Shown: in pieces, positions 1 through 64,000 of the stretch
Layout: the number at the start of each line of letters is the position of its first letter
Numbering within the stretch: the stretch's first letter is position 1
Assembly (NCBI GenBank): GCA_017560085.1
Contig: JAFYPA010000089.1
Span: 1 to 64,000, forward strand
Source of the DNA: Clostridia bacterium
GTDB taxonomy: Bacteria; Bacillota; Clostridia; Oscillospirales; CAG-382
Reading direction: 5' to 3'
DNA length: 64,000 nt
The notes under the pieces: generated by a model
What the model was told of the DNA's origin: nothing
The model's database searches: none
What the model saw: only the letters and a program-made list of their open reading frames with translations
Translations under genes and position numbers: made by a program

Positions 1-1146
1 GAAGTTGTAGTGGTGCATATATCTCTTTGTTTCGTCGTCATCAAGACCGTCGAGAAGCTGAGCGTCACTTACAGGTCCGAGTGTTGCTGTTGTGAGAACC
101 TGAGTCTGACCTCTTGTGAAGAGAGCGGAGCCGTGTGTTCTGGGTGTGATGTCAACCTCGGAAGCAAGGGGTCTTATCTGATCCATTCTTCTGCCGTCAA
201 CACGCTTCTTTTCGTCGAGGAGCCATCTTCTTACTACATACTTCTGGAGCTTGTAGAGGCATTCCTCCATCATGGGCTTTCTTTCTTCTGTGTTCTCGGG
301 GAACTGCTCGAATACTTCGTCATATACCTTGCCGAATCTTTCTTCACGAACGAGCTTGTCGTCTGTGTCGAGAGCGTATCTTACCTTTTCGATAGCGAAG
401 TCGGAAATCTTATCGTAAAGATCGTGGTCAACCTCGCAGGAAGGATATGCGAACTTGGGCTTGCCGATTTCGGCAACCATATCGTTAATGAACTTGATTA
501 CTGTCTGGGACTCGTTGTATGCAGCCATAATAGCTTCAAACATCTTGTCATCTTCAACTTCCTTAGCACCTGCTTCAATCATTACTACCTTCTTTTCGCT
601 GGAAGCAACTGTAAGCTCGAGAGTGGAAACCTCTCTCTGTGCCTGTGTGGGGTTGATTACGATTTCGCCGTCAACAAGACCTACGAATGCGCCTGCGATA
701 GGACCGTTCCACGGAATATCGGAAATGGAGAGTGCGATGGAAGCACCGATCATACCTGTAATTTCGGGAGAGCAATCGGGGTCAACGGAGAGAACGAGGA
801 GATCAACGAGAACATCGTTACGGAGGTCCTTCGGGAAGAGAGGACGAACGGGTCTGTCGATAACTCTGGATGTAAGAATAGCCTTTTCTGTGGGCTTGCC
901 TTCACGCTTGAGGAAGCTTCCGGGGATTCTGCCTACTGCGTAAAGCCTTTCCTCATACTCTACGGAGAGAGGAAGGAAGTCGATACCGTCACGGGGCTTA
1001 TCGCTTGCTGTTGCTGTAGCAAGGATAACAGTGTCGCCGTACTTAACAAGTGCTGAGCCGTTTGCAAGCTGTGCAACCTTACCTGTTTCTACAACAAGGG
1101 GTCTGCCTGCGAATTCTGTTTTGAATACTCTGAAGTTTTCAAACAT
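1..1146 (-). CDS. pnp: Polyribonucleotide nucleotidyltransferase, N-terminal 382 residues (cut by window edge)
   Basis: PNPase degrades RNA 3'-to-5' by phosphorolysis in the cytoplasm and degradosome. Translating the minus strand from the ATG at 1146 gives MFENFRVFKTEFAGRPLVVE, followed by the first RNase PH fold (GDTVILATATAS, then RPVRPLFPK). The linking helical domain comes next, and the second RNase PH core begins with RRMDQIRPL and ends at the window edge in RYMHHYNF, a PNPase signature. The family is about 700 residues, so the second core and the KH and S1 domains lie outside. The start is preceded by the purine-rich RBS AGAAAGGAAAGG. It follows rpsO, the usual order, with a structured 211-bp gap between them. 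Identification is secure; the frame stays open to base 1. Confidence 0.97.
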   Translation of the reverse strand, partial: MFENFRVFKTEFAGRPLVVETGKVAQLANGSALVKYGDTVILATATASDKPRDGIDFLPLSVEYEERLYAVGRIPGSFLKREGKPTEKAILTSRVIDRPVRPLFPKDLRNDVLVDLLVLSVDPDCSPEITGMIGASIALSISDIPWNGPIAGAFVGLVDGEIVINPTQAQREVSTLELTVASSEKKVVMIEAGAKEVEDDKMFEAIMAAYNESQTVIKFINDMVAEIGKPKFAYPSCEVDHDLYDKISDFAIEKVRYALDTDDKLVREERFGKVYDEVFEQFPENTEERKPMMEECLYKLQKYVVRRWLLDEKKRVDGRRMDQIRPLASEVDITPRTHGSALFTRGQTQVLTTATLGPVSDAQLLDGLDDDETKRYMHHYNF

Positions 1147-1165
1147 CTTTTTTACCTTTCCTTTC

Positions 1166-1180
1166 TTGGGCTTTGCCCAA
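1166..1180 (-). promoter_or_regulatory. Small hairpin directly upstream of the pnp RBS
   Basis: A perfect 6-bp stem with a 3-base loop (TTGGGC, loop, GCCCAA) lies just before the AGAAAGGAAAGG ribosome-binding region of pnp. It may shape access to the RBS together with the larger hairpin upstream. The function is inferred from position only. Confidence 0.4.
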
Positions 1181-1185
1181 TTACG

Positions 1186-1268
1186 GTGCGCCAAGCTTTA
1201 GCACTTATACAAACGGAAATTCATCAAAAACACCGCTTGTATAAATGCTAAAAATGCACCCGGCGCAC
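1186..1268 (-). promoter_or_regulatory. Long two-part hairpin in the rpsO-pnp intergenic RNA
   Basis: On the minus-strand transcript, 1233-1252 pairs with 1197-1216 over 20 positions, and an outer 7-bp stem joins 1262-1268 to 1186-1192. The two non-Watson-Crick positions of the inner stem are G-U pairs only in minus-strand RNA; they would be C-A mismatches in plus-strand RNA. This supports a structure in the rpsO-pnp message. In enterobacteria an RNase III-cleaved hairpin at this place mediates PNPase autoregulation. The same role here is inference. No U-run follows, so it is not an ordinary terminator. Confidence 0.7.
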
Positions 1269-1357
1269 TTTTTTAATAATTTTTTGCTGTTTTTTTCTGC
1301 GTTTTTACGCATCAAAGGAGCGAAAAGCGGATGCCCTTCGCCCCTATTTGTCAGAGA

Positions 1358-1624
1358 TTACTTTCTGATACCGAGCTTGTCGATGATCGCTCTGTAACGT
1401 TCGATGTCCTTCTTCTGGAGGTAAGCGAGAAGGTTTCTTCTGTGACCTACCATCTTAAGAAGACCGCGTCTGGAGTGATGGTCGTTCTTGTTAGCCTTGA
1501 GGTGCTCGTTGAGTGTGTTGATTCTCTTTGTGAGTACTGCGATCTGAACTTCGGGAGAACCTGTGTCGCCTTCGTGTGTCGCATACTCCTGGATGATTGA
1601 AAGCTTTTCGTCTTTCTGAAGCAT
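1358..1624 (-). CDS. rpsO: 30S ribosomal protein S15
   Basis: S15 is an 88-residue primary binder of 16S rRNA that nucleates the platform of the small subunit. The protein begins [20 protein letters not shown] and carries the family blocks [17 protein letters not shown] and DHHSRRGLL, ending in LGIRK. Translation starts at the ATG at 1624, preceded by AAAGGTGG. The frame stays open further upstream, but that sequence is the structured leader and not coding. pnp follows on the same strand, the classic rpsO-pnp arrangement. Confidence 0.97.
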
Positions 1625-1766
1625 GTTTTTTTCCACCTTTACAATAAAATTTTTTTCGTAACGTTCGCCGCAAAACCAAGCAGGGGTCGGTGATAACCTC
1701 TTTATCCGTATATCGGCAACCGGATGAGGGATTTTGTCCCGTGCATAGCCATGGGTAGACAATTAC
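1625..1766 (-). promoter_or_regulatory. Structured 5' leader of rpsO (possible S15 autoregulatory element)
   Basis: About 140 bases separate the predicted transcription start from the rpsO ATG. The leader contains GGGAC/GTCCC-type pairing at 1728-1740, an ATCCG/CGGAT stem at 1704-1725 and a GGTTATCACC stretch. S15 represses its own translation in several bacterial groups through leader RNAs that mimic its 16S rRNA site. A long, GC-richer leader in front of rpsO fits that theme, but I cannot assign it to a known leader class by eye. Confidence 0.45.
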
Positions 1767-1772
1767 TATGAC

Positions 1773-1801
1773 AGTATAACACAATATAATTATTTTGTAA
1801 A
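1773..1801 (-). promoter_or_regulatory. Promoter of rpsO-pnp
   Basis: Minus strand: -35 TTTACA (1796-1801), 17-base spacer, -10 TATACT (1773-1778). It lies about 150 bases upstream of the rpsO start, in line with a long regulatory leader. This is a good match to the housekeeping sigma consensus. Confidence 0.7.
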
Positions 1802-1982
1802 GGGGTTTTCGCAATTTTAGTAGGATTTATTTTTAAATTTTTTTTGAACAAATTGGTGTTTTCTGTCTCCTCTGCCCTTTTTTGGTGTTTTGGAAAATAT
1901 ATTGACTATACGATATTGAATCAAATATGTTTTTTAAATAGCTTTATAATTCTTGAATAATTAATTTGATTACAAAACATCA
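1802..1982. other. AT-rich intergenic stretch without a recognised gene
   Basis: Between the rpsO promoter and the promoter of the next plus-strand unit lies very AT-rich DNA with homopolymer T and A runs. I see no ORF with a ribosome-binding site and no stable hairpin. It separates two divergent transcription units. Confidence 0.6.
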
Positions 1983-2011
1983 TTGACAAAATTCAAAAAA
2001 CATAGTAAAAT
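1983..2011 (+). promoter_or_regulatory. Promoter of the small acidic ORF / HTH / glycosidase-like unit
   Basis: Perfect -35 TTGACA (1983-1988), 17-base spacer and -10 TAAAAT (2006-2011), 60 bases before the ATG at 2071. Confidence 0.75.
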
Positions 2012-2070
2012 AACTGTAAGATACCGAACTGAATTTAATGTAATATTTTTTATTTAAGGAGATAGCAGTC

Positions 2071-2241
2071 ATGACCGAAAAATTGAAAATCGGCGACTTG
2101 ATTATTGATGATACACCGTTAGATATGTCAGATGTTGAACCTTTTTTATCCGAAGAAGATGAAGAAGCATATTGGGAAACAAGAAGAAAAGAATTGGAAG
2201 AGTTAAAAAGGCAACAATTAGAAAACAATGCAATAAAATAA
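2071..2241 (+). CDS. Small acidic hypothetical protein (56 aa)
   Basis: The ATG at 2071 follows a strong AAGGAGA ribosome-binding site and sits downstream of a consensus promoter, so it is probably real despite its size. The protein starts MTEKLKIGDLIIDDTPLDMS, has an acidic patch (EEDEEAYWE), and ends in a charged helix-like stretch rich in Lys, Glu and Gln. There is no signal peptide or membrane segment and I recognise no family. An HTH protein gene begins 53 bases downstream. The pair could be a regulator with a small partner or antagonist, but that is speculation from position. Confidence 0.6.
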   Translation: MTEKLKIGDLIIDDTPLDMSDVEPFLSEEDEEAYWETRRKELEELKRQQLENNAIK

Positions 2242-2294
2242 TGTTGTTGTATTTATGGTACAAAAAGGGATAATCAACATCCAAGGAGGACGCT

Positions 2295-2684
2295 ATGGCA
2301 ACAAAATCGGGAAGCTTCAACAAAAAAATATTCGCAATGCTCATAGACAAGGCGAAGGGCGAAAGGTCTGTGAGAAGATTCGCATCGGAGTGCGGAATAA
2401 GCTATCTTCAGATGCGTAAGCTTCTGATGTGTGAGCAGGAGAATCCGCCGAGAATAAAGCTTATAACCAAGCTTGCGGAAAACAGCGAAAACGGAGTTGA
2501 GCTTGAGGATTATCTTTACGCCGCAGGCAAGGTTGAAAATGCAGACACAAACACCGTTGAGCTTACTCAGAAGGAAAAGCATTTTCTTGAAAATTACAAT
2601 TCTCTCTCGGTAAAGCAACAGAAAACAGTTGAGGATTTTATTGATTTTCTTCTTCGCTATAAGGGAAAAAAGGATAATATGTGA
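2295..2684 (+). CDS. Putative helix-turn-helix DNA-binding protein (XRE-like)
   Basis: A cytosolic protein of 129 aa. The N-terminal part (about residues 7-70) looks like a helix-turn-helix domain of the XRE kind: VRRFASECGISYLQMRKLL, followed by PRIKLITKLAENSENGVELE, the usual closing helices. The C-terminal half contains LTQKEKHFLENYNSLSVKQQ, a helical segment seen at the end of many Clostridia XRE regulators. The start ATG has an AAGGAGG site 7 bases upstream. It sits between a 56-aa acidic ORF and a glycosidase-like gene that begins 24 bases after its stop, so all three may be one transcript. The target is unknown. Confidence 0.65.
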   Translation: MATKSGSFNKKIFAMLIDKAKGERSVRRFASECGISYLQMRKLLMCEQENPPRIKLITKLAENSENGVELEDYLYAAGKVENADTNTVELTQKEKHFLENYNSLSVKQQKTVEDFIDFLLRYKGKKDNM

Positions 2685-2708
2685 TATTTCGGGAGGTTTT
2701 ACAGCAAA

Positions 2709-4148
2709 ATGAAAATTGTTTACCAGCACGACCCTTATTTTGTTGATTTTTCAAAAGCCGATGACAAAACCGTAATTGATTCGTTTTTTTATTTTTACGA
2801 TAAGCAAGACATAAAGCCGGATATCATTCTCTGGGAAACCCACAGATTTATCCCGCAAGAATGCGAATGTAACGACTTTGACGTTTACAAAAGCCTTGCT
2901 TCACAAGGAAGAGATATGATGAGTCTTGTATTGGCGGAAGCTCGTAAGCGTGGCATCAAGTCATATTGGAATCACAGAATATGCGAGGTAGATAATAACG
3001 GAACAGCTTATTTCAGAAAAGGGATTCCGAACGACATTAAGCTTGCTCATCCCGACTGGGTAATAAAAACCTGGTGGGAGGACGGAATGTGGAATCTTGC
3101 AAACAGCGAGCTTCGCAAATTCAAGCTTGAGTATATAAATAAAATACTTTCAAAATACGATTTTGACGGAATCTGCATTGACTTTTTAAGGCACACTCCG
3201 TGTCTTCCTCCCGGAAAGCAATGGGAGCTTCGAAGCTGTGTTTCCGAATTTATGCGGGATGTAAGAAGGCTTACCACGGCAAATATGAAATGCGGAGTCA
3301 AAATTCCCGGTGACGAAAAATCTCTGAGGGTTGACGGATTCGATATTGAAGCGTGGACTTGTGAAGGCTCGGTTGATTTTATTGTTGCCGGCTCAAGAAG
3401 TATATCTACCGATGTTGCATATTTTAAAAGCGTTGTAAAAAACAAAGAAATTGAAATATATCCCTGTCACGACACGTGGCACGCCTCCGATGCCTGTCAT
3501 CACAGAGAGGATGAGTTTTATGCAGGAATATTCAGCAACTGGGCAAAAGACGGCGCTGACGGTATTTGCGGATTCAATTATATGTCGTGTCCCGCAGAGG
3601 AATTTATCAAATACTTCCCTTGTGACAAAGACTTCAGACCTTCAAGACCTTTTTCTGATTTCGTACGGCAGATAAAGCTTTCCGAGGACGACAGCTCAAG
3701 TAAGATTTTTGCTGTCGAAAGGCGTGGCGGATATCCTTATGGCGAGGGTGCGGGATGTAATAATATATTTGCACAGCTGCCGATTGAATTAAATGCAAAT
3801 AAAAAAGCAACAGTTACTCTCAAGGCTTCCAAGCAAGGTAACGGAATATTGAATATAGTTTTGTCTGGTCACAAACCAAATATCAAAAACGCCGATATCA
3901 GAGTATGGCTGAACGACATTGAGCTTACCGAAATAAGCTCTGACAGATGCTATATTGACAGACAGATATTCTATCCCGAGCCTCAAAGAGCTTCCGGAGC
4001 ATCTTATTGTTATACCGATACGCCATCAGAATTGTTACTTATAAGTGCACGGGTCGGAAATGCTCCGATAGTGCTCGGGGACAATATTATCACGGTAAAA
4101 AGCACTGTAGACCTTAATATGGAAAGAACAGAATTACAGGTTTTATAA
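2709..4148 (+). CDS. Putative TIM-barrel glycoside hydrolase-like protein
   Basis: A 479-residue protein without a signal peptide. Residues 1 to about 330 look like a beta/alpha barrel of the glycosyl-hydrolase-like (GHL/YngK-type) kind: an early aromatic HDPYFVDF, YWNHRICEVD, HPDWVIKTWWEDGMWNLANS, and the strand motif FDGICIDFLRH, where the Asp after GIC is a candidate catalytic residue. The region FDIEAWTCEG and the later HDTWHASDACHH would form further active-site strands. The last 130 residues (IELNANKKATVTL, VWLNDIELTEI) look like a beta-sandwich. The start follows GGGAGG. The substrate is unknown and no close family is certain. Position after an HTH gene suggests local regulation. Confidence 0.55.
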   Translation: MKIVYQHDPYFVDFSKADDKTVIDSFFYFYDKQDIKPDIILWETHRFIPQECECNDFDVYKSLASQGRDMMSLVLAEARKRGIKSYWNHRICEVDNNGTAYFRKGIPNDIKLAHPDWVIKTWWEDGMWNLANSELRKFKLEYINKILSKYDFDGICIDFLRHTPCLPPGKQWELRSCVSEFMRDVRRLTTANMKCGVKIPGDEKSLRVDGFDIEAWTCEGSVDFIVAGSRSISTDVAYFKSVVKNKEIEIYPCHDTWHASDACHHREDEFYAGIFSNWAKDGADGICGFNYMSCPAEEFIKYFPCDKDFRPSRPFSDFVRQIKLSEDDSSSKIFAVERRGGYPYGEGAGCNNIFAQLPIELNANKKATVTLKASKQGNGILNIVLSGHKPNIKNADIRVWLNDIELTEISSDRCYIDRQIFYPEPQRASGASYCYTDTPSELLLISARVGNAPIVLGDNIITVKSTVDLNMERTELQVL

Positions 4149-4156
4149 CAAAAATA

Positions 4157-4186
4157 ACGGGGCTGTGATGCTCCGTTTTTCTTTTT
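4157..4186 (+). terminator. Intrinsic terminator after the glycosidase-like gene
   Basis: ACGGGGC pairs with GCTCCGT across a 6-base loop (one G-U), followed by a T-rich run. It ends the unit that starts at 1983. Confidence 0.75.
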
Positions 4187-4250
4187 GATATGATTATGAT
4201 ATAATGTAGCAAATATAAAAAATTTCACACCGTAAAACACCAAAAATACA

Positions 4251-4279
4251 TTGACAAATGTGTTCAAATATGGTAAAAT
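4251..4279 (+). promoter_or_regulatory. Promoter of the first giant dockerin protein
   Basis: TTGACA (4251-4256), 17 bases, TAAAAT (4274-4279), with TGG just before the -10 as an extended -10 element. The second giant gene has the same TATGGTA(A/G)AAT form. Confidence 0.75.
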
Positions 4280-4341
4280 AAACAAAATAATTATCCCTTA
4301 TATAATTATTTAGGAAAATTTTATTTTAGGAGGTATTCCGA

Positions 4342-7300
4342 ATGAAAAAAATCTTCTCGGCATTATTGGCGGCTATGCTTATAATGTCAACCTTCTCCTT
4401 CTCTGCATTCAATGCGTTTGCGGCAGGCGGAGAAATCGTTATGCAGGCATCAGAGCTGCAGGGTGTACTTCAGTCCCTCGGCGTTAAAGCTGCGGCCAAG
4501 GTTACACTTGTATCAGGCGACGATGCTCCCGACGGCATTACTGCCGCAAAGTTCAACGCAGACACCTGCGAGGACAGAGATCCCATTTACGGCTCCGAAT
4601 GTGCCGTTGTTGTGGAAAACTATCCCACAGGCAAGGGCATCACTCCTGCGACATACAAGTATGCAAGAATGACATATAAGTATGTTCCCGCAGAGGATGA
4701 CACACAGTCTTACACTCCCCACATTGAGTTCAAGACTACAGCTACATCCTTTAAGTCCTACAAGGGTACTCCCCTTGAAGAAAACAAGTGGGCCTACATC
4801 ACATTCAATATTTCCGGTACAAACTATACCGCCGATGAGGTTATAAATCAGTTCAGACTTTACGCCTTCGGTAATGCGGTAGGTACTCTCACATACAGGG
4901 ACGGTACACTTGATGCAAACAATACCGTAATTGTTGACCCCGACTCTTCTCTTTACATTGCAAATATTGCATTCTTTACGGAAGAGCCCTCCGAGCCTAA
5001 AATTACAGGCATCAGCTTCTCCAGCAATACGGCAACTGTTATAAGAGGTAACTCTATTGTTCTTCCTGCGGTAACCGTTGAAGGTACGGGCTCCCCTATC
5101 ACATCCTACGACCTTGTTCTTTCAGGTCACACAAATGCGGGTACAAAGATTTCCGCTGACGGCAAGTCACTTATCGTTGACAAGGAAGAGGAATCCGACA
5201 AGATTACGCTTACTGCAACATCCGTTATTGACAGCACAATTTCCGCTACACTTACAATCAATGTTGAAAATCCCAAGCCCAGAAGCAAGTTCGACGACAA
5301 GAACGTTGTACTCAGCTTCGGCGTTGTTTCCGACGTTCACTTCTCCGGCTCATGGAATCAGCCCCGTTCAAAGGCTAAGGGCTCTCACGTTGTAGATGTT
5401 TTCCAGAAGCTCGGCGCTGATGCTATTCTCTACAATGGTGACCTTACAGACGCCATCAACTCCGGCGGTAACGTAAACGGCGACGGTCTTCACACAAGCA
5501 AGAGCAACTACGGTACTAAGGGCGAACAGAACTTCCGTGAGGTTGGCTACTTTGCACAGTCACTCTGGGGTGCTGACGAAGGCGGCTTCGGTAACGGTGT
5601 AAACGACACCACAAAGATTTTCTACTCTCTCGGTAACCACGACGAAGGCGGTAAGGGTGTTTCCACCTCCTCCAAGTCCGGCATTACCTATACAAAGGTT
5701 TACTCCGCAGAATACTTTGCGGCTGTTATCTGCGGATGGCAGTATGATCCCGGCTCCGCTGCAGCTCAGGCTGTTGCAGACGGTATGGAGGACTCCTACA
5801 GAAGCTATATTGCAGACCTTATAGACTACAACAGAAATTCCGCAACAACGGTTACTGCTTCCGCATTTGAATCCAAGTATGGTGTAACTCTTGCTTCTGC
5901 GGATGCAAAGTATGACAAGTACTTCGGTCACGACTCCGAATACTCCTTCACAGAATATGGTCTTTCCTACGGTAACAGACATATGACACTCGATCTCGAC
6001 GGTGTTAAGGATAATGACTACACAGACGATATTCACTTCATCGCTATGGAGCTTTCCCAGAGCGACAACTCCATTAAGTGGGCTGAAGAAATCATCAAGA
6101 AGTCCATCTCCGAAAACCCCAACAAGCCTATCTTTGTAATTTCTCACTACAAGACATCAGGCACAACGGTTATCGGCTCCACCACAACAACAGGTCTTGC
6201 AAATCTTCTTTGCAAGTATCCCCAGACATTCCAGTGGGGCGGTCATAACCATTCATTCCTTCACTCCGACCGTGCAATCGACACATCAAATGGTTATGTT
6301 GCAACGGACAGTGCGGTAACGGCTTATGCTTCCATGTATAACCTTACAAACAGCAATATGTTCGGTCTCAACAGCGGTACTGAAAAGTATGCACAGAATG
6401 CAGCTACAAAGGAAAACCACGCATACGGTAACGGTGCTTTCGTAGAGGTTGACAAGAACTTCAATGTAAGAATCAACAGAGTTGACCTTTACAGATCCTT
6501 CTCTGCTGACTACGCTGAAAACACTTCTCTCTTCTCCAGTGCAGAATTTACCGATTTTGCAAACAAGGCTTCCTTCCAGCCAACAGATGAGGCTGTATTC
6601 ATCAGAACTCCCTGGGATCTTACAGACATCGGTCCCGAAGGACTTCACCTCCAAGATTACACAAAGGCAAGATTCGAGCTTTCCGATGTTCCCTCCTTCC
6701 CCAATGCTGACAGCCTTAAGGTTGAAGAGGGCAAGATTGGTGTAATCCCCGTAAAAATGACACTCAATGCGGTAGACCCCGACGGTATGGTTTATATGTA
6801 CCTTCTTGAGCTCTGCGATGCAAAGGGTGAGGTTCTCCAGCGTTACTACTACACAAACAAGTTCTATGATTATCCGGATGCAAACATCCCCGTAATCACA
6901 CTTGAGCACTCATTCGCAGGCATTTCCCCCAACACAACATACAAGGTTAAGCTCACTCCCGTTGACGACCTTATGAATCCCGGTGTTGCTCTTACACAGG
7001 AAATCACAACAGTTGACGGCGACACAAAGATTACTCTTGAAGACGGTAAGATTGCAGTTCTCGTTGACACAACAGGCGAAAACGCAACATACAAGTGGAC
7101 AGACGGCAGAACATATGCTGTTTACGGCACATTCGATGATGCGGCTTCCGCCAATGCAGATATCGTTTACATCATCAAGGGTGAAGGCAAGCTTTACTTC
7201 AAGGAAGATGACGGCACTTATACAAACCAGTTCAATAACTTCAAGGACAACACAAAGTTCATAGGTCTTGACAGAGACAGCTGTTTCATTAAATACAGCA

Positions 7301-10300
7301 ACAGCTTCACTCTTTCCAAGAATATGTGGTTTGAAAATGTCTCCATCAACAAGACAAAGAGCGATGACTCCGGACTTACACTTCAGGGCAAGACTCTTAC
7401 ACTTGTTAACGTTAAGGCAAGTGCAAATCCTCTTAACATATTCAACACAGGCTGGGGTAAGACCGACCCCTCCGGTACTCTTGTAATTAAGGGTGATACA
7501 GGTCTTGTGGGCAATATCTTCCCCGGACCTAACTTCGGTGACAACACAGGCTCCAAGGGTGACGTTAATATCATACTTGAGGGCGGTACTTACACAAGCG
7601 TAGGTAGTGCCAAGGCAAGACCCAATAACAAGATTGACGGTAATGTTTATATCACCGTTACGGGCGGTACTTACGATAATATCAAGGCGAGCCACACAAG
7701 TGCGGACCACAAGATTACAAAGAACGCTGTGCTTAAGCTTCTCGGCGGTAACTTCACAACCGTTGGTATTGCAGGTACAACAAACGTTCTCGGTAAGGAC
7801 GTAATCGTTATGACAGAGGCTGTCAAGGCTTCTATCACTACACTCAACAAGGCTGAAAACCAGATTATTGTTACTGTTCCCGACAATGCCTCTGATGCTG
7901 TAGGCGATGCAACCTTTGATTCAAACGGTTACATCACAGCATTTGCAGTTAAGCAGATTGACGGCAAGAAGTCTTATGTAAACGGTGAAGCGGCAACAAC
8001 ATTCGCTGTTGAAAACGGCAAGGAATACGCAATCACATACAAGACTCCCAACACAATTGACTTCGACCTTAACGGCGGTGAGGGTGACGTTCCCGCAAGC
8101 ATTACAGGTAATGCAGGCGACGACGTTACATCTCAGATGCCCGACGGCACGGGGGTTGGTAAAGCCAATCATTCCTTTCTCGGATGGTCTTACAATAAAG
8201 ACGCTTTGGCTCCCGATACTTCTTTTGTTATCAGCGCTGACGGTACTACTGTATATGCGGTTTGGAAAGCGAAAGAAAAAGTAAAGATTACACTTAATGC
8301 GGGTGAAGGCACCGTAAGCACTGCGACAGTTGAAGCATTCTGCGATGTCGAAACAGAGCTTCCCATGGCTTATAAGCCCTACGCTGTATTTGCAGGCTGG
8401 GCTGAATCCGCAGATGCAACGGAAGGTAAGTATGATGTTACAGTTCCCTCCGGCACAAGTGATATTACTCTTTATGCTGTTTACGTTGATGTTTACTGTG
8501 ACCTTATTTACGTTGACGTAAACGCAGAGACAAACGGCGACGGCAGAACAAGCAGAACTCCTATGAACGATTGGAAGGCTGCTATGGAAGCAGGTGACGA
8601 AGATGGTACAATCTATGTATTTATGTCATCTGCTGTTGTATCCGAAAGAGCAACTGTAGGTATTGGCTTTGAATCCGCAAAGGGCGCTCTTATTCTCACA
8701 AACGAAGACCCTATAACACTTGAAAGATACGATGCTGCGGCTATTCTCAAGACTAACGGTCATTATTCAACCAAGGATGTATCATGGGATATACCGATTG
8801 CATCATATGACCACACAGGTATGCATATGAACGCTTGCGGCAACCAGGTTACATTCGGTGCATATGCAACATTCATCCCCAAGGGTGAAATTATCCCCGG
8901 CACAGATCTTGTTTGCTCCTCTGTTCCCTACTTAAGAGGCGGCAGAGACGGTGTCAACGGTGAAACAAGCGTAAACCTCGAACAGACAGGCCTTACATTT
9001 GAAAATCTCGACGAGGTAGAAAACGCAACCGTATATGTAGGTAACCAGTTCGGAAACAAGGTTGAAAACGCCTATATCGATATTTACAACGGTACTGTAA
9101 GTAAGACATTCAATATGGGCAGCGGTCTTGCAGGTGTTGCATCCGTGAATGTATTTAACTACTCTGCAGAGGCTGAAATCGCAATCGACAAGCACGAAAG
9201 CTGTGATACTGTTATTTATGTTCTCTCCAAGAATGCAGCAGACCTTGTAAAGGTTCCTTCCGGTGATAATGTTTACATTATCAAGGTATACGGTAGCGGT
9301 TACGCTGAAATGACTACTCCCGGTGAGCTTTTTGCATATACATTAACAGACGAGCTTTACATCAACAACGTAAAGCAGGAGACCAATGCCGAATGCATCT
9401 ACGAAGTCGGCGAGCCCGGTACATACATTGTTTCCTTTGACAACCTTGCAAGAAGCGATGTTAAGTACGATCTTAACGGTGTTGATGGTACAGTACCCGC
9501 TTCCTATGTTGCAAAGGAAGGCGATGCGGTTGTACTTCCCGAGCTTGACATTGATATTGAAGGTCTTACATTCATCGGCTGGAACACAGACAAGTCTGCA
9601 ACAACAGCTCTTGAAAGCCTTACAATGGGCAATGAAGCAATCACACTTTACGCTATCTTCGAAAAGGCAACTTACGAAGTAAGCTTTAACGCAGGTATCG
9701 GTAATTCTGTAGGTGAGCTTGCATCCGTAACAAAGACTTACGGTGAAGAGCTTACACTTCCCACAGATTATGTTCTTTACGGAACAGGTCTTGAGTTTGC
9801 AGGCTGGTCCGAAAATCCCGATGCTGCTGCAGATGAGGTTGTAACTGCTTATGCAGGTAATGCGGCAACAACATTCTTTGCTATCTACAACAAGATCGGC
9901 ACAGCAAATGTTACACCCGACATTTCCGACGAAGAGCTTGCAGGTGCATACTTCGTAATCACAGAATCCACAGAAGAGGTTGAAGCACCCGAATTCGATA
10001 TTCCCGGCACTGCAACCGAAATCGCTAAGTACGACATCACACTTATTGATGCCGCAACAGGCGCAGAGGCTGAGCTCACAACAGAGGTTTCCTTCACAGT
10101 TGAGCTTGACGAGGACCTCACAGGCAAGGCAGTAGCTGTATATCACGTTTGTGACGAAAGCGAATTTGCCGATGTTGCCGTTGACGGAAACAAGGTTACA
10201 TTCTCCGCTTCTCACCTCAGCACATTCGTAATTTACACTGTTGAGGTTGAAGCACAGTACAATCTCGTTGGTCAGTACAACCTTGTAAGCGGAGTTTACA

Positions 10301-11184
10301 CTGTATCTCTCTACTACAACGGTGAAGAGGCTAACGGAGGTTCCTTCGGCTTCGCATACGACAACGGCGTTTACACATTCGACAGCTTCACATATGCTGA
10401 AGGCTTCGATGCGGCAATCGGTACTGCTCACGATGAAGAAAATGCTACCGTAACAGGTACATGGTACCCGACAGCAGGTGCATACATCGGTGGAGATGAT
10501 GAAGATACTCTCATTGGTACATTCACATTCACTTGTGCAAACGAGGATTACGACAGAGACCTTGCTTCCGAAAGATTCTATGAGTTCAAGGCTGACGAGG
10601 CTATTGATGAAATCTTTGACGGTGAATATTATCTCTACGCAAAGCACTCCACTTCCAACCTTGCGGTTACATTCGCTCCCGTTATTACAATGAATGTTGT
10701 TGACAATGAGCCTATCACTGTTACTTATGTTGTTAGCGGTAAGCTTGTAACAACAAGAGATGACGGCGATGCTCCCGTATCCTTCGCAAAGGCTGTTATC
10801 GCAACTGCTAACGGAACAAAGGTTACAGAGTTTGCAATTGAAGACGCTGACACAGATATGGGCACGGTTGAATTCGAATTCGAATGTGCACCCGGTGTAT
10901 ACACCATTACGGTTATCAAGAACGGCTATCTCGAAGAGATAACAGAGTTCACGGTTGCCGAGGGTGACCTTGACATCGGTGAAATTGCTCCCCTTCCCGG
11001 CGACATCAGAGGCAATGCTGCTGATGAGCAGGGTGACGGCGAAATCAGTCTCGCAGACTTCGTAAGAGTTCTCAGAGGCTTTGAGTATGAAGAGCTTGCC
11101 GCTCACGTTGACATCAACGAAGACGGTATAGTTAATGTAACAGACCTCGGATTCGTTAAGGCTAACTTCGGTCTTACAAAGTAA
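4342..11184 (+). CDS. Giant secreted multidomain protein: metallophosphoesterase, repeats, cohesin-like domain, dockerin (2280 aa)
   Basis: Signal peptide 1-27 (cleavage after AFA). Then a beta-sandwich region (30-205), an Ig-like domain (219-312) and a calcineurin-type metallophosphoesterase (about 322-700) with the metal ligands D331, H333 (SDVH), D367 (NGDLTD), N432/H433 (GNHDE), H602 and H635/H637 (GGHNH). A fibronectin-like domain (775-895) follows, then GGTY-rich beta-helix-like regions (900-1190 and 1383-1690), four Listeria/Bacteroides-type repeats in two pairs (1237-1382 and 1705-1853), a beta domain (1860-1972), a cohesin-like domain (1974-2110), a carboxypeptidase-regulatory-like domain (2115-2215) and a type I dockerin (2220-2280). 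The dockerin has two 12-residue calcium loops, DEQGDGEISLAD and DINEDGIVNVTD. An AGGAGG site precedes the ATG. The enzyme domain should cleave phosphoesters outside the cell; the real substrate is unknown. A diverged copy follows directly. Confidence 0.85.
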   Translation: MKKIFSALLAAMLIMSTFSFSAFNAFAAGGEIVMQASELQGVLQSLGVKAAAKVTLVSGDDAPDGITAAKFNADTCEDRDPIYGSECAVVVENYPTGKGITPATYKYARMTYKYVPAEDDTQSYTPHIEFKTTATSFKSYKGTPLEENKWAYITFNISGTNYTADEVINQFRLYAFGNAVGTLTYRDGTLDANNTVIVDPDSSLYIANIAFFTEEPSEPKITGISFSSNTATVIRGNSIVLPAVTVEGTGSPITSYDLVLSGHTNAGTKISADGKSLIVDKEEESDKITLTATSVIDSTISATLTINVENPKPRSKFDDKNVVLSFGVVSDVHFSGSWNQPRSKAKGSHVVDVFQKLGADAILYNGDLTDAINSGGNVNGDGLHTSKSNYGTKGEQNFREVGYFAQSLWGADEGGFGNGVNDTTKIFYSLGNHDEGGKGVSTSSKSGITYTKVYSAEYFAAVICGWQYDPGSAAAQAVADGMEDSYRSYIADLIDYNRNSATTVTASAFESKYGVTLASADAKYDKYFGHDSEYSFTEYGLSYGNRHMTLDLDGVKDNDYTDDIHFIAMELSQSDNSIKWAEEIIKKSISENPNKPIFVISHYKTSGTTVIGSTTTTGLANLLCKYPQTFQWGGHNHSFLHSDRAIDTSNGYVATDSAVTAYASMYNLTNSNMFGLNSGTEKYAQNAATKENHAYGNGAFVEVDKNFNVRINRVDLYRSFSADYAENTSLFSSAEFTDFANKASFQPTDEAVFIRTPWDLTDIGPEGLHLQDYTKARFELSDVPSFPNADSLKVEEGKIGVIPVKMTLNAVDPDGMVYMYLLELCDAKGEVLQRYYYTNKFYDYPDANIPVITLEHSFAGISPNTTYKVKLTPVDDLMNPGVALTQEITTVDGDTKITLEDGKIAVLVDTTGENATYKWTDGRTYAVYGTFDDAASANADIVYIIKGEGKLYFKEDDGTYTNQFNNFKDNTKFIGLDRDSCFIKYSNSFTLSKNMWFENVSINKTKSDDSGLTLQGKTLTLVNVKASANPLNIFNTGWGKTDPSGTLVIKGDTGLVGNIFPGPNFGDNTGSKGDVNIILEGGTYTSVGSAKARPNNKIDGNVYITVTGGTYDNIKASHTSADHKITKNAVLKLLGGNFTTVGIAGTTNVLGKDVIVMTEAVKASITTLNKAENQIIVTVPDNASDAVGDATFDSNGYITAFAVKQIDGKKSYVNGEAATTFAVENGKEYAITYKTPNTIDFDLNGGEGDVPASITGNAGDDVTSQMPDGTGVGKANHSFLGWSYNKDALAPDTSFVISADGTTVYAVWKAKEKVKITLNAGEGTVSTATVEAFCDVETELPMAYKPYAVFAGWAESADATEGKYDVTVPSGTSDITLYAVYVDVYCDLIYVDVNAETNGDGRTSRTPMNDWKAAMEAGDEDGTIYVFMSSAVVSERATVGIGFESAKGALILTNEDPITLERYDAAAILKTNGHYSTKDVSWDIPIASYDHTGMHMNACGNQVTFGAYATFIPKGEIIPGTDLVCSSVPYLRGGRDGVNGETSVNLEQTGLTFENLDEVENATVYVGNQFGNKVENAYIDIYNGTVSKTFNMGSGLAGVASVNVFNYSAEAEIAIDKHESCDTVIYVLSKNAADLVKVPSGDNVYIIKVYGSGYAEMTTPGELFAYTLTDELYINNVKQETNAECIYEVGEPGTYIVSFDNLARSDVKYDLNGVDGTVPASYVAKEGDAVVLPELDIDIEGLTFIGWNTDKSATTALESLTMGNEAITLYAIFEKATYEVSFNAGIGNSVGELASVTKTYGEELTLPTDYVLYGTGLEFAGWSENPDAAADEVVTAYAGNAATTFFAIYNKIGTANVTPDISDEELAGAYFVITESTEEVEAPEFDIPGTATEIAKYDITLIDAATGAEAELTTEVSFTVELDEDLTGKAVAVYHVCDESEFADVAVDGNKVTFSASHLSTFVIYTVEVEAQYNLVGQYNLVSGVYTVSLYYNGEEANGGSFGFAYDNGVYTFDSFTYAEGFDAAIGTAHDEENATVTGTWYPTAGAYIGGDDEDTLIGTFTFTCANEDYDRDLASERFYEFKADEAIDEIFDGEYYLYAKHSTSNLAVTFAPVITMNVVDNEPITVTYVVSGKLVTTRDDGDAPVSFAKAVIATANGTKVTEFAIEDADTDMGTVEFEFECAPGVYTITVIKNGYLEEITEFTVAEGDLDIGEIAPLPGDIRGNAADEQGDGEISLADFVRVLRGFEYEELAAHVDINEDGIVNVTDLGFVKANFGLTK
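8050..8488 (+). repeat. First pair of Listeria/Bacteroides-type repeats in giant protein 1
   Basis: Two repeats of about 70 residues with the pattern F-x-L-N-G-G ... F-x-G-W ... LYAVW (FDLNGGEGDVPA, FLGWSYNKD; then ITLNAGEGTVST, FAGWAESAD). They join the first and second beta-helix-like regions. Such repeats form beta-grasp-like spacers in surface proteins. Confidence 0.65.
9454..9900 (+). repeat. Second pair of Listeria/Bacteroides-type repeats in giant protein 1
   Basis: Repeats KYDLNGVDGTVPA...FIGWNTDKS...LYAIFEK and VSFNAGIGNSVGE...FAGWSENPD...FFAIYNK at residues 1705-1853. The paralogous gene has four repeats at the equivalent place. Confidence 0.65.
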
Positions 11185-11222
11185 AATCTTCCTATTTATT
11201 ATTCATAGGTTAAAATGAAAGA

Positions 11223-11251
11223 GTTCGCTCCCTCGGGGGCGAACTTTTTTT
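11223..11251 (+). terminator. Intrinsic terminator after giant protein 1
   Basis: GTTCGCTCCC and GGGGGCGAAC form a GC-rich stem, followed by seven Ts. Confidence 0.85.
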
Positions 11252-11376
11252 ATGTAAATGGCATTGTGAATAAGGAGTCGGTAAAAGCGCTTGCGGACAA
11301 TGGGCAGAAATATATGAAAAAAATATTGAGAATATTCTATTTTTATGGAAATTAGTTATTTTTTTGTGTTTTACTA

Positions 11377-11405
11377 TTGATTTTCTTGAAATTGTATGGT
11401 AGAAT
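11377..11405 (+). promoter_or_regulatory. Promoter of the second giant dockerin protein
   Basis: TTGATT (11377-11382), 17 bases, TAGAAT (11400-11405), with an upstream TGG extended -10. The close likeness to the promoter at 4251 suggests that it was copied with the gene. Confidence 0.6.
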
Positions 11406-11441
11406 ATAATGTAAAATTTTATTATAGGAGGAATTTACCCT

Positions 11442-14400
11442 ATGAAGAAACTCTTCTCGGCAATATTGGCAAGCTTGCTTATATTGTCAACCCTCAGCTT
11501 CGTGGCAAGTGCCGCAGGCGACCCCATTGTCGTTTCGCCCTCACAGCTTAACGTCAATGTAGATAAGGATGCGGGTATGACCCGTACAATCACAACCAAG
11601 GACGGACTTCCGGTTATCAAGATGGAACCCGTTACATCCAGCGGTGACTGCTTCCGTGTTGACGGTTACAACATCGGCAGCAGAAACGTAACCATCTCTG
11701 ATTATAAGTATGTTTCTATGGACTACTACTATGAAACATCACTTACAGATTCCGCAAGCAACCCCATTCTTGGTACAAAGGCAGCAATCAACATGCTCCA
11801 GCTCAGACTCAACGGCACCAACACATCCAGAGAATTCACCTCTGATGAAGTAATCGTTGCAAACAGATGGGCAAGAGTTACGTTCAACATTGCTTCCATT
11901 GCCGCTAACGGTCTTACAAACAACTCCGACGGCAATACTCACAAGCAGTACCACCTCTACCCCCTCGGAAGAAACACCAAGGGTAACACGGCAAACGGTA
12001 CTATCTACATCAACAACCTCACATTCCACACAGAGCCCGTAGGTATTCCTACAATCACAAGCGTTCAGTTCGCAAAGAGCGAAATTGAAATCGAAAAGGG
12101 CTACTCCATGAGCCTTCCCGAGGTTAAGGTTGTCGGCGAAAACGGTCCTATGCAGGATGTTACATACACTGTTGCAGGACACTCTTCCGCAAGCACAATC
12201 CTTTCAAACGGCTCTGTATATGTTGGTGAGGATGAAACAGCTACTTCCTTCACAGTTACTGCAACATCCATCGTTGACCCCGACAAGAGCGCTGTTTGTA
12301 CAGTTAAGGTTAAGAATCCCGCTCCCAGAACAGAATTCGATGCTGACAACGTTGTAGTTCGCTTCGGTGTTGTTTCCGACGTACACCAGAACGGTTACTA
12401 CGGCGGTGCTGTTACCGACGGCTCTGCTCAGGAATGGTCTCACGTTATTGACGTATTCCAGCAGACAGCTAAGGATGATGGTGCAGTTCTTGACGCTATC
12501 GTTATCGACGGTGACATGACCGACGGTATCTCCAACAACGGTTCAAACGTTGGCTCCTTCAACTCTTATGGTGACAAGGCTATGCAGAACATGCGTGAGG
12601 TTACCAACTTTGCAAAGGGTGTTTGGGGTAAGAACAACGGTCCTGAATTTACCGAAACAAAGAAGGTTATTGACTCCACAAAGAAGAACGCTACAGGCTA
12701 CACAACAGCTACAAGCGTAGTTGGTCGCGGTAACGGCTTCGATGCTACAACAAGACTCTTCTACTCTCTCGGTAACCACGACGAATCCGGCAGAGGTAAG
12801 TCTACAGCTCCCACAAAGAACATCGACGGCAAGGACGTTAAGTTCTCCGCTGTTTACTCAGCTGATTACTTCGCAGCTATCATCTGCGGATGGCAGCACA
12901 ACCCCGACAGCGATGAGGCTAAGACAAACTCCATCGGCGGTACAGGTACATATCAGGACGGCTTCGAGCATTCCTACAGAAACTATATCGCTGACCTTAT
13001 TGACTACAACACAAATGCAAACACAACAGTAACAGCAACAAGCTTTGAATCCAAGTACGGTGTTAAGCTTTCCTCTGCTGATGCTCTCTTTGATCAGTTC
13101 TACGGTCACCTTGACCTTGAAACAACTCTTACCGACAAGAACAACGGTCTTTCTCTCGGTAACATGCACATGACAATCGACCCCGACAAGACAAACGGCA
13201 CAACAGATGACAGACTCCACTTCATCGCTGTTGAGCTTTCTCAGTCCAACGACTCCTGCGCATGGGCAGAAGCAATCATCAAGACTTCTATCGAAGAAAA
13301 TCCCGCAAAGCCTATCTTCGTATTCACTCACTACAAGATGCCCAATTCTATGTACGGCGGTGATGAGTCCAGCATTACAAGACTTCACAATGTAATCAAG
13401 AACTATCCTCAGGTTATCATCTGGGGCGGTCACAGCCATACAACAATGCACAACGACAACGCAATCAACACAGAGCTCGGTTACGTTGCAGTTGAAACAA
13501 ACACAACAAGATACCTTTCCACATCCAGCGGACTTACACTTTCTTCAAAGTATGGTAAGGCAACAGTTAACAGCAACGCAGACAAGCCTCACACTCCCTT
13601 CAACTACTCGGGTCACGAGGCAGCAGTATCCAACGGTATCTACGTTGAGGTTGACAAGAACAACAATGTAAGACTCAACAGAGTTGACATCTATCGTTCT
13701 TACTCCACAATGTTTGCGCAGGATACAGGTCTTTACACACAGAGCAAGTATACAAACTTCAATAACCACGCATACAACCCCGAGTTCAAGGCTGTTAATG
13801 AAGTTGTATTCATCCGTGAGCCCTGGGATATCACAGATATCGGAACAGGTAAGCACCTCTCCGACTTCAACACAAGCACAAGAACACAGAAGACAGGTAA
13901 GCCCTACTTCGAAAACGTTGCAAACACTCTTAAGGCTGAAAGCGTAATCGGCGGTCTTGACGTTACATTCACAATGAACGCTAAGGACGACGGTATGGTT
14001 ATGCTTTACGTCCTCGAGGTTAAGGATGCAGCAGGTACAGTAGTTCACAGAAGATACTATACAAACTTCTACTACGAATATCCTCAGAACCCCACAGCAA
14101 CATATGCAGGTAATATGCTTGCTGAAAAGCAGTACACAGCTAACGTAACAGGTCTTAACCCCGCTACAGAATATACTGTTGAGCTCTTCGCAATGGACGA
14201 CTTCTATGTTGCAGGCGAACCCATTGCAGTTAAGGCTACAACAAAGGACGGTAACACAAAGATTGCTCTTGAAGACGGCAGAGTGGGTGTATTCGTTGAC
14301 ATAACCGGTGCAACAGCAGAATACAAGCACACAGACGGCAAGACATATCTCGTTTACAGCTCCTTCGCTTCCGCAATTGCGGCTGAAGCAGATGTTGTAT

Positions 14401-17400
14401 ACTACATCAAGGGTGATGTTCACCTTCAGGATGATGTTGTAAAGTTACAGACTAAGGACCTCGAAATTATTGGTGTTGGTGCAAACAGAACAGATACAAT
14501 GCTTCACTACCAGTCCTCTGTTTACTGTACCAAGTACAGCCTCACACTCAGAAATGTAGGCGTAAACAAGGAAAACAGCGGTGACTGTGCATTCCATTGT
14601 ACAAACGACCTTACAATTACACTTGACAATGTACTTGCTACAAACTATGGCTTCAACCTCTTCGGTGGTGGTCACAGCAATGACGCAGGTGGTAACATTG
14701 TAATCAAGGGTGACACAGGTCCTGTAAACTCTATTTACACAGGTGTTGCTTCCTGGCAGCAGGGTCACCACGTAGGTGGCGATATTGATGTTATCATCGA
14801 AGGCGGTAAGTTCACCGGCACAGTTGGTAACAACAAGAACCAGACAAACAACTACATCGACGGTAACGTAAGAATCACAATCACAGGCGGTACATTCGGC
14901 GGCACAGTTGCTATCGGTAGCACAGATGACAACTCCGCAGTAAAGAAGAACGCAGTTCTCACAATTCTCGGCGGTGACCTTACAAACGCAAAGATCGGTA
15001 GAACAACATCTGCTACAAAGGTTAGCGGTAAGGACATCATCATCACAACAGCAGAAATCAAGAAGAGTGCAGGCACATTCAACAAGGCTTCCAACGGTAT
15101 CGTAATTCTCGTTCCCGCTGACAAGACTGATGCAATCGGCGCTGAAACAGTTGACGCTAACGGTTACATCACAGAATACGCTATCAACCAGGTTGAAGGC
15201 AAGACATCCTATGTAAACGGCGTTGCTGCAACAAAGCTCGCTCTTACAGCAGGCGAAACATACGAAATCACTTACAAGACAGCAAATGCTATCGAATTCA
15301 ACCTTAACGGCGGTACAGGTACAGCTCCTGCTACAATCAACGGTAATGCAGGTGACGTTGTAACTGCTCTCCCCGCTCAGGACGGCTTCGAAAGAACAAA
15401 CTACACATTCAAGGGCTGGGCTCTTACTCCCGATGCTACAGAGGCTGTTTCCTCCATCACAATCACAGCTGAAGGCGTTATCGCTTATGCTGTTTGGGAA
15501 CCCAAGCCTCAGGCGGTTATTACTCTTAATGCTAACGGCGGTACATCTGAAGCTTCCGTAACTGTATTCCAGGGCGAAGAAACATTGCTTCCCACAGCAT
15601 CCAAGCCCAAGGCTGCATTCCTCGGCTGGGCTGAAAGTGCAGACGCTACAACAGGTACTCTCAAGTACACAGTTCCCGTAGGAACAACAGCTGTTACTCT
15701 CTACGCTATCTACAACGAAGTTGGTATGGATATCATCTACGTTGACACAACAGCAGCGAAGAACGGTGACGGTAAGACAAGCGCAACTCCTATGAACGAC
15801 TGGAAGAAGGCAATGGCAGCAGGTAGTGCGGACGGTACAATGTACGTTCTTATGACAACTACTATCGTATCCAAGTCTTCCACAGTTGGTAGTGACTTCG
15901 GCTCAGCAAAGGGTCCCTTCACTCTTACAGCTACAGACCCCGCAACAGGTGTGGTTTACAACTCCGCAGCTGTATTCAGTACAAACGGTCACTACTCCAA
16001 GCAGTCCGTTACATATGATATCCCTGTAGCAGCTATCGACCATACAGGTATGCACATTAATGCAAGCGGATACAACACATACTTCACAAAGAATGCAAAG
16101 TTCATCGCTAAGGGTGAAGCTATTCCCGGCCTCACAGAAACTGCTTCCGCTAACATCTACATCAGAGGTCGCGGCGAAAACGGTACTGTAACATCCACAT
16201 ACTATGAATTCGATGACGTTGACGTTGTAACAAACGACATCAGACTCATTGCAAACGGAAGCTCCAAGTCCACAACATCTACTGTTGTTATTAACGGTGG
16301 TGCAAACGATAAGAAGTTCAGCCTCGGTTCGTCCAACACATACGGCACACTTAATGTTATCGTTAACGGCTTCAGCGGCACCGGCAAGACAATTACTCTT
16401 GATGCTGCTGCAACCATCAATGTAATGAACCTCATTACAAACAACGACACAGCAAACAACATTACATTCAGCTACACAGCTGTTCCCTCTACAACATACA
16501 TCATCAAGTCTACTTCCGAAGGTAAGGTAATGCCTACTGCAACAGCAGGTACATTCGAAATTACAACAGAAGAAGACAACATCTTCGCTAACGGCGTTAA
16601 GCTCACAAAGAGCGCAGACAACCGCTATGCTCTCGGTGCAGCAGGCACATATGTAATCACATATGACCAGACTCCCAGACACACAGTTACCTACAAGGCT
16701 AACGGTGGTGAAGGTGCAGATGTAACAGCAACACTCAAGGAAGGCGCAAGCATCAACCTTGCAACAGACGCTGCAGCATTCACAAAGACAGGCTACAAGC
16801 TCGTAGGCTGGAACACAGATGCTAACGCAACAACAGCTCTCACAGCTCTTGAAATGGGCACAGCAGACGTTACACTCTATGCAGTTTGGGAAGAAATCAA
16901 GCACCTTGTATCCTTCGATGCTAACGGTGCAGAAGGTACTGCTCCCGCTGCCATGAATGTAAGAGAAGGCGCTGAAATCGTACTTCCCACAGAAGTAGAG
17001 CTTACAATGACAGGCTTCAGCTTCCTCGGCTGGAACACAGACAAGGATGCTACAGAGGCTCTCTCCTCCCTCACAATGGGCAAGGAAGACATCACTCTCT
17101 ATGCTATCTGGAAGGAAAAGCTCCACAAGGTAACTTACGACGTTAACGGCGGCGAGGGCACAGCTCCCGAAGCAATCGACGTTCGTGAAGGTCTTGCAAT
17201 TGCACTTCCCACAGAGGTTGCATTCACAAAGGCAGGCCACACATTCATGGGTTGGGCAGAATCCGCTGATGCAACTCAGGCACTCGCAAGCCTTACAATG
17301 GGTACAGCAGACGTTACACTTTACGCTGTATGGGCAGTTGAAACCTACAAGGTAACATTCAACGCTAACGGCGGTAATGTAGCAGGTACACTCGCTGATA

Positions 17401-18854
17401 TGACAAAGACATACGGCGTTGACCTCACACTTCCCACAGACTACATTCTCTACGGCACAGGTCTTGAATTTGCAGGCTGGTCTGTAAATCCCGATGCTGA
17501 TGCTTCCGAGGTAGTTACTGTTTACACAGAAAACGCTCCCGCAGACTTCTTCGCAATCTACAACAAGGTTGGTACAGACGACGTTACTAACACAGATGAG
17601 CTTGCAGAAGGTACATATCTTGTTATGGAAGAGTCCGAAGCAGAAATCGAAGCTCCCGCATTCGATATCCCCGGCACTGTTAAGGAAGTTGCAAAGTACG
17701 ACATCACTCTTATGAATGCAGTAACAGGCGAAAAGACTCAGCCCGCTTCTCACCTCACCTTCACAATCCACTGTGATGAAGAGGCAGTTGCAGGCAAGGC
17801 AGTTTACGTATATCACGTATGCGACGAGCCCGAGCTTCTTACAGCAAGCGTAAATGGTGGCGATGTAACATTCAAGACAGAGCATCTCTCCACATTCGTT
17901 GTTTACACAGTTGAGGTTGAGGCTTCCTACATCCTCAATGGTCAGTACAACAATGTAAGCGGTCTCTACACAGTATCTCTCTTCTACAACGGTGTAGAGG
18001 CTAACAGCGGTTCCTTCGGCTTCGCTTATGATGCAGATGTTTACACATTCGACAGCTTCGCATATGCTGAAGGCTTCGATGCAGTAATCGAAACAGCATA
18101 CGACGAAGAGGCTTCCGCTATTACAGGTACATGGTATCCCACATCCGGCGCATATGTTGGCGGCAACGATGAAGATATTCTCGTTGGTACATTCACCTTC
18201 ACATGTGCACTTGAAGACTACGACATGGCTCTCGCTTCCGATAGATTCTTCGAATTCAAGGATGCAGAAGTTGATGACGAAACATTCAACGGTGAATATT
18301 ACCTCTACGCTCCCAACAAGGCAGGCGACCTCAATGTAACATTCGCTCCCATCGTAACTCTCGCAGTTGTTGATGCTGAGCCTATCACAGTTACATATGA
18401 AGTAACAGCAAGCCTCGTAACAGAAAGAGCTGACGGTGATGCTCCCGTATCCTTCGCTAAGGCAATCATCACAACAGCTACAGGCTCCAAGGTTGCTGAA
18501 TTTGCAATCGAAGACGAAGCAACAGCTACAGGTACTGTTGAATTCACATTCGAAATGGCTCCCGGTACATTCAACCTTACAGTTATCAAGAACGGCTACC
18601 TCGAAACAACTGTTGAATTCACAGTTGCTGAAGAAGACCTCGACCTCGGTGACATCGCTCCCGTAGCAGGTGACATCAGAGGCAACGAAGCAGACGCACA
18701 GGGTGACGGCGTAATCGATCTTGCGGACTTCGTAAGAGTACTCAGAGGCTTTGAATTCGAAGAACTCGCTTCTCACGTTGACATCAACGAAGACGGCGTA
18801 GTTAACGTAACAGACCTCGGATTCGTAAAGGCAAACTTCGCACAGACAAAGTAA
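11442..18854 (+). CDS. Giant secreted multidomain paralog: metallophosphoesterase, repeats, cohesin-like domain, dockerin (2470 aa)
   Basis: This is the same domain order as the preceding gene: signal peptide (cleavage near SAAG), N-terminal beta domains, and a calcineurin-type metallophosphoesterase with D313, H315 (SDVH), D358 (DGDMTD), N445/H446 (GNHDE), H630 and H664/H666 (GGHSH). Beta-helix-like regions rich in GGTF/GGKF follow, then six Listeria/Bacteroides-type repeats (two near residues 1281-1426, four at 1747-2043), the cohesin-like region (QYNNVSGLYTVSLFYNG), the regulatory-like domain and a C-terminal dockerin with loops DAQGDGVIDLAD and DINEDGVVNVTD. Codon choice is extremely narrow (Lys AAG, Thr ACA, almost no TTA or TCA), which suggests strong expression. 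The AGGAGG RBS and the start of the coding sequence resemble the first copy. It may dock to a cohesin-bearing partner not present here. Confidence 0.85.
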   Translation: MKKLFSAILASLLILSTLSFVASAAGDPIVVSPSQLNVNVDKDAGMTRTITTKDGLPVIKMEPVTSSGDCFRVDGYNIGSRNVTISDYKYVSMDYYYETSLTDSASNPILGTKAAINMLQLRLNGTNTSREFTSDEVIVANRWARVTFNIASIAANGLTNNSDGNTHKQYHLYPLGRNTKGNTANGTIYINNLTFHTEPVGIPTITSVQFAKSEIEIEKGYSMSLPEVKVVGENGPMQDVTYTVAGHSSASTILSNGSVYVGEDETATSFTVTATSIVDPDKSAVCTVKVKNPAPRTEFDADNVVVRFGVVSDVHQNGYYGGAVTDGSAQEWSHVIDVFQQTAKDDGAVLDAIVIDGDMTDGISNNGSNVGSFNSYGDKAMQNMREVTNFAKGVWGKNNGPEFTETKKVIDSTKKNATGYTTATSVVGRGNGFDATTRLFYSLGNHDESGRGKSTAPTKNIDGKDVKFSAVYSADYFAAIICGWQHNPDSDEAKTNSIGGTGTYQDGFEHSYRNYIADLIDYNTNANTTVTATSFESKYGVKLSSADALFDQFYGHLDLETTLTDKNNGLSLGNMHMTIDPDKTNGTTDDRLHFIAVELSQSNDSCAWAEAIIKTSIEENPAKPIFVFTHYKMPNSMYGGDESSITRLHNVIKNYPQVIIWGGHSHTTMHNDNAINTELGYVAVETNTTRYLSTSSGLTLSSKYGKATVNSNADKPHTPFNYSGHEAAVSNGIYVEVDKNNNVRLNRVDIYRSYSTMFAQDTGLYTQSKYTNFNNHAYNPEFKAVNEVVFIREPWDITDIGTGKHLSDFNTSTRTQKTGKPYFENVANTLKAESVIGGLDVTFTMNAKDDGMVMLYVLEVKDAAGTVVHRRYYTNFYYEYPQNPTATYAGNMLAEKQYTANVTGLNPATEYTVELFAMDDFYVAGEPIAVKATTKDGNTKIALEDGRVGVFVDITGATAEYKHTDGKTYLVYSSFASAIAAEADVVYYIKGDVHLQDDVVKLQTKDLEIIGVGANRTDTMLHYQSSVYCTKYSLTLRNVGVNKENSGDCAFHCTNDLTITLDNVLATNYGFNLFGGGHSNDAGGNIVIKGDTGPVNSIYTGVASWQQGHHVGGDIDVIIEGGKFTGTVGNNKNQTNNYIDGNVRITITGGTFGGTVAIGSTDDNSAVKKNAVLTILGGDLTNAKIGRTTSATKVSGKDIIITTAEIKKSAGTFNKASNGIVILVPADKTDAIGAETVDANGYITEYAINQVEGKTSYVNGVAATKLALTAGETYEITYKTANAIEFNLNGGTGTAPATINGNAGDVVTALPAQDGFERTNYTFKGWALTPDATEAVSSITITAEGVIAYAVWEPKPQAVITLNANGGTSEASVTVFQGEETLLPTASKPKAAFLGWAESADATTGTLKYTVPVGTTAVTLYAIYNEVGMDIIYVDTTAAKNGDGKTSATPMNDWKKAMAAGSADGTMYVLMTTTIVSKSSTVGSDFGSAKGPFTLTATDPATGVVYNSAAVFSTNGHYSKQSVTYDIPVAAIDHTGMHINASGYNTYFTKNAKFIAKGEAIPGLTETASANIYIRGRGENGTVTSTYYEFDDVDVVTNDIRLIANGSSKSTTSTVVINGGANDKKFSLGSSNTYGTLNVIVNGFSGTGKTITLDAAATINVMNLITNNDTANNITFSYTAVPSTTYIIKSTSEGKVMPTATAGTFEITTEEDNIFANGVKLTKSADNRYALGAAGTYVITYDQTPRHTVTYKANGGEGADVTATLKEGASINLATDAAAFTKTGYKLVGWNTDANATTALTALEMGTADVTLYAVWEEIKHLVSFDANGAEGTAPAAMNVREGAEIVLPTEVELTMTGFSFLGWNTDKDATEALSSLTMGKEDITLYAIWKEKLHKVTYDVNGGEGTAPEAIDVREGLAIALPTEVAFTKAGHTFMGWAESADATQALASLTMGTADVTLYAVWAVETYKVTFNANGGNVAGTLADMTKTYGVDLTLPTDYILYGTGLEFAGWSVNPDADASEVVTVYTENAPADFFAIYNKVGTDDVTNTDELAEGTYLVMEESEAEIEAPAFDIPGTVKEVAKYDITLMNAVTGEKTQPASHLTFTIHCDEEAVAGKAVYVYHVCDEPELLTASVNGGDVTFKTEHLSTFVVYTVEVEASYILNGQYNNVSGLYTVSLFYNGVEANSGSFGFAYDADVYTFDSFAYAEGFDAVIETAYDEEASAITGTWYPTSGAYVGGNDEDILVGTFTFTCALEDYDMALASDRFFEFKDAEVDDETFNGEYYLYAPNKAGDLNVTFAPIVTLAVVDAEPITVTYEVTASLVTERADGDAPVSFAKAIITTATGSKVAEFAIEDEATATGTVEFTFEMAPGTFNLTVIKNGYLETTVEFTVAEEDLDLGDIAPVAGDIRGNEADAQGDGVIDLADFVRVLRGFEFEELASHVDINEDGVVNVTDLGFVKANFAQTK
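16675..17570 (+). repeat. Four tandem Listeria/Bacteroides-type repeats in giant protein 2
   Basis: Four consecutive units of about 72 residues open with VTYKANGGEG, VSFDANGAEG, VTYDVNGGEG and VTFNANGGNV, and close with LYAVWEE, LYAIWKE, LYAVWAV and FFAIYNK. GWNTDANAT/GWNTDKDAT/GWAESADAT lie in the middle. The first giant protein has only two units here, so the number of spacers differs between the paralogs. Confidence 0.75.
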
Positions 18855-18889
18855 TAACAATTAAATACCTAGTATATTGTTAATACATC

Positions 18890-18923
18890 GCGCACCGCTC
18901 AGAAATGGGCGGTGTGCTTTTTT
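18890..18923 (+). terminator. Intrinsic terminator after giant protein 2
   Basis: GCGCACCGC pairs with GCGGTGTGC (one G-U), followed by a run of six Ts. Confidence 0.8.
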
Positions 18924-19158
18924 GTAAATATTTTTTATGAGACGGAATATAATATTAGTGTAACAGCATCCTTTTGTACTCTTTAGTTCACTATATGTGG
19001 CAATTGCGTTTTTGTGAGATTTGACGTTTTTTCGGTGTGTAATTTGTCGGATTTGGTGATAGAATACATATGCCTTTCTTCTCGCTTCTACACTCGTAAT
19101 GTTTTTTCTGTTGTTTAGTATACTTTCTTTCGTATAATTCTGTTTTGTGATTATTTTC
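18924..19158. other. Intergenic stretch without a recognised gene
   Basis: AT-rich DNA between the giant-gene terminator and the next promoter. No ORF with an RBS, repeat or strong hairpin is visible. Confidence 0.5.
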
Positions 19159-19188
19159 TTGATTTATTCACAATTGGTATGCTATAAT
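19159..19188 (+). promoter_or_regulatory. Promoter of the LbH-glmM unit
   Basis: TTGATT (19159-19164), 18-base spacer and TATAAT (19183-19188) preceded by TGC (extended -10), 36 bases before the ATG at 19225. Confidence 0.65.
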
Positions 19189-19224
19189 AATAAAGGTTAT
19201 TTATTTGCTTTTTTTGGAGGTACT

Positions 19225-19896
19225 ATGAAGGAAAGAATTATGACATCGGATTTATTCGATATAGAAAAGACTATTGCGAAGGATATTTTTAACGGTATTA
19301 CCTATCCTTGGGAGGTACTTCCTCTTATTAAGGATTTTATTCCGAAGCTCGGCGCTGCTCTCCCCTGCGATAAGTTTTATCTTTACAAGGAAAATGTGTG
19401 GATTGCGAAAAGCTGTAAGCTTTATCCCAACATTTATATTGACGGTCCTTGCATTATAGACGAGGACACAGAGGTTCGCCCCGGGGCTTTTATTCGCGGC
19501 AGTGTTATTGTTGGTAAGGGATGCGTTGTGGGAAATTCCACTGAGCTTAAGAACTGTATTCTGTTTGACAGTGTTCAGGTGCCTCATTTCAATTATGTCG
19601 GTGATTCTGTTATGGGATATAAATCTCATATCGGTGCGGGCGGTGTTACATCTAATGTAAAATCGGATAAGTCGCTTGTTGTACTCAGTGTGGGCGATGA
19701 GAAAATCGAGACGGGCTACAAGAAATTCGGAGCTATGGTCGGTGACTTTGTTGAGGTTGGTTGCAACAGTGTTCTCAATCCCGGTACGATTATAGGTCGC
19801 AATTCAAATATTTATCCTACCTCCTGCGTTCGCGGATTTGTTCCCGAGGGGCATATCTTCAAGGCGGCAAGAGGTCTTTGCAAGAAACACAACTGA
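19225..19896 (+). CDS. Left-handed beta-helix UDP-GlcNAc pyrophosphorylase-related protein
   Basis: 224 residues from the ATG at 19225, which follows GGAGG at a good distance; an upstream in-frame ATG at 19147 lies before the promoter and is rejected. After an N-terminal helical segment (SDLFDIEKTIAKDIFNGIT) the protein is built of hexapeptide repeats (IYIDGPCIIDEDTEVRPGAF, IRGSVIVGKGCVVGN, MVGDFVEVGCNSVLNPGTII), the left-handed beta-helix of the acyl/nucleotidyl-transferase superfamily. It resembles the C-terminal half of GlmU but lacks a nucleotidyltransferase domain. glmM begins 40 bases downstream and glmS follows, so a role in amino-sugar metabolism is likely. Whether it is an acetyltransferase is not shown. 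Confidence 0.8.
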   Translation: MKERIMTSDLFDIEKTIAKDIFNGITYPWEVLPLIKDFIPKLGAALPCDKFYLYKENVWIAKSCKLYPNIYIDGPCIIDEDTEVRPGAFIRGSVIVGKGCVVGNSTELKNCILFDSVQVPHFNYVGDSVMGYKSHIGAGGVTSNVKSDKSLVVLSVGDEKIETGYKKFGAMVGDFVEVGCNSVLNPGTIIGRNSNIYPTSCVRGFVPEGHIFKAARGLCKKHN

Positions 19897-19936
19897 TTAC
19901 AAATGCCGATTTTCTCGGCGGAAAGGATTATACATA

Positions 19937-21286
19937 ATGGGTAGACTTTTTGGAACTGACGGAGTAAGAGGAATTGCAAACGGTACGCTTACCTGCGAGC
20001 TTGCGATGAACATCGGAAGAGCGGCGGCTTGTGTGCTTACGGGAAATATCGAGCACCGTCCTAAATTTATTATCGGCTCGGATACCAGAATATCCTCAGA
20101 TATGCTTATATCCGCTATATGTGCGGGTGTTACATCTGTGGGTGCTGATGCTGTTGTGCTCGGTGTTGTACCGACTCCTGCGGTGGCTTATCTTGTAGGC
20201 AAGTACAATGCGGATGCGGGAATTATGATTTCAGCTTCTCACAATCCCGCAAGCTTTAACGGTATTAAGATTTTCAGCTCGGACGGCTTCAAGCTTCCCG
20301 ATGCTCTTGAGGAGCAGATTGAAACTCTTATTATTTACAACAATCTCGGCTCCTCCGTTGTTACTGATGAAAAAATCGGTACTGTTACCTATTCAAGCAC
20401 CGCTACCGAGGATTATATTGATTATCTCAGAACGACAATCAGCGGTAAATTCGGCGGTCTTAAGATTGCTGTTGACTGTGCCAACGGCTCGGCTTCCGTT
20501 ACCGCAAGAAAGCTGTTTTCAGGGCTTAGCGATAATGTTACCATTTTCTGCGACACTCCCGACGGTATAAACATTAACAAGGATTGCGGCTCTACACATC
20601 TTGAAAAGCTCCGTGATTTTGTTCTTGAAAACAAGTGCGATATCGGTATTGCCTTTGACGGTGATGCGGACAGATGTCTTTGCATTGATGAAAAGGGAAA
20701 TGTTGTTGACGGTGACTTTATTATGGCTATCTGTGCTCTTGACATGAGAGAAAGAGGCAAGCTTAACAAGAACACCGTTGTAGGCACTATTATGACAAAC
20801 TTCGGTTTTACAAAATTCTGCGAGGACCAGAACATCAAGTTCATTCCCACAAAGGTTGGCGACAGATTCGTTCTTGAGGAGATGATGCTTGAGGATTATT
20901 CCTTCGGCGGTGAGCAGTCGGGGCACATCATTTTCAGAGATTACGCAACAACAGGTGACGGTCAGCTTACAGCGCTTCAGCTTTTATCCATTCTTTCAAG
21001 AAGCGGAAAGAAGCTTTCCGAGCTTGCGTCTGTTATGACAAGATATCCGCAGTCAATTGTGAATATTACCGTATCTGCGGAAGGAAAGCTTAAGTTCTAT
21101 ACGGATTCACACATCAAGGAAGCTATTGAAACGGCAAAGACGATACTTTCAAAGAGCGGCAGAATCGTTGTTCGTCCCTCGGGAACGGAGCCTCTTATCC
21201 GTGTTATGACGGAGGGTATGGACAAGAAGCTTATCGAAGAAATTGCAAATTCGGTTGCCGAAACAATAAAGAAAAGACTCGGTTGA
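19937..21286 (+). CDS. glmM: Phosphoglucosamine mutase
   Basis: GlmM converts glucosamine-6-phosphate to glucosamine-1-phosphate for UDP-GlcNAc and peptidoglycan synthesis. The 449 residues match the family length. Visible signatures are the N-terminal GRLFGTDGVRG, the phosphoserine loop SASHNP with S101 as the phosphorylated residue, the magnesium loop DGDADR (D241, D243, D245), and the C-terminal phosphate-binding VRPSGTEPLIRV. The start is the ATG at 19937, preceded by GGCGGAAAGG. Frame open further upstream overlaps the previous gene and is not used. glmS follows after the ribozyme, so the two steps of glucosamine-phosphate synthesis are adjacent. Confidence 0.96.
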   Translation: MGRLFGTDGVRGIANGTLTCELAMNIGRAAACVLTGNIEHRPKFIIGSDTRISSDMLISAICAGVTSVGADAVVLGVVPTPAVAYLVGKYNADAGIMISASHNPASFNGIKIFSSDGFKLPDALEEQIETLIIYNNLGSSVVTDEKIGTVTYSSTATEDYIDYLRTTISGKFGGLKIAVDCANGSASVTARKLFSGLSDNVTIFCDTPDGININKDCGSTHLEKLRDFVLENKCDIGIAFDGDADRCLCIDEKGNVVDGDFIMAICALDMRERGKLNKNTVVGTIMTNFGFTKFCEDQNIKFIPTKVGDRFVLEEMMLEDYSFGGEQSGHIIFRDYATTGDGQLTALQLLSILSRSGKKLSELASVMTRYPQSIVNITVSAEGKLKFYTDSHIKEAIETAKTILSKSGRIVVRPSGTEPLIRVMTEGMDKKLIEEIANSVAETIKKRLG

Positions 21287-21317
21287 GATAAAGTCATTTA
21301 CGGCTTTATCTCATCAA

Positions 21318-21535
21318 AGAGCCGGCGCCAGACCATTCTTTGGTTAACGAGGCGGAGGTTTATCGAAGCATTCGGCGGGTACCTCCCGGCACATCGGCTG
21401 TCGTAATGCAAGGTACAAATACTCGGGTAACCGGGGAACAAAGGCTTTGCAGGGCTGAAAATCAAATAAGGTATTCAAGGGATATGCATAAGTGTTCTAT
21501 GGCTCTCACTATCGGGTTATGCATACCCCTTTTAA
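21318..21535 (+). ncRNA. glmS ribozyme (glucosamine-6-phosphate-activated)
   Basis: The 5' leader of glmS carries the conserved core of this self-cleaving riboswitch: GCGCCAGACC at 21325 (cleavage expected just before it), TTAACGAGGCGGAGGTTTA, then ATCGAAGCATTCGGCGG and GTACCTCCCGGC, and the P4 hairpin ACTCGGGTAACCGGGG near 21420. When GlcN6P is abundant, it cleaves the glmS mRNA and exposes it to RNase J, so the product of GlmS limits its own synthesis. A further hairpin pairs 21479-21491 with 21517-21529, just before the glmS RBS. Confidence 0.95.
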
Positions 21536-21544
21536 GGTTAAGCT

Positions 21545-23374
21545 ATGTGTGGCATAATCGGTTTTACGGGACAGGAAAATTCTGTTCCGATTCTTATCTC
21601 GGGGCTATATGCTCTTGAGTACAGAGGATATGATTCCTCGGGTATTTCCGTTTTCGGTGAGGACGGAATAATTACAAAAAAGGTTAAGGGTCGTATTTCC
21701 AACCTTGAAGACAAAATTTTATCGGAAGGAAATTTATATTCTGAGTGCGGTATAGGCCACACTCGATGGGCGACTCACGGCGAGCCCTCGGATGTAAATT
21801 CGCACCCCCACTTTACGGAGAATTTATCTCTTGTACACAACGGCATTATTGAAAATTATGCGGTACTGAAAAAGGAGCTTCAAAGCGAAGGGACAGCCTT
21901 TCTGTCAGAAACGGACACAGAGGTTGCGGCAAGGCTTATTGACAGAGAATATCTGATATGTCGTGATCCGCTTAAGGCTTTAAATAAAGCATTGAAGAAA
22001 ATAGAGGGCTCGTATGCTTTCGGAATAATTTTCAGGGAATATCCGGGAAAGATATTCACCGCAAGAAAGAACAGTCCCCTGCTTATTGCGTCAGGTAGCA
22101 TCGGCAATTTTATTGCATCGGATATTCCCGCAATTCTGAAGTACACAAACAAGGTTATCCGTCTTGATGATTATGATACTGCGGTTATATCAAAGGACAG
22201 TGTCGAAATTTATGACAAGGACGGAAATGCTTCGACGAGGGAATTCGAGGAAATAAGCTGGAGCTACGAGATTGCAACAAAGTCAGGCTATGATCATTTT
22301 ATGCTCAAGGAAATCTTTGAGGAGCCCGAGGCTGTTTTAAAGACAATTTCGGGAAGAATCAAAAACGGAATACCGAATTTTTCCGCTGAGGGAATCAGCT
22401 CCGAGCGAATCGAAAAGGTCGGAAGAATTCATATAGTTGCCTGCGGCACCGCTATGCACGCGGGAATAATGGGCAAATACTTCATTGAAAATTTTGCGAG
22501 AATTCCCGTTGACGTTGAGATTGCATCGGAATTCAGATACAGAAATCCTATACTGAACAAGGGCGATATGTTTATAGCCTTATCTCAGTCCGGTGAAACC
22601 GCAGATACTCTTGCGGCGTTAAGGCTTGCACGCGAAAAGGGACTTTATACCGTGTCTGTTGTAAATGTTGCGGGCTCATCCATTGCGAGGGAATCCGATG
22701 AGGTTATATATACTCTTGCGGGACCCGAAATTGCTGTTGCAAGCACAAAGGCTTATACCGTTCAGTGTGTCGTTATGTATTTACTTGCATTGGATATTGC
22801 TTATAAGGGTAAGCGTATGACACAAAACGAGGTAATGCTTGCAACGGAGCCGTTAGTGAATGAGGTTTCCATGAGGCTTTCCGATGTTCTCGGATTTTCC
22901 GGATATGTTTCGGATATTTGCAGAAGGATTGCGGAATGTGAAAATATGTTTTTCATAGGTCGCGGTATTGACTATGCTCTGGCTATGGAGGCTTCGCTGA
23001 AGCTCAAGGAGATTTCATACATTAACAGTGAGGCTTATGCAGCGGGAGAGCTTAAGCACGGCACTATATCACTCGTTACCGAGGGTACAGTCGTTGCGGC
23101 AATTGCGACGGACGCCTCTCTTTGGGAAAAGACCTGCAGTAACATAAAGGAAGTTAAGGCAAGAGGCGCTTATGTTATTCTCTTCTGCGGTGACAACATT
23201 GATGTTCCCGAGGGAATATGTGACAGTATTATCAAGGTACCGCATATAGACGGCGGACTTTCGTCCTTGTGTGTTGCCTGTGCGTTCCAGCTGTTTGCTT
23301 ATCACACGGCTAAATTGCGCGGATGCGATATTGACAAGCCGAGAAATCTTGCAAAATCCGTTACGGTCGAATAA
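21545..23374 (+). CDS. glmS: Glutamine-fructose-6-phosphate aminotransferase (isomerizing)
   Basis: GlmS makes glucosamine-6-phosphate from fructose-6-phosphate and glutamine, the first committed step to amino sugars. The 609 residues match the family. The mature protein would start at Cys2 (MCGIIGFTG), the amidotransferase nucleophile. HTRWATHGEPSDVNSHPH is the glutamine site. Two SIS domains follow, with ACGTAMHAG, ALSQSGETADT and STKAYTVQ, and the C terminus ends DKPRNLAKSVTVE, the usual DxPRNLAKSVTVE tail. It is controlled by the ribozyme upstream and has its own terminator. Confidence 0.97.
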   Translation: MCGIIGFTGQENSVPILISGLYALEYRGYDSSGISVFGEDGIITKKVKGRISNLEDKILSEGNLYSECGIGHTRWATHGEPSDVNSHPHFTENLSLVHNGIIENYAVLKKELQSEGTAFLSETDTEVAARLIDREYLICRDPLKALNKALKKIEGSYAFGIIFREYPGKIFTARKNSPLLIASGSIGNFIASDIPAILKYTNKVIRLDDYDTAVISKDSVEIYDKDGNASTREFEEISWSYEIATKSGYDHFMLKEIFEEPEAVLKTISGRIKNGIPNFSAEGISSERIEKVGRIHIVACGTAMHAGIMGKYFIENFARIPVDVEIASEFRYRNPILNKGDMFIALSQSGETADTLAALRLAREKGLYTVSVVNVAGSSIARESDEVIYTLAGPEIAVASTKAYTVQCVVMYLLALDIAYKGKRMTQNEVMLATEPLVNEVSMRLSDVLGFSGYVSDICRRIAECENMFFIGRGIDYALAMEASLKLKEISYINSEAYAAGELKHGTISLVTEGTVVAAIATDASLWEKTCSNIKEVKARGAYVILFCGDNIDVPEGICDSIIKVPHIDGGLSSLCVACAFQLFAYHTAKLRGCDIDKPRNLAKSVTVE

Positions 23375-23382
23375 AAAATTAT

Positions 23383-23419
23383 ATCCGTTCTCAATTTCCG
23401 AGAGCGGATTTTTCTTTTA
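23383..23419 (+). terminator. Intrinsic terminator after glmS
   Basis: ATCCGTTCTC pairs with GAGAGCGGAT (one G-U), followed by TTTTTCTTTT. Confidence 0.85.
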
Positions 23420-23436
23420 GCATTTTTTTGAATTTT

Positions 23437-23467
23437 CGAATTAAGCGGGTGATTTTCGGAAATAATC
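23437..23467 (+). promoter_or_regulatory. Possible forespore sigma (SigF/SigG) promoter of sigG
   Basis: GGAAATAATC at 23458-23467 fits the SigF -10 pattern GGnnAnAnTn. A GAATTA-like element lies about 15 bases upstream. No housekeeping promoter is apparent. In Bacillus, sigG is read by SigF and SigG, so the match is plausible but short. Confidence 0.4.
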
Positions 23468-23498
23468 ATTCTGTAACTAAAATTCGGAGTTGATATAA

Positions 23499-24281
23499 AT
23501 GATTACTAACGGAAAAGTTGAAATCTGCGGAGTGAATACGGCAAAGCTCAAGGTTTTATCCGAGGACAAAAAGAATGAGCTTCTTGCAAAAGTGAAGACG
23601 GGCGACTTTGATGCAAGAGAAGAACTGATAAACGGCAACCTAAAGCTCGTACTGAGCGTTATAAAGCGTTTTACCCGTCGAGGGGAGAATCCCGACGATT
23701 TATTCCAAGTGGGCTGTATCGGGCTTATAAAGGCGATTGACAACTTTGACAGTGAGGCGTATGATGTGAAGTTTTCAAGCTATGCCGTGCCTATGATTCT
23801 CGGAGAGCTTCGGAGATTCTTCAGAGACAACTCGAGTATAAGAGTCAGCCGCTCTATAAGAGACCTTGCTTATAAGGCTCTTCAGGCAAAGGAGGAGCTT
23901 TCGAAGAAGCTTGAGAGAGAGCCTACGATTGAAGAAATCGCAAAGGCTCTTGAGAGCACCAAGGAGGAGGTTGCCTCGGCACTTGATGCCATTGTTGACC
24001 CTATTTCTCTGTTTGACCCTGTATATTCTGACAATGGGGATTCAATTTATATTATGGATCAGCTGAGTGACACGAAGAACACGGATGAGGCTTGGCTTGA
24101 GAGCATTGCACTAAATCAAGCGATATCCACTCTTTCACCGAGGGAGAAGAGAATTATTCTGATGAGGTTTTATGACGGCAAGACGCAGATGGAGGTTGCG
24201 GAGGAGATTGCTATAAGTCAGGCGCAGGTTTCAAGGCTTGAGAAGGGTGCACTGCTGAAGATTAAAAAGCAGATTACTTGA
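23499..24281 (+). CDS. sigG: RNA polymerase sporulation sigma factor SigG
   Basis: SigG directs late forespore transcription. The 260-residue protein has the SigG-type N terminus (KVEICGVNTAKLKVLS), region 2 (DDLFQVGCIGLIKAIDNFD, KFSSYAVPMILGELRRFFRD, then RVSRSIRDLAYKALQ), region 3 (EREPTIEEIAKAL, DPISLFDPVYSDNGDSIYI) and region 4 (LSPREKRIILMRF, TQMEVAEEIAISQAQVSRLE). These are characteristic of SigG rather than SigF or SigE. A GGAG site precedes the ATG. It is isolated here, without the sigE/spoIIGA genes that often sit upstream in other Firmicutes. It shows that the organism carries at least part of the endospore programme. Confidence 0.93.
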   Translation: MITNGKVEICGVNTAKLKVLSEDKKNELLAKVKTGDFDAREELINGNLKLVLSVIKRFTRRGENPDDLFQVGCIGLIKAIDNFDSEAYDVKFSSYAVPMILGELRRFFRDNSSIRVSRSIRDLAYKALQAKEELSKKLEREPTIEEIAKALESTKEEVASALDAIVDPISLFDPVYSDNGDSIYIMDQLSDTKNTDEAWLESIALNQAISTLSPREKRIILMRFYDGKTQMEVAEEIAISQAQVSRLEKGALLKIKKQIT

Positions 24282-24286
24282 ATTTC

Positions 24287-24317
24287 GGGGAGGCTTTTCT
24301 CCCCTTTTATTTTTTTA
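24287..24317 (+). terminator. Intrinsic terminator after sigG
   Basis: GGGGAG pairs with CTCCCC across GCTTTT, followed by TTTTATTTTTTT. Confidence 0.85.
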
Positions 24318-24331
24318 TGGCGATAAATCTA

Positions 24332-24360
24332 TTGACAAAAGTAGAATTATTTAGTAAAAT
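24332..24360 (+). promoter_or_regulatory. Promoter of the GH36 alpha-galactosidase
   Basis: TTGACA (24332-24337), 17 bases, TAAAAT (24355-24360), 37 bases before the ATG. Confidence 0.75.
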
Positions 24361-24396
24361 AGTAATCGGAATAAAATTACCGAAAGGAATTATATT

Positions 24397-26592
24397 ATGG
24401 CAATCAGATTTATTGAAGACAAGAAAATTTTCCGTCTCGATGCGGGAAATTCAACATACGTTATGCAGGTGCGTGAAAACGGCTACCTTCAGCATCTTTA
24501 CTACGGCGCTTCCGTGCGTGACGATGACCTTGAGTATATCATCACATATCTTATGTGTCCCTTCCATCCCAAGGCTTACGACTCCTGGAACAACAAGGCG
24601 TTCTCCACGGACATTCAGCCTATGGAATATCCCGTAAACGGTACGGGTGACTTCAGAACATCCGCATTCTCAGTTAACAGTGTATGCGGCTCCAATGCTA
24701 CAGAGCTCAAGTACGATTCCTACAGAATCATTGACGGAAAGCCCGCACTTGAAGGTCTTCCCGCTACATATCTTAACGAGGACGACAAGGCACAGACTCT
24801 TGAAATTACTATGGTTGACCAATTCTCCGGCGTTAAGGTTAAGCTTTACTACACTGCTTTTGAATCCCTCAATGTTATCACAAGACACTGTGTTGTTGAA
24901 AACTGCGGTAACGAATCCGTATTCATCAACAGAGTTATGTCCATGTGTCTTGATTTCAACAGAGTTGAGGATTATGACATAATTCACCTTTGGGGCAAGT
25001 GGGCTAAGGAAAGACAACTTGAGAGAGTGAGAGCTCCTCACGGTATTACAAACATCTCCTCCAAGAGAGGCTCCTCCAGCCACTATCACAACCCCTTTAT
25101 CGCTCTTTGCGACCACGAGGCTACCGAGGACAGCGGTAACGTATATGGTGTTAATCTCGTTTACAGCGGTAACTTTGCGGCTGAGGTTGAGGTGCAGGCT
25201 GAAGAATCTATGCGTCTTATTATGGGTATCAATCCGGTTGACTTCTCCTGGAAGCTTGAGGCTGGTGAAAGCTTTACATCTCCCGAGGCTGTTATGGTTT
25301 ACTCCGCAAACGGTATCGGTGAGATGTCAAGAACATTCCACAAGCTTTACAACAGAAATCTCTGCCGTGGCTACTGGAAGGACAACAAGAGACCCATTCT
25401 TATCAACAACTGGGAAGCTACATACTTTGATTTTGACGACGACAAGCTTGAAAAGATTGCTAAGGGTGCATCCGAGCTTGGTATTGAAATGCTTGTTATG
25501 GATGACGGCTGGTTTACCAACAGACTCGGTGAGTTCGGCGGTCTCGGTGACTGGGAGGTTGACACTACAAAGCTCAAGGAAGGTCTTTCCGGTCTTTGCA
25601 AGAGAATCAATGCTCTCGGTATGAAGTTCGGTATCTGGTTTGAGCCCGAGATGGTTGCTTCCAACACAAAGCTTTATGCAGAGCATCCCGACTGGGTGCT
25701 TCACGTTGGTGACAGAACAAGAAACCTTGACAGAAATCAGATGGTGCTTGACCTTTCAAGAAAGGAAGTTCAGGACTATCTCTTCGGAAGAATTTCCGAT
25801 ATTCTCGACCACGCTAACATTTCCTACATCAAGTGGGACTTCAACAGAAACCTCACGGAAGCGGGCTCCGCAATTCTCCCCCGTGACCGTCAGCTTGAGG
25901 TATTCCACAGATATGTTCTCGGTCTTTATGCGCTTCTTGAAAGACTTCACAACGCATATCCGATGCTTCTTCTTGAGGGCTGCTCCGGCGGTGGCGGAAG
26001 ATTTGACCCCGCTATGCTTTACTACTCACCCCAGATCTGGACAAGTGACAACACCGATGCTCTTGACAGATGCAAGATTCAGTACGGCTCTTCCCTCTGC
26101 TACCCCGCATCCATGACAAGTGCTCACGTTTCCGCTTCTCCCTGTCATCAGACACACAGAGCTTCAAGCTTTGAAACAAGAGGAAACGTTGCTATGGCGG
26201 GCTCCTTCGGATACGAGCTTGACCTCAACCTTCTGTGCGACGAGGAAAAGGCTCTTGTTAAGAAGCAGGTACAGCAGTATCACGATTTCTACAACTGTAT
26301 TCATTACGGTGACTACTACAGACTCGTTTCTCCCTTTGACAACGAATACTGTGCGTGGAACTTTGTTTCCGAAAACAAGGATGAAGCAATTCTCATTTTC
26401 GTTGTAATGCGTGACAGAATATTCCCGAGATACTTTGTAAAGCTCAAGGGTCTTGATCCCGCAAAGAAGTACAGGGATGTAAATTCCGGCAAGGAATATT
26501 ACGGTGACACTCTTATGAACTGCGGTCTTAACCTTACAAAGGTATACGGCGACCTCGGAAGCGTTATCGTTCATCTTAAGGAAGTTAAATAA
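24397..26592 (+). CDS. Alpha-galactosidase, GH36
   Basis: Removes terminal alpha-1,6-galactose from oligosaccharides such as melibiose, raffinose or galactomannan fragments. The 731 residues match bacterial GH36. An N-terminal beta-supersandwich is followed by the catalytic barrel from about residue 320 (PILINNWEATYFDF, MDDGWFTNR, KFGIWFEPEMV). The nucleophile is D481 in KWDFNR and the acid/base is D551 in SDNTDALDR, 70 residues apart as in characterised family members. LLEGCSGGGGRFD is also present. There is no signal peptide, so it is cytosolic. It forms a single-gene unit with its own promoter and terminator. Three unrelated-looking Sip1-type enzymes occur further on. Confidence 0.95.
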   Translation: MAIRFIEDKKIFRLDAGNSTYVMQVRENGYLQHLYYGASVRDDDLEYIITYLMCPFHPKAYDSWNNKAFSTDIQPMEYPVNGTGDFRTSAFSVNSVCGSNATELKYDSYRIIDGKPALEGLPATYLNEDDKAQTLEITMVDQFSGVKVKLYYTAFESLNVITRHCVVENCGNESVFINRVMSMCLDFNRVEDYDIIHLWGKWAKERQLERVRAPHGITNISSKRGSSSHYHNPFIALCDHEATEDSGNVYGVNLVYSGNFAAEVEVQAEESMRLIMGINPVDFSWKLEAGESFTSPEAVMVYSANGIGEMSRTFHKLYNRNLCRGYWKDNKRPILINNWEATYFDFDDDKLEKIAKGASELGIEMLVMDDGWFTNRLGEFGGLGDWEVDTTKLKEGLSGLCKRINALGMKFGIWFEPEMVASNTKLYAEHPDWVLHVGDRTRNLDRNQMVLDLSRKEVQDYLFGRISDILDHANISYIKWDFNRNLTEAGSAILPRDRQLEVFHRYVLGLYALLERLHNAYPMLLLEGCSGGGGRFDPAMLYYSPQIWTSDNTDALDRCKIQYGSSLCYPASMTSAHVSASPCHQTHRASSFETRGNVAMAGSFGYELDLNLLCDEEKALVKKQVQQYHDFYNCIHYGDYYRLVSPFDNEYCAWNFVSENKDEAILIFVVMRDRIFPRYFVKLKGLDPAKKYRDVNSGKEYYGDTLMNCGLNLTKVYGDLGSVIVHLKEVK

Positions 26593-26601
26593 TTTTTATA
26601 A

Positions 26602-26636
26602 TACCGTGGGATTTTCGTCCTGCGGTACTTTTTTTG
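26602..26636 (+). terminator. Intrinsic terminator after the alpha-galactosidase
   Basis: TACCGTGGGA pairs with TCCTGCGGTA, followed by a T run. It lies next to the convergent terminator of the ffh operon. Confidence 0.8.
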
Positions 26637-26637
26637 C

Positions 26638-26675
26638 GTAAAAAAAGAGCCACCCTTTTGGGTAGCTCGATTTTT
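26638..26675 (-). terminator. Intrinsic terminator of the ylxM-ffh-rpsP-khpA operon
   Basis: On the minus strand GAGCTACCC pairs with GGGTGGCTC (one G-U) and is followed by seven Ts. The plus strand also has TTTTT after the stem, so it could act in both directions. Confidence 0.85.
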
Positions 26676-26692
26676 ATTGTTTGCAGGATGAG

Positions 26693-26923
26693 TCAGATAA
26701 TATCCACAATAACACGCTTGTTTTCACGCATTGCGGCAACCTTCATAACGGTTCTTATCGACTTGGCAATTCTGCCCTGCTTTCCGATAACCTTGCCCAT
26801 GTCGCTTTCGGCAACGGACAGCTCGAGATATACGGTATCACCGTCTTCTCTTTCTGTTACAACAACATCATCGGGGTTCTCAACGATTGCTTTCGCGATA
26901 TCGGTAAGTACTGTTTTCATCAT
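26693..26923 (-). CDS. khpA: KH-domain RNA-binding protein KhpA
   Basis: A 76-residue single KH domain that binds RNA in the cytoplasm, often with KhpB (Jag). The signature MGKVIGKQGRIAKSIRTVMK contains the GxxG loop (GKQG). The start is placed at the double ATG near 26923 because AAAGGA lies 12 bases upstream. An upstream in-frame ATG at 26935 sits directly against that same RBS and is unlikely. It follows rpsP, the usual Firmicute order. rimM and trmD, which often come next, are absent here, and the operon terminates. Confidence 0.92.
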   Translation of the reverse strand: MMKTVLTDIAKAIVENPDDVVVTEREDGDTVYLELSVAESDMGKVIGKQGRIAKSIRTVMKVAAMRENKRVIVDII

Positions 26924-26973
26924 GATTGCGCACATTCCTTTCGTTGTTGCGTTAATCTACTCGGAAAACTCAA

Positions 26974-27216
26974 TCAGATGATGTTATCCTTCTTGAGAAG
27001 AGCCTTAACTGTTTCTGTGGGCTGAGCGCCGTTTGCAATCCACTTCTTTGCCTTTTCAGCGTCAATCTTTACTTCAGAGGGAGTTGTGAGGGGGTTGTAG
27101 TAACCGAGCTCTTCGATGAATCTACCGTCTCTGGGGTATCTGGAATCTGCTACTACTACTCTGTAAAAGGGAGCCTTCTTTGCGCCCATTCTTCTAAGTC
27201 TGATTTTAACTGCCAT
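26974..27216 (-). CDS. rpsP: 30S ribosomal protein S16
   Basis: An 80-residue ribosomal protein with the family start [20 protein letters not shown] and the blocks [20 protein letters not shown] and [14 protein letters not shown]. It sits between ffh and khpA, and an RBS (GGAGGAAAGAAA) precedes the ATG. Confidence 0.97.
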
Positions 27217-27300
27217 TTTTCTTTCCTCCGAAAAAATATAATTTTTTTTATTTATAAAACGCCTTTACTTTCGGCGAGTTTATACTGAATTGGTTTCCGC

Positions 27301-28659
27301 TTACTTTTTCTTATGCTTTTTAGCAAGCTTCTTTGAGAAGGATTTACCGCCGAGCTTTTTCATAAGTCCGCCGCCGGTGAACTGCTTCATCATTTTGTTG
27401 GTCTGGTCGTACTGCTTGAGGAGCTTGTTTACGTCCTCAACCCTCATACCCGAACCCTTTGCGATTCTGATTTTTCTTGATGCGTTGATAAGCTCGGGAT
27501 GATTTCTTTCGTCCGGTGTCATTGAAAGGATTATCGCTTCCATACGGTCGATTATTCTTTCGTCAATCTTAACGTCCTTAAGGGCGCTCTGATTTACACC
27601 GGGAATCATTCCCATAAGCTGCTCGATTGAGCCCATGCCTCTTATCTGACGGAACTGCTCGAGGTAATCCTCAAGAGTGAAGTTCTGCTCGCGGAATTTA
27701 CGCTCAAGCTCTGCAGCCTGCTTCTCGTCGTATGCCTGCTCAGCCTTTTCGATAAGTGAAAGGACGTCGCCCATACCGAGAATTCTTGATGCCATTCTGT
27801 CGGGATAAAAGGGCTCTATCTGGTCAAGCTTTTCGCCTGTACCTACGAACTTTATGGGCTTACCCGTAACGTATCTTACGGAAAGCGCCGCACCGCCTCG
27901 GGTATCGCCGTCAAGCTTTGTAAGAACAACGCCCGTAACGTCAAGCTTTGAATTGAAGCTTTCCGCCGCGTTTACCGCATCCTGACCTGTCATTGCATCG
28001 ACTGTGAAGAGGATTTCGGTAGGCTCAAGGGCTTCCTTGATTTCGTGGAGCTCCTCCATAAGAACCTCGTCTATGTGGAGACGACCTGCGGTATCAAGGA
28101 AAAGCATATCGTGTCCGTGCTTGTTTGCGTGCTCGAGTGCTTCCTTTGCGATTCTTACGGGGTCGTTACAGCCTTCTATTGTGAAAACCGGAACTCCTAC
28201 CTGCTCGCCTATAACCTGAAGCTGCTTTATAGCCGCGGGTCTGTAGACGTCGCACGCCGCAAGAAGAGGTCTTTTACCCTGCTTCTTATACATAAGAGCA
28301 AGCTTACCTGTGTGAGTTGTTTTACCCGCACCCTGAAGACCGCACATCATAATAATTGTGGGAGGTCTTGAGGAGATTGTAAGCTTGGTATTTTCCTTAC
28401 CCATTATGTTGGTAAGCTCTTCATTTACTATTTTAACAATATGCTGTGCGGGCATAAGGCTTTCCAGAACCTCTGAGCCGACAGCTCGCTCGGAGCATAT
28501 TTTTATAAACTCTTTTACAACCTTGAAGCTTACGTCCGCTTCCAGAAGTGCGAGCTTTATTTCGCGCATTCCTTCTTTTACGTCAGCTTCGGTTATTTTT
28601 CCTTTGCTTTTGAAACGCTTGAACGCGTTTGACAGTCTATCCTGAAGATTTTCAAACAC
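27301..28659 (-). CDS. ffh: Signal recognition particle protein Ffh (SRP54)
   Basis: Ffh binds signal sequences and 4.5S RNA and targets nascent chains to FtsY and SecYEG. The 452 residues contain the N domain, the GTPase P-loop GLQGAGKTT (107-115), DVYRPAAI, DTAGRLH, TKLDGDTRGGAAL, and the M domain from about 330 (QIRGMGSIEQLMGMIPG, then a basic C terminus SFSKKLAKKHKKK). The start codon is GTG at 28659. The AAAGGAGG site overlaps the stop of ylxM, which suggests translational coupling. It belongs to the ylxM-ffh-rpsP-khpA operon. Confidence 0.97.
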   Translation of the reverse strand: MFENLQDRLSNAFKRFKSKGKITEADVKEGMREIKLALLEADVSFKVVKEFIKICSERAVGSEVLESLMPAQHIVKIVNEELTNIMGKENTKLTISSRPPTIIMMCGLQGAGKTTHTGKLALMYKKQGKRPLLAACDVYRPAAIKQLQVIGEQVGVPVFTIEGCNDPVRIAKEALEHANKHGHDMLFLDTAGRLHIDEVLMEELHEIKEALEPTEILFTVDAMTGQDAVNAAESFNSKLDVTGVVLTKLDGDTRGGAALSVRYVTGKPIKFVGTGEKLDQIEPFYPDRMASRILGMGDVLSLIEKAEQAYDEKQAAELERKFREQNFTLEDYLEQFRQIRGMGSIEQLMGMIPGVNQSALKDVKIDERIIDRMEAIILSMTPDERNHPELINASRKIRIAKGSGMRVEDVNKLLKQYDQTNKMMKQFTGGGLMKKLGGKSFSKKLAKKHKKK

Positions 28660-28679
28660 TTTCTGTCTTCCCGCCTCCT

Positions 28680-29015
28680 TTAGTTGTCTATAAGCTGTGA
28701 GGCAGATTCGGTAAGCGATTTGATTCTTTCGCCAAGCTCGCTGCCTTCAGCTGCTCTGTCAATATCCGAGAGGATTTTACGGAGCTCCTCGCTCTTTCTT
28801 GCAAGTCCGAGCTTTTCCTCGAATCTTTCAAGCTCCTCCTCGGCGTGCTTTATCTGATCTCTTACGCCCTGTCTTGTGATTCCAATGTGCTCTGCGATTT
28901 CCGCAAGCGAGAGGTCATCACAGTAGTACATTTCAAGAGCGTAGCTCTGCTTTTCACTGAGTAGTCCGCCGTACACATCGTACAGAGCGGCGTATTTCAA
29001 ATCCTTTACAGCCAT
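28680..29015 (-). CDS. ylxM: UPF0122 / YlxM putative helix-turn-helix protein
   Basis: A small SRP-associated protein. It starts MAVKDLKYAALYDVYGGLLS at the ATG at 29015 with CAGGAG upstream; the further in-frame ATG at 29057 lies close to the predicted transcription start. QSYALEMYYCDDLSLAEIAE and HIGITRQGVRDQIKHAEEEL form a sigma-region-4-like helix-turn-helix. The C terminus is a helical acidic tail. In streptococci YlxM binds the SRP and modulates its GTPase. It sits first in the ffh operon. Confidence 0.92.
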   Translation of the reverse strand: MAVKDLKYAALYDVYGGLLSEKQSYALEMYYCDDLSLAEIAEHIGITRQGVRDQIKHAEEELERFEEKLGLARKSEELRKILSDIDRAAEGSELGERIKSLTESASQLIDN

Positions 29016-29047
29016 GGTTTTGCTCCTGTTTCTGTAATAGCAATTGC

Positions 29048-29068
29048 TGTAAAGCAAATTACTTTACA
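29048..29068 (-). promoter_or_regulatory. Inverted repeat at the ylxM transcription start
   Basis: TGTAAAG (29048-29054) and CTTTACA (29062-29068) form a perfect 7-bp inverted repeat with a 7-base spacer, directly downstream of the -10 box. It could be an operator or a leader hairpin. The function is inference. Confidence 0.4.
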
Positions 29069-29069
29069 T

Positions 29070-29098
29070 AGTATACACTATATTTTGTTTTTTGTCAA
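29070..29098 (-). promoter_or_regulatory. Promoter of the ylxM-ffh-rpsP-khpA operon
   Basis: Minus strand: TTGACA (29093-29098), 17-base spacer, TATACT (29070-29075). Confidence 0.8.
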
Positions 29099-29387
29099 GT
29101 GTTTTTGAGAAATTTACGGAAATAATTTTATACAAAAGTACAGACAGACACATACTTGTTTTGTATAATATAACCAACTATATAATAAATAATGTAAATC
29201 GCCGTCCGAAGTACAGGCTTCGGACGATCAAAAATGACGGAAAATTTCATGTACTTCACACAAAATATCATCAAATTTTCGTACAGAGTGTATTAACAAT
29301 TTTGTAATCTAAAAGAAACAATCGGATATTTTTATTTGTTTTCGTGTTAAAATCACCTAAAGTGACAAAAAATTTTATTAAAATTTG
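29099..29387. other. AT-rich intergenic region with one strong hairpin
   Basis: Between the divergent ylxM promoter and the promoter at 29388 there is no ORF with an RBS. A perfect 9-bp inverted repeat, CGTCCGAAG (29203-29211) and CTTCGGACG (29218-29226), with a 6-base loop stands out in otherwise AT-rich DNA. No T-run follows on either strand, so it is not a typical terminator. A small RNA cannot be excluded. Confidence 0.5.
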
Positions 29388-29416
29388 TTGACATTCAAGC
29401 TTTTTAGTGGTAAAAT
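29388..29416 (+). promoter_or_regulatory. Promoter of the tandem-domain surface protein
   Basis: TTGACA (29388-29393), 17 bases, TAAAAT (29411-29416), 70 bases before the ATG. It is a perfect -35 with consensus spacing, in line with high expression. Confidence 0.8.
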
Positions 29417-29485
29417 ACAAGTGAAGTTGAGTATCCATATCAATGCTCAGCCGAACGAAAATATTTTTTATAGGAGTGTTTTGAC

Positions 29486-30889
29486 ATGAAAAAGTTAATT
29501 AGTTTAGCTCTTTGTGCAGTTCTTGCTTCTTCTATGACAGTTATGACTGCATTCGCAGCACAGAATGACAAGGTTGTTCAGGTTAACGTTATGGACGGTC
29601 TCTGTACTCTCGTTGACAACGCTGCAACAAATCACCAGGCTTCCAACTATGCTCTTTGCTTCGCTGAAGCATACGGCACAGGCAGAACAACAGAAGATGA
29701 CGCTGTGTTCTGGGAAAACGTAACATTCGAAAAGGACGTTAAGCAGGTTGCTATCAAGTGTGGTTACAACCTCGGTGGCGACAAGGCAGGCACAAGCACA
29801 CAGTTCTGGCTCTACCTCGACAAGATCGATGGCGAACCCATCGCTAAGGTTGAAGTAAGCGACGCTGAAACTGCTTCCTCTCAGATTAAGGACCAGGTTC
29901 TTAAGTTTGCTGACGTAGACATCAAGGCTGGTACATACAAGGTATTCGTTGTTGGTAAGACAGAATATTCAGGTTCTGTTTCCCAGATCAACTTTATGTA
30001 CAACAAGATGGACGCTGCTACACTTGCTCCCATCGCTGATACTCTCAGACAGGCTGACCTCGACAAGCTCGCAGCTCGTGCAGCTGTAAAGGCTAACATC
30101 GTTCAGGTTAACGTTCTCGACGGTGCTTGCACACTCATCGACAACGCTGCTACTAACCACCAGGCTTCCAACTATGCTCTCTGCTTCGCTGAAGCATACG
30201 GCACAGGCAGAACAACAGAAGATGACGCTGTTGTTTGGGAAGAAGTTAAGTTCGACAAGGCAGTTAAGCAGCTCGCAGTTAAGTGCGGCTACAACCTCGG
30301 CGGCGACAAGGCTGGTACAGGTACAGAATTCTGGGTATACCTCAACAAGATTGAAGGCGAGCCCATCGCTAAGGTTGCTGTAAACGATTCCGAAACAGCT
30401 TCCTCTCAGATCAAGGATCAGGTTTACAAGACAGCTGATGTTGAAATCGAAGCTGGTACATACAAGGTATTCGTAGTTGGTAAGACTGAATACTCCGGCT
30501 CTGTTTCTCAGATCAACTTCATGTATGAGCCCGTTGACGTTGCTTCCGAAGACTTCCTTCTCGCTGCAGCTGCTAAGAGAACAACTGACGTTGAAAAGGC
30601 AGCTAAGGTAGTAGCTAAGAGACTTGAAGAAGAAAAGAAGGCAAGAGAAGAAGCAAAGAAGGCTGAAGAAGAAGCAAAGAAGGCTGAAGAAGAAGCTAAG
30701 GCAGCTGAAGAAGCAGCTAAGGCTGAAGAAGAAGCTGCAGCAGCTGAAGAAGAAGCAGCAGTTGAAGAAGCTCCTGTTGAAGAAACAGAAGAAAAGGCAG
30801 GTCTTCCCGTACTTCCCATCGCAATCGGTGCAGTTGTAGTTATCGCTGTTATCGCTATTGCAGTAGTTCTCGGCAAGAAGAAGAAATAA
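29486..30889 (+). CDS. Surface protein with two near-identical beta domains, Glu/Ala/Lys stalk and C-terminal membrane anchor
   Basis: 467 residues. A signal peptide (cleavage near TAFA) leads into two domains of about 140 residues (30-170 and 204-345) that share long stretches such as DNAATNHQASNYALCFAEAY and KTEYSGSVSQINFMY. The motifs CGYNLGGDKAG, FW(L/V)YL(D/N)KI-GEPIAKV and AGTYKVFVVGK recall carbohydrate-binding modules of family 6-like beta-sandwiches, where FWLYLD...GEPIA is typical. Residues 360-435 are an alpha-helical stalk of Lys/Glu/Ala repeats. A hydrophobic helix (LPVLPIAIGAVVVIAVIAIA) and a KKKK tail anchor it in the membrane. The likely role is binding of glycans at the cell surface; the ligand is unknown. 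Confidence 0.75.
   Translation: MKKLISLALCAVLASSMTVMTAFAAQNDKVVQVNVMDGLCTLVDNAATNHQASNYALCFAEAYGTGRTTEDDAVFWENVTFEKDVKQVAIKCGYNLGGDKAGTSTQFWLYLDKIDGEPIAKVEVSDAETASSQIKDQVLKFADVDIKAGTYKVFVVGKTEYSGSVSQINFMYNKMDAATLAPIADTLRQADLDKLAARAAVKANIVQVNVLDGACTLIDNAATNHQASNYALCFAEAYGTGRTTEDDAVVWEEVKFDKAVKQLAVKCGYNLGGDKAGTGTEFWVYLNKIEGEPIAKVAVNDSETASSQIKDQVYKTADVEIEAGTYKVFVVGKTEYSGSVSQINFMYEPVDVASEDFLLAAAAKRTTDVEKAAKVVAKRLEEEKKAREEAKKAEEEAKKAEEEAKAAEEAAKAEEEAAAAEEEAAVEEAPVEETEEKAGLPVLPIAIGAVVVIAVIAIAVVLGKKKK
29575..30525 (+). repeat. Internal direct duplication of the CBM6-like domain
   Basis: Copy 1 spans about 29575-30000 and copy 2 about 30100-30525. More than thirty consecutive residues around DNAATNHQASNYALCFAEAY are almost unchanged, and the DNA is also very similar. 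This points to recent duplication or gene conversion. Confidence 0.8.
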
Positions 30890-30929
30890 GAATTGTCAAA
30901 ACATTGTTTGACTAACTCTTAATAAAAAG

Positions 30930-30966
30930 TCCCGTACTGATATGGAGTACGGGATTTCTTTTTTTA
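30930..30966 (+). terminator. Intrinsic terminator after the surface protein
   Basis: TCCCGTACT pairs perfectly with AGTACGGGA, followed by TTTCTTTTTTT. Confidence 0.9.
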
Positions 30967-30968
30967 AT

Positions 30969-31070
30969 AAGGGGCTTACCCCGTCATTCATCGCGGCAAG
31001 GGGCAGCGAAGCTGCCTGTCAATCAGTGGGTGAATGGAACGTGCCGCCTATAGAGGCGGAGGACATCTTG
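30969..31070. repeat. Structured palindromic intergenic element
   Basis: About 100 bases, GC-richer than the flanks, with several nested inverted repeats: GGGG-CTTA-CCCC, GGCAGC-GAA-GCTGCC, CCGCC-TATAGA-GGCGG, and CATTCA pairing with TGAATG around the centre. No ORF is present. It resembles short interspersed palindromic elements of Clostridia, but no second copy lies in this window. Confidence 0.4.
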
Positions 31071-31076
31071 CTCACA

Positions 31077-31925
31077 TTATATTATTACGGATTCGCTTCG
31101 TTTTCTGAAGGTTCCCGGTGAGATTCCGCAAACGTTCTTGAAGCATTGTGAAAAATGTGCAAGCGTTTTAAAGCCGCATTTTACGGCTATTTTTTCAAGG
31201 GTAAGGTTGGAGGTTATAAGAAGCTCCTTGGCTGATTCGATTCGCTCTGTTATAAGGAAGCTGTGCATTGTTGTGCCGATGTTTTCCTTGAATACTCGGT
31301 TTATGTAGTTAGGGTGATAGTGGAAGACCTCCCCTATTGTCTCAATGTCGCAGGGCTCGGAAATGTGCTCGAGGAGGTATTGCTTTACGGATGCGGCAAG
31401 GCGAACCTCCTTTTTTACGGGAGTCAGCGAGCGACGGAGGCAGGAAATCAGAATTCCGCAAAGGATTGATTCTCCCTTTTGTCTGTAGCCGAGCTCGCGC
31501 TTCTGGAACTCGGTGAAGATATCCAGTATTCGTTCGGAGACTGATGAGGCGTCGCTTATCACTATTGTGCGTTCAAGCTCGGGGATTCTGTCTTTTTCAA
31601 AGACACGGCTTTTATCAAAATTCGAGGAATTATCGGGATGGACGGATTCCACCGTGGGGTCGCACTTTATACAGTCAAAGTTTATGCAGAGTATATCGCA
31701 TCCGCTTTCGTCAACGGCTGAGAGCTTATAGGCGGTTTCGGGCGGTATCATAACGAGGGAATTCTTTTCAAGAAGATGCTCGGAATCTTTGAAATTTAGA
31801 AACAGGCTTCCGCCCATAATATAGAATATTCTGTAGTCGTAGCCGAGCACAAATTCGGGTTCCTTCGGGTAATAGTTGAAAATATTGATAAATCTTATGT
31901 GCGGTGAAAGGTTGGAGAAATCCAT
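31077..31925 (-). CDS. AraC-family transcriptional regulator
   Basis: 282 residues. The N-terminal part (1-150) is cupin-like and would sense a ligand (YDYRIFYIMGGSLFLNF, NSLVMIPPETAYKLS). The C-terminal part (about 180-280) is a two-HTH AraC domain: IETIGEVFHYHPNYINRVFK, then LTLEKIAVKCGFKTLAHFSQ and the closing CGISPGTFRKR. It is divergent from the U32-like/QueG-like operon, with 120 bases between the start codons, and is the probable regulator of that operon. The operon promoter has a poor -35 box, as expected for an AraC-activated promoter. Confidence 0.9.
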   Translation of the reverse strand: MDFSNLSPHIRFINIFNYYPKEPEFVLGYDYRIFYIMGGSLFLNFKDSEHLLEKNSLVMIPPETAYKLSAVDESGCDILCINFDCIKCDPTVESVHPDNSSNFDKSRVFEKDRIPELERTIVISDASSVSERILDIFTEFQKRELGYRQKGESILCGILISCLRRSLTPVKKEVRLAASVKQYLLEHISEPCDIETIGEVFHYHPNYINRVFKENIGTTMHSFLITERIESAKELLITSNLTLEKIAVKCGFKTLAHFSQCFKNVCGISPGTFRKRSESVII

Positions 31926-31981
31926 AATTTTATCCTCATAGGTTTATTTTTTATAAATTTAAGTGTGTTTTTAGTATTTAT

Positions 31982-32005
31982 TATATCAGATAAATGTGAT
32001 ATAAT
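31982..32005 (+). promoter_or_regulatory. Operon promoter with overlapping 7-bp inverted repeat
   Basis: TATAAT at 32000-32005 preceded by TGA (extended -10), without a good -35. TATATCA (31982-31988) and TGATATA (31997-32003) form a perfect inverted repeat with an 8-base spacer that overlaps the -10. It could be a binding site for the divergent AraC protein or another regulator. This is inferred from the sequence. Confidence 0.5.
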
Positions 32006-32045
32006 GAGAATGGTATGTAAACATTTTTGCGAAAGGGAGGATTTT

Positions 32046-33095
32046 ATGAAATTCAATGTCGGTTATCAGCTGCTTGAGGACGAAAGTCTTATTGACGGTA
32101 TAATCGCACACAAGGATGACATTTACGAGGTTTACTTCTCCTTCGGTGATTTTCCCAACGGCAGAAACAATCAGCTGAAAAGTGAGATTTTCACGCCGTA
32201 CGAGGCTCAGGAAAAACAGCTTTCCGATCTTGAGAAGCTTTCTAAGGCAGGTCTTCATTTCAATCTTCTTTTCAACGGAAACTGCTACGGCAAGGACAGT
32301 CTTTCACGGGCGTTCTTCTCCAAGGTCGGAGACACGACAGACTATCTTATGAGAAAAATCGGGATAAATTCCGTCACTGTCACCTCCCCCGTTATTGCGA
32401 AGTTCTTCAAGGCGAATTTCGAGGAGCTTGAGGTAAGGGCTTCCGTCAATATGGAGATTGGCTCTGTTGAGGGAATGGATTATATTTCGGATGTGTTTGA
32501 TTCCTATTATATGAAGCGCGAGTACAACAGGGATTTCGGTAAAATCCGTGAGCTTAAAAAATGGTGCGACGACAACGGCAAGAAGCTTTTCGGTCTATGC
32601 AACAGCGGATGTCTCAACAACTGCTCGGTACATAATTTTCACGATAATCTTGTGGCTCACGAGAGTGATATTTCCGCTATGGACAACGCTTACGATTTCA
32701 GAGGCAAGTGCTGGGAGTATCTCTCGAAGGGTGACAATGCGAAGTATATGATTCAGCGAAGCAACTACATTCGTCCCGAGGATGTTCATCTTTACGAGGG
32801 TCTTTTCGAGGCTCTAAAGCTCGCTACGAGAATCAATGCATCTCCCATCAAGGTAATTCACGCGTATACCTCGGGCAGATTCTACGGCGGTATAAACGAG
32901 ATTCTTGAGCCCAATCATTCTTCGGTAATTGCACCGAATTTCCTTGACAACAGCAAGTTCCCCAAGGACTTTGCGGAAACTGTCGGTAATTGCAGCAAGG
33001 ACTGTCAAGGCTGTAATTACTGCACGGAAGTATACAACAAAATTCTGACTAAATTAAACGGAGGTTATATTTATGCTGACAAGCAAAATGATTAA
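32046..33095 (+). CDS. U32-peptidase-like TIM-barrel protein with two Cys clusters
   Basis: 349 residues from the ATG at 32046 (GGGAGG upstream); no signal peptide. The barrel-like body (DIYEVYFSFGDFPNGRN, AGLHFNLLFNGNCYG, INSVTVTSPVIAKFFKAN, LEVRASVNMEIGS) resembles the U32 family fold, as in UbiU/UbiV and the tRNA/rRNA hydroxylation proteins that hold a 4Fe-4S cluster. Two groups of cysteines support metal binding: C185/C189/C193 (CNSGCLNNC) and C316/C320/C323/C326 (CSKDCQGCNYC). The last 23 bases overlap the next gene, whose RBS lies inside this one. The catalytic role is unknown; a redox or radical-free hydroxylation chemistry is only inference from the family. Confidence 0.65.
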   Translation: MKFNVGYQLLEDESLIDGIIAHKDDIYEVYFSFGDFPNGRNNQLKSEIFTPYEAQEKQLSDLEKLSKAGLHFNLLFNGNCYGKDSLSRAFFSKVGDTTDYLMRKIGINSVTVTSPVIAKFFKANFEELEVRASVNMEIGSVEGMDYISDVFDSYYMKREYNRDFGKIRELKKWCDDNGKKLFGLCNSGCLNNCSVHNFHDNLVAHESDISAMDNAYDFRGKCWEYLSKGDNAKYMIQRSNYIRPEDVHLYEGLFEALKLATRINASPIKVIHAYTSGRFYGGINEILEPNHSSVIAPNFLDNSKFPKDFAETVGNCSKDCQGCNYCTEVYNKILTKLNGGYIYADKQND

Positions 33096-34152
33096 GGAAG
33101 CAGCCCTTGCGGCAGGTGCCGACAAATGCGGTATTGCTCCTATGTCCAGATTTGCGGGTGCACCGGATGAAATGAATCCCGCAAAGCTTTTCCCCGAAGC
33201 GAAATCCTGCATCGGCTTTGTTTTCAGAATCCCCAGAGGCGTTCAGAGAGGTATTGAGGAAGGTACACAGTTCTATCAGTATCCTTCTATGGCCTACGGC
33301 GGTATCAATGAAATTTTCGCTCCTGCGGTGCTTTATCAGGTAGGCAGACTTATTGAGGACGAGGGCTATGAGGCTTTCGTATACAGAAATACAGGTGCGA
33401 GAGGCGTTGTTTCCGATATGGATGGGTCAGAGGGTAACACACTTTCTCCCGAAGAACAGATTGAGGTTGAGGAAAACGCAAAGAAGTCCACGGCTCACCA
33501 CAGAAGCGTAAGCTTTACAAGACCTACAAGAGAAGGATATACAGCTCCCGACCTTCAGTTCCAGTTCAGACTTGCGGCTGTAGCCTGCGGTCTCGGTGAA
33601 ATCGGCTGGAGCAAGATGCTTCTTACTCCCGAATTCGGTCCTCTTCAGAGAGTTGCGTTCCTCTTTACGGATGCAGAGCTTGAATATGATGAAATGTACA
33701 ACGGCGAGCCTCTTTGCCGTAAGTGCGGTGCCTGTGTAAGAGAATGTCCCGGCGGTTGTATTCCCGCTATGAATTCCGGAAAGACAATTACGGTTGACCT
33801 TGCGGGCAAGATATGTGAATGGGGCGACATTGATATGTGGCGTTGCTATGCGTTCTACACACACGCGGGCAGATACTACAATCCCTTTGTTAAGAAGGAA
33901 GTATTCGACAAGAACGAGGACGGCGCTCTTGACCTTCTTGAGGGTAAGACAGATATTGCAAACGAGCAGGAAATTATGAAGGTATACAATGCACTTCAGA
34001 AGTACTTCCCCTCTTGGGTTGGTTACAATATGGCAAAGTGCGGAGGATGCATCAGAGCCTGCGTAAGCATGCTTGAAAAGAAGGGCGGATGTATGGAAGA
34101 AAGATTCCACGCACCTCTCAGAACAAAAAAAGCATGGAAGCTTGACAGATAA
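33073..34152 (+). CDS. Epoxyqueuosine-reductase-like 4Fe-4S protein, copy A
   Basis: 359 residues. QueG-type features are the N-terminal AGADKCGIAPMSRFAG, CGLGEIGWSKMLLTPEFGP, VAFLFTDAELEYD and the ferredoxin motif C215-x2-C218-x2-C221-x3-C225-P (CRKCGACVRECPGGCIP). A second Cys group, C323-x2-C326-x3-C330 and C340, could hold a second cluster. True QueG reduces epoxyqueuosine in tRNA using cobalamin and two 4Fe-4S clusters. These proteins diverge in the middle (YQYPSMAYGGIN) and come in three tandem copies, so another substrate is likely. This copy is the longest, with an extra basic C-terminal stretch. It starts inside the end of the preceding gene with CGGAGG upstream. Cytosolic. Confidence 0.7.
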   Translation: MLTSKMIKEAALAAGADKCGIAPMSRFAGAPDEMNPAKLFPEAKSCIGFVFRIPRGVQRGIEEGTQFYQYPSMAYGGINEIFAPAVLYQVGRLIEDEGYEAFVYRNTGARGVVSDMDGSEGNTLSPEEQIEVEENAKKSTAHHRSVSFTRPTREGYTAPDLQFQFRLAAVACGLGEIGWSKMLLTPEFGPLQRVAFLFTDAELEYDEMYNGEPLCRKCGACVRECPGGCIPAMNSGKTITVDLAGKICEWGDIDMWRCYAFYTHAGRYYNPFVKKEVFDKNEDGALDLLEGKTDIANEQEIMKVYNALQKYFPSWVGYNMAKCGGCIRACVSMLEKKGGCMEERFHAPLRTKKAWKLDR

Positions 34153-34165
34153 GGAGGAGCACAGA

Positions 34166-35065
34166 ATGATTACAAGTAAGCTTATAAAGGAAACAGCAAT
34201 CAAGTACGGTGCCTCCAACTGCGGAATCGGTACTCTTAATGCATTTAAAGGTGCTGACAAGCAGCGTGACCCTTATATGATTCTCCCCGGTGCAAAGTGC
34301 ATTATCGGCTTTGAATTCAGAGTTCCCTCGGGACTTTACAAGGCTATGGAAAACGGAAATCAGGTATTTTCATATACAACCTTCGGCGTTAAGAACTATG
34401 ACGAGGAATTTGCTGAAATATTCCTTCTTCGTATTGGTGCTCTTATAGAGGACGACGGCTGGGATGCTTGTCTTCAGCGTTCTTATGCTAATCTTCGCAC
34501 CAAGGGTGACACAGACACAAATCCCGAGGTTATGGACACATATGTCCTTGACTCGGATGCGGTTGAGGAAGGTAAGGCATGCCCCGACGTTGTAATTGAT
34601 TTCGGTACTGCGGCAAAGGCTTGCGGTCTCGGTGAGACAGGTCTTTCAGGCAAGGTTATTTCCAAGAAATACGGTCCTTACGTAAGATATGCGTTTATTA
34701 TTACGGATGCTCCTCTTGAAACAGATGCAGAGCTTGATGCTCCTCTTTGCGACAACTGCGGCAAGTGCATTGCGGCTTGTCCCGGTAAAGCTATATCCGA
34801 CAAGGGTTTTGACACATGGCAGTGCTCTGTTTACTACAGAGGTGCTCACAAGTCCAATCCCCGTATGACGGATGACTTTTTGAAGGACGATCCCAACAGA
34901 GAAGCTATTCTTAACGGTGACTACAGATTCGATGCGGAAAGTGCGAGAAAGATGTACAAGAAGCTTGACTTCCTTCCCGAATTCAAGGGCTATGCACCCT
35001 GCTTCTGCGCAAAGAAGTGCGACACTGTCTGCTACAACCACTTAAAGGAGGTCGGAAAGATATGA
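34166..35065 (+). CDS. Epoxyqueuosine-reductase-like 4Fe-4S protein, copy B
   Basis: 299 residues from the ATG at 34166, which follows AAGGAGGAG; an upstream in-frame ATG inside copy A is rejected. It shares with copies A and C the N-terminal ASNCGIGTLNAFKGAD pattern, the CGLGETGLSGKVISKKYGP block and the ferredoxin motif C195-x2-C198-x2-C201-x3-C205-P (CDNCGKCIAACPGKAI). The C-terminal Cys group is C279-x-C281-x3-C285-x3-C289 (CFCAKKCDTVC), which differs from copy A. Its stop codon overlaps the start of copy C by four bases (ATGA). It may form a hetero-oligomer with its neighbours; this is inference. Confidence 0.7.
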   Translation: MITSKLIKETAIKYGASNCGIGTLNAFKGADKQRDPYMILPGAKCIIGFEFRVPSGLYKAMENGNQVFSYTTFGVKNYDEEFAEIFLLRIGALIEDDGWDACLQRSYANLRTKGDTDTNPEVMDTYVLDSDAVEEGKACPDVVIDFGTAAKACGLGETGLSGKVISKKYGPYVRYAFIITDAPLETDAELDAPLCDNCGKCIAACPGKAISDKGFDTWQCSVYYRGAHKSNPRMTDDFLKDDPNREAILNGDYRFDAESARKMYKKLDFLPEFKGYAPCFCAKKCDTVCYNHLKEVGKI

Positions 35066-36024
35066 CATTCACGGAAACACTCAGAAAATTCGTTCTTGAC
35101 GTTGCAGGTGCCGACCTTTGCGGTATTGCTCCCGCTTCCCGTTTTGACAAGGACGACCCTATATTCAAGATTTATCCCGAGGTTAAGTCGGTTATCGCTA
35201 TCGGCTTCAGAATTCTCAGAGGTGCTGTCAGAGGTATCGAAGAGGGTACTACATATTATCAGTACACAACTATGGCTATTGAATGTCTTGAGGAAACCGT
35301 TATGCCCTGTGCCGCAATTCAGGTTGCAAACTTCCTTGAGGATAACGGCTATGTTGCTCTTCCCCAGAGAAAGCATCAGCATTTCACTGCTGAGACCGAA
35401 GAGACAAATCCCGAAATTCTTCACGATTACATAAGATACGGCGAAACAGCCGAGGTTCAGATGAATGTTGACGATGCGGCTGTTAAGTGCGGTCTCGGTG
35501 AAAAGGGACTTCACGGCAGAATACTCTGTGATGAGTTCGGTCCGCTTCTCCGTTATCAGTTTATTCTAACAAATGCAGAGCTTGACGCCAACGAAATGTA
35601 CACGCCTCATCTTTGCGACAAGTGCGGTGAATGTGTAAAGGCTTGTCCCGGCAAGGCTATCGCAGAGGACGGCAAGGTTAACACATGGCAGTGTGCGGCT
35701 TATTATGCAGGTGCAAACGGCACGAAGAATCCCTTTATGCAGCCCACTGCATATGCGGATTTTGACAACAGACTCGACATTATTGCAGGTGAAGCGAAGG
35801 TTGACAAGGAGCTTTGCGGAAAGATTCTTGACGCAACGGTATTCTATCCCCCCATCGGTAAGGGACACGCATACAGATCCTCTATCTGCGGTAAGGCGTG
35901 CGACACAGCCTGCTACATTCATCTCGAAGAAAAGGGAGTACTTACAAAGAAATTCAAGGAAAAGTTCAGAAAGCGTCCCGAGTGGAAGTTTGATATTTCC
36001 GATTTCGATGTAATAAAGAAGTAA
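35062..36024 (+). CDS. Epoxyqueuosine-reductase-like 4Fe-4S protein, copy C
   Basis: 320 residues from the ATG at 35062, with AAAGGAGG inside the end of copy B. Key blocks are AGADLCGIAPASRFDK, VKCGLGEKGLHGRILCDEFG, C185-x2-C188-x2-C191-x3-C195-P (CDKCGECVKACPGKAI) and the C-terminal C276-x3-C280-x3-C284 (CGKACDTAC). The C terminus continues as a basic helix (KKFKEKFRKRPEWKF). The ATGA overlap with copy B and a 3-base gap to the next gene place it firmly in the operon. The substrate is unknown. Confidence 0.7.
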   Translation: MTFTETLRKFVLDVAGADLCGIAPASRFDKDDPIFKIYPEVKSVIAIGFRILRGAVRGIEEGTTYYQYTTMAIECLEETVMPCAAIQVANFLEDNGYVALPQRKHQHFTAETEETNPEILHDYIRYGETAEVQMNVDDAAVKCGLGEKGLHGRILCDEFGPLLRYQFILTNAELDANEMYTPHLCDKCGECVKACPGKAIAEDGKVNTWQCAAYYAGANGTKNPFMQPTAYADFDNRLDIIAGEAKVDKELCGKILDATVFYPPIGKGHAYRSSICGKACDTACYIHLEEKGVLTKKFKEKFRKRPEWKFDISDFDVIKK

Positions 36025-36027
36025 GAT

Positions 36028-37716
36028 ATGAATGCTATAATTTATTTTACAGACAAAGAAGTAAAGACGGTTGAGCTTACAGAGAGCAAATCCGGAAACA
36101 AGACCGTACTCACACTTCCCCTTTCCGCTTTTGGTGGAAAGCAGGTTGAAACCGTTGACTTTGCAAAGGAGCTTTTCACTGCAAAGGTTGGTGACGAGGG
36201 TTATGCGGTTGTTCCCAGCGGTAACACGGGTACACTTCTTTGTGAATTCAACGAAAAGGCTGAAGGCGAGCACACCTCAACAGGTGCTGTTATGTCCTGC
36301 TTCGGCTTCAGACACTGCGGTAAGGCTACTCTTGCTATTTGCAAGGGATGCGAAAACGACCTTAAGACAAAGCTTGTTCTGAAGGACAGTATTTATTCTC
36401 TTTATGCACACTATGTGTTTGACAGCTTTGTTCCTTATGAGGATATCACGGTTGAATATATTGACCTCGGTGATGCTGATTACTCCGATATGGCTCGTGA
36501 GTACAGACGCTATCAGATCGAGGAAAGAGGCTGTGTTCCGATAAAGGATCGTGCAAAGGTACAGCCCGAGCTTTCAAAGAATGTTGACTCTATTGAAATC
36601 AGAGTTCGTCTTGCGTGGAAGCCTGCGCCCTCACCTTATGCTCATCAGACAATACTCAACGAGCCTGATATGCATGTTGCTCTTACCTTTGACGAGGTTT
36701 ACGAGCTTTGTAAGAAGCTCAAGGACAATGGTGTTGAAAAGGCTGAAATCTGTCTTGTAGGCTGGAATATGAAGGGACACGACGGAAGATGGCCTCAGTG
36801 CTTCCCCGTTGAAAAACAGCTCGGCGGTGAGGAAAAGCTCCGTGAGCTTATAAAGAATGTAAAAGAGCTCGGATACAGCATTGTAGGTCACACAAACCAC
36901 AGAGATATGTATCAGATTGCAAGCAACTGGTCGGATGACGATGTATCGGTAAAGCGCGACGGCACTCTCAACGACCACCCGATTTTCTGGAGTGGCGGAC
37001 AGCCCTTCGTTGCTTGTCCCGATGCATCTGTAAGATATGCGGAGGATATTCTTCCCAAGACGGCAGACCTCGGCTTTACGGGGCTTCACTACATTGACGT
37101 TCTTACGGTTCTTCCGCTTCATATGTGTCACAGCAAGGTGCATCCCGCATCTACAGGTGATACCGCTAAGGCTTACGGCAAGATTCAGGAGATGTCCAAG
37201 GATTTGTTCGGCGGATTCGGCTCCGAGGGTCCCTATGACTTTGCGGCGAAGGATCTTGACTATGTTCTTTACACAAGCTTTAATCTTATGGACAACAAGC
37301 CTGCTCTGTGCGACGAAATAATCCCCTTCTGGCAGCTTGTATACCACGGCATTATACTTTATAACCCCGGCACGGAAACGGTTAATTACGCCATTAAAAA
37401 CGAGCAGAATAAGCTTAAGTTCCTTGAGTTTGGCGGAAGACCCATTGCTTACGTTTACTCCAAGTTCCTTTGTAACCACGACTACGAGGTTGACTGGATG
37501 GGTAGCGAGGACTTCACACTGAGAAACGAAAAGGATACCGAAAGAACGGTTTCAGGCATTGCAAAAATGTACTCCGATTACAGTACGCTTTCCGCTCTTC
37601 AGTATGAGTTTATGGAAAAGCATACCAGGATTTCCGACGGTGTATATGAGACTACTTATTCCAACGGAACTGTTGTTACGGTTGACTATAACAATCTCAG
37701 CTATACAATCAAGTAA
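36028..37716 (+). CDS. DUF5696-like glycoside-hydrolase-like TIM barrel
   Basis: 562 residues, no signal peptide. An N-terminal beta domain (1-150) leads into a barrel with VEKAEICLVGWNMKGHDGRW, PQCFPVEKQLGGEEKLRELI, SIVGHTNHRDMYQIASNW, GFTGLHYIDVLTVLPLHMCH and GGFGSEGPYDFAAKDLDYVL. This pattern matches DUF5696-type proteins, which are thought to be glycosidases related to GH101/GH36-like barrels. The Asp in HYIDV and the Glu in GSEGP are candidate catalytic residues. The gene begins 3 bases after the last QueG-like gene and has only a weak RBS, so it depends on coupling. A terminator follows. How a glycosidase works with Fe-S proteins is unclear. Confidence 0.6.
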   Translation: MNAIIYFTDKEVKTVELTESKSGNKTVLTLPLSAFGGKQVETVDFAKELFTAKVGDEGYAVVPSGNTGTLLCEFNEKAEGEHTSTGAVMSCFGFRHCGKATLAICKGCENDLKTKLVLKDSIYSLYAHYVFDSFVPYEDITVEYIDLGDADYSDMAREYRRYQIEERGCVPIKDRAKVQPELSKNVDSIEIRVRLAWKPAPSPYAHQTILNEPDMHVALTFDEVYELCKKLKDNGVEKAEICLVGWNMKGHDGRWPQCFPVEKQLGGEEKLRELIKNVKELGYSIVGHTNHRDMYQIASNWSDDDVSVKRDGTLNDHPIFWSGGQPFVACPDASVRYAEDILPKTADLGFTGLHYIDVLTVLPLHMCHSKVHPASTGDTAKAYGKIQEMSKDLFGGFGSEGPYDFAAKDLDYVLYTSFNLMDNKPALCDEIIPFWQLVYHGIILYNPGTETVNYAIKNEQNKLKFLEFGGRPIAYVYSKFLCNHDYEVDWMGSEDFTLRNEKDTERTVSGIAKMYSDYSTLSALQYEFMEKHTRISDGVYETTYSNGTVVTVDYNNLSYTIK

Positions 37717-37723
37717 AAAAATT

Positions 37724-37750
37724 GCCTCCCTTTTCGGGAGGCTTTTGATT
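37724..37750 (+). terminator. Intrinsic terminator of the Fe-S/DUF5696 operon
   Basis: GCCTCCC pairs with GGGAGGC across TTTTC, followed by TTTTGATTT. Confidence 0.8.
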
Positions 37751-37756
37751 TATAAT

Positions 37757-37791
37757 ATAAAAAACAACTCCCGATTTTTACATCGGGAGTT
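37757..37791 (-). terminator. Intrinsic terminator of the solute-binding lipoprotein
   Basis: On the minus strand AACTCCCGAT pairs with ATCGGGAGTT, followed by GTTTTTT. It converges with the terminator at 37724. Confidence 0.85.
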
Positions 37792-37812
37792 TTGATATTC
37801 AGCTTTTGCCGA

Positions 37813-39852
37813 TTATTCAGCTTCGGTTGCTTCAGCTTCTTCTGCAGGAGCTTCTTGGGCTGCTTCTGCGGATTCTTCTGTAGCTTCTGCAGCTTCCTCT
37901 GTTGCTTCTTCAACAGCCTCTTCTGCTTCCTCTGCTACTTCCTCGGATTCCTCTTCGGCTGCAGATTCGTCTTCCTCAACGGGAGGCTCGAGACCTGCCT
38001 TTCTGCCGTAGGGGTAAGATACCATCATGTTTCTTACGAAGTTACCGTAAGGAGTACTGAAGTTGTACCAGATGTGTGTATCGAATGCGAGGTTTTCGTT
38101 TACATTGCCAAGCTTTGCAAGGAACTCGTCATATCTTTCAGCGAAGGGACGGTCGCCTGTACCTGCAAGGAAGTCTGCGTAGTAGTCTCTTGCGATTGCT
38201 ACCATTTCTTCCATTTCAGCCATCTTGTCCTCTGTGATGTCGTCGCCTGTAGCGGAATCGATGAATTCGGGTCTGTAGCCGTTGAATGCGCCTACCCAGG
38301 ATTCAGTGTTCTGAATCTTCTGACCCTCGAACTCGTCGGGTGTACCGGAGAGTCTGTACTTGATGTACTTGTTACCTGTGTGGTTGTTGTTCATCTTGTA
38401 GCCGTTACCGTCGTCGATAAGAACTACTGTCTTTTCTTCATCGAGCTTATAGCTTCCTTCAAGGGGCTCTTCAGCGCCTTCGGGAATGTATGTGGACTTG
38501 CCGTCCTCAACACCCCACTGAAGGAGGTTTGCGAGTGCGGGTCTTACATTGAATGCTTCGATGATTTCCATTGCTCTGTCCTTGTTGTAAGACTTTGCGC
38601 TGATGGAGAACACGCCGGAGAGAACTTCCTTGTTGTCAAACTTGGGGTACTTGTAGGTGATGAAGATGTAATCTCTTTCGTCCTGAGCCTCAAGTGCTTC
38701 CTCTGCCATTGTGGAGCCTTCGATGATCTGGATTGCGTATCTTGCGTTGTCAGCGGCATTTTCATCTGCGATGTAGCCTGCCTGCTTGTAGTTGTAGATT
38801 GCTTCGAAGTGAGCTCTTACTGTATCGTTGTGATATACGGAGTAAAGTCTGTCGTGCCATTCTGTGCTTTCGAATACAACACCTACGGGAGAGCCTTCTT
38901 CAAGATAGAACTCTACATTTCCGGGAGAGGTTGTCTTGTTAAGCGGAATTACGTTGGGCTCGTTAGTCTTAACAGCCTTGAGGAACTCTTCGAACTTGGG
39001 GAATGTATTGTAGTTTTCAGCAACGTACTTTTCGAAATATTCATCGTAAAGCTCTTCGGACTTGAAGCTGTCCTTTGCCTTGGGAGCTGTGATGTACTTT
39101 TCTGCAAGCTCCTTGTCGATTACGATGTATTCGTATGTACCGATAGGACCGTTTACGGGAATACCGTATGTGTTCTTACCGCCAAGCTTTGCAGCTTCAA
39201 GGTAAGAGGGATAAATGTAGGATGTGAGAATCTTGCTTTCAGCCTTGAGGTAGCTGTCAAGAGGAGCGAGCTTTGTGGGGATATCCTTGCCGTCCTCGTC
39301 AACACCCGGATATGCGTATTCATAGTACTTGTCGTAGTCGTTGAATACGATAATGTCAATCTGGGGAACCTCGGGGTCGATGCTTATACCGTTCTTACGC
39401 ATATCGGTATAAATTTCGTCGAGAGAAAGGCTCTTTTCGGCTTCTTCTTCCTCTTCAGCCTTCTTGTCCTTCTTGCCCTTCTTATCTTCCTCTGCCTTTG
39501 CTTCCTTTTCTTCCTTCTTCTTGTTTTCCTTTTCTATCTTCTTTGCTTCTTCGTAAGCATCGATATCTGCAAGGGTCTGCTCGATTGTTGTCCAGTACTC
39601 TTCTTCCTTAAGGAAGTTAATGTTGAGCTTTGTCTTGAGATCCTTGATTGTGATTTCGTTGATGGCAATTTCAACAGCCTGCTTCTGCTCGTCTGTTGTT
39701 TCGTCGTCTGTTACGATGAACATATTGAGAGTGACAAGCTTGAGGTTCTGGTCGTCTGCCTTTTCTTCATCCTTTTTTTCGCAGCCTGTAAGTGCTGTGG
39801 TCATAAGCATAACCAGGCAAAGCATAAGCGAAAGAAGCTTTGTGATTTTCAT
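37813..39852 (-). CDS. Extracellular solute-binding lipoprotein (sugar ABC transporter type), orphan
   Basis: 679 residues. A lipoprotein signal ends in LTGC with C24 as the lipidated residue. Blocks such as LGGKNTYGIPVNGPIGTYEY, IPLNKTTSPGNVEFYLEEGS, GVFSISAKSYNKDRAMEIIE and GYKMNNNHTGNKYIKYRLSG fit large LplA-type binding proteins for oligosaccharides. Two unusual parts stand out: a Lys/Glu-rich insert at about residues 100-143, between the first strand region and LSLDEIYTDM, and an acidic Glu/Ala tail of about 60 residues at the C terminus. No permease or ATPase gene is near, so the transporter partner must be elsewhere. CAGGAGG precedes the ATG. The very biased codons leave the opposite strand open for almost 700 codons. 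Confidence 0.85.
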   Translation of the reverse strand: MKITKLLSLMLCLVMLMTTALTGCEKKDEEKADDQNLKLVTLNMFIVTDDETTDEQKQAVEIAINEITIKDLKTKLNINFLKEEEYWTTIEQTLADIDAYEEAKKIEKENKKKEEKEAKAEEDKKGKKDKKAEEEEEAEKSLSLDEIYTDMRKNGISIDPEVPQIDIIVFNDYDKYYEYAYPGVDEDGKDIPTKLAPLDSYLKAESKILTSYIYPSYLEAAKLGGKNTYGIPVNGPIGTYEYIVIDKELAEKYITAPKAKDSFKSEELYDEYFEKYVAENYNTFPKFEEFLKAVKTNEPNVIPLNKTTSPGNVEFYLEEGSPVGVVFESTEWHDRLYSVYHNDTVRAHFEAIYNYKQAGYIADENAADNARYAIQIIEGSTMAEEALEAQDERDYIFITYKYPKFDNKEVLSGVFSISAKSYNKDRAMEIIEAFNVRPALANLLQWGVEDGKSTYIPEGAEEPLEGSYKLDEEKTVVLIDDGNGYKMNNNHTGNKYIKYRLSGTPDEFEGQKIQNTESWVGAFNGYRPEFIDSATGDDITEDKMAEMEEMVAIARDYYADFLAGTGDRPFAERYDEFLAKLGNVNENLAFDTHIWYNFSTPYGNFVRNMMVSYPYGRKAGLEPPVEEDESAAEEESEEVAEEAEEAVEEATEEAAEATEESAEAAQEAPAEEAEATEAE

Positions 39853-39895
39853 GTTTGGGTCCTCCTGAAAATTTGCTAAAATTATAATTCAGTAT

Positions 39896-39924
39896 ATTAT
39901 ACCTCAAATTATTGATTTTGTCAA
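39896..39924 (-). promoter_or_regulatory. Promoter of the solute-binding lipoprotein
   Basis: Minus strand: TTGACA (39919-39924), 17-base spacer, TATAAT (39896-39901). This is a full consensus match and suggests strong expression. Confidence 0.85.
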
Positions 39925-39994
39925 TAGTGCTGAATCGAATTCGTCAAAACAGTATAAAAAACCTTGAAAATTTGTGCATTTCTGCTAATCATTT

Positions 39995-40780
39995 TCAAAT
40001 GCATTTTCTGAGGAATTCCGCAGAATCCGAAAGAGCCTCTGCAAGTGTCTTACCCTCGGGCACGCCTGCTTCCACGGAAACTCTGCCCTCGTATCCGAAT
40101 TCCTTCAGGGAAGCAAAGAAAAGGCTGTAGTCGTTTGCGTCGGATGCGGCGGGCATTACTCTGCCGTCGGGGTTTGCAATATGGGTATGACGAAGGTCCT
40201 TACCTGCGAGCTTTACGTTTGTGTAGGGCTCGCTTTCAACGTCCATATGATAGCTGTCGGCAAGGCACTTTACATTTGCAAGTCCGAGCTTGTTTACGAA
40301 CACCATTGATTCCTCAACGGAATTGAATATGTTGGTTTCCTTTTTGTTAAGAGGCTCGATAACAACGGTAATGCCGTATTTTCTGCCGATGGGGTCGAGA
40401 TATTTTACGCATACGGTTTCAAGCTGACAGAGAGCCTTTTCGCGTGTTATGCCCTCCTGAATGAATCTAGAACCGCCCGAGCCGAATACGACAGTGTCAA
40501 CTCCTACATCCTTCGCTCTTGCAAAAGCCTTTTCGAGGTATTCCTCCACTGCCTTCTCGTCAAGAGTCTCGGCACAGAGCTTGATGCTTCCGGGAAAAAG
40601 ACAGTTTGCCGCCTCGCAGGGGATGTTGTTTTCCTTGAGTGCCTTCTTGAAGCTTTCGCATTCCTCGTCCGTGCAAACGGCGAAGCTGTTGAGTGCGACC
40701 TCTACATAGTCAAAGCCTGCCTTTGCACAGAGTGCGATTTTTTCTGTGTCCTTATATCCTACCGTACATCCGATTTTCAT
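39995..40780 (-). CDS. Sugar phosphate isomerase/epimerase-family protein (xylose isomerase-like TIM barrel)
   Basis: 261 residues, cytosolic. It starts MKIGCTVGYKDTEKIALCAK. The metal-site motifs of the family are visible: VVIEPLNKKETN (Glu), CLADSYHMDVE (Asp/His), LRHTHIANPDGR (His) and RVSVEAGVPEG (Glu). Enzymes of this group interconvert ketoses or act on inositol and related sugars; the exact substrate cannot be read. A run AAGGAAG precedes the start. It lies 33 bases after trmL and may be read from the promoter at 42024. Confidence 0.85.
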   Translation of the reverse strand: MKIGCTVGYKDTEKIALCAKAGFDYVEVALNSFAVCTDEECESFKKALKENNIPCEAANCLFPGSIKLCAETLDEKAVEEYLEKAFARAKDVGVDTVVFGSGGSRFIQEGITREKALCQLETVCVKYLDPIGRKYGITVVIEPLNKKETNIFNSVEESMVFVNKLGLANVKCLADSYHMDVESEPYTNVKLAGKDLRHTHIANPDGRVMPAASDANDYSLFFASLKEFGYEGRVSVEAGVPEGKTLAEALSDSAEFLRKCI

Positions 40781-40813
40781 TTTGTTTTCTTCCTTTCGGT
40801 ATTATTTTTATTA

Positions 40814-41344
40814 TTAGTCTCTGTAAAGAAGTCCTTTGTCCGCAAGCTCTATGTATTCCTCGAAAAGCTTGCCCTTGTCCTCAAGCATATCAAAGTTATG
40901 CTGACGGAGCACCTCGTATGCGGCTATCGCTACGGAGTTTGAGAGATTGAGGCTTCGAAGATTCGGTATCATCGGGATTCTCACGCATTTATCAAGATTT
41001 TGGCGGAGTATGCTTTCGGGGATTCCCGCGGACTCCTTACCGAATATGAGATAGCAGTTGTCGGGGTACTCTGCTTCCGTGTAGCCCTTGGGAGCCTTTG
41101 TTGTGAAGTAGAAGTAGTTACCGCCCTTTGTCTCTTCGTAGAATTCCTCAATATTTTTATAACGCTTTACACCGAGATATCCCCAGTAATCAAGTCCCGC
41201 TCTTTTCAGGTGCTTGTCGTTTATTTCAAAGCCGAGCGGATCTATAAGGTGGAGATTTGCTCCCGTGCAGGCGCAGGTTCTTGCTATGTTTCCGACGTTG
41301 GGGGCAATTTCCGGCTCAAGGAGTACTATGTTCAGATTTTTCAT
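40814..41344 (-). CDS. trmL: tRNA (cytidine/uridine-34-2'-O-)-methyltransferase
   Basis: A 176-residue SPOUT methyltransferase that methylates the wobble ribose of tRNA-Leu isoacceptors. Motifs: LEPEIAPNVGNIARTCACTG (motif 1), CYLIFGKESAGIPESIL (motif 2) and IPMIPNLRSLNLSNSVAIAA (motif 3, the S-adenosylmethionine-binding knot). The gene starts one base after the stop of the LUD-domain gene, so the two are coupled. Confidence 0.93.
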   Translation of the reverse strand: MKNLNIVLLEPEIAPNVGNIARTCACTGANLHLIDPLGFEINDKHLKRAGLDYWGYLGVKRYKNIEEFYEETKGGNYFYFTTKAPKGYTEAEYPDNCYLIFGKESAGIPESILRQNLDKCVRIPMIPNLRSLNLSNSVAIAAYEVLRQHNFDMLEDKGKLFEEYIELADKGLLYRD

Positions 41345-41345
41345 A

Positions 41346-41987
41346 TCAGTATCCGAGTTCCTCTGCCACGAGAATTACCTTTACTCTGCCCTTTTGTACC
41401 TGTCTTGACATTATAACTCTGTCGGCGCAGATTCTGTCCTCGCTTCTGCAGTCCATACAGGTGCCTACCTTTGTGCAGGGTGTGTTTCTGCCGAGTCTTA
41501 CGCAGTTTGCGGGGGCGGCGATTGTTTTTACTCTCTGCTCGGCTTCCGCAAGGTCTCTTACGATTTTATTACAGCCTGCAATTACGATTACGCTTTTGGG
41601 TCCGAAGAGCATAGCGGCTACTCTGTTTGCGTTGCCGTCAACATTGTAGAGCTCGCCCTTTTCCGTTACGGCGTTTGTAGATGTGATGAACACATCGGTA
41701 AGAAGAGATTCGCGGAGCTTTTCCACCATCTGCTCTCTTGTGAGTCCTTCCTCATATCTGTCAACGAAGTCGTAATCTCCGCCGCGAAGAAGATTTATTA
41801 TTCCGAGCTCGTTAAGGGTTGCGGAGCCGCCTACGCCTACCTTGTCCCCCTTGTTCATAAGGCTGATAAGCTTTTCTACGGCTTCCTCCTTGGTTTTTAC
41901 GCAGTATGCGGAGAAGTTGTTCTTTTCGAGAGCCTCTGCCGTTGTCTGCATTTTAAGCTCATATGCTTTCTGCTTGTTTACGTCCAT
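41346..41987 (-). CDS. LUD-domain protein (lactate utilisation LutC/YkgG-like)
   Basis: 213 residues from the ATG at 41987, which follows GGAAGGTGC; an in-frame ATG at 42008 lies too close to the promoter. The domain features are GDKVGVGGSATLNELGII, LLTDVFITSTNAVTEKGELY, NVDGNANRVAAMLFGPKSVI and a C-terminal Cys-rich end (CTKVGTCMDCRSEDRICA). The LUD fold belongs to the NagB/RpiA superfamily and is found in the lactate oxidation complex LutABC, but LutA and LutB are not here. This single-domain Clostridia form is of unknown function. Confidence 0.85.
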   Translation of the reverse strand: MDVNKQKAYELKMQTTAEALEKNNFSAYCVKTKEEAVEKLISLMNKGDKVGVGGSATLNELGIINLLRGGDYDFVDRYEEGLTREQMVEKLRESLLTDVFITSTNAVTEKGELYNVDGNANRVAAMLFGPKSVIVIAGCNKIVRDLAEAEQRVKTIAAPANCVRLGRNTPCTKVGTCMDCRSEDRICADRVIMSRQVQKGRVKVILVAEELGY

Positions 41988-42023
41988 AATGCACCTTCCG
42001 ATAATCATTATTATACAAGTTTA

Positions 42024-42052
42024 ATTATAAAACAAATAAAGCCTGTTTTCAA
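42024..42052 (-). promoter_or_regulatory. Promoter of the LUD-trmL-epimerase unit
   Basis: Minus strand: TTGAAA (42047-42052), 17-base spacer, TATAAT (42024-42029). Confidence 0.65.
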
Positions 42053-42131
42053 CCTGTAATTGTTAAAAATAAGCTTTATCGGAAATATTATTGAATTATG
42101 ATATTTTACGGCATTTACACCGAGAAATAGA

Positions 42132-43052
42132 TTATTTTCGCACGGTATCGAATCGAACTCTTGCCTTGACGGCAATTCCGTTTTTGAATTCTCCAACCTC
42201 GCCTATTGCGAAGAATTCGCCGCTGTTATCGTAAAGTCTCACCTTTTCGGAAAGAGAAAGCTCGGGATTGCCGATTTTTGAAAGATAGATTTCAAGGCCG
42301 TTTTTGCAGAGCTTGGAGTAAAATTCGGGAAGCTTTAATACCTTCAGATGTGAGAATGAAAGCTCGGTTGGAAGAAGAAGATTTTCGACAGCCTCACTTC
42401 CCTTTTCCTCGGAAAGCTTCTGAAGCTCCTCGATGGTATGGGAATTGGTCTTGTTGAATTCACCGCAGACGGTTCTTTCAAGGGAAAAGAGCGTTGCACC
42501 GCATCCAAGCCTTGTGCCTATGTCCTCGCCCAGTGTTCTTATGTATGTGCCCTTTGAAACGGAGAATTCAAAGAGATAGTCGGTATCGTTTATTTTTTCA
42601 AGAAGCCTTGAGGAATATACGGTTATATCTCGCTCCTCACGCTCGACTGTGATGCCTTCTCTTGCAAGCTCATAAAGCTTTTTGCCGCCGATTTTGATTG
42701 CGCTGTACATCGGAGGCACCTGCTTCATTTCGCCTACAAAGGATTCACCGACGGATTTTATTGCTTCGTAATCGGGGATATTGTCGTGTGTTTCAAGTGT
42801 TTCGCCCGTAATGTCGCCAGTATCTGTTATAATTCCGAAGCGGATGCCCGCAACATAGGTTTTGTCGTGCTCCATAATGTAGTCCTGCGCGGCACAGGCG
42901 TTGCCGACAAGCACGGGAAGAACGCCCGTTGCCATAGGGTCGAGAGTTCCTGCGTGGCCTACTCTTTTGGTACCTGAGAGCTTTCTTATTTTATATACCA
43001 CATCGTGGCTTGTTATGCCTTTGGGCTTGTAGATGTTTATTATTCCGTTCAT
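42132..43052 (-). CDS. truB: tRNA pseudouridine-55 synthase
   Basis: TruB makes pseudouridine 55 in the T-loop of tRNA. 306 residues from the ATG at 43052 (AAGGAAAA upstream); in-frame codons above overlap the promoter. It starts MNGIINIYKPKGITSHDVVY and has the catalytic Asp in HAGTLDPMATGVLPVLVG, then VPPMYSAIKIGGKKLYELAR and KGTYIRTLGEDIGTRLGCGA. The C-terminal PUA-like part (SLSEKVRLYDNSGEFFAIGE) is present. It normally sits with rbfA and ribF, which are not here. Confidence 0.95.
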   Translation of the reverse strand: MNGIINIYKPKGITSHDVVYKIRKLSGTKRVGHAGTLDPMATGVLPVLVGNACAAQDYIMEHDKTYVAGIRFGIITDTGDITGETLETHDNIPDYEAIKSVGESFVGEMKQVPPMYSAIKIGGKKLYELAREGITVEREERDITVYSSRLLEKINDTDYLFEFSVSKGTYIRTLGEDIGTRLGCGATLFSLERTVCGEFNKTNSHTIEELQKLSEEKGSEAVENLLLPTELSFSHLKVLKLPEFYSKLCKNGLEIYLSKIGNPELSLSEKVRLYDNSGEFFAIGEVGEFKNGIAVKARVRFDTVRK

Positions 43053-43086
43053 TGGTATTTTCCTTAAATTTTTATTTGTTCGTATT

Positions 43087-43115
43087 ATTTTATCACACTT
43101 TTGCGTATTTTGCAA
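43087..43115 (-). promoter_or_regulatory. Promoter of truB
   Basis: Minus strand: TTGCAA (43110-43115), 17-base spacer, TAAAAT (43087-43092). Confidence 0.6.
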
Positions 43116-43160
43116 GAAAATTTTTTCTGCGCTTTTTGTCCATTGTTATTGATATATTCA

Positions 43161-43189
43161 TTGACTTTTTGCGCATTTAATGATAGAAT
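43161..43189 (+). promoter_or_regulatory. Promoter of the AraC / GH5 / manA unit
   Basis: TTGACT (43161-43166), 17 bases, TAGAAT (43184-43189), 32 bases before the TTG start. It is divergent from the truB promoter. Confidence 0.65.
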
Positions 43190-43221
43190 AATACAAAACC
43201 CGCACCGAAAGAGGTGATATC

Positions 43222-44079
43222 TTGCAAAAAGTGGATTTTTCGGAAATACAGAGCCTTCAGTTCTATACCAAAAATATAGTTGCGGATTTTCAATGCTGGA
43301 ACAGACTCAACAGCTGGTGTACTCCCGACAGCGGAAGAATCAACAACGGAATTATGCTTGTGCTGTCCAAAAATGCGACTTACAGGCTTCACAGCGGCGA
43401 GCTTGTCTGTGCTTATCCCGGAGACATTTTACTGCTTCCGAAGGGGGCTGTGTATTCCTGCACCTTTGAGGATAGCGAGGATGTCATTGATTTGTCCTTT
43501 ATGGGTATCAGGCGTTCCTGCCTTTTTCTGGGGTTTGACCTTTTTGACGATGATTTTTCGGAAATTGCTTTTTCCGGAAAGCCACGGATTATTCTTCACG
43601 ACAGAAGCACGGAGCTTGTACGCGGATTTGAGCGTATTTGCAAGATGCGTCACCGCCCCGATTGTAACGGCACTATGCTTTGTGCGGAAACAAGCTTATT
43701 TTTGCTCTCGCTGTGTGCGAGGATAAATTCCGAAAAAGCCAAAAATTACGGTGATGATATGCTTTCCCGTCTTACGGGCTACGTTTATGACAATTCGGAC
43801 ACGGTTTCAGTTTCTGAGCTTGTTGAAATGTCGGGAGTGTCGGCTTCGTCGCTGAGGCGTAAATTTGTATCGGGTCTTGGTATTACGCCCATCAATTATA
43901 TAAATTCCGTGAAAATCGAAAATGCGAAGTCTTATTTTGAAAGCGGAATTACAAAAATAAAGGATGTAAGCAGGCTTTGCGGAATTGATGATGAGTTTTA
44001 TTTCTCAAGGCTGTTTTCAAAGGTTGTGGGGATGTCACCTACGGCGTATCTCAAGAAAATAAAAAATCTTAATAAGTAA
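43222..44079 (+). CDS. AraC-family transcriptional regulator of the mannoside unit
   Basis: 285 residues. The start is TTG at 43222 with AGAGGTGAT upstream. The N-terminal cupin-like part (LVLSKNATYRLHSGELVCAY, GDILLLPKGAVYSCTF) would bind the inducer. The C-terminal AraC domain begins near 180: SVSELVEMSGVSASSLRRKF, ITPINYINSVKIENAKSYFE, and a second HTH with DVSRLCGIDDEFYFSRLFSK and GMSPTAYLKK. It lies 16 bases upstream of the GH5-like gene, on the same strand, so it is probably cotranscribed and controls GH5-manA. Identification as AraC is firm; the inducer is inferred to be a mannose-containing sugar from manA. Confidence 0.9.
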   Translation: MQKVDFSEIQSLQFYTKNIVADFQCWNRLNSWCTPDSGRINNGIMLVLSKNATYRLHSGELVCAYPGDILLLPKGAVYSCTFEDSEDVIDLSFMGIRRSCLFLGFDLFDDDFSEIAFSGKPRIILHDRSTELVRGFERICKMRHRPDCNGTMLCAETSLFLLSLCARINSEKAKNYGDDMLSRLTGYVYDNSDTVSVSELVEMSGVSASSLRRKFVSGLGITPINYINSVKIENAKSYFESGITKIKDVSRLCGIDDEFYFSRLFSKVVGMSPTAYLKKIKNLNK

Positions 44080-44095
44080 TATAAAGGAGTTTGTT

Positions 44096-45991
44096 ATGAA
44101 GAAAATACTTGAAAGCGGAAAATTTTCCTACGGTGTGAATTACTGGGGCTCAAAGTACGCCATTGAAATGTGGAGCAAATGGGATATTGAGTCCATCGAA
44201 AACGATCTGAAGGTACTTGCGGAAAACGCCGTTGATACGGTAAGAGTTTTCCCCACCTGGAGCGATTTTCAGCCTATCTGCGCTCACTTTGCTCACGAAA
44301 ACTTATTTGTGGAATTCCGTCACGGTGAAGAGCCTCTTCCCGACACGGAGGCAGGTATGGCAGGCGTTGACGAAAAGATGATGGAAAGATTTGAGATTTT
44401 CTGCGATTTGTGCGACAAGTATAAGCTCAAGGTTGTGGTTTCACTTCTTACGGGCTTTATGTCGGGCAGGATGTTTGTTCCCAAGGGACTTGAAAGGCTC
44501 GGACTTATTACCGATGCTACAGCAATACTCTGGGAGGTTAAGTTCTGCAAGTATTTTGTTAAGAGAATGAAGCACAGAGATTGCATTATTGCTTGGGAGC
44601 ACGGAAACGAATGCGTAAACTTTGAGGCGGGAATTACGGATGATCAGTTTACCCTCTGGATGCATATAATTGCCGATGCCATAAAGTCTCAGGATATCGA
44701 AAGACCTGTTATCGGCGGTCTTGAATATTCCAAGTATTCCAATAATTTCGAAATAGGACAGACTATTGATTTTTCAACCGTTCATCCCTATCACATTTTC
44801 TATCTTCCCAACGAGCCTACTGATGCGGTGACCTCTACATATTATCCTGCGGCACTTGGGGCATTTATAAGAGACCTTGGCGGAAAGCCTACCTTTGTTG
44901 AGGAGGTCGGTGCTATAGGCTATATGAACTGCGGTAAGAAGGCTGAAGCCGACTATATGAGAGGTATTCTGTGGAACAGCTATGCAAACGAGATGAGAGG
45001 GCTTTACTGGTGGTGCGCCTTCGATCAGGGCTTTATTGACAGAACACCTTACGACTGGAACACAATCGGCAGCAACTACGGTATTGTTGACAAAAATATG
45101 AATCCGAAGCCTTGCGCGATTGAGGCAAAGAGATTTATGGAAACAGTTAAAGGATTCCCCTTCGGTGCTTTGCCAAAGGCTGAGGCTGACATCTGCATTA
45201 TATTGCCCTCGGGAATTTCGGCAGATCTTCTCAGGAACATTTCTGTTATTTCATTTATACTTGCGCGTCAGGCGGGTCTTGAGCCTGTATTCTGCGATGC
45301 AAATCTCAATGCACTTCCCGAAAGCAAGCTTTATATTTTCCCATCTGTGACGGGCAACAGACATATGCCCAAGCACAGGATGGATGTGCTTATGGACAGA
45401 GTTTCAAAGGGTGCAACACTTCTTGTTACCGCAGGTGACTGTCTTATGCGTGACTTTGAGGAGCTTACGGGTATTGAGGTTGATTCAAGATATGCTTACG
45501 GCAAAAATACAGAGATGGATATAGAAGGAAGCAAAATCACTGTATGTCCCGTATGGAGCTACAAAGCTGACAGTGTTGACGGTGAAATTCTTGCAAAGGA
45601 TTCGGACGGTAATCCTCTTTTTGTAAAGCACGGCTACGGAAAGGGTACGGTTTACTTCCTTGCCTGCGATATTGAGATTCAGCTTGCAAAGCATAAGTCG
45701 CCCTTCTACAAGGAGGACAGCGAGGACTATTACAAGCTTTATTCTCTTGCGGGAAAGGATATTATTGAAGGCAAAAACGTTGTTTCAAATGACAGATATA
45801 TCAATGTTACGGAGCACAGAATTTCAGATGATGAGATTATTATTATTGCTGTCAATAACGATATGAAGGAACGTAACTTCCACCCCGAAATCCGCAACGG
45901 ATTTGAGATTTCGGAAATTTTCGAGGGCAATATTGATGCAATTGAAAAGAACGGTGCTGTCGTATTCAAGATTTCAAGAGGTACAAAATGA
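44096..45991 (+). CDS. GH5-like cellulase-superfamily glycoside hydrolase (probable beta-mannan/mannoside enzyme)
   Basis: 631 residues, no signal peptide, so cytosolic. The N-terminal barrel contains FSYGVNYWGSKYAIEMWSKW, DTVRVFPTWSDF, the acid/base E172 in WEHGNEC and the nucleophile at E270 (or E269) in PTFVEEVG, an arrangement typical of clan GH-A, especially GH5 mannanases and mannosidases. GLYWWCAFDQGF lies on the last strand. The C-terminal part (about 370-540) with VTGNRHMPKHRMDVLMDRVS and GATLLVTAGDCLMRDFEELT looks like the glutamine-amidotransferase-like domain of GH42-type enzymes. AAAGGAG precedes the ATG. It overlaps manA by ATGA, so its product is likely mannose. Confidence 0.8.
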   Translation: MKKILESGKFSYGVNYWGSKYAIEMWSKWDIESIENDLKVLAENAVDTVRVFPTWSDFQPICAHFAHENLFVEFRHGEEPLPDTEAGMAGVDEKMMERFEIFCDLCDKYKLKVVVSLLTGFMSGRMFVPKGLERLGLITDATAILWEVKFCKYFVKRMKHRDCIIAWEHGNECVNFEAGITDDQFTLWMHIIADAIKSQDIERPVIGGLEYSKYSNNFEIGQTIDFSTVHPYHIFYLPNEPTDAVTSTYYPAALGAFIRDLGGKPTFVEEVGAIGYMNCGKKAEADYMRGILWNSYANEMRGLYWWCAFDQGFIDRTPYDWNTIGSNYGIVDKNMNPKPCAIEAKRFMETVKGFPFGALPKAEADICIILPSGISADLLRNISVISFILARQAGLEPVFCDANLNALPESKLYIFPSVTGNRHMPKHRMDVLMDRVSKGATLLVTAGDCLMRDFEELTGIEVDSRYAYGKNTEMDIEGSKITVCPVWSYKADSVDGEILAKDSDGNPLFVKHGYGKGTVYFLACDIEIQLAKHKSPFYKEDSEDYYKLYSLAGKDIIEGKNVVSNDRYINVTEHRISDDEIIIIAVNNDMKERNFHPEIRNGFEISEIFEGNIDAIEKNGAVVFKISRGTK

Positions 45992-46944
45992 TATACAGAC
46001 TTCAGGAAAACAGAGCCTTCAGAAGCTATATCGGAGGCGGAAGAATAGACAAGCTCCGTGGGAAGGGAATTACGCAGAGCGGTAACTTTCCCGAGGACTG
46101 GACGGCGTCTACCGTCCGTGCGTTCAATCCCGGTCGCGAGGATATAATTGAGGGCTACGGAAGGACAGTTGACGGAGATTACATAAAGGACCTTATCGGC
46201 AAGGATATGCCCATTCTCGTAAAGCTTCTTGACAGTGATGAAAGGCTTGTTATTCAGGCTCATCCCACAAGGGAATTTGCGAAGGAGCATATGAACTCAA
46301 ACGTCGGCAAGGCTGAATGCTGGTACTTTATTGATACCGACGAGGATGCTCACGTTTATGCGGGCTTCAAGGAAGGTATTACAAGGGAAAAGTGGATAGA
46401 GATGTTTGAATCGCAGGATGTTGAGGGAATGCTCGATTCCTTGCACCGCTTCAATGCAAAGACGGGCGATTGCATTTTTATTCCGGGCGGACTCCCCCAC
46501 GCTATCGGAGGCGGTTGTCTTATGGTAGAATTGCAGGAGCCGTCAGACCTTATGGTAATTCCCGAAAGGGTTACTCCCTCGGGAAGGGTGCTTGCAGAGG
46601 CCAAGCTTCATTGTGGACTCGGATTTGAGAAGATGTTTGATGTATTCGACTATTCGGGATATGATGAAAAGGGCATTCGTGAAAGGCTTATGCCTAAGAG
46701 GAAGGCAATTTCGGAAAATGTGTCCCTGATTGTCGGAGAGGGTACTACGGATATTTTCTCCATGTATGAAATAAGCGGTGATGCGGAATTTGAGCTTTCC
46801 TCGGAATTTGCGGTTATGGTCGTTGTTGAGGGTGAGGCTTACATTGACGGCGAGCTTTACCGCAAGGGTGAGACTCTGTTCGTAAAGGACGAGAAGAAGC
46901 TTTCCTTCAAGGGTGAAAATTTTGCTGTTGCATTATGCGAATAA
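45988..46944 (+). CDS. manA: Mannose-6-phosphate isomerase, class I
   Basis: ManA converts mannose-6-phosphate to fructose-6-phosphate. The 318 residues match the short bacterial form. The zinc-site motifs are IQAHPT, KAECWYFI and FIPGGLPHAIGGG, followed by LMVELQEPSDL. The C-terminal part is a second cupin (FAVMVVVEGEAYIDGELYRK). Its ATG overlaps the stop of the GH5-like gene by four bases, so both are translated together. Fructose-6-phosphate would feed glycolysis and also glmS. Confidence 0.94.
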   Translation: MIYRLQENRAFRSYIGGGRIDKLRGKGITQSGNFPEDWTASTVRAFNPGREDIIEGYGRTVDGDYIKDLIGKDMPILVKLLDSDERLVIQAHPTREFAKEHMNSNVGKAECWYFIDTDEDAHVYAGFKEGITREKWIEMFESQDVEGMLDSLHRFNAKTGDCIFIPGGLPHAIGGGCLMVELQEPSDLMVIPERVTPSGRVLAEAKLHCGLGFEKMFDVFDYSGYDEKGIRERLMPKRKAISENVSLIVGEGTTDIFSMYEISGDAEFELSSEFAVMVVVEGEAYIDGELYRKGETLFVKDEKKLSFKGENFAVALCE

Positions 46945-46956
46945 CTGTGATATAAT
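46928..46956 (+). promoter_or_regulatory. Promoter of nat, inside the end of manA
   Basis: TTGCAT (46928-46933), 17 bases, TATAAT (46951-46956) preceded by TGA (extended -10). The -35 lies in the last codons of manA. Confidence 0.6.
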
Positions 46957-46990
46957 AGTCAAAACACTTGCTTGAAAAGGAGTTTTTGAT

Positions 46991-47752
46991 ATGAGCAGAA
47001 CAAGTGAATTTCTTAAAAGAATAGGTCTTGATGGGATAACTGTTGAGAACAGCCTTGAATTTCTCGGCAAGGTACAGAATGCGTGTGTGCTTACCATACC
47101 TTACGAAAATCTCGATATACTTGCGGGGATTCCCGTGTCTCTTAAGGCTGACGATATATTCGAGAAGATTGTTACAAACCACAGAGGTGGTTACTGCTTC
47201 GAGCTTAATGCGCTTCTTCACGCAATGCTTTCCGAAATGGGCTTTACCGTAAGAAGCCGTTTTGCAAGGTATCTCCGTGGCGAGAGCACTGTCCCCTTCA
47301 GAAGGCACAGAATTGTTATTGTGACTCTTGACGCAGAGGATTATCTGCTTGACATCGGAGTCGGTCAGATTGCTCCGAGATTTCCTTTAAAGCTTTCGGA
47401 AAATCTTGTTCAGGAGCAGGGTGATGAAACATACAAGTTCGAAAAGGATGATGAGCTCGGATGGATTCTTTGCGATATGTATAAGGGCGAGTGGAGAAGA
47501 TACATCTGCTTTACGGACGATGTTCAGTATGAGGTAGATTTCGAGCCTGCTTCCTTCTGGTGTGAAAAGCATCCGGAATCGCCTTTCAACAAGGCTCCTA
47601 TGCTTGCAATAAAGACGGAAAAGGGCAGAAAGTCCGTTGATGTTGATGTTTACAAGGTCTTTGAGGGTGAAGCACTTACAGAGATAAAGGAAAATCTTTC
47701 GGAGGATGAGCTTCGAAAGATTTACAGAGAGCATTTCGGAATTTCACTCTGA
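46991..47752 (+). CDS. nat: Arylamine N-acetyltransferase
   Basis: NAT transfers acetyl from acetyl-CoA to arylamines and hydrazines. The 253 residues are near the usual 260-280. The Cys-His-Asp triad is complete: C69 (HRGGYCFELN), H106 (FRRHRIVIV) and D121 (YLLDIGVGQ), at the canonical positions. The N-terminal FLKRIGLDG and IPYENLDIL are also family blocks. AAAGGAG precedes the ATG. It has its own promoter and terminator and shows no obvious link with mannose metabolism. Confidence 0.93.
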   Translation: MSRTSEFLKRIGLDGITVENSLEFLGKVQNACVLTIPYENLDILAGIPVSLKADDIFEKIVTNHRGGYCFELNALLHAMLSEMGFTVRSRFARYLRGESTVPFRRHRIVIVTLDAEDYLLDIGVGQIAPRFPLKLSENLVQEQGDETYKFEKDDELGWILCDMYKGEWRRYICFTDDVQYEVDFEPASFWCEKHPESPFNKAPMLAIKTEKGRKSVDVDVYKVFEGEALTEIKENLSEDELRKIYREHFGISL

Positions 47753-47768
47753 CAGTAAATAAAAGTAT

Positions 47769-47804
47769 AACCGTGTCGGGAAATAGCCGACACGGTTGTT
47801 TTTG
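47769..47804 (+). terminator. Intrinsic terminator after nat
   Basis: AACCGTGTCGG pairs perfectly with CCGACACGGTT, followed by GTTTTTG. It may also serve the convergent alpha-galactosidase gene, whose stop is at 47805. Confidence 0.85.
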
Positions 47805-49811
47805 TCAGTATGTAATTACTACAGTTACTTCGCTTCGTTCTTCGCCGTATTTCACCTTGTAGGATGTACCGTCGAAGATTGTAGTTGCTTCCTTGCCGTT
47901 TACCTTTACGGATGAGGGCTTGGTGTCACTGTAGAAGATAAAGTCGCCGCCCTCGGAAAGAGTGAAGGCTGTGCTTGTTACATTCTTTGCGGTGAGTGTG
48001 GAGATAAACTTTTCCGAAAGTCCGCAAAGGGCAAAGCCTTCCTTAACGGGAATGAATTTAAAGAGGCGGAATTCGTCGTTGTGCAGGAGGGAAAGATTCA
48101 GCTTTTCGTCCTTGCCGATTACATAGGTTTTGCCTGTGAACTGTTCTACAACGAAGTACCTGTCGGATTTATCACATTCGGGGATGTCCGCATCGGAAAT
48201 GCAGATGCTTCCGTTTACAGTCTTGTTGGATGTTGTGATATTGAAGGCGGCAAAGTAGTATGTCTCCCCTGCTTTTGACCATACCTTGAAGGGAGAATCC
48301 GAGGCTGTGGGGTCTGTGAAAATGCAGTCAAATGTAGGTGTTGCGGGGATATCTGTACGAAGAATTTTACCATCGGAAAGACAGAGCGGCATAAGGATTT
48401 CCCTGCGGCTTCTTCCCGAGGTATCACTGACGTATATGGGGCCGCCCGAAATTGCACGGAGCAAGGAATTCTTGGTAGCCTGACCGTCATCCGTCCACCA
48501 CATATCCCAGTCGCACCAGATGAGCTGTCCCTGTGTCAAGCAGTTATATGCACACTGTGTTATATGGTTTGTAAACCAGGGTCTGTCCTCCGGCTGAAAG
48601 TCGTTGGAGCATCTTGCAATGGGGGTTGCGGGTCTGTTCCACATATTTTCGTTGGACATACACATACAGTTTATTACTCTGCCGTCGAAATATTTATATG
48701 CGGATTTTTCAAGCACCTCATGCATATTTGAGGCAATTTCTCCCGCAGGAGCAACACCCTTGTACCACCATTCGATACAGCTCTGATTGTCAACCTTTAT
48801 AAAGTGTGCGCCCGCCTCGCTTATAACCTTATGGAAGCCCTCGTAAATGACCTCCATCTGTTCCTTTTTAACGCCCGGCCAGTAGTACTGACCTCTTTGG
48901 ATAAAGGCGTCGGGGTGGTCACGCATAACCTCACCGTCGGGATTTACGCCCTTCCAGTATGCGGTTGCGGGATGCCACACGCCTACCTGCATACCGAATT
49001 TTTTAATTTCGTCTATACAGTGCTTAAGGCCGTTCGGGAATCTTACGGGTGAAGCATTGAAGGAATAGAGTCTGCCCGTGTGGATGAGCTTCATCATTTC
49101 CTCGCGGCTGCTCCAGTCCTTGCCGTCAAATTCCTTTATATCTGCGTACATATCGTCTATTATCGCCCATCTTACGGGGATATCCTTATCACGGAATTCA
49201 CGGCACTTGTCGAGGATTTTGTCCTCGGAGACCTTAACATAAAAGGCATCGCAGGTACACCAGCCGAGGTATTCGAATATTTCGGGGTACGGTCTTTCCT
49301 CGCGCATTTTGATTTTGTCACCGAGCATTTTAACGGTGAAGGCGTAGGCTCTGTGAAGAAGCTCGTAAGGATTCTTGCCCGTGCCTCTTACAAAGGCGAG
49401 GGTTTTACATTCGGAGAGCTTATCGTACCAGCTGTAGACTCTTGCCTGAAGTCCCCATTTATTACCGTAGAAGGTACACTTGTACTTATCCCCTGCCGCC
49501 GCAACAAGTATTTCATAAAGTCCGTCTGTACGGCGGATGAGAATTGTCTGCGTTTCGGCGGGGATTTCCTTTACGTCCTTGCCGAAAAAGGGCTTACACC
49601 AGAAGAGTGAGTATCTGTAGCTTGCGAAGTAGTCCTTTACGTTATTTATGTCATCAACCGTGATTTCGGCGGCACAGTCTGCGGAGAAAAATTTGCCTTC
49701 TTCGGCTTCTGCGTCTACAAATACGGCGGTCATATTTTCGAATTCGGGGTGAGTTTTTTCGATAATATTTGTTTTTGTTCCGTCGGTTATTATTTTGGCT
49801 TTGATATTCAT
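47805..49811 (-). CDS. Sip1-type alpha-galactosidase (raffinose-synthase family, GH36-like), paralog 1
   Basis: 668 residues, cytosolic. An N-terminal beta domain leads into a barrel with PYPEIFEYLGWCTCDAF, IPVRWAIIDDMYADI, FPNGLKHCIDEIKKFGMQVG and VWHPATAYWKGVNPDGE. The candidate nucleophile is D341 in FIKVDNQS and the acid/base is D404 in RCSNDFQPE. LIWCDWDMWWTDD and AISGGPIYVSDTSGRS follow. These are the hallmarks of the Sip1/raffinose synthase group, which acts on alpha-galactosides. In the otherwise conserved WC(T/S)WDAF motif the second Trp is Cys187, unlike the two paralogs at 53917 and 55999. It has its own promoter and is divergent from an SGNH hydrolase. Confidence 0.88.
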   Translation of the reverse strand: MNIKAKIITDGTKTNIIEKTHPEFENMTAVFVDAEAEEGKFFSADCAAEITVDDINNVKDYFASYRYSLFWCKPFFGKDVKEIPAETQTILIRRTDGLYEILVAAAGDKYKCTFYGNKWGLQARVYSWYDKLSECKTLAFVRGTGKNPYELLHRAYAFTVKMLGDKIKMREERPYPEIFEYLGWCTCDAFYVKVSEDKILDKCREFRDKDIPVRWAIIDDMYADIKEFDGKDWSSREEMMKLIHTGRLYSFNASPVRFPNGLKHCIDEIKKFGMQVGVWHPATAYWKGVNPDGEVMRDHPDAFIQRGQYYWPGVKKEQMEVIYEGFHKVISEAGAHFIKVDNQSCIEWWYKGVAPAGEIASNMHEVLEKSAYKYFDGRVINCMCMSNENMWNRPATPIARCSNDFQPEDRPWFTNHITQCAYNCLTQGQLIWCDWDMWWTDDGQATKNSLLRAISGGPIYVSDTSGRSRREILMPLCLSDGKILRTDIPATPTFDCIFTDPTASDSPFKVWSKAGETYYFAAFNITTSNKTVNGSICISDADIPECDKSDRYFVVEQFTGKTYVIGKDEKLNLSLLHNDEFRLFKFIPVKEGFALCGLSEKFISTLTAKNVTSTAFTLSEGGDFIFYSDTKPSSVKVNGKEATTIFDGTSYKVKYGEERSEVTVVITY

Positions 49812-49844
49812 TTTATACCTCCGAAGAGTTTTGTGATTAGTGTA

Positions 49845-49873
49845 AATATATCACATATATACATCAATGTCAA
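49845..49873 (-). promoter_or_regulatory. Promoter of Sip1-type paralog 1
   Basis: Minus strand: TTGACA (49868-49873), 17-base spacer, TATATT (49845-49850) preceded by TGA. Confidence 0.75.
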
Positions 49874-49923
49874 GTCGGTTTTTGCTTTTAAAATAATTAT
49901 TTTAATTTATTTGAATGTAAGTA

Positions 49924-49952
49924 TTGAAAAAGCGGAAAGCTTGTGCTATAAT
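49924..49952 (+). promoter_or_regulatory. Promoter of the SGNH hydrolase
   Basis: TTGAAA (49924-49929), 17 bases, TATAAT (49947-49952) with TGC just upstream (extended -10). Confidence 0.7.
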
Positions 49953-49983
49953 CAAGAAAAATACAACAAGGACGGTATTTATT

Positions 49984-50883
49984 ATGTTTCGTGACAATGA
50001 TGTAATTTGTTTCCTCGGAGACAGTATAACGGCGGGCGGTCTCTGGATGGGCGAGGCTTATCAGGAGCTTCGCAAAAAATATAAGGTAAGATGCTTCAAC
50101 TGCGGTGTTTCGGGCGGTGCCGCAAACCGTGCGGTGCGTTATCTCCACGCAAACTGTCTTATTTACAATCCCGATTACGTTGTTATAAATTTCGGCGTAA
50201 ACGACAGCGGAAGATGGCTTCTTTCAAAGGCACACGAACATATTACGGACAAAAAAGAACAGCTTGACAAATTCTTTAATATTCACAAGGAATGCTACGA
50301 AGGTATGGTCAAGGAATGCACCGAGAGAGGCGTGAAGGTTATTATTGCTCTTCCCGTGCCCTATGATGAAATTTCCGATTTTGAAACGGAAAATCTCAAG
50401 TGTCAGTTCTTGCTTGACAGAATGGTGGAATTCCAGAAGGAGCTGGCGGTAAAATACAACTGTGCCGTTGTTGACTTCACAACGCCCTTCAAGGAAAGAC
50501 TCGGTAAGGAGCCTGTTATCCGTGAGGACAGAGTACATCCCACACCCTATGGTTATCATGCAATGGCTCAGATATTCCTTCGTGACACAGGTGAGATTTC
50601 CGAGTGTGATTTTGATACTCCCTTTGAATTTGAGCCATGGAATCTTGAAAGATACAATGTGGAGCAGATTCTTCACAAGATTAACTATGTTGAATTCTGT
50701 GATATATTCGAGCTTGGCTGGGCTAAGGGTACTTCAAGTGAGGAAAAGAAGAAGATTGCCCGTGAAAGATATGACAGCCGTGAAATCAAGGATGACTTTA
50801 TTGCCCTTGCTTATCTTGAATACATTGATAAGATTGACAACCGCGGAAAAATTCTCGGCGAGGTTGTCCGTCTTACAATCTGA
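49984..50883 (+). CDS. SGNH/GDSL-family hydrolase (probable esterase)
   Basis: 299 residues from the ATG at 49984 (AAGGACGG upstream); in-frame sequence above overlaps the promoter. The four SGNH blocks are present: FLGDSITAGG with Ser14 as nucleophile, CGVSGGAANRAV, INFGVNDSGRW and the D182-x2-H185 pair in EDRVHPTPYG. There is no signal peptide, so it acts in the cytosol, perhaps removing acetyl groups from imported oligosaccharides. The C-terminal 80 residues are helical and charged. The context among alpha-galactosidases suggests a carbohydrate esterase, but this is inference. Confidence 0.88.
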   Translation: MFRDNDVICFLGDSITAGGLWMGEAYQELRKKYKVRCFNCGVSGGAANRAVRYLHANCLIYNPDYVVINFGVNDSGRWLLSKAHEHITDKKEQLDKFFNIHKECYEGMVKECTERGVKVIIALPVPYDEISDFETENLKCQFLLDRMVEFQKELAVKYNCAVVDFTTPFKERLGKEPVIREDRVHPTPYGYHAMAQIFLRDTGEISECDFDTPFEFEPWNLERYNVEQILHKINYVEFCDIFELGWAKGTSSEEKKKIARERYDSREIKDDFIALAYLEYIDKIDNRGKILGEVVRLTI

Positions 50884-50944
50884 TATTTGTATTATATAAC
50901 GGAAAAATACCGTATGTGCCTTTGTCTTTTGTCTTTTTGTACTA

Positions 50945-50973
50945 TTGACAAAATGTGCATTTTTGAATATAAT
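50945..50973 (+). promoter_or_regulatory. Promoter of asd
   Basis: TTGACA (50945-50950), 17 bases, TATAAT (50968-50973), a perfect consensus, 38 bases before the ATG. Confidence 0.85.
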
Positions 50974-51010
50974 TAAGTATTATATATAGTATAAAAAGGA
51001 GTAATTTACC

Positions 51011-52096
51011 ATGACAAAGTTAAGAGCAGGCATTATCGGTGCAACAGGTATGGTAGGTCAGAGATTTATCACACTTCTTGCAGACCATCCTATGTTTGAA
51101 ATCACAGTTCTTGCGGCAAGTGCAAGAAGCGCAGGCAAGACATACGAGGAAGCACTCGGAGGCAGATGGAAGCTTGACATTCCCATGCCCGAAAAGGTTG
51201 CAAAAATGACAGTTCTCGATGCTACGGGCGATATCGACAAGGTTTGCGAAATGTGTGATTTCACATTCTGCGCTGTTGATATGAAGAAGGACGAAATCAA
51301 GGCTCTCGAGGAGGCTTACGCAAAGAAGGAAACTCCCGTTGTTTCCAACAACTCCGCACACAGATGGACAGAGGATGTTCCCATGGTTGTTCCGGAAATC
51401 AATCCCGAGCATCTTGAAGTAATCGAAGCACAGAAGAAGAGACTCGGAACAAAGAACGGCTTTATCGCAGTTAAGCCCAACTGCTCCATCCAGAGCTACG
51501 TTCCCATGCTCACTCCCCTTCTCAAGTACGGCATTGACGAGGTTATCGTTACAACATATCAGGCAATCTCCGGTGCAGGTAAGACCTTCAACGAATGGCC
51601 CGAAATGATTGACAATCTTATTCCCTTCATCGGCGGCGAAGAAGAAAAGTCCGAGCAGGAGCCTTTAAGACTCTGGGGTAAGGTTGAAGATGGCAAGATT
51701 GTTAAGCGCGACGACATCAAGATTTCCGCTCAGTGCTACAGAGTTCCCGTTACAAATGGTCACACAGCGGCTGTATTCGTAAAGTTCAAGAACAAGCCCA
51801 CAAAGGAACAGATTCTCGCAGACTGGAAGGAATTCAAGGGCGAAGCTCAGGATCTTAAGCTCCCCAATGCTCCCGAACAGTTCATCACATACTTTGAAGA
51901 GGACAACAGACCTCAGATCAAGGACGAGAGAGAAATCTACGGTGGTATGGGTATTACTGCAGGCAGACTTCGTGAAGATACAATCTTCGATTACAAGTTC
52001 GTTGGTATGTCCCACAACACTCTCAGAGGTGCTGCAGGCGGTGCGGTGCTTATTGCTGAGCTCCTTGCGGCTAAGGGATACATTATTGCAAAGTAA
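51011..52096 (+). CDS. asd: Aspartate-semialdehyde dehydrogenase, archaeal/fungal-type
   Basis: Asd reduces aspartyl phosphate to the semialdehyde for lysine, threonine, methionine and diaminopimelate. The 361 residues start TKLRAGIIGATGMVGQRFIT (NADP-binding). The catalytic Cys lies in VKPNCSIQSYVPML, and TYQAISGAGKTFNEWPEM and CYRVPVTNGHTAAVFVKF follow. Length and motifs match the archaeal/fungal branch rather than the commoner bacterial Asd, which starts KVAVVGATG and is about 340 residues. A strong promoter and an AAAGGAG RBS are present. No lysine riboswitch was seen in the short leader. Confidence 0.93.
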   Translation: MTKLRAGIIGATGMVGQRFITLLADHPMFEITVLAASARSAGKTYEEALGGRWKLDIPMPEKVAKMTVLDATGDIDKVCEMCDFTFCAVDMKKDEIKALEEAYAKKETPVVSNNSAHRWTEDVPMVVPEINPEHLEVIEAQKKRLGTKNGFIAVKPNCSIQSYVPMLTPLLKYGIDEVIVTTYQAISGAGKTFNEWPEMIDNLIPFIGGEEEKSEQEPLRLWGKVEDGKIVKRDDIKISAQCYRVPVTNGHTAAVFVKFKNKPTKEQILADWKEFKGEAQDLKLPNAPEQFITYFEEDNRPQIKDEREIYGGMGITAGRLREDTIFDYKFVGMSHNTLRGAAGGAVLIAELLAAKGYIIAK

Positions 52097-52104
52097 ACTT
52101 TGCT

Positions 52105-52178
52105 CAAGTGAAAAATGAAGAATGAATAGTGAAGAGTTGATGTTGAAAGCTTCGCTTTCTTCGTTTAATTAAAAATTA
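52105..52178 (+). repeat. Possible short AT-rich interspersed element
   Basis: After asd comes AATGAAGAATGAATAGTGAA, a GAAAGC-TTC-GCTTTC hairpin (52145-52159) and TTTAATTAAAAATTAA. This pattern of ATGAAGAATGAA plus a TTCGC hairpin and AATTAAAAATTA resembles short repeats seen in other Clostridia. No second copy is in the window. Confidence 0.3.
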
Positions 52179-52222
52179 ACTCGGCTGAATTGGAGGTGTT
52201 CCGTCAGCCGAGTTTTTGTTTT
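52179..52222 (+). terminator. Intrinsic terminator after asd
   Basis: ACTCGGCTGA pairs perfectly with TCAGCCGAGT across a 15-base loop, followed by TTTTGTTTT. It may also end the convergent Nudix gene. Confidence 0.8.
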
Positions 52223-52703
52223 AGTCTTTTGAGATGAAGTGAAGGATTTGATTTGAGTTTTGCGTTATGTGTGGGATGAGTTCTTTTGGGTATAATGGAA
52301 TTTGGTCGAGATTCTCTATTGGAATCCAGCAAAATTCTATGCTTATTTTTTTATTGTCGTATTCGTCGAAGCCTCTAAAGCTTCCGTCCTTCGGGATTTT
52401 GGAATTTTCGGGAAGATGTGCGTAAAAGTATAAGCCTATTTGCTGATAGGCAATACCGTCCCACGTGAAGAAGGTTTCGCCTACTGCACACATTTCACCG
52501 ATTTCAAGCTCCGCTCCCGCTTCTTCGAGAAACTCTCTTTCAAGGGTGTCCTTTGCAAGCTCGTTTTCCGCTATCTGTCCGCCAATAAAGGCGTATTCAC
52601 CATTAAAGCATTGCAGAAGTGCTTTCCCGTTCTCAATAATTACTGCGGCGGCACGAAGTGAAAAGCCGTAGTCGTTTCTTCTGAAAGATATATCTTTGCT
52701 CAT
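52221..52703 (-). CDS. Nudix hydrolase
   Basis: 160 residues, cytosolic. The Nudix box G42-x5-E48-x7-R56E57-x2-E60E61-x-G63 is complete (REFLEEAGAEL). Such enzymes hydrolyse nucleoside diphosphates linked to another group, for instance NDP-sugars. WIPIENLDQIPLYPKELIPH lies near the C terminus. Its ATG shares one base with the stop of the glycosidase gene upstream (TAATG), so the two are coupled. The substrate is unknown. Confidence 0.92.
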   Translation of the reverse strand: MSKDISFRRNDYGFSLRAAAVIIENGKALLQCFNGEYAFIGGQIAENELAKDTLEREFLEEAGAELEIGEMCAVGETFFTWDGIAYQQIGLYFYAHLPENSKIPKDGSFRGFDEYDNKKISIEFCWIPIENLDQIPLYPKELIPHITQNSNQILHFISKD

Positions 52704-53719
52704 TATTCTATTGTTATCTTTCTTCTGTAGTATTCGTCGTAAGGATATTTCTTATCATCGAAGCCACAGCCCTTGCGGGGGAAGTAAACATAGAATTCCT
52801 TTCCGCATTCTCTCATATCGTCGGTGCAGTCGCCGTCGGTGGAGATGAAGAAGGAGTAAGGATTCATAAGCTTTTCGTCGTTTTCGTCGATAATAATAAA
52901 GTCATCGAAGTGCTCGCCGTCCTGTGAAAGATATGCTACGAGCTTACCTACAGAGCCTGTCTGCATTGTCATAAGGAATCTGTCAAGAGGCTTTACATAT
53001 ACGCCCTTACTGTGGGAATCGTTTCCGATGCCTTCGATAATGGGAAGGATGCTTGCGCCCATTTCGTCAAAGGGATGTGTTTCCCATCTGCCCGTACCGC
53101 TGTACTTACGCACCTCGGGAAGCTTGCCTTCTCTTACTGCGGCTATGGTTTCGGAAAGCTTCATTCTTGCGGCGGAAATCCACTTCTTTGTTCCGTCCTT
53201 GTCGTGGTCATTGAAATAGAGATAGATATAGTCATCCTTTACGAACATAGGAAGACCGCCCATATTTCCGACCTCCTGAGTTGTACCGTTTCTGGGTGTA
53301 CCGAGAATATCTCCGAGGTATTTCCAGTTGTCACCGTTATCATAGGAAACTGCGATGCCGGAAAGGAAATAGTTACGGAAGAAGGGGTCTGTTCTTGAGA
53401 GAAGCTCTCTGTGGCAGAAGCAGAAAATCATACCGTCGTCGCACTTATACGCAGACCAGGGCCAGATTCCGCTGGGGTATGTGTCCCAGTGACCGTTGGC
53501 GTCCATTGTGCAGAAGCCGTGCTTTGCGAATACGTCCTCGGGTGTGCCTACGAACTTATGGTGATAGGGCTTTTCACCGAGGTCGCAGGTGATGAAATTC
53601 CATGTGCCGTCGCTGTTTTTAAGGGGTACCATTGTACCGTCAAGTGTTATAGGCATATCCTTATCTTCAAGAAGGAATTCTCTTTCGCCTATGTGAATTC
53701 TGTCTGTGATTTTGCTCAT
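52703..53719 (-). CDS. Putative sialidase-fold glycosidase (Asp-box beta-propeller)
   Basis: 338 residues without a signal peptide, so cytosolic. A clear Asp box S125-x-D127-x-G129-x2-W132 (SYDNGDNW) suggests a sialidase-like beta-propeller. Other blocks are WDTYPSGIWPWSAYKC, FCFCHRELLSRTDPFFRNYF, GNMGGLPMFVKDDYIYLYFN and LMNPYSFFISTDGDCTDDMR. The pattern also resembles GH43/GH32-like five-blade propellers, so the substrate is open. AAGGAGA precedes the ATG. It is coupled to the Nudix gene downstream and lies back to back with the Sip1-type pair. Confidence 0.65.
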   Translation of the reverse strand: MSKITDRIHIGEREFLLEDKDMPITLDGTMVPLKNSDGTWNFITCDLGEKPYHHKFVGTPEDVFAKHGFCTMDANGHWDTYPSGIWPWSAYKCDDGMIFCFCHRELLSRTDPFFRNYFLSGIAVSYDNGDNWKYLGDILGTPRNGTTQEVGNMGGLPMFVKDDYIYLYFNDHDKDGTKKWISAARMKLSETIAAVREGKLPEVRKYSGTGRWETHPFDEMGASILPIIEGIGNDSHSKGVYVKPLDRFLMTMQTGSVGKLVAYLSQDGEHFDDFIIIDENDEKLMNPYSFFISTDGDCTDDMRECGKEFYVYFPRKGCGFDDKKYPYDEYYRRKITIE

Positions 53720-53757
53720 ATCTTTATCTCCTTAGGTTTCATTTGGGAATTTTCTAC

Positions 53758-53786
53758 ATTTTAACATAACAGAATCTTAAAGTCAA
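53758..53786 (-). promoter_or_regulatory. Promoter of the sialidase-like/Nudix unit
   Basis: Minus strand: TTGACT (53781-53786), 17-base spacer, TAAAAT (53758-53763). Confidence 0.7.
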
Positions 53787-53849
53787 GGCGGTTTGAACAA
53801 ATAATTGTCGGATTTCTCAAAAAAAGACTGACAAAAAGCAAAAATATAC

Positions 53850-53877
53850 TTGCATTTTTCCAAATTTATGTTAAAAT
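53850..53877 (+). promoter_or_regulatory. Promoter of the tandem Sip1-type alpha-galactosidases
   Basis: TTGCAT (53850-53855), 16-base spacer, TAAAAT (53872-53877), 39 bases before the ATG. Confidence 0.55.
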
Positions 53878-53916
53878 AGAGTTGTGTAAATTTAATTATC
53901 CGAAAGGAATTTTACT

Positions 53917-55953
53917 ATGGATATGCTAAAGCTTTCCGTAAGAGGCTTTTTAGGTGAAGAAAAGGAAGCCTTTGACGGAGTTAATCTCAAGTTTGCCGAA
54001 AAGGACGGCTTTACCGCGGTATTCGTCAAGGGTGATTCGGGTGATAAATTCTTCAGCGCAAGTCTCGGTGCGGAAATAAAGATAGAGCAGCCCGAGGAAA
54101 TGGCTGAATATCTTGCGGTGCACAGACCCGGTGAATACTGGTGCTCGCCCGCATTCTCAAGGGATTTGAAGGAAGCTCCTCACGATACTCAGATGCTTCT
54201 TATGAAGAACAAGGACGACACTTACACCGCTGTTCTTCCCGTGTGCGGTGACAAGTACACCTGCGTTCTTGAAGGAAGAGAGGACGGCTTTTATGCTAAT
54301 GTTCTTTCCTGGTATTCGGAGCTTAATACGGTTGATACTCTTGCATTTGTTTACGGCACCGGTGAGAGTCCCTACAAGCTTATATACGAGCTTACCAAAT
54401 ATGCAACCGAATGCCTCGGTGACTACATTGTTATGCGTGACAAGCGTCCCTACCCCGAGGTTTTCGAGTATCTCGGATGGTGTACGTGGGATGCATTCAA
54501 CATTAAGGTTTCGGAAAAGAATGTGCTTCGCAAGTGTCAGGAATTCAACGAGAAGAATATACCGATAAAGTGGGCGATTTTCGACGATATGTGGGGCGAT
54601 GTGCGAAGCTTTGTAGGTAAGCCGCAGAACACAATGCCCGAAATTCACGCACTTCGTGTGCAGGGTGCGCTTGATTCCTTTGAGGCGTGTCCCGTAAGAT
54701 TCCCGAACGGTCTTAAGGTTTGTGCAGACAAAATGAGAATGCACGGTGTTGACCTTGCGGTATGGCATCCCGTTCAGGGGTACTGGAAGGGCATTTCACC
54801 CACGGGCGACATTGCAAGAGACCTTCCCGATGTGCTCTGCGAAAGGGATTATCAGGGCGGAATGCGACTTGCTCCCGGTATTACAAAGGAAAAATTCAGG
54901 AAGTATTTCGATGCATACCACAAGCATATGAAGGAATGCGGCTCTGTCTTTATGAAGGTAGACAATCAGAGTACAATCCGCACCTGGTACAAGGGTATGG
55001 CTCCCGTGGGAGAAATTGCGAGAAATATGCACGAGGCTCTTGAAGAGACGGTATTCAAGTATTTCGACGGTGCACTTATCAACTGTATGTGTATGGGTCA
55101 GGAAAACGTATGGAACAGACAAAAATCCGCCATCTGCCGCTGCTCGGGTGACTTTATGCCTGAAAACAACGAATGGTTCTCGAAGCATATTCTTCAATGT
55201 GCGTACAACACATTCTATCAGGGTGGCATTTATTGGTGCGACTGGGATATGTGGTGGACAGATGACAGCAATGCTTACAAGAATGCGCTTATCCGTGCGA
55301 TTTCCGGCGGTCCTATTTATGTATCGGATACAGCTGAGAGAAGTATTGCTTCGGTGCTCGCTCCCCTCGCCTTCTCGGACGGCAGAATTCTTCGCTGTGA
55401 CAAGCCCGGTGTTCCCACAAAGGACTGTCTTACAATCAATGCGAAGGAATCGGACAAGGCTCTTAAGATATTCAATAATTGCGGTGATATTTACTATGTT
55501 ACGGCGTTCAATCTCAACGAAAAGCAGAAGCCCGTTTCCGTATGTGTTGACCTTGCGGGAATGGAGGTTAAGCCTCTTTGTGAGAAATATGTTCTGACGG
55601 AAAGATTCACAGGCGTAAGAACCGTTATAACCGAAGAAAACGGCTACAGCTTCAATGACACAGTAAAGAACATAGATGACCTTCGTCTTTACACTCTCGC
55701 TCCCGCAATAAGCGGATTTGCCTGTCTCGGTCTTTGCGAGAAGTACATCGGGGCAAAATCCGTTACCGATGTCACAAGACACGGCTTTACTCTTATTGAA
55801 AAGGATGACTGTGAGTTCTACAGTGAAAACGAGGTTAAGAAGGTGCTTGTTGACGGAAAGCCTGCGGTTGTTGCAAGAAACGGCAATTTCTACAAGGTTA
55901 AGATTACAAGCGAAGCAAAGAAGGCTTCGGTGGCAATTATATACGCAGAATAA
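53917..55953 (+). CDS. Sip1-type alpha-galactosidase (raffinose-synthase family), paralog 2
   Basis: 678 residues. The N-terminal beta domain (GEYWCSPAFSRDLKEAPHDT, QMLLMKNKDD) is followed by the barrel PYPEVFEYLGWCTWDAFNIK, IPIKWAIFDDMWGDVRSF and VWHPVQGYWKGISPTGDIAR. The nucleophile is D349 (FMKVDNQS) and the acid/base is D412 (CSGDFMPE), then IYWCDWDMWWTDD. A C-terminal beta domain ends the protein. It is intracellular. A third paralog starts 45 bases downstream on the same strand. The WCTWDAF motif is intact here, unlike in paralog 1. Probable substrates are raffinose-type or other alpha-galactosyl oligosaccharides. Confidence 0.88.
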   Translation: MDMLKLSVRGFLGEEKEAFDGVNLKFAEKDGFTAVFVKGDSGDKFFSASLGAEIKIEQPEEMAEYLAVHRPGEYWCSPAFSRDLKEAPHDTQMLLMKNKDDTYTAVLPVCGDKYTCVLEGREDGFYANVLSWYSELNTVDTLAFVYGTGESPYKLIYELTKYATECLGDYIVMRDKRPYPEVFEYLGWCTWDAFNIKVSEKNVLRKCQEFNEKNIPIKWAIFDDMWGDVRSFVGKPQNTMPEIHALRVQGALDSFEACPVRFPNGLKVCADKMRMHGVDLAVWHPVQGYWKGISPTGDIARDLPDVLCERDYQGGMRLAPGITKEKFRKYFDAYHKHMKECGSVFMKVDNQSTIRTWYKGMAPVGEIARNMHEALEETVFKYFDGALINCMCMGQENVWNRQKSAICRCSGDFMPENNEWFSKHILQCAYNTFYQGGIYWCDWDMWWTDDSNAYKNALIRAISGGPIYVSDTAERSIASVLAPLAFSDGRILRCDKPGVPTKDCLTINAKESDKALKIFNNCGDIYYVTAFNLNEKQKPVSVCVDLAGMEVKPLCEKYVLTERFTGVRTVITEENGYSFNDTVKNIDDLRLYTLAPAISGFACLGLCEKYIGAKSVTDVTRHGFTLIEKDDCEFYSENEVKKVLVDGKPAVVARNGNFYKVKITSEAKKASVAIIYAE

Positions 55954-55998
55954 ACTGAAATTAAATTTGTAAAATATATCCACGAAAGGAAAAAGATT

Positions 55999-58032
55999 AT
56001 GGATTCAACATTTTTCAAGGCTCTCGGCTATCTCGGAGCTGACAGCGAGGTATTTGACAAGGTAGAGCTTGTAAGCTGTGAAAAGGACGGCTTCGGTGCG
56101 ATTTTCGCAAAGGCTGATGCGGGAGACAAGTGCTTCAACGCAGAGCTTGCGGTTGCAATTGAAATCAAGCAGCCCGAGGAAATGGAGGCTTTCGTTTCCG
56201 TTAACCGTTACTCTACATACTGGTGCCGCCCCAACTTCGGTACAGACCTTAAGGAAAATCCCCACGACACACAGCTTCTTCTTATGAAGAACAAGGACGG
56301 AAGCTTTACTGCTATTCTTCCCGTGTGCGGTGACAAGTACAAGACTGTTATCGAGGGTGACGAAACGGGATGCTATGCTAAGGTATTCTCATGGTACGAC
56401 GGACTTTCCACCGTTGACACACTCTGCTTTGTTTACGGCACGGGCGAAAATCCTTATACACTTGTTCACGACCTTACAAAATACGGCGTTGAGCTTCTCG
56501 GCAACTACATCAAGATGCGTGAGGACAGACCCTACCCCGAAATATTCGAATATCTCGGCTGGTGCAGCTGGGATGCGTTCCAGATAAGAGTTACAGAGTC
56601 CGATATGCTCTCAAAGTGTAAGGAATTCCGTGACAAGGATATCCCCGTAAGATGGGCTATCTTTGACGATATGTGGGGCGATGTTAAGAATTTCGTTGGC
56701 AAGAAGTATGCAAACGGTGGCGAGATGTACAGACTTATGCACTCATCCGCACTTGACAGCTTTGAGGCGGCTCCCGAGAGATTCCCGAACGGTCTTAAGC
56801 ATTGCATTACCGAAATGAAGGACAAATATGACATCATCACGGGTATGTGGCATCCCACAACAGGCTACTGGAGAGGTGTTACTCCCGAGGGTGAAATCTA
56901 TAAGAATTATCCGGAGCTCTTTATTACAAGACATATTGACGGTATGGACAGACTTGTTCCAGGTACTACCAAGGAGCAGTTTGCGGGCTTCTTTGATGCA
57001 TTCCATTCCTTCCTTAAGGATTGCGGAGCAAAGTTTATGAAGGTTGACAACCAGACCTGTATTTCCATGTGGTACAAGGGCATCGCTCCTGTTGGTGAGA
57101 TTGCGAGAAACCTTCACTACGGTATTGAAAGCTCACTTTACAAGCATTTCGGCGGCGACCTTATCAACTGTATGGGTATGGGTCAGGAAAACATCTGGAA
57201 CAGACCCTCGACAGCTATTTCCCGTTGCTCAGGCGACTTCCAGCCCGAAAACAGAGGCTGGTTTATAAACCACATTCTTCAGTGCTCCTACAACTCCTTC
57301 TATCAGGGACAGCTTATCTGGTGCGACTGGGATATGTGGTGGACGGATGACAGTCAGGCCATCAAGAACTCTGTTGTAAGAGCTGTCAGCGGCGGTCCCA
57401 TCTACGTTTCCGATACTGCAAAGCGCTCCAATGCTCCCGTGCTTAAGCCTCTCTGCCTCTATGACGGACGAATTCTCAGATGTGATATTCCCGGTATGCC
57501 TACAGTTGACTGTCTTACGGTTAATCCCGAGGAAGCAACGGATGCATTCAAGATATTCTCCAACACAGGCGACACATACTACATTGCCGCTTTCGACATC
57601 AACAAGGCCAACAAGAGTGCAAATATGAAGCTTTCTCTTGACCAGATGTTTGTAAAGCCCGTATCCGACAAGTATGTTGTCAAGGAATACTTCTCAGGAC
57701 TTCGCACGGTTGTATGCAAGTGCTGTGACTACACATACGAGACAGTTCTCAAGAATCAGGACGACTTCAGACTTTACACATATGCTCCCGTTAAGGACGG
57801 CTTTGCATACCTCGGTCTTTGCGACAAGTTCATCGGCGGTATCACAGCTGAAAACATCACAAAGGACGGCTTTACTCTCCGTGAAAAGGGTGAGTTCGAG
57901 TTCTACAGTGAAAAGGCTGTAAGCAAGGTTACGGTTGACGAAAAGGTTGCAATCTTTGCAAAGAACGGCAACTTCTACAAGGTTAAGCTCGGCAATGAAA
58001 AGAGAAGTGCCGAGGTTAAGATTGAATATTGA
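55999..58032 (+). CDS. Sip1-type alpha-galactosidase (raffinose-synthase family), paralog 3
   Basis: 677 residues, most similar to the gene just upstream: GDKCFNAELAVAIEIKQPEE, PHDTQLLLMKNKDG, PYPEIFEYLGWCSWDAFQIR, IPVRWAIFDDMWGDVKNF. The nucleophile is D350 (FMKVDNQT) and the acid/base is D413 (CSGDFQPE). LIWCDWDMWWTDD and AVSGGPIYVSDTAKRS follow. CGAAAGGAAA precedes the ATG. It is cotranscribed with paralog 2, presumably after a tandem duplication. The divergent loops around the active site (RHIDGMDRLVPGTT here, RDYQGGMRLAPGIT in paralog 2) suggest different substrate preferences. Confidence 0.88.
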   Translation: MDSTFFKALGYLGADSEVFDKVELVSCEKDGFGAIFAKADAGDKCFNAELAVAIEIKQPEEMEAFVSVNRYSTYWCRPNFGTDLKENPHDTQLLLMKNKDGSFTAILPVCGDKYKTVIEGDETGCYAKVFSWYDGLSTVDTLCFVYGTGENPYTLVHDLTKYGVELLGNYIKMREDRPYPEIFEYLGWCSWDAFQIRVTESDMLSKCKEFRDKDIPVRWAIFDDMWGDVKNFVGKKYANGGEMYRLMHSSALDSFEAAPERFPNGLKHCITEMKDKYDIITGMWHPTTGYWRGVTPEGEIYKNYPELFITRHIDGMDRLVPGTTKEQFAGFFDAFHSFLKDCGAKFMKVDNQTCISMWYKGIAPVGEIARNLHYGIESSLYKHFGGDLINCMGMGQENIWNRPSTAISRCSGDFQPENRGWFINHILQCSYNSFYQGQLIWCDWDMWWTDDSQAIKNSVVRAVSGGPIYVSDTAKRSNAPVLKPLCLYDGRILRCDIPGMPTVDCLTVNPEEATDAFKIFSNTGDTYYIAAFDINKANKSANMKLSLDQMFVKPVSDKYVVKEYFSGLRTVVCKCCDYTYETVLKNQDDFRLYTYAPVKDGFAYLGLCDKFIGGITAENITKDGFTLREKGEFEFYSEKAVSKVTVDEKVAIFAKNGNFYKVKLGNEKRSAEVKIEY

Positions 58033-58046
58033 TTCGGGTAGAGCCG

Positions 58047-58280
58047 ATGTCAGTAAAAAAAGATCATTTCTGCACCTGCCGTGACAGAGAATGTCCTCAC
58101 AATCCGAACAACAGCGATGAAAAATGCTGCAGCTGTGATGCCTGCGTTGCAAAGAATCTGGCACGCGGTGAAATTCCGAGCTGTTTTTTCAGAAAAGTTA
58201 AGGATGACCTTTCTTCCCTTTCGGAGTTTACAATTGAAAGCTTTGTGAAATTCTGGAACGAGAACAACGGCAAAAATTAA
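58047..58280 (+). CDS. Small Cys-rich DUF6485-like protein
   Basis: 77 residues from the ATG at 58047; a TTG at 58029 that overlaps the stop of the alpha-galactosidase gene is an alternative. It has six cysteines in a zinc-ribbon-like arrangement near the N terminus (FCTCRDRECPHNPNNSDEKC, CSCDACVAKNL) followed by GEIPSCFFRK. This matches the DUF6485 pattern found in many anaerobic Firmicutes. The function is unknown; it may bind metal. It may be read through from the alpha-galactosidase unit. Confidence 0.75.
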   Translation: MSVKKDHFCTCRDRECPHNPNNSDEKCCSCDACVAKNLARGEIPSCFFRKVKDDLSSLSEFTIESFVKFWNENNGKN

Positions 58281-58283
58281 ATA

Positions 58284-58321
58284 AAACAAAACCGGGTGCG
58301 TACAAACACCCGGTAATTTTT
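58284..58321. terminator. Bidirectional intrinsic terminator between DUF6485-like gene and amidase
   Basis: ACCGGGTG pairs with CACCCGGT. AATTTTTATT follows on the plus strand and TTTTGTTTTAT on the minus strand, so it can serve both convergent genes. Confidence 0.8.
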
Positions 58322-59036
58322 ATTCAAATAAGCGACTCCAATCAAAAAGCTCACCGGGGTCTGTTTTCAGAGGATTATACTCGTCGTGACCGAGGATGTG
58401 CTCTTTATCAAATGGAATTCCGTTTCTGTCGCATATGTCCTTTACAAGAAGCTTTACACTTTCGTACTGTGCATCGGTATAACCGATAAGGCTCTTATCA
58501 ATGACAGTGTATTCGGACTCGGCAAGGTACTGCTTCATATCGCTTGCAGAGCCTATTGCAAGCATTTCTATGCCTATGGAATACTTATTCATAGCATTTG
58601 TCAGCTTTTCAACACCGAGGTATTCGCCCTTGCCCGCGTGCCAGGCGACTCTTGTTTCGGGGAGCCAGCTGTGGATATTGCCTTCCCTGTCGATTATGTA
58701 ATGGATGCTCAGGGAATTGTCCTCGAAGATTTTTCTTACACTTTCGAGATTATATGGGTTATCACGAGAAGCAACAACATCACTTGTAAAATGAAGCACC
58801 ACATATTCGGGCTTTTCTGTCATCTCCCACGAGAAATCGTCGAGAGGCTCAAGGTAGTTTACTGTCGATGAAAGCGGTGAAGTAAGAACCTCGGGTGTAC
58901 TTATGTCCTCCGTTATCTGCTGTTCGGCGGTGTAATTATCCCGAACTTCTGCACTCTCGTTCGGAAGCTCTGATTTACCGCAGGATGCAAGCTGAACGGC
59001 TACCAAAAGAGCGAGGAGCAATTTTTTATAATCCAT
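58320..59036 (-). CDS. N-acetylmuramoyl-L-alanine amidase lipoprotein (amidase_2)
   Basis: 238 residues. A lipoprotein signal ends in LASC with C19 as the lipidated residue, so the enzyme is on the outside of the membrane. After a Ser/Thr/Glu linker the amidase_2 domain (about 75-235) has the zinc ligands H82 (VLHFTS), H217 (ILGHDEY) and D226 (KTDPGELFDW), with IHYIIDREGNIHSWLPETRV and WHAG (H133) also typical. It would cut the MurNAc to L-alanine bond in peptidoglycan, for remodelling or recycling. A GGAGAAG site precedes the ATG. Confidence 0.9.
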   Translation of the reverse strand: MDYKKLLLALLVAVQLASCGKSELPNESAEVRDNYTAEQQITEDISTPEVLTSPLSSTVNYLEPLDDFSWEMTEKPEYVVLHFTSDVVASRDNPYNLESVRKIFEDNSLSIHYIIDREGNIHSWLPETRVAWHAGKGEYLGVEKLTNAMNKYSIGIEMLAIGSASDMKQYLAESEYTVIDKSLIGYTDAQYESVKLLVKDICDRNGIPFDKEHILGHDEYNPLKTDPGELFDWSRLFE

Positions 59037-59057
59037 AAACTTCTCCGAATATCCAAG

Positions 59058-59098
59058 AAGAACCTCCCGGAATAATCTGAGAGGTTCGGCTTTGTTTT
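59058..59098 (-). terminator. Weak terminator-like hairpin after transketolase
   Basis: AACCTC pairs with GAGGTT around a 14-base centre (59061-59086). The following minus-strand bases are only moderately T-rich, so termination may be partial. Confidence 0.35.
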
Positions 59099-59102
59099 AT
59101 AA

Positions 59103-60041
59103 TTACTTCTTTGCGGCGATTGCCTTCTTAGCGGTTTCAGCGATATTCTTTGCTGTAAGACCGTAATATTCGAGAACTTCCTTTGCGGGACCTGAGGAGC
59201 CGAAGGTATCCTGAACGCCTACTCGAAGGACTGTGCAGGGAGCTGTTTCGCAGATTGCTTCACATACTGCGCTTCCGAGACCGCCGTAGATGGAGTGCTC
59301 TTCTGCTGTTACAATAGCACCTGTTTCCTTGGATGCCTTGCAGAGGAGCTCTGTATCGATGGGCTTGATTGTGCAGATGTTGATTACTCTTGCGCTGATG
59401 CCTTCTTCTGCAAGCATATCCTTTGCCTTCATAGCCTCTGCTACCATAAGACCTGTAGCAACGATTGTTACGTCCTTACCGTCTGCAAGAACATTGCCCT
59501 TGCCGATTTCGAAGTTGTAGTCCTCGCCGTACATTACCGGTACACCGAGTCTGCCGAAGCGGAGGTATACGGGACCGTCGTGCTTAACAGCTGCTTCAAC
59601 GCACTTTCTTGCTTCTGTGTCGTCTGCGGGGTTGAGAATTACCATACCGGGGATTGTTCTCATAAGACCGATATCCTCGTTACACTGGTGGGTTGCACCG
59701 TCTTCACCAACGGAAAGACCTGCGTGTGTTGCACCGATTTTTACGTTGAGGTGAGGATAACCGATAGAGTTTCTAATCTGCTCGAATGCTCTGCCTGCTG
59801 CGAACATTGCGAAGGTTGATGCGAATACAATCTTGCCTGTTGTTGCAAGACCTGCGGCAACGGACATCATATTTGCTTCTGCGATACCGCAGTTGATGAA
59901 TCTTTCGGGGAATTTCTTCTTGAATGTATCTGTCTTTGTGGACTTTGAGAGGTCTGCGTCCAGAACAACGATGTCATATTTTTCACCGAGCTGTGCAAGT
60001 GCATTACCGTAGCTTTCTCTTGTTGCGATTACGTCTGCCAT
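59103..60041 (-). CDS. Transketolase, C-terminal subunit
   Basis: 312 residues, carrying the pyrimidine-binding and C-terminal domains of transketolase (ATRESYGNALAQLGEKYDIV, FASTFAMFAAGRAFEQIRNS, THAGLSVGEDGATHQCNEDI). Together with the subunit encoded just upstream it makes a split transketolase, common in Clostridia and archaea. It moves two-carbon units between ketoses and aldoses in the non-oxidative pentose phosphate pathway with thiamine diphosphate. GGGGAGG lies before the ATG. The gap to the N-terminal gene is 18 bases. Confidence 0.95.
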   Translation of the reverse strand: MADVIATRESYGNALAQLGEKYDIVVLDADLSKSTKTDTFKKKFPERFINCGIAEANMMSVAAGLATTGKIVFASTFAMFAAGRAFEQIRNSIGYPHLNVKIGATHAGLSVGEDGATHQCNEDIGLMRTIPGMVILNPADDTEARKCVEAAVKHDGPVYLRFGRLGVPVMYGEDYNFEIGKGNVLADGKDVTIVATGLMVAEAMKAKDMLAEEGISARVINICTIKPIDTELLCKASKETGAIVTAEEHSIYGGLGSAVCEAICETAPCTVLRVGVQDTFGSSGPAKEVLEYYGLTAKNIAETAKKAIAAKK

Positions 60042-60059
60042 TTTACTGTACCTCCCCTA

Positions 60060-60890
60060 TTACTTTGCAAGGCATACGGATACTGCTTCCAGCTCCTGCA
60101 TTGCCTGTTCGTACTGTTCCTTGTTGGGTGCGCTTCCGTGCCATTCTGCCTTGTTTTCCATGAAGGAAACGCCCTTACCCTTTACTGTCTTTGCGATGAT
60201 TGCAAAGGGCTTATCCGACTTCTTTGCCATTTCAAGAGCATTTGCGATTTCGTCAAAGCTATGACCGTCGATTACCGTTACATTCCAGCCGAATGCCTTG
60301 AACTTTTCGTCAAGGGGTGTGGGGTTCATAACCTTTGTAACATCGCCGTCAATCTGGAGACCGTTAAAGTCGATGAATGCTGTCAGGTTATTAAGTCCGT
60401 AGTGAGCGGCAAACATAGCTGCCTCCCATACCTGACCCTCTTCGCTTTCGCCGTCGCCGAGTACTGTGTATACTCTGTAGCTCTTTTCGGAAAGCTTAGC
60501 CGAAAGTGCCATACCGCAAGCAGCGGAGATGCCCTGACCGAGAGAGCCAGAGCTCATATCAATACCGGGGATATGCTTCATATCGGGATGACCCTGAAGG
60601 TATGCGCCTGTGTGACGGAATGTAACAAGGTCCTCTACGGGGAAGAATCCTCTGTGTGCAAGTGTTGCATAGAGTGCGGGACATGTGTGACCCTTGGAGA
60701 GCACGAATCTGTCTCTGTCCTCCATCTTGGGATTCTTGGGATCAACGTTCATTTCCTCAAAGTAGAGGTAAGTGAGAATCTCGGCAATACCGAGAGAGCC
60801 GCCGGGATGACCGGACTTTGCGGAATAAACCGCCGTTACTGCGCCTTTTCTGATTTCGTTGGCGTAGAAGGAAAGCTTGTTCTTATCCAT
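60060..60890 (-). CDS. Transketolase, N-terminal subunit
   Basis: 276 residues, carrying the thiamine diphosphate-binding domain: KSGHPGGSLGIAEILTYLYF, RFVLSKGHTCPALYATLAHR, the GDGESEEGQVWEA motif (GDG-x25-N type) and TAFIDFNGLQIDG. The partner subunit follows directly. The pair is cotranscribed, possibly with the upstream HAD-type gene (gap 51 bases). Confidence 0.95.
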   Translation of the reverse strand: MDKNKLSFYANEIRKGAVTAVYSAKSGHPGGSLGIAEILTYLYFEEMNVDPKNPKMEDRDRFVLSKGHTCPALYATLAHRGFFPVEDLVTFRHTGAYLQGHPDMKHIPGIDMSSGSLGQGISAACGMALSAKLSEKSYRVYTVLGDGESEEGQVWEAAMFAAHYGLNNLTAFIDFNGLQIDGDVTKVMNPTPLDEKFKAFGWNVTVIDGHSFDEIANALEMAKKSDKPFAIIAKTVKGKGVSFMENKAEWHGSAPNKEQYEQAMQELEAVSVCLAK

Positions 60891-60941
60891 CTTTTTTCTC
60901 CTTTATGTTGGTTAATTGTTTACTGTATACTGTCGGTTATA

Positions 60942-61778
60942 TTAACCGTCGATTTCCTTTTCAATTCTGCCGATAAGGTCTGCGATTGCACCGCTGTCGT
61001 TATCGCAAAGCACAAGGATTCCGGGAATTTCCTTGAGATGAGGCATACCATTAAGAGGTGTTGCGCATCTGTCTGCCATACGGAGCATCTGCTCGTCGTT
61101 TTCGTAGTCACCTACTGTGAAAACGGTTGCATTCGGCTTTCCGATGACACTCTTGAGCTTTTCGAGCATTGTTCCCTTGGTGCCGTTCTTGGGCATAATT
61201 TCAAGCACGGTGGGATGAGCATAGATAAACTCGAAGGGTAAGTCCTTATCAAGTGTATCAAAATACTCTCTTATGTGGTCTACCTGCTCCTTTGTGCCCT
61301 CAAAGAGGATTTTGTGCCATCTTGAGGTATCGGAGATTTTATGTATATCACCGATGTGAATTCTGTCGTTAAATATTCTGTACCAGTTATCACCCTTGCT
61401 CTCGGGAAGGAAGCGACAGTACATCTGTCCGTCGGAGCTGACTCTCATCCAGAGATTGGGCTCAAGCTCGGCTGTTTTGTCAACAATGGGCTTTACCTTT
61501 TCGTAATCAAGGAAAACCTCGTGCTTGATGCTTCTGTCGTTCATATCGCAGATATAAGCACCGTTACAGCCTATAATCGGAATATTTACTATTTCATGGA
61601 TATTGGGAATTGAGGAAAGGATAAGATAATCCTCTCTGCCCGTTGCGACGGCAAAGCTGCCGCCGTTCTTTTTGAAGTATTCGATTGCCTCAAGATTTTC
61701 GGGGACCATTCTGCCTTTTTTGCCGAGGAAGGTTTCGTCTATATCCGAGACAATGATGATATTATCGAATTTTGCCAT
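60942..61778 (-). CDS. HAD-superfamily IIB phosphatase (Cof-type)
   Basis: 278 residues. Motif I is SDIDETFLG with D12 as nucleophile and D14 as acid/base. Motif II is VATGRED and motif IV is VFTVGDYENDEQMLR. IPIIGCNGAYICD and EIMPKNGTKGTML are typical of the Cof cap. It would hydrolyse a sugar phosphate or a similar small phosphate. AGAGGTGA precedes the ATG. It begins 4 bases after the RluD-like gene ends. Confidence 0.9.
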   Translation of the reverse strand: MAKFDNIIIVSDIDETFLGKKGRMVPENLEAIEYFKKNGGSFAVATGREDYLILSSIPNIHEIVNIPIIGCNGAYICDMNDRSIKHEVFLDYEKVKPIVDKTAELEPNLWMRVSSDGQMYCRFLPESKGDNWYRIFNDRIHIGDIHKISDTSRWHKILFEGTKEQVDHIREYFDTLDKDLPFEFIYAHPTVLEIMPKNGTKGTMLEKLKSVIGKPNATVFTVGDYENDEQMLRMADRCATPLNGMPHLKEIPGILVLCDNDSGAIADLIGRIEKEIDG

Positions 61779-61782
61779 TTTT

Positions 61783-62748
61783 TCACCTCTGTGAATTACG
61801 TCTGAGTTTTTCTACTACCTCAGAGAAATATGCGGGAAGCTCGGAGGAAAACTCCATATATTCCCCGCTTATCGGGTGTACAAAGCCCATTACCCTTGCG
61901 TGAAGTGCCTGCCCGACAATTCCGAATTTGTTCTTTCCCTCCTTCGGAGCATAGAGCGGGTCTCCCACAACGGGATAGCCGATATAGGACATATGGACTC
62001 TTATCTGATGGGTTCTGCCGGTTTCAAGCTTCATTTCGCAAAGAGAAAATTCGCCGAAATCCTCAAGAACCTTGAAATGCGTTACCGCGTTTTTTGAATT
62101 TTTCTCGGTAACTGCCATTTTTTTTCTGTCGTTGGGGTTTCTGCCTATCGGGGCATTGACCGTTCCGCTGTCATTTTGGGGATGACCATAGAGAAGTGCG
62201 TTGTATATTCGTGTAAAGGAATGCTCCTTGATTTGCTCTGCAAGTCCTGCGTGGGCTTTGTCGTTTTTTGCGACAACCAGAAGACCGCTTGTGTCCTTGT
62301 CTATTCTGTGGACTATACCCGGACGAATTACGCCGTTTATACCTGAAAGTCCATCCTTACAGTGCCACAGAAGGGCGTTTACAAGTGTTCCGTCGGGATT
62401 ACCCGGTGCGGGATGCACTACCATTCCTTTAGGCTTATTTACAACAAGAAGATGCTCATCCTCATAGACTATATCAAGCGGGATATCCTGCGGTAATGCG
62501 GTACAGTCCTCGGGCTCGGGAAGCTCAACAGTTACCGAATCTCCGCTTTTAAGCTTACAGCTTTTCTGGGTAACCGTTTTACCGTTTACCGTGACAGAGC
62601 CGTTTTCTATGAGCTGCTGTGCACTGCTTCTTGACATATCGCAGTTTTCCGCAATCGAGCTGTCAAGTCTTGAGGCGGACTCTGCCGTGAAGGTAACAGC
62701 CTCGTTTTCGATGACTTCGTTTATTTCTTCGGTGGGGAAATTATTCAT
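61783..62748 (-). CDS. RluA-family pseudouridine synthase (RluD-like)
   Basis: 321 residues from the ATG at 62748, which has GGAGG 11 bases upstream; the in-frame GTG at 62757 lies only 2 bases from the same RBS. An N-terminal S4 domain (RLDSSIAENCDMSRSSAQQL) is followed by the catalytic HRIDKDTSGLLVVAKN, with its Asp, and RTHQIRVHMSYIGYPVVGDP. It would isomerise uridines in 23S rRNA. It overlaps lspA by eight bases, a classic lspA-rluD pairing. Confidence 0.93.
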   Translation of the reverse strand: MNNFPTEEINEVIENEAVTFTAESASRLDSSIAENCDMSRSSAQQLIENGSVTVNGKTVTQKSCKLKSGDSVTVELPEPEDCTALPQDIPLDIVYEDEHLLVVNKPKGMVVHPAPGNPDGTLVNALLWHCKDGLSGINGVIRPGIVHRIDKDTSGLLVVAKNDKAHAGLAEQIKEHSFTRIYNALLYGHPQNDSGTVNAPIGRNPNDRKKMAVTEKNSKNAVTHFKVLEDFGEFSLCEMKLETGRTHQIRVHMSYIGYPVVGDPLYAPKEGKNKFGIVGQALHARVMGFVHPISGEYMEFSSELPAYFSEVVEKLRRNSQR

Positions 62749-63307
62749 TACTGTCACCGCCTCCGAAGGTATTCAACGGCTTGTCATCCTCTTTTTCCTT
62801 TTGGATTTTTCCGTCTATGAAAATGATATAGACAAACAGAAGTGAAGTTCCTACGGTCACTGCGCAGTCTGCAATATTGAAAACGGGGAAATCAATGAAC
62901 GCCGCTTCAATAAAGTCAATCACCACGCCGTCAAGGGCTCTGTAGCCTTCACCGAAAAGCTTGCACGCACCGTCGAGAAATTCTTCGGTATAGAAAAGTC
63001 TGTCTATCATATTTCCTATTCCGCCGCCGAGAATCAGTGCAAGCGGAATTTTCATCATTATATGGGAATCTCTGTATTTTGCGAGAATAAAAATTATAAC
63101 CGCAATTGCAACAGTAGACATTATCAGGAATATCCAACGCTTATCATCAAACATTCCCCATGCGGCTCCGTCGTTTCTTATATAGGTGAAATTAAGAACA
63201 CCGGGAACAACATTGAAGGACTGATGAAGCTCCATGTTGGCATTTACGATAAGTTTAGTTACCTGGTCAAGTATAACAACCAGTACCGCAATTAAAATTA
63301 CCGCCAT
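62741..63307 (-). CDS. lspA: Lipoprotein signal peptidase (signal peptidase II)
   Basis: LspA removes signal peptides from prolipoproteins in the membrane; the two lipoproteins in this window would be substrates. 188 residues with four hydrophobic helices. The catalytic aspartates are in GNMIDRLF and FNIADCAVTVG; NFTYIRNDGAAWGMF is the family block III. The usual DQVTKL lies near the N terminus. It overlaps the RluD-like gene. It is preceded by ileS on the same strand, the usual arrangement. Confidence 0.95.
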   Translation of the reverse strand: MAVILIAVLVVILDQVTKLIVNANMELHQSFNVVPGVLNFTYIRNDGAAWGMFDDKRWIFLIMSTVAIAVIIFILAKYRDSHIMMKIPLALILGGGIGNMIDRLFYTEEFLDGACKLFGEGYRALDGVVIDFIEAAFIDFPVFNIADCAVTVGTSLLFVYIIFIDGKIQKEKEDDKPLNTFGGGDSNE

Positions 63308-63329
63308 TTTTACCTCGCTTAACTAAAAT

Positions 63330-63363
63330 ATCCGTACCGTAAATCCGAGTCTACGGCACGGAT
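63330..63363 (-). terminator. Terminator-like hairpin between ileS and lspA
   Basis: On the minus strand ATCCGTGCCGTA pairs with TACGGTACGGAT (one mismatch or wobble), followed by ATTTT. The short T-run makes partial termination likelier than full. Confidence 0.5.
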
Positions 63364-63376
63364 ATAATATTTTATT

Positions 63377-64000
63377 TTATGCGTTTGTTCCTGTTACAGC
63401 CGCACATCTGGGACAGAGGTACTGACCCTCGCCGATGTCCTTGGCATCCTCGGAAACGAACCAGCATCTGTCACACTTGTGACCCTGTGCTTCGCTTACA
63501 ACAACCTTGATTCCGCTTTCGGTTTCTGCAAATGCGTTTTCGGGCGCATTTTCACCGAGGTGGAGGTTAACCTTGGAAACGATAAACACTGTCTTAAGGT
63601 CATCACTGAACGCCTCAAATGTCTTCATTGCGTCGTTGTCTGCATCTGCATAGATATCGATACAAGCATCAAGGGATTTACCGATAAGCTTTTCAGCTCT
63701 TGCAATTTCAAGTGCCTTCATAACATCGTCACGAACTGCGAGAAGCTTTTCCCATCTTTCCGCAACATCTGCGAAGTTATATTCATCGCAGAATTCGGGC
63801 ATATCGTTAAGGAATACGCTTTCTGCCTTTTCGCCGTCAAGGTGAGCCATATAGCTCCATGTTTCTTCTGCTGTGTAAGAAAGGATAGGTGCGAGAAGCT
63901 TTACGATACCGTTGAGAACGATATACATAGCTGTCTGCGCGCTTCTTCTCTGAACGCTTTCCTTTTCTTCGCAGTAAACTCTGTCCTTGGTGATATCAAC
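63377..64000 (-). CDS. ileS: Isoleucyl-tRNA synthetase, C-terminal part (cut by window edge)
   Basis: The reading frame is open to base 64000 and gives VDITKDRVYCEEKESVQRRS at the edge, then TAMYIVLNGIVKLLAPIL, SYTAEETWSYM and the C-terminal zinc finger CDRCWFVSED...CPRC. These are the anticodon-binding domain and zinc-binding tail of IleRS. About 208 of an expected 920-930 residues are inside the window. lspA and the RluD-like gene follow. Confidence 0.95.
   Translation of the reverse strand, partial: VDITKDRVYCEEKESVQRRSAQTAMYIVLNGIVKLLAPILSYTAEETWSYMAHLDGEKAESVFLNDMPEFCDEYNFADVAERWEKLLAVRDDVMKALEIARAEKLIGKSLDACIDIYADADNDAMKTFEAFSDDLKTVFIVSKVNLHLGENAPENAFAETESGIKVVVSEAQGHKCDRCWFVSEDAKDIGEGQYLCPRCAAVTGTNA

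Follow-up and report, generated by a model that had tools for sequence, protein, structure and literature searches.

A recurrent AraC-linked operon of gut Clostridia combining a U32-fold protein with three QueG-like paralogues: a candidate carbohydrate-linked reductive Fe-S system

Introduction

A 64,000-nt stretch of clostridial DNA (hereafter the window; unless a locus is named, all coordinates are positions in it) carries an AraC-type regulator opposite five plus-strand genes, three of which encode different QueG-like proteins. What would such a gene set do in a gut bacterium? The paper on the QueG structure notes that there may be more B12- and [4Fe-4S]-dependent families, which a motif search would not find (PMC4646009). 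In the open-access literature on operons of U32 and QueG genes, DUF5696, QueG-like paralogues and anaerobic sugar O-demethylation, we found no description of this gene set. Its parts belong to known superfamilies, but by the family tests applied here the proteins qualify neither as QueG nor as reductive dehalogenases. The best explanation of the whole, to which we assign a probability of about 0.4, is an AraC-controlled, sugar-linked reductive Fe-S system, in which QG1 would be the cobamide-dependent core, QG2 and QG3 a heterodimer and U32L their partner.

Results

Architecture of the locus

The genes U32L-QG1-QG2-QG3-GH were all present opposite AraC, as a sequence-only reading of the window had described. 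The junctions that it gave were exact: a 23-bp overlap between U32L and QG1, a 13-bp gap, a 4-bp ATGA overlap between QG2 and QG3, and a 3-bp gap. The features are the following.

31077-31925, minus strand: AraC-family regulator (AraC_binding and HTH_18, both above the Pfam cut-off), divergent to the operon
31997-32005, plus strand: putative extended -10 promoter box TGATATAAT of the operon, read from the sequence and kept in the intergenic region of a sister species
32046-33095, plus strand: U32L, predicted U32-fold TIM barrel (AF2 model, fold comparison, alignment)
33073-34152, plus strand: QG1, class III cobalamin/2x[4Fe-4S] reductase-like protein and nearly invariant catalytic candidate (AF2 model, cross-locus identity)
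34166-35065, plus strand: QG2, QueG/RdhA-like paralogue with all cluster cysteines kept (TIGR02486, hhalign to QueG, clade)
35062-36024, plus strand: QG3, QueG/RdhA-like paralogue (TIGR00276, hhalign, fusion halves by clade)
36028-37716, plus strand: GH, DUF5696 / GH129-like glycosidase (PF18952, alignment to 5wzn, conservation)
37724-37742, plus strand: terminator-like hairpin with a T tail

The listed open reading frame of U32L begins at GTG 31965. We consider ATG 32046 the better start, because it is preceded by a ribosome-binding site and the orthologue in a sister genome has its start codon (there GTG) at the same position. A single transcription unit for the five genes is no more than the simple reading, because promoter-like matches over the whole region were little above chance (14 versus 9.2 ± 3.4 expected from shuffled sequence).

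Beside the operon, 29486-30889 encodes a secreted protein with two near-identical repeats of ~150 aa, a stretch rich in E/A/K and a membrane helix at the C terminus, which adjoins the operon in the sister species too (L040, 64% identical). A 679-aa predicted lipoprotein with no Pfam family (37813-39852) is directly convergent with the operon. The window also contains a glmS ribozyme-riboswitch (21307-21461; RF00234, 80 bits) upstream of a 609-aa ORF at 21545, and two very long plus-strand ORFs at 4342-11184 and 11442-18854 (2280 and 2470 aa).

The gene order recurs, mostly in gut Clostridia

Conservation of the gene order had been set beforehand as a test of the proposal. The order U32L-QG1-QG2-QG3, judged only where the contig lets the neighbours be seen, recurred in about 36 distinct loci, defined by QG1 at >70% identity and counted after the genes were re-called. 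A divergent AraC gene lay upstream in 33 of 35 resolvable loci, the U32L-QG1 junction was mostly within -23 to +25 bp, and QG2 and QG3 met in a 4-bp ATGA overlap in 20 of 29 loci. The notion of one conserved gene set, AraC plus U32L-QG1-QG2-QG3, was thus upheld by its recurrence with tight junctions. A small cupin protein was encoded between QG1 and QG2 in 12 loci. A second, minimal form consisted of U32L and one QG1-like protein without QG2 and QG3 (L071-L076, L153, L158, L159).

When U32L and QG1 were used as queries, related loci turned up in 30 of 391 Clostridia genomes (distant U32 matches included), on GTDB contigs (14 loci) and, in further cases, in single orders and families. The distribution was patchy: in one order, 9 of 95 genomes had the operon. 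Nearly all loci came from metagenome-assembled genomes (MAGs) of gut Clostridia; the nameable hosts were all MAGs, and roe deer and goat caecum had yielded several of these. QG1 was not found outside Clostridia in a phylum sample, and the sole non-Clostridia copy that we found was on contig L050, from a MAG of Lentisphaerota (Victivallales), where a LacI-type regulator accompanies it. No DNA match to the region was present in the plasmid collection.

QG1, QG2 and QG3 are distinct, and QG1 is the most constrained

The three QG proteins of the window are 37-41% identical to one another. The tree placed them in three separate, supported clades, with the halves of fusion proteins included in those of QG2 and QG3; judged by this tree, they are three ancient orthologous groups. 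Recent duplication, considered as another origin for them, was ruled out by the separate clades. QG2 and QG3 form a single polypeptide in L048 (Lachnospiraceae, 612 aa) and in the Victivallales locus L050 (615 aa), the N-terminal half grouping with QG2 and the C-terminal half with QG3. The L048 and L050 halves occupy different positions in the tree, so the fusion probably has two origins. Fusion in two such distant hosts suggests that QG2 and QG3 form a complex.

Mean pairwise identity across the 21 loci with all five core genes was 84.9% for QG1, 66.0% for QG2, 64.7% for QG3, 55.9% for U32L and 33.4% for AraC, and QG1 was 79-94% identical across families. Fourfold sites at conserved residues agreed in just 30-35% of cases (0.30-0.35; 21 loci), which is near saturation, so the identity of QG1 points to purifying selection and not to recent transfer. 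By these sequence comparisons, the selection on QG1 is exceptional. In the alignment, a QG1-specific stretch at ~103-150 was nearly invariant and was absent from QG2, QG3 and shorter relatives. This insert was modelled at low confidence in isolation; it may fold on a partner or substrate, a shallow alignment being the other possible cause of the low confidence.

U32L has a predicted U32-type barrel and four invariant cysteines

The first gene of the operon had been called U32-like, which was borne out by its AF2 model (pLDDT 91, pTM 0.89): the match to the U32 structure 5d88 had a Z score of 18.8 (rmsd 3.0, 224 residues aligned), versus 12.4 for the next unrelated fold. According to this model, U32L belongs with the U32 family by fold. 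Like UbiU/UbiV, TrhP and RlhA, it combines a U32 TIM barrel with four conserved cysteines; unlike them, it scored below the PF01136 gathering score (14.6 versus 22.4 bits), its cysteine spacing differs and its sequence-level similarity, aligned to UbiU/UbiV, was not significant, so that only the fold comparison is convincing. C80, C189, C193 and C222 were invariant in 28 of 28 aligned sequences and are predicted to bind one [4Fe-4S] cluster. Two cysteine clusters had been proposed for this protein; these four residues stood, whereas the C-terminal CX3CX2CX2C is missing in about ten homologues and is dispensable. The spacing of the invariant cysteines is CXnCX3CX28C, and the CX6CX15CX3/4C motif of U32 oxidases is not matched. 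Published U32 motifs are CX6CX15CX3C in U32 oxidases and CXnCX12CX3C in UbiV (PMC6747719, PMC11574389).

The main rival to a system centred on QG1 assigns the catalysis to U32L. Like UbiU/UbiV, it would be a hydroxylase independent of O2 and would oxidise a sugar or a substituent on it, oxidative O-demethylation being one example, while the QG proteins supply or remove electrons. The U32 fold and the four invariant cysteines fit this idea, as does the existence of the minimal U32L and QG1-like pair without QG2 and QG3. Moreover, in one locus only (L067, 5853-7674), genes for DAHP synthase and prephenate dehydratase adjoin the operon, and U32 hydroxylases take their oxygen from prephenate (PMC11574389). 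However, the most constrained protein is QG1 and not U32L, the cysteine spacing differs from those of U32 oxidases and UbiV, and the prephenate link comes from that single locus. We rank U32L-catalysed hydroxylation first among the alternatives and consider it unlikely.

QG proteins share the class III architecture and score below the QueG and RdhA family cut-offs

The AF2 model of QG1 (pTM 0.82), our preferred catalytic core, matched QueG (Z 17.5 over 205 residues), RdhA (Z ~16) and the B12-handling protein MMACHC (Z ~10). The matches span the cobalamin-type domain and, for QueG and RdhA, include the ferredoxin part. The architecture of the class III superfamily, a nitroreductase-like cobalamin domain followed by a bacterial ferredoxin with two [4Fe-4S] sets, was recognised in QG1 by fold and in QG2 and QG3 by profile match (hhalign), together with invariant cysteines: each of the three proteins has its full set of eight cluster cysteines conserved. 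QG2 matched TIGR02486 (6.6e-14, obtained with the longer ORF 34073-35065) and QG3 matched TIGR00276 (4.5e-12), while the scores of the QG proteins did not reach the cut-off of either family (28-46 versus 200 bits for TIGR00276, 39-53 versus 160 bits for TIGR02486).

The RdhA enzymes PceA and NpRdhA have the fold in common with the QG proteins, which also carry an RdhA-like motif, GLGExx...PEFGPxxR. Unlike RdhA, the QG proteins fall far under the TIGR02486 cut-off, start directly at the catalytic domain without an N-terminal leader and have no halogen context. QueG, like QG1, has an N-terminal cobalamin-type domain and two [4Fe-4S] clusters; unlike QueG, the QG proteins lack both the DYH motif and the HEAT domain, and come as three distinct paralogues of one sugar-linked operon under AraC control. 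DYH was found in 0 of 96 QG1-3 proteins versus 11 of 11 real QueGs. As for the C-terminal HEAT domain, the alignment of QG1 stops at QueG residues 1-254, where QG1 ends, and QG2 and QG3 have 299 and 320 aa; short DYH-bearing QueG-like proteins of ~265 aa also leave little room for HEAT, so its absence alone is not decisive. The same genome encodes a separate DYH-bearing QueG on contig C26, and no QueH was found in it. The claim that three distinct QueG-like proteins in a row do not serve queuosine synthesis was thereby supported. Assignment of a catalytic Tyr or Asp by alignment was tried and rejected: QG1 reads G-I-N at the DYH position in an uncertain register, which puts Y75 three residues upstream of that position and the conserved D160 near D130 of QueG.

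No sequence motif is diagnostic of class III cobalamin proteins (PMC4646009), and cobamide binding is therefore unreadable from sequence. A cobalamin riboswitch occurred in 13 of 13 complete host genomes versus 68 of 83 in the class, little above a background that is too high to inform. Next in our ranking stands the view that QG1-3 work without cobamide, as Fe-S electron carriers or as a redox-sensing assembly that is tuned to sugar metabolism under anaerobic conditions. It draws on the fact that we only infer cobamide binding by QG1-3, on the missing DYH motif and on an operon without a donor or acceptor enzyme. On the other hand, the entire nitroreductase-like cobalamin domain is retained beyond the ferredoxin part, and the nearly invariant 103-150 insert of QG1 is not readily explained in a plain carrier, which makes this view doubtful.

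A system for RNA modification is very improbable. Only family analogy recommends it, as tRNA or rRNA is the target of QueG and of several U32 proteins (PMC6599085, PMC4646009), but the HEAT domain, the proposed tRNA binder of QueG, is missing, and the operon is patchy, AraC-controlled and located among sugar genes. Extra copies of ordinary queuosine biosynthesis genes, to which the weak TIGR00276 matches might point, can be dismissed, given scores far under the 200-bit cut-off and the QueG on contig C26, and a queuosine role of QG1-3 is refuted by the DYH motif test.

The last gene and its surroundings point to sugars and glycosides

GH matched PF18952 (DUF5696; 2.1e-49) with 169 bits, above the gathering score of 25.6 bits. 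What it shares with the GH129/DUF5696 glycosidases NagBb and DagB is the barrel and the two catalytic acids of NagBb: in an alignment to 5wzn, D357 and E400, which do not vary among six homologues, fall on the NagBb catalytic positions D435 and E478. D435 has been described as catalytic (PMC5698469). GH is found in only about a third of the resolved loci. Among 30 resolved 3' ends, 10 had GH, 11 had an oxidoreductase of the Gfo/Idh/MocA type, with inositol, levoglucosan and glycoside 3-dehydrogenases as its relatives (in two of them one or two genes further down), none had both and nine had neither. Hydrolysis by the glycosidase as an obligatory last step, as had been suggested, is contradicted by these ends, since GH was swapped for Gfo/Idh/MocA or absent in 20 of 30. 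By simple counting, the zero overlap of the two enzymes has a chance of about 0.003, which is indicative only because the loci are related. As both enzymes have sugars or glycosides as substrates, they may be alternative treatments of one kind of product.

Neighbours of the operon included an acetyl xylan esterase (AXE1) and GH109, and those of the minimal form a GH10 xylanase, GH28, parts of sugar ABC transporters and an AraA-like isomerase with an FGGY kinase. The proposed link to sugars and glycosides gained support from these neighbours and from GH or Gfo/Idh/MocA at the operon end; the neighbourhood argument is circumstantial, because sugar genes are common in the host genomes. In L074 (7481-14530), the minimal pair shares what looks like a sugar operon with DUF4432, an amidohydrolase, an AraA-like isomerase and an FGGY kinase.

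Discussion

We propose that the operon encodes a carbohydrate-linked system that probably performs cobamide-dependent reductive Fe-S chemistry. Orthology, gene order, predicted folds, conserved cysteines, the constraint on QG1, the fusion of QG2 with QG3 and the exchange of glycosidase for dehydrogenase are observations; its cobamide binding, complex, reaction direction and substrate are what we infer. It would serve some gut Clostridia as an accessory cytoplasmic redox system for carbohydrate catabolism under AraC control. QG1 would most likely be the catalytic core, with the cobamide bound base-off in the nitroreductase-like domain. Electrons would pass from ferredoxin through the two [4Fe-4S] clusters to yield Co(I) on QG1, which could attack a bond, C-O or similar, in a modified sugar or glycoside. 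A QG2-QG3 heterodimer may act as a second reductase or as an electron relay to QG1, and U32L, as a [4Fe-4S] TIM-barrel partner, may bind or activate the substrate oxygen. The glycoside bond would then be handled by the GH129-like glycosidase or, in other hosts, by the Gfo/Idh/MocA dehydrogenase, so that the sugar is freed or oxidised.

A bolder version is improbable: a new class III cobamide family, neither dehalogenase nor QueG, would work with a U32-type Fe-S protein in a multi-subunit complex and, in the anaerobic gut, strip plant sugars of a modification such as O-methyl or another C-O-linked group. The gene set offers a concrete, testable candidate for a B12- and [4Fe-4S]-dependent family of the kind that motifs miss, with QG1 as its nearly invariant core protein. 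The natural QG2-QG3 fusion points to a subunit pair, and the carbohydrate context suggests where to seek the substrate. As far as we found, U32L would be the first U32 Fe-S protein paired with this enzyme class.

The genome of the window holds further relatives of the QG proteins. On contig C40 (L054, 9231-11275), a tandem pair of them lies beside rpsB-tsf and an AraC gene, and on contig C82 (L055, 6524-8836), a 770-aa protein consists of two fused QG units.
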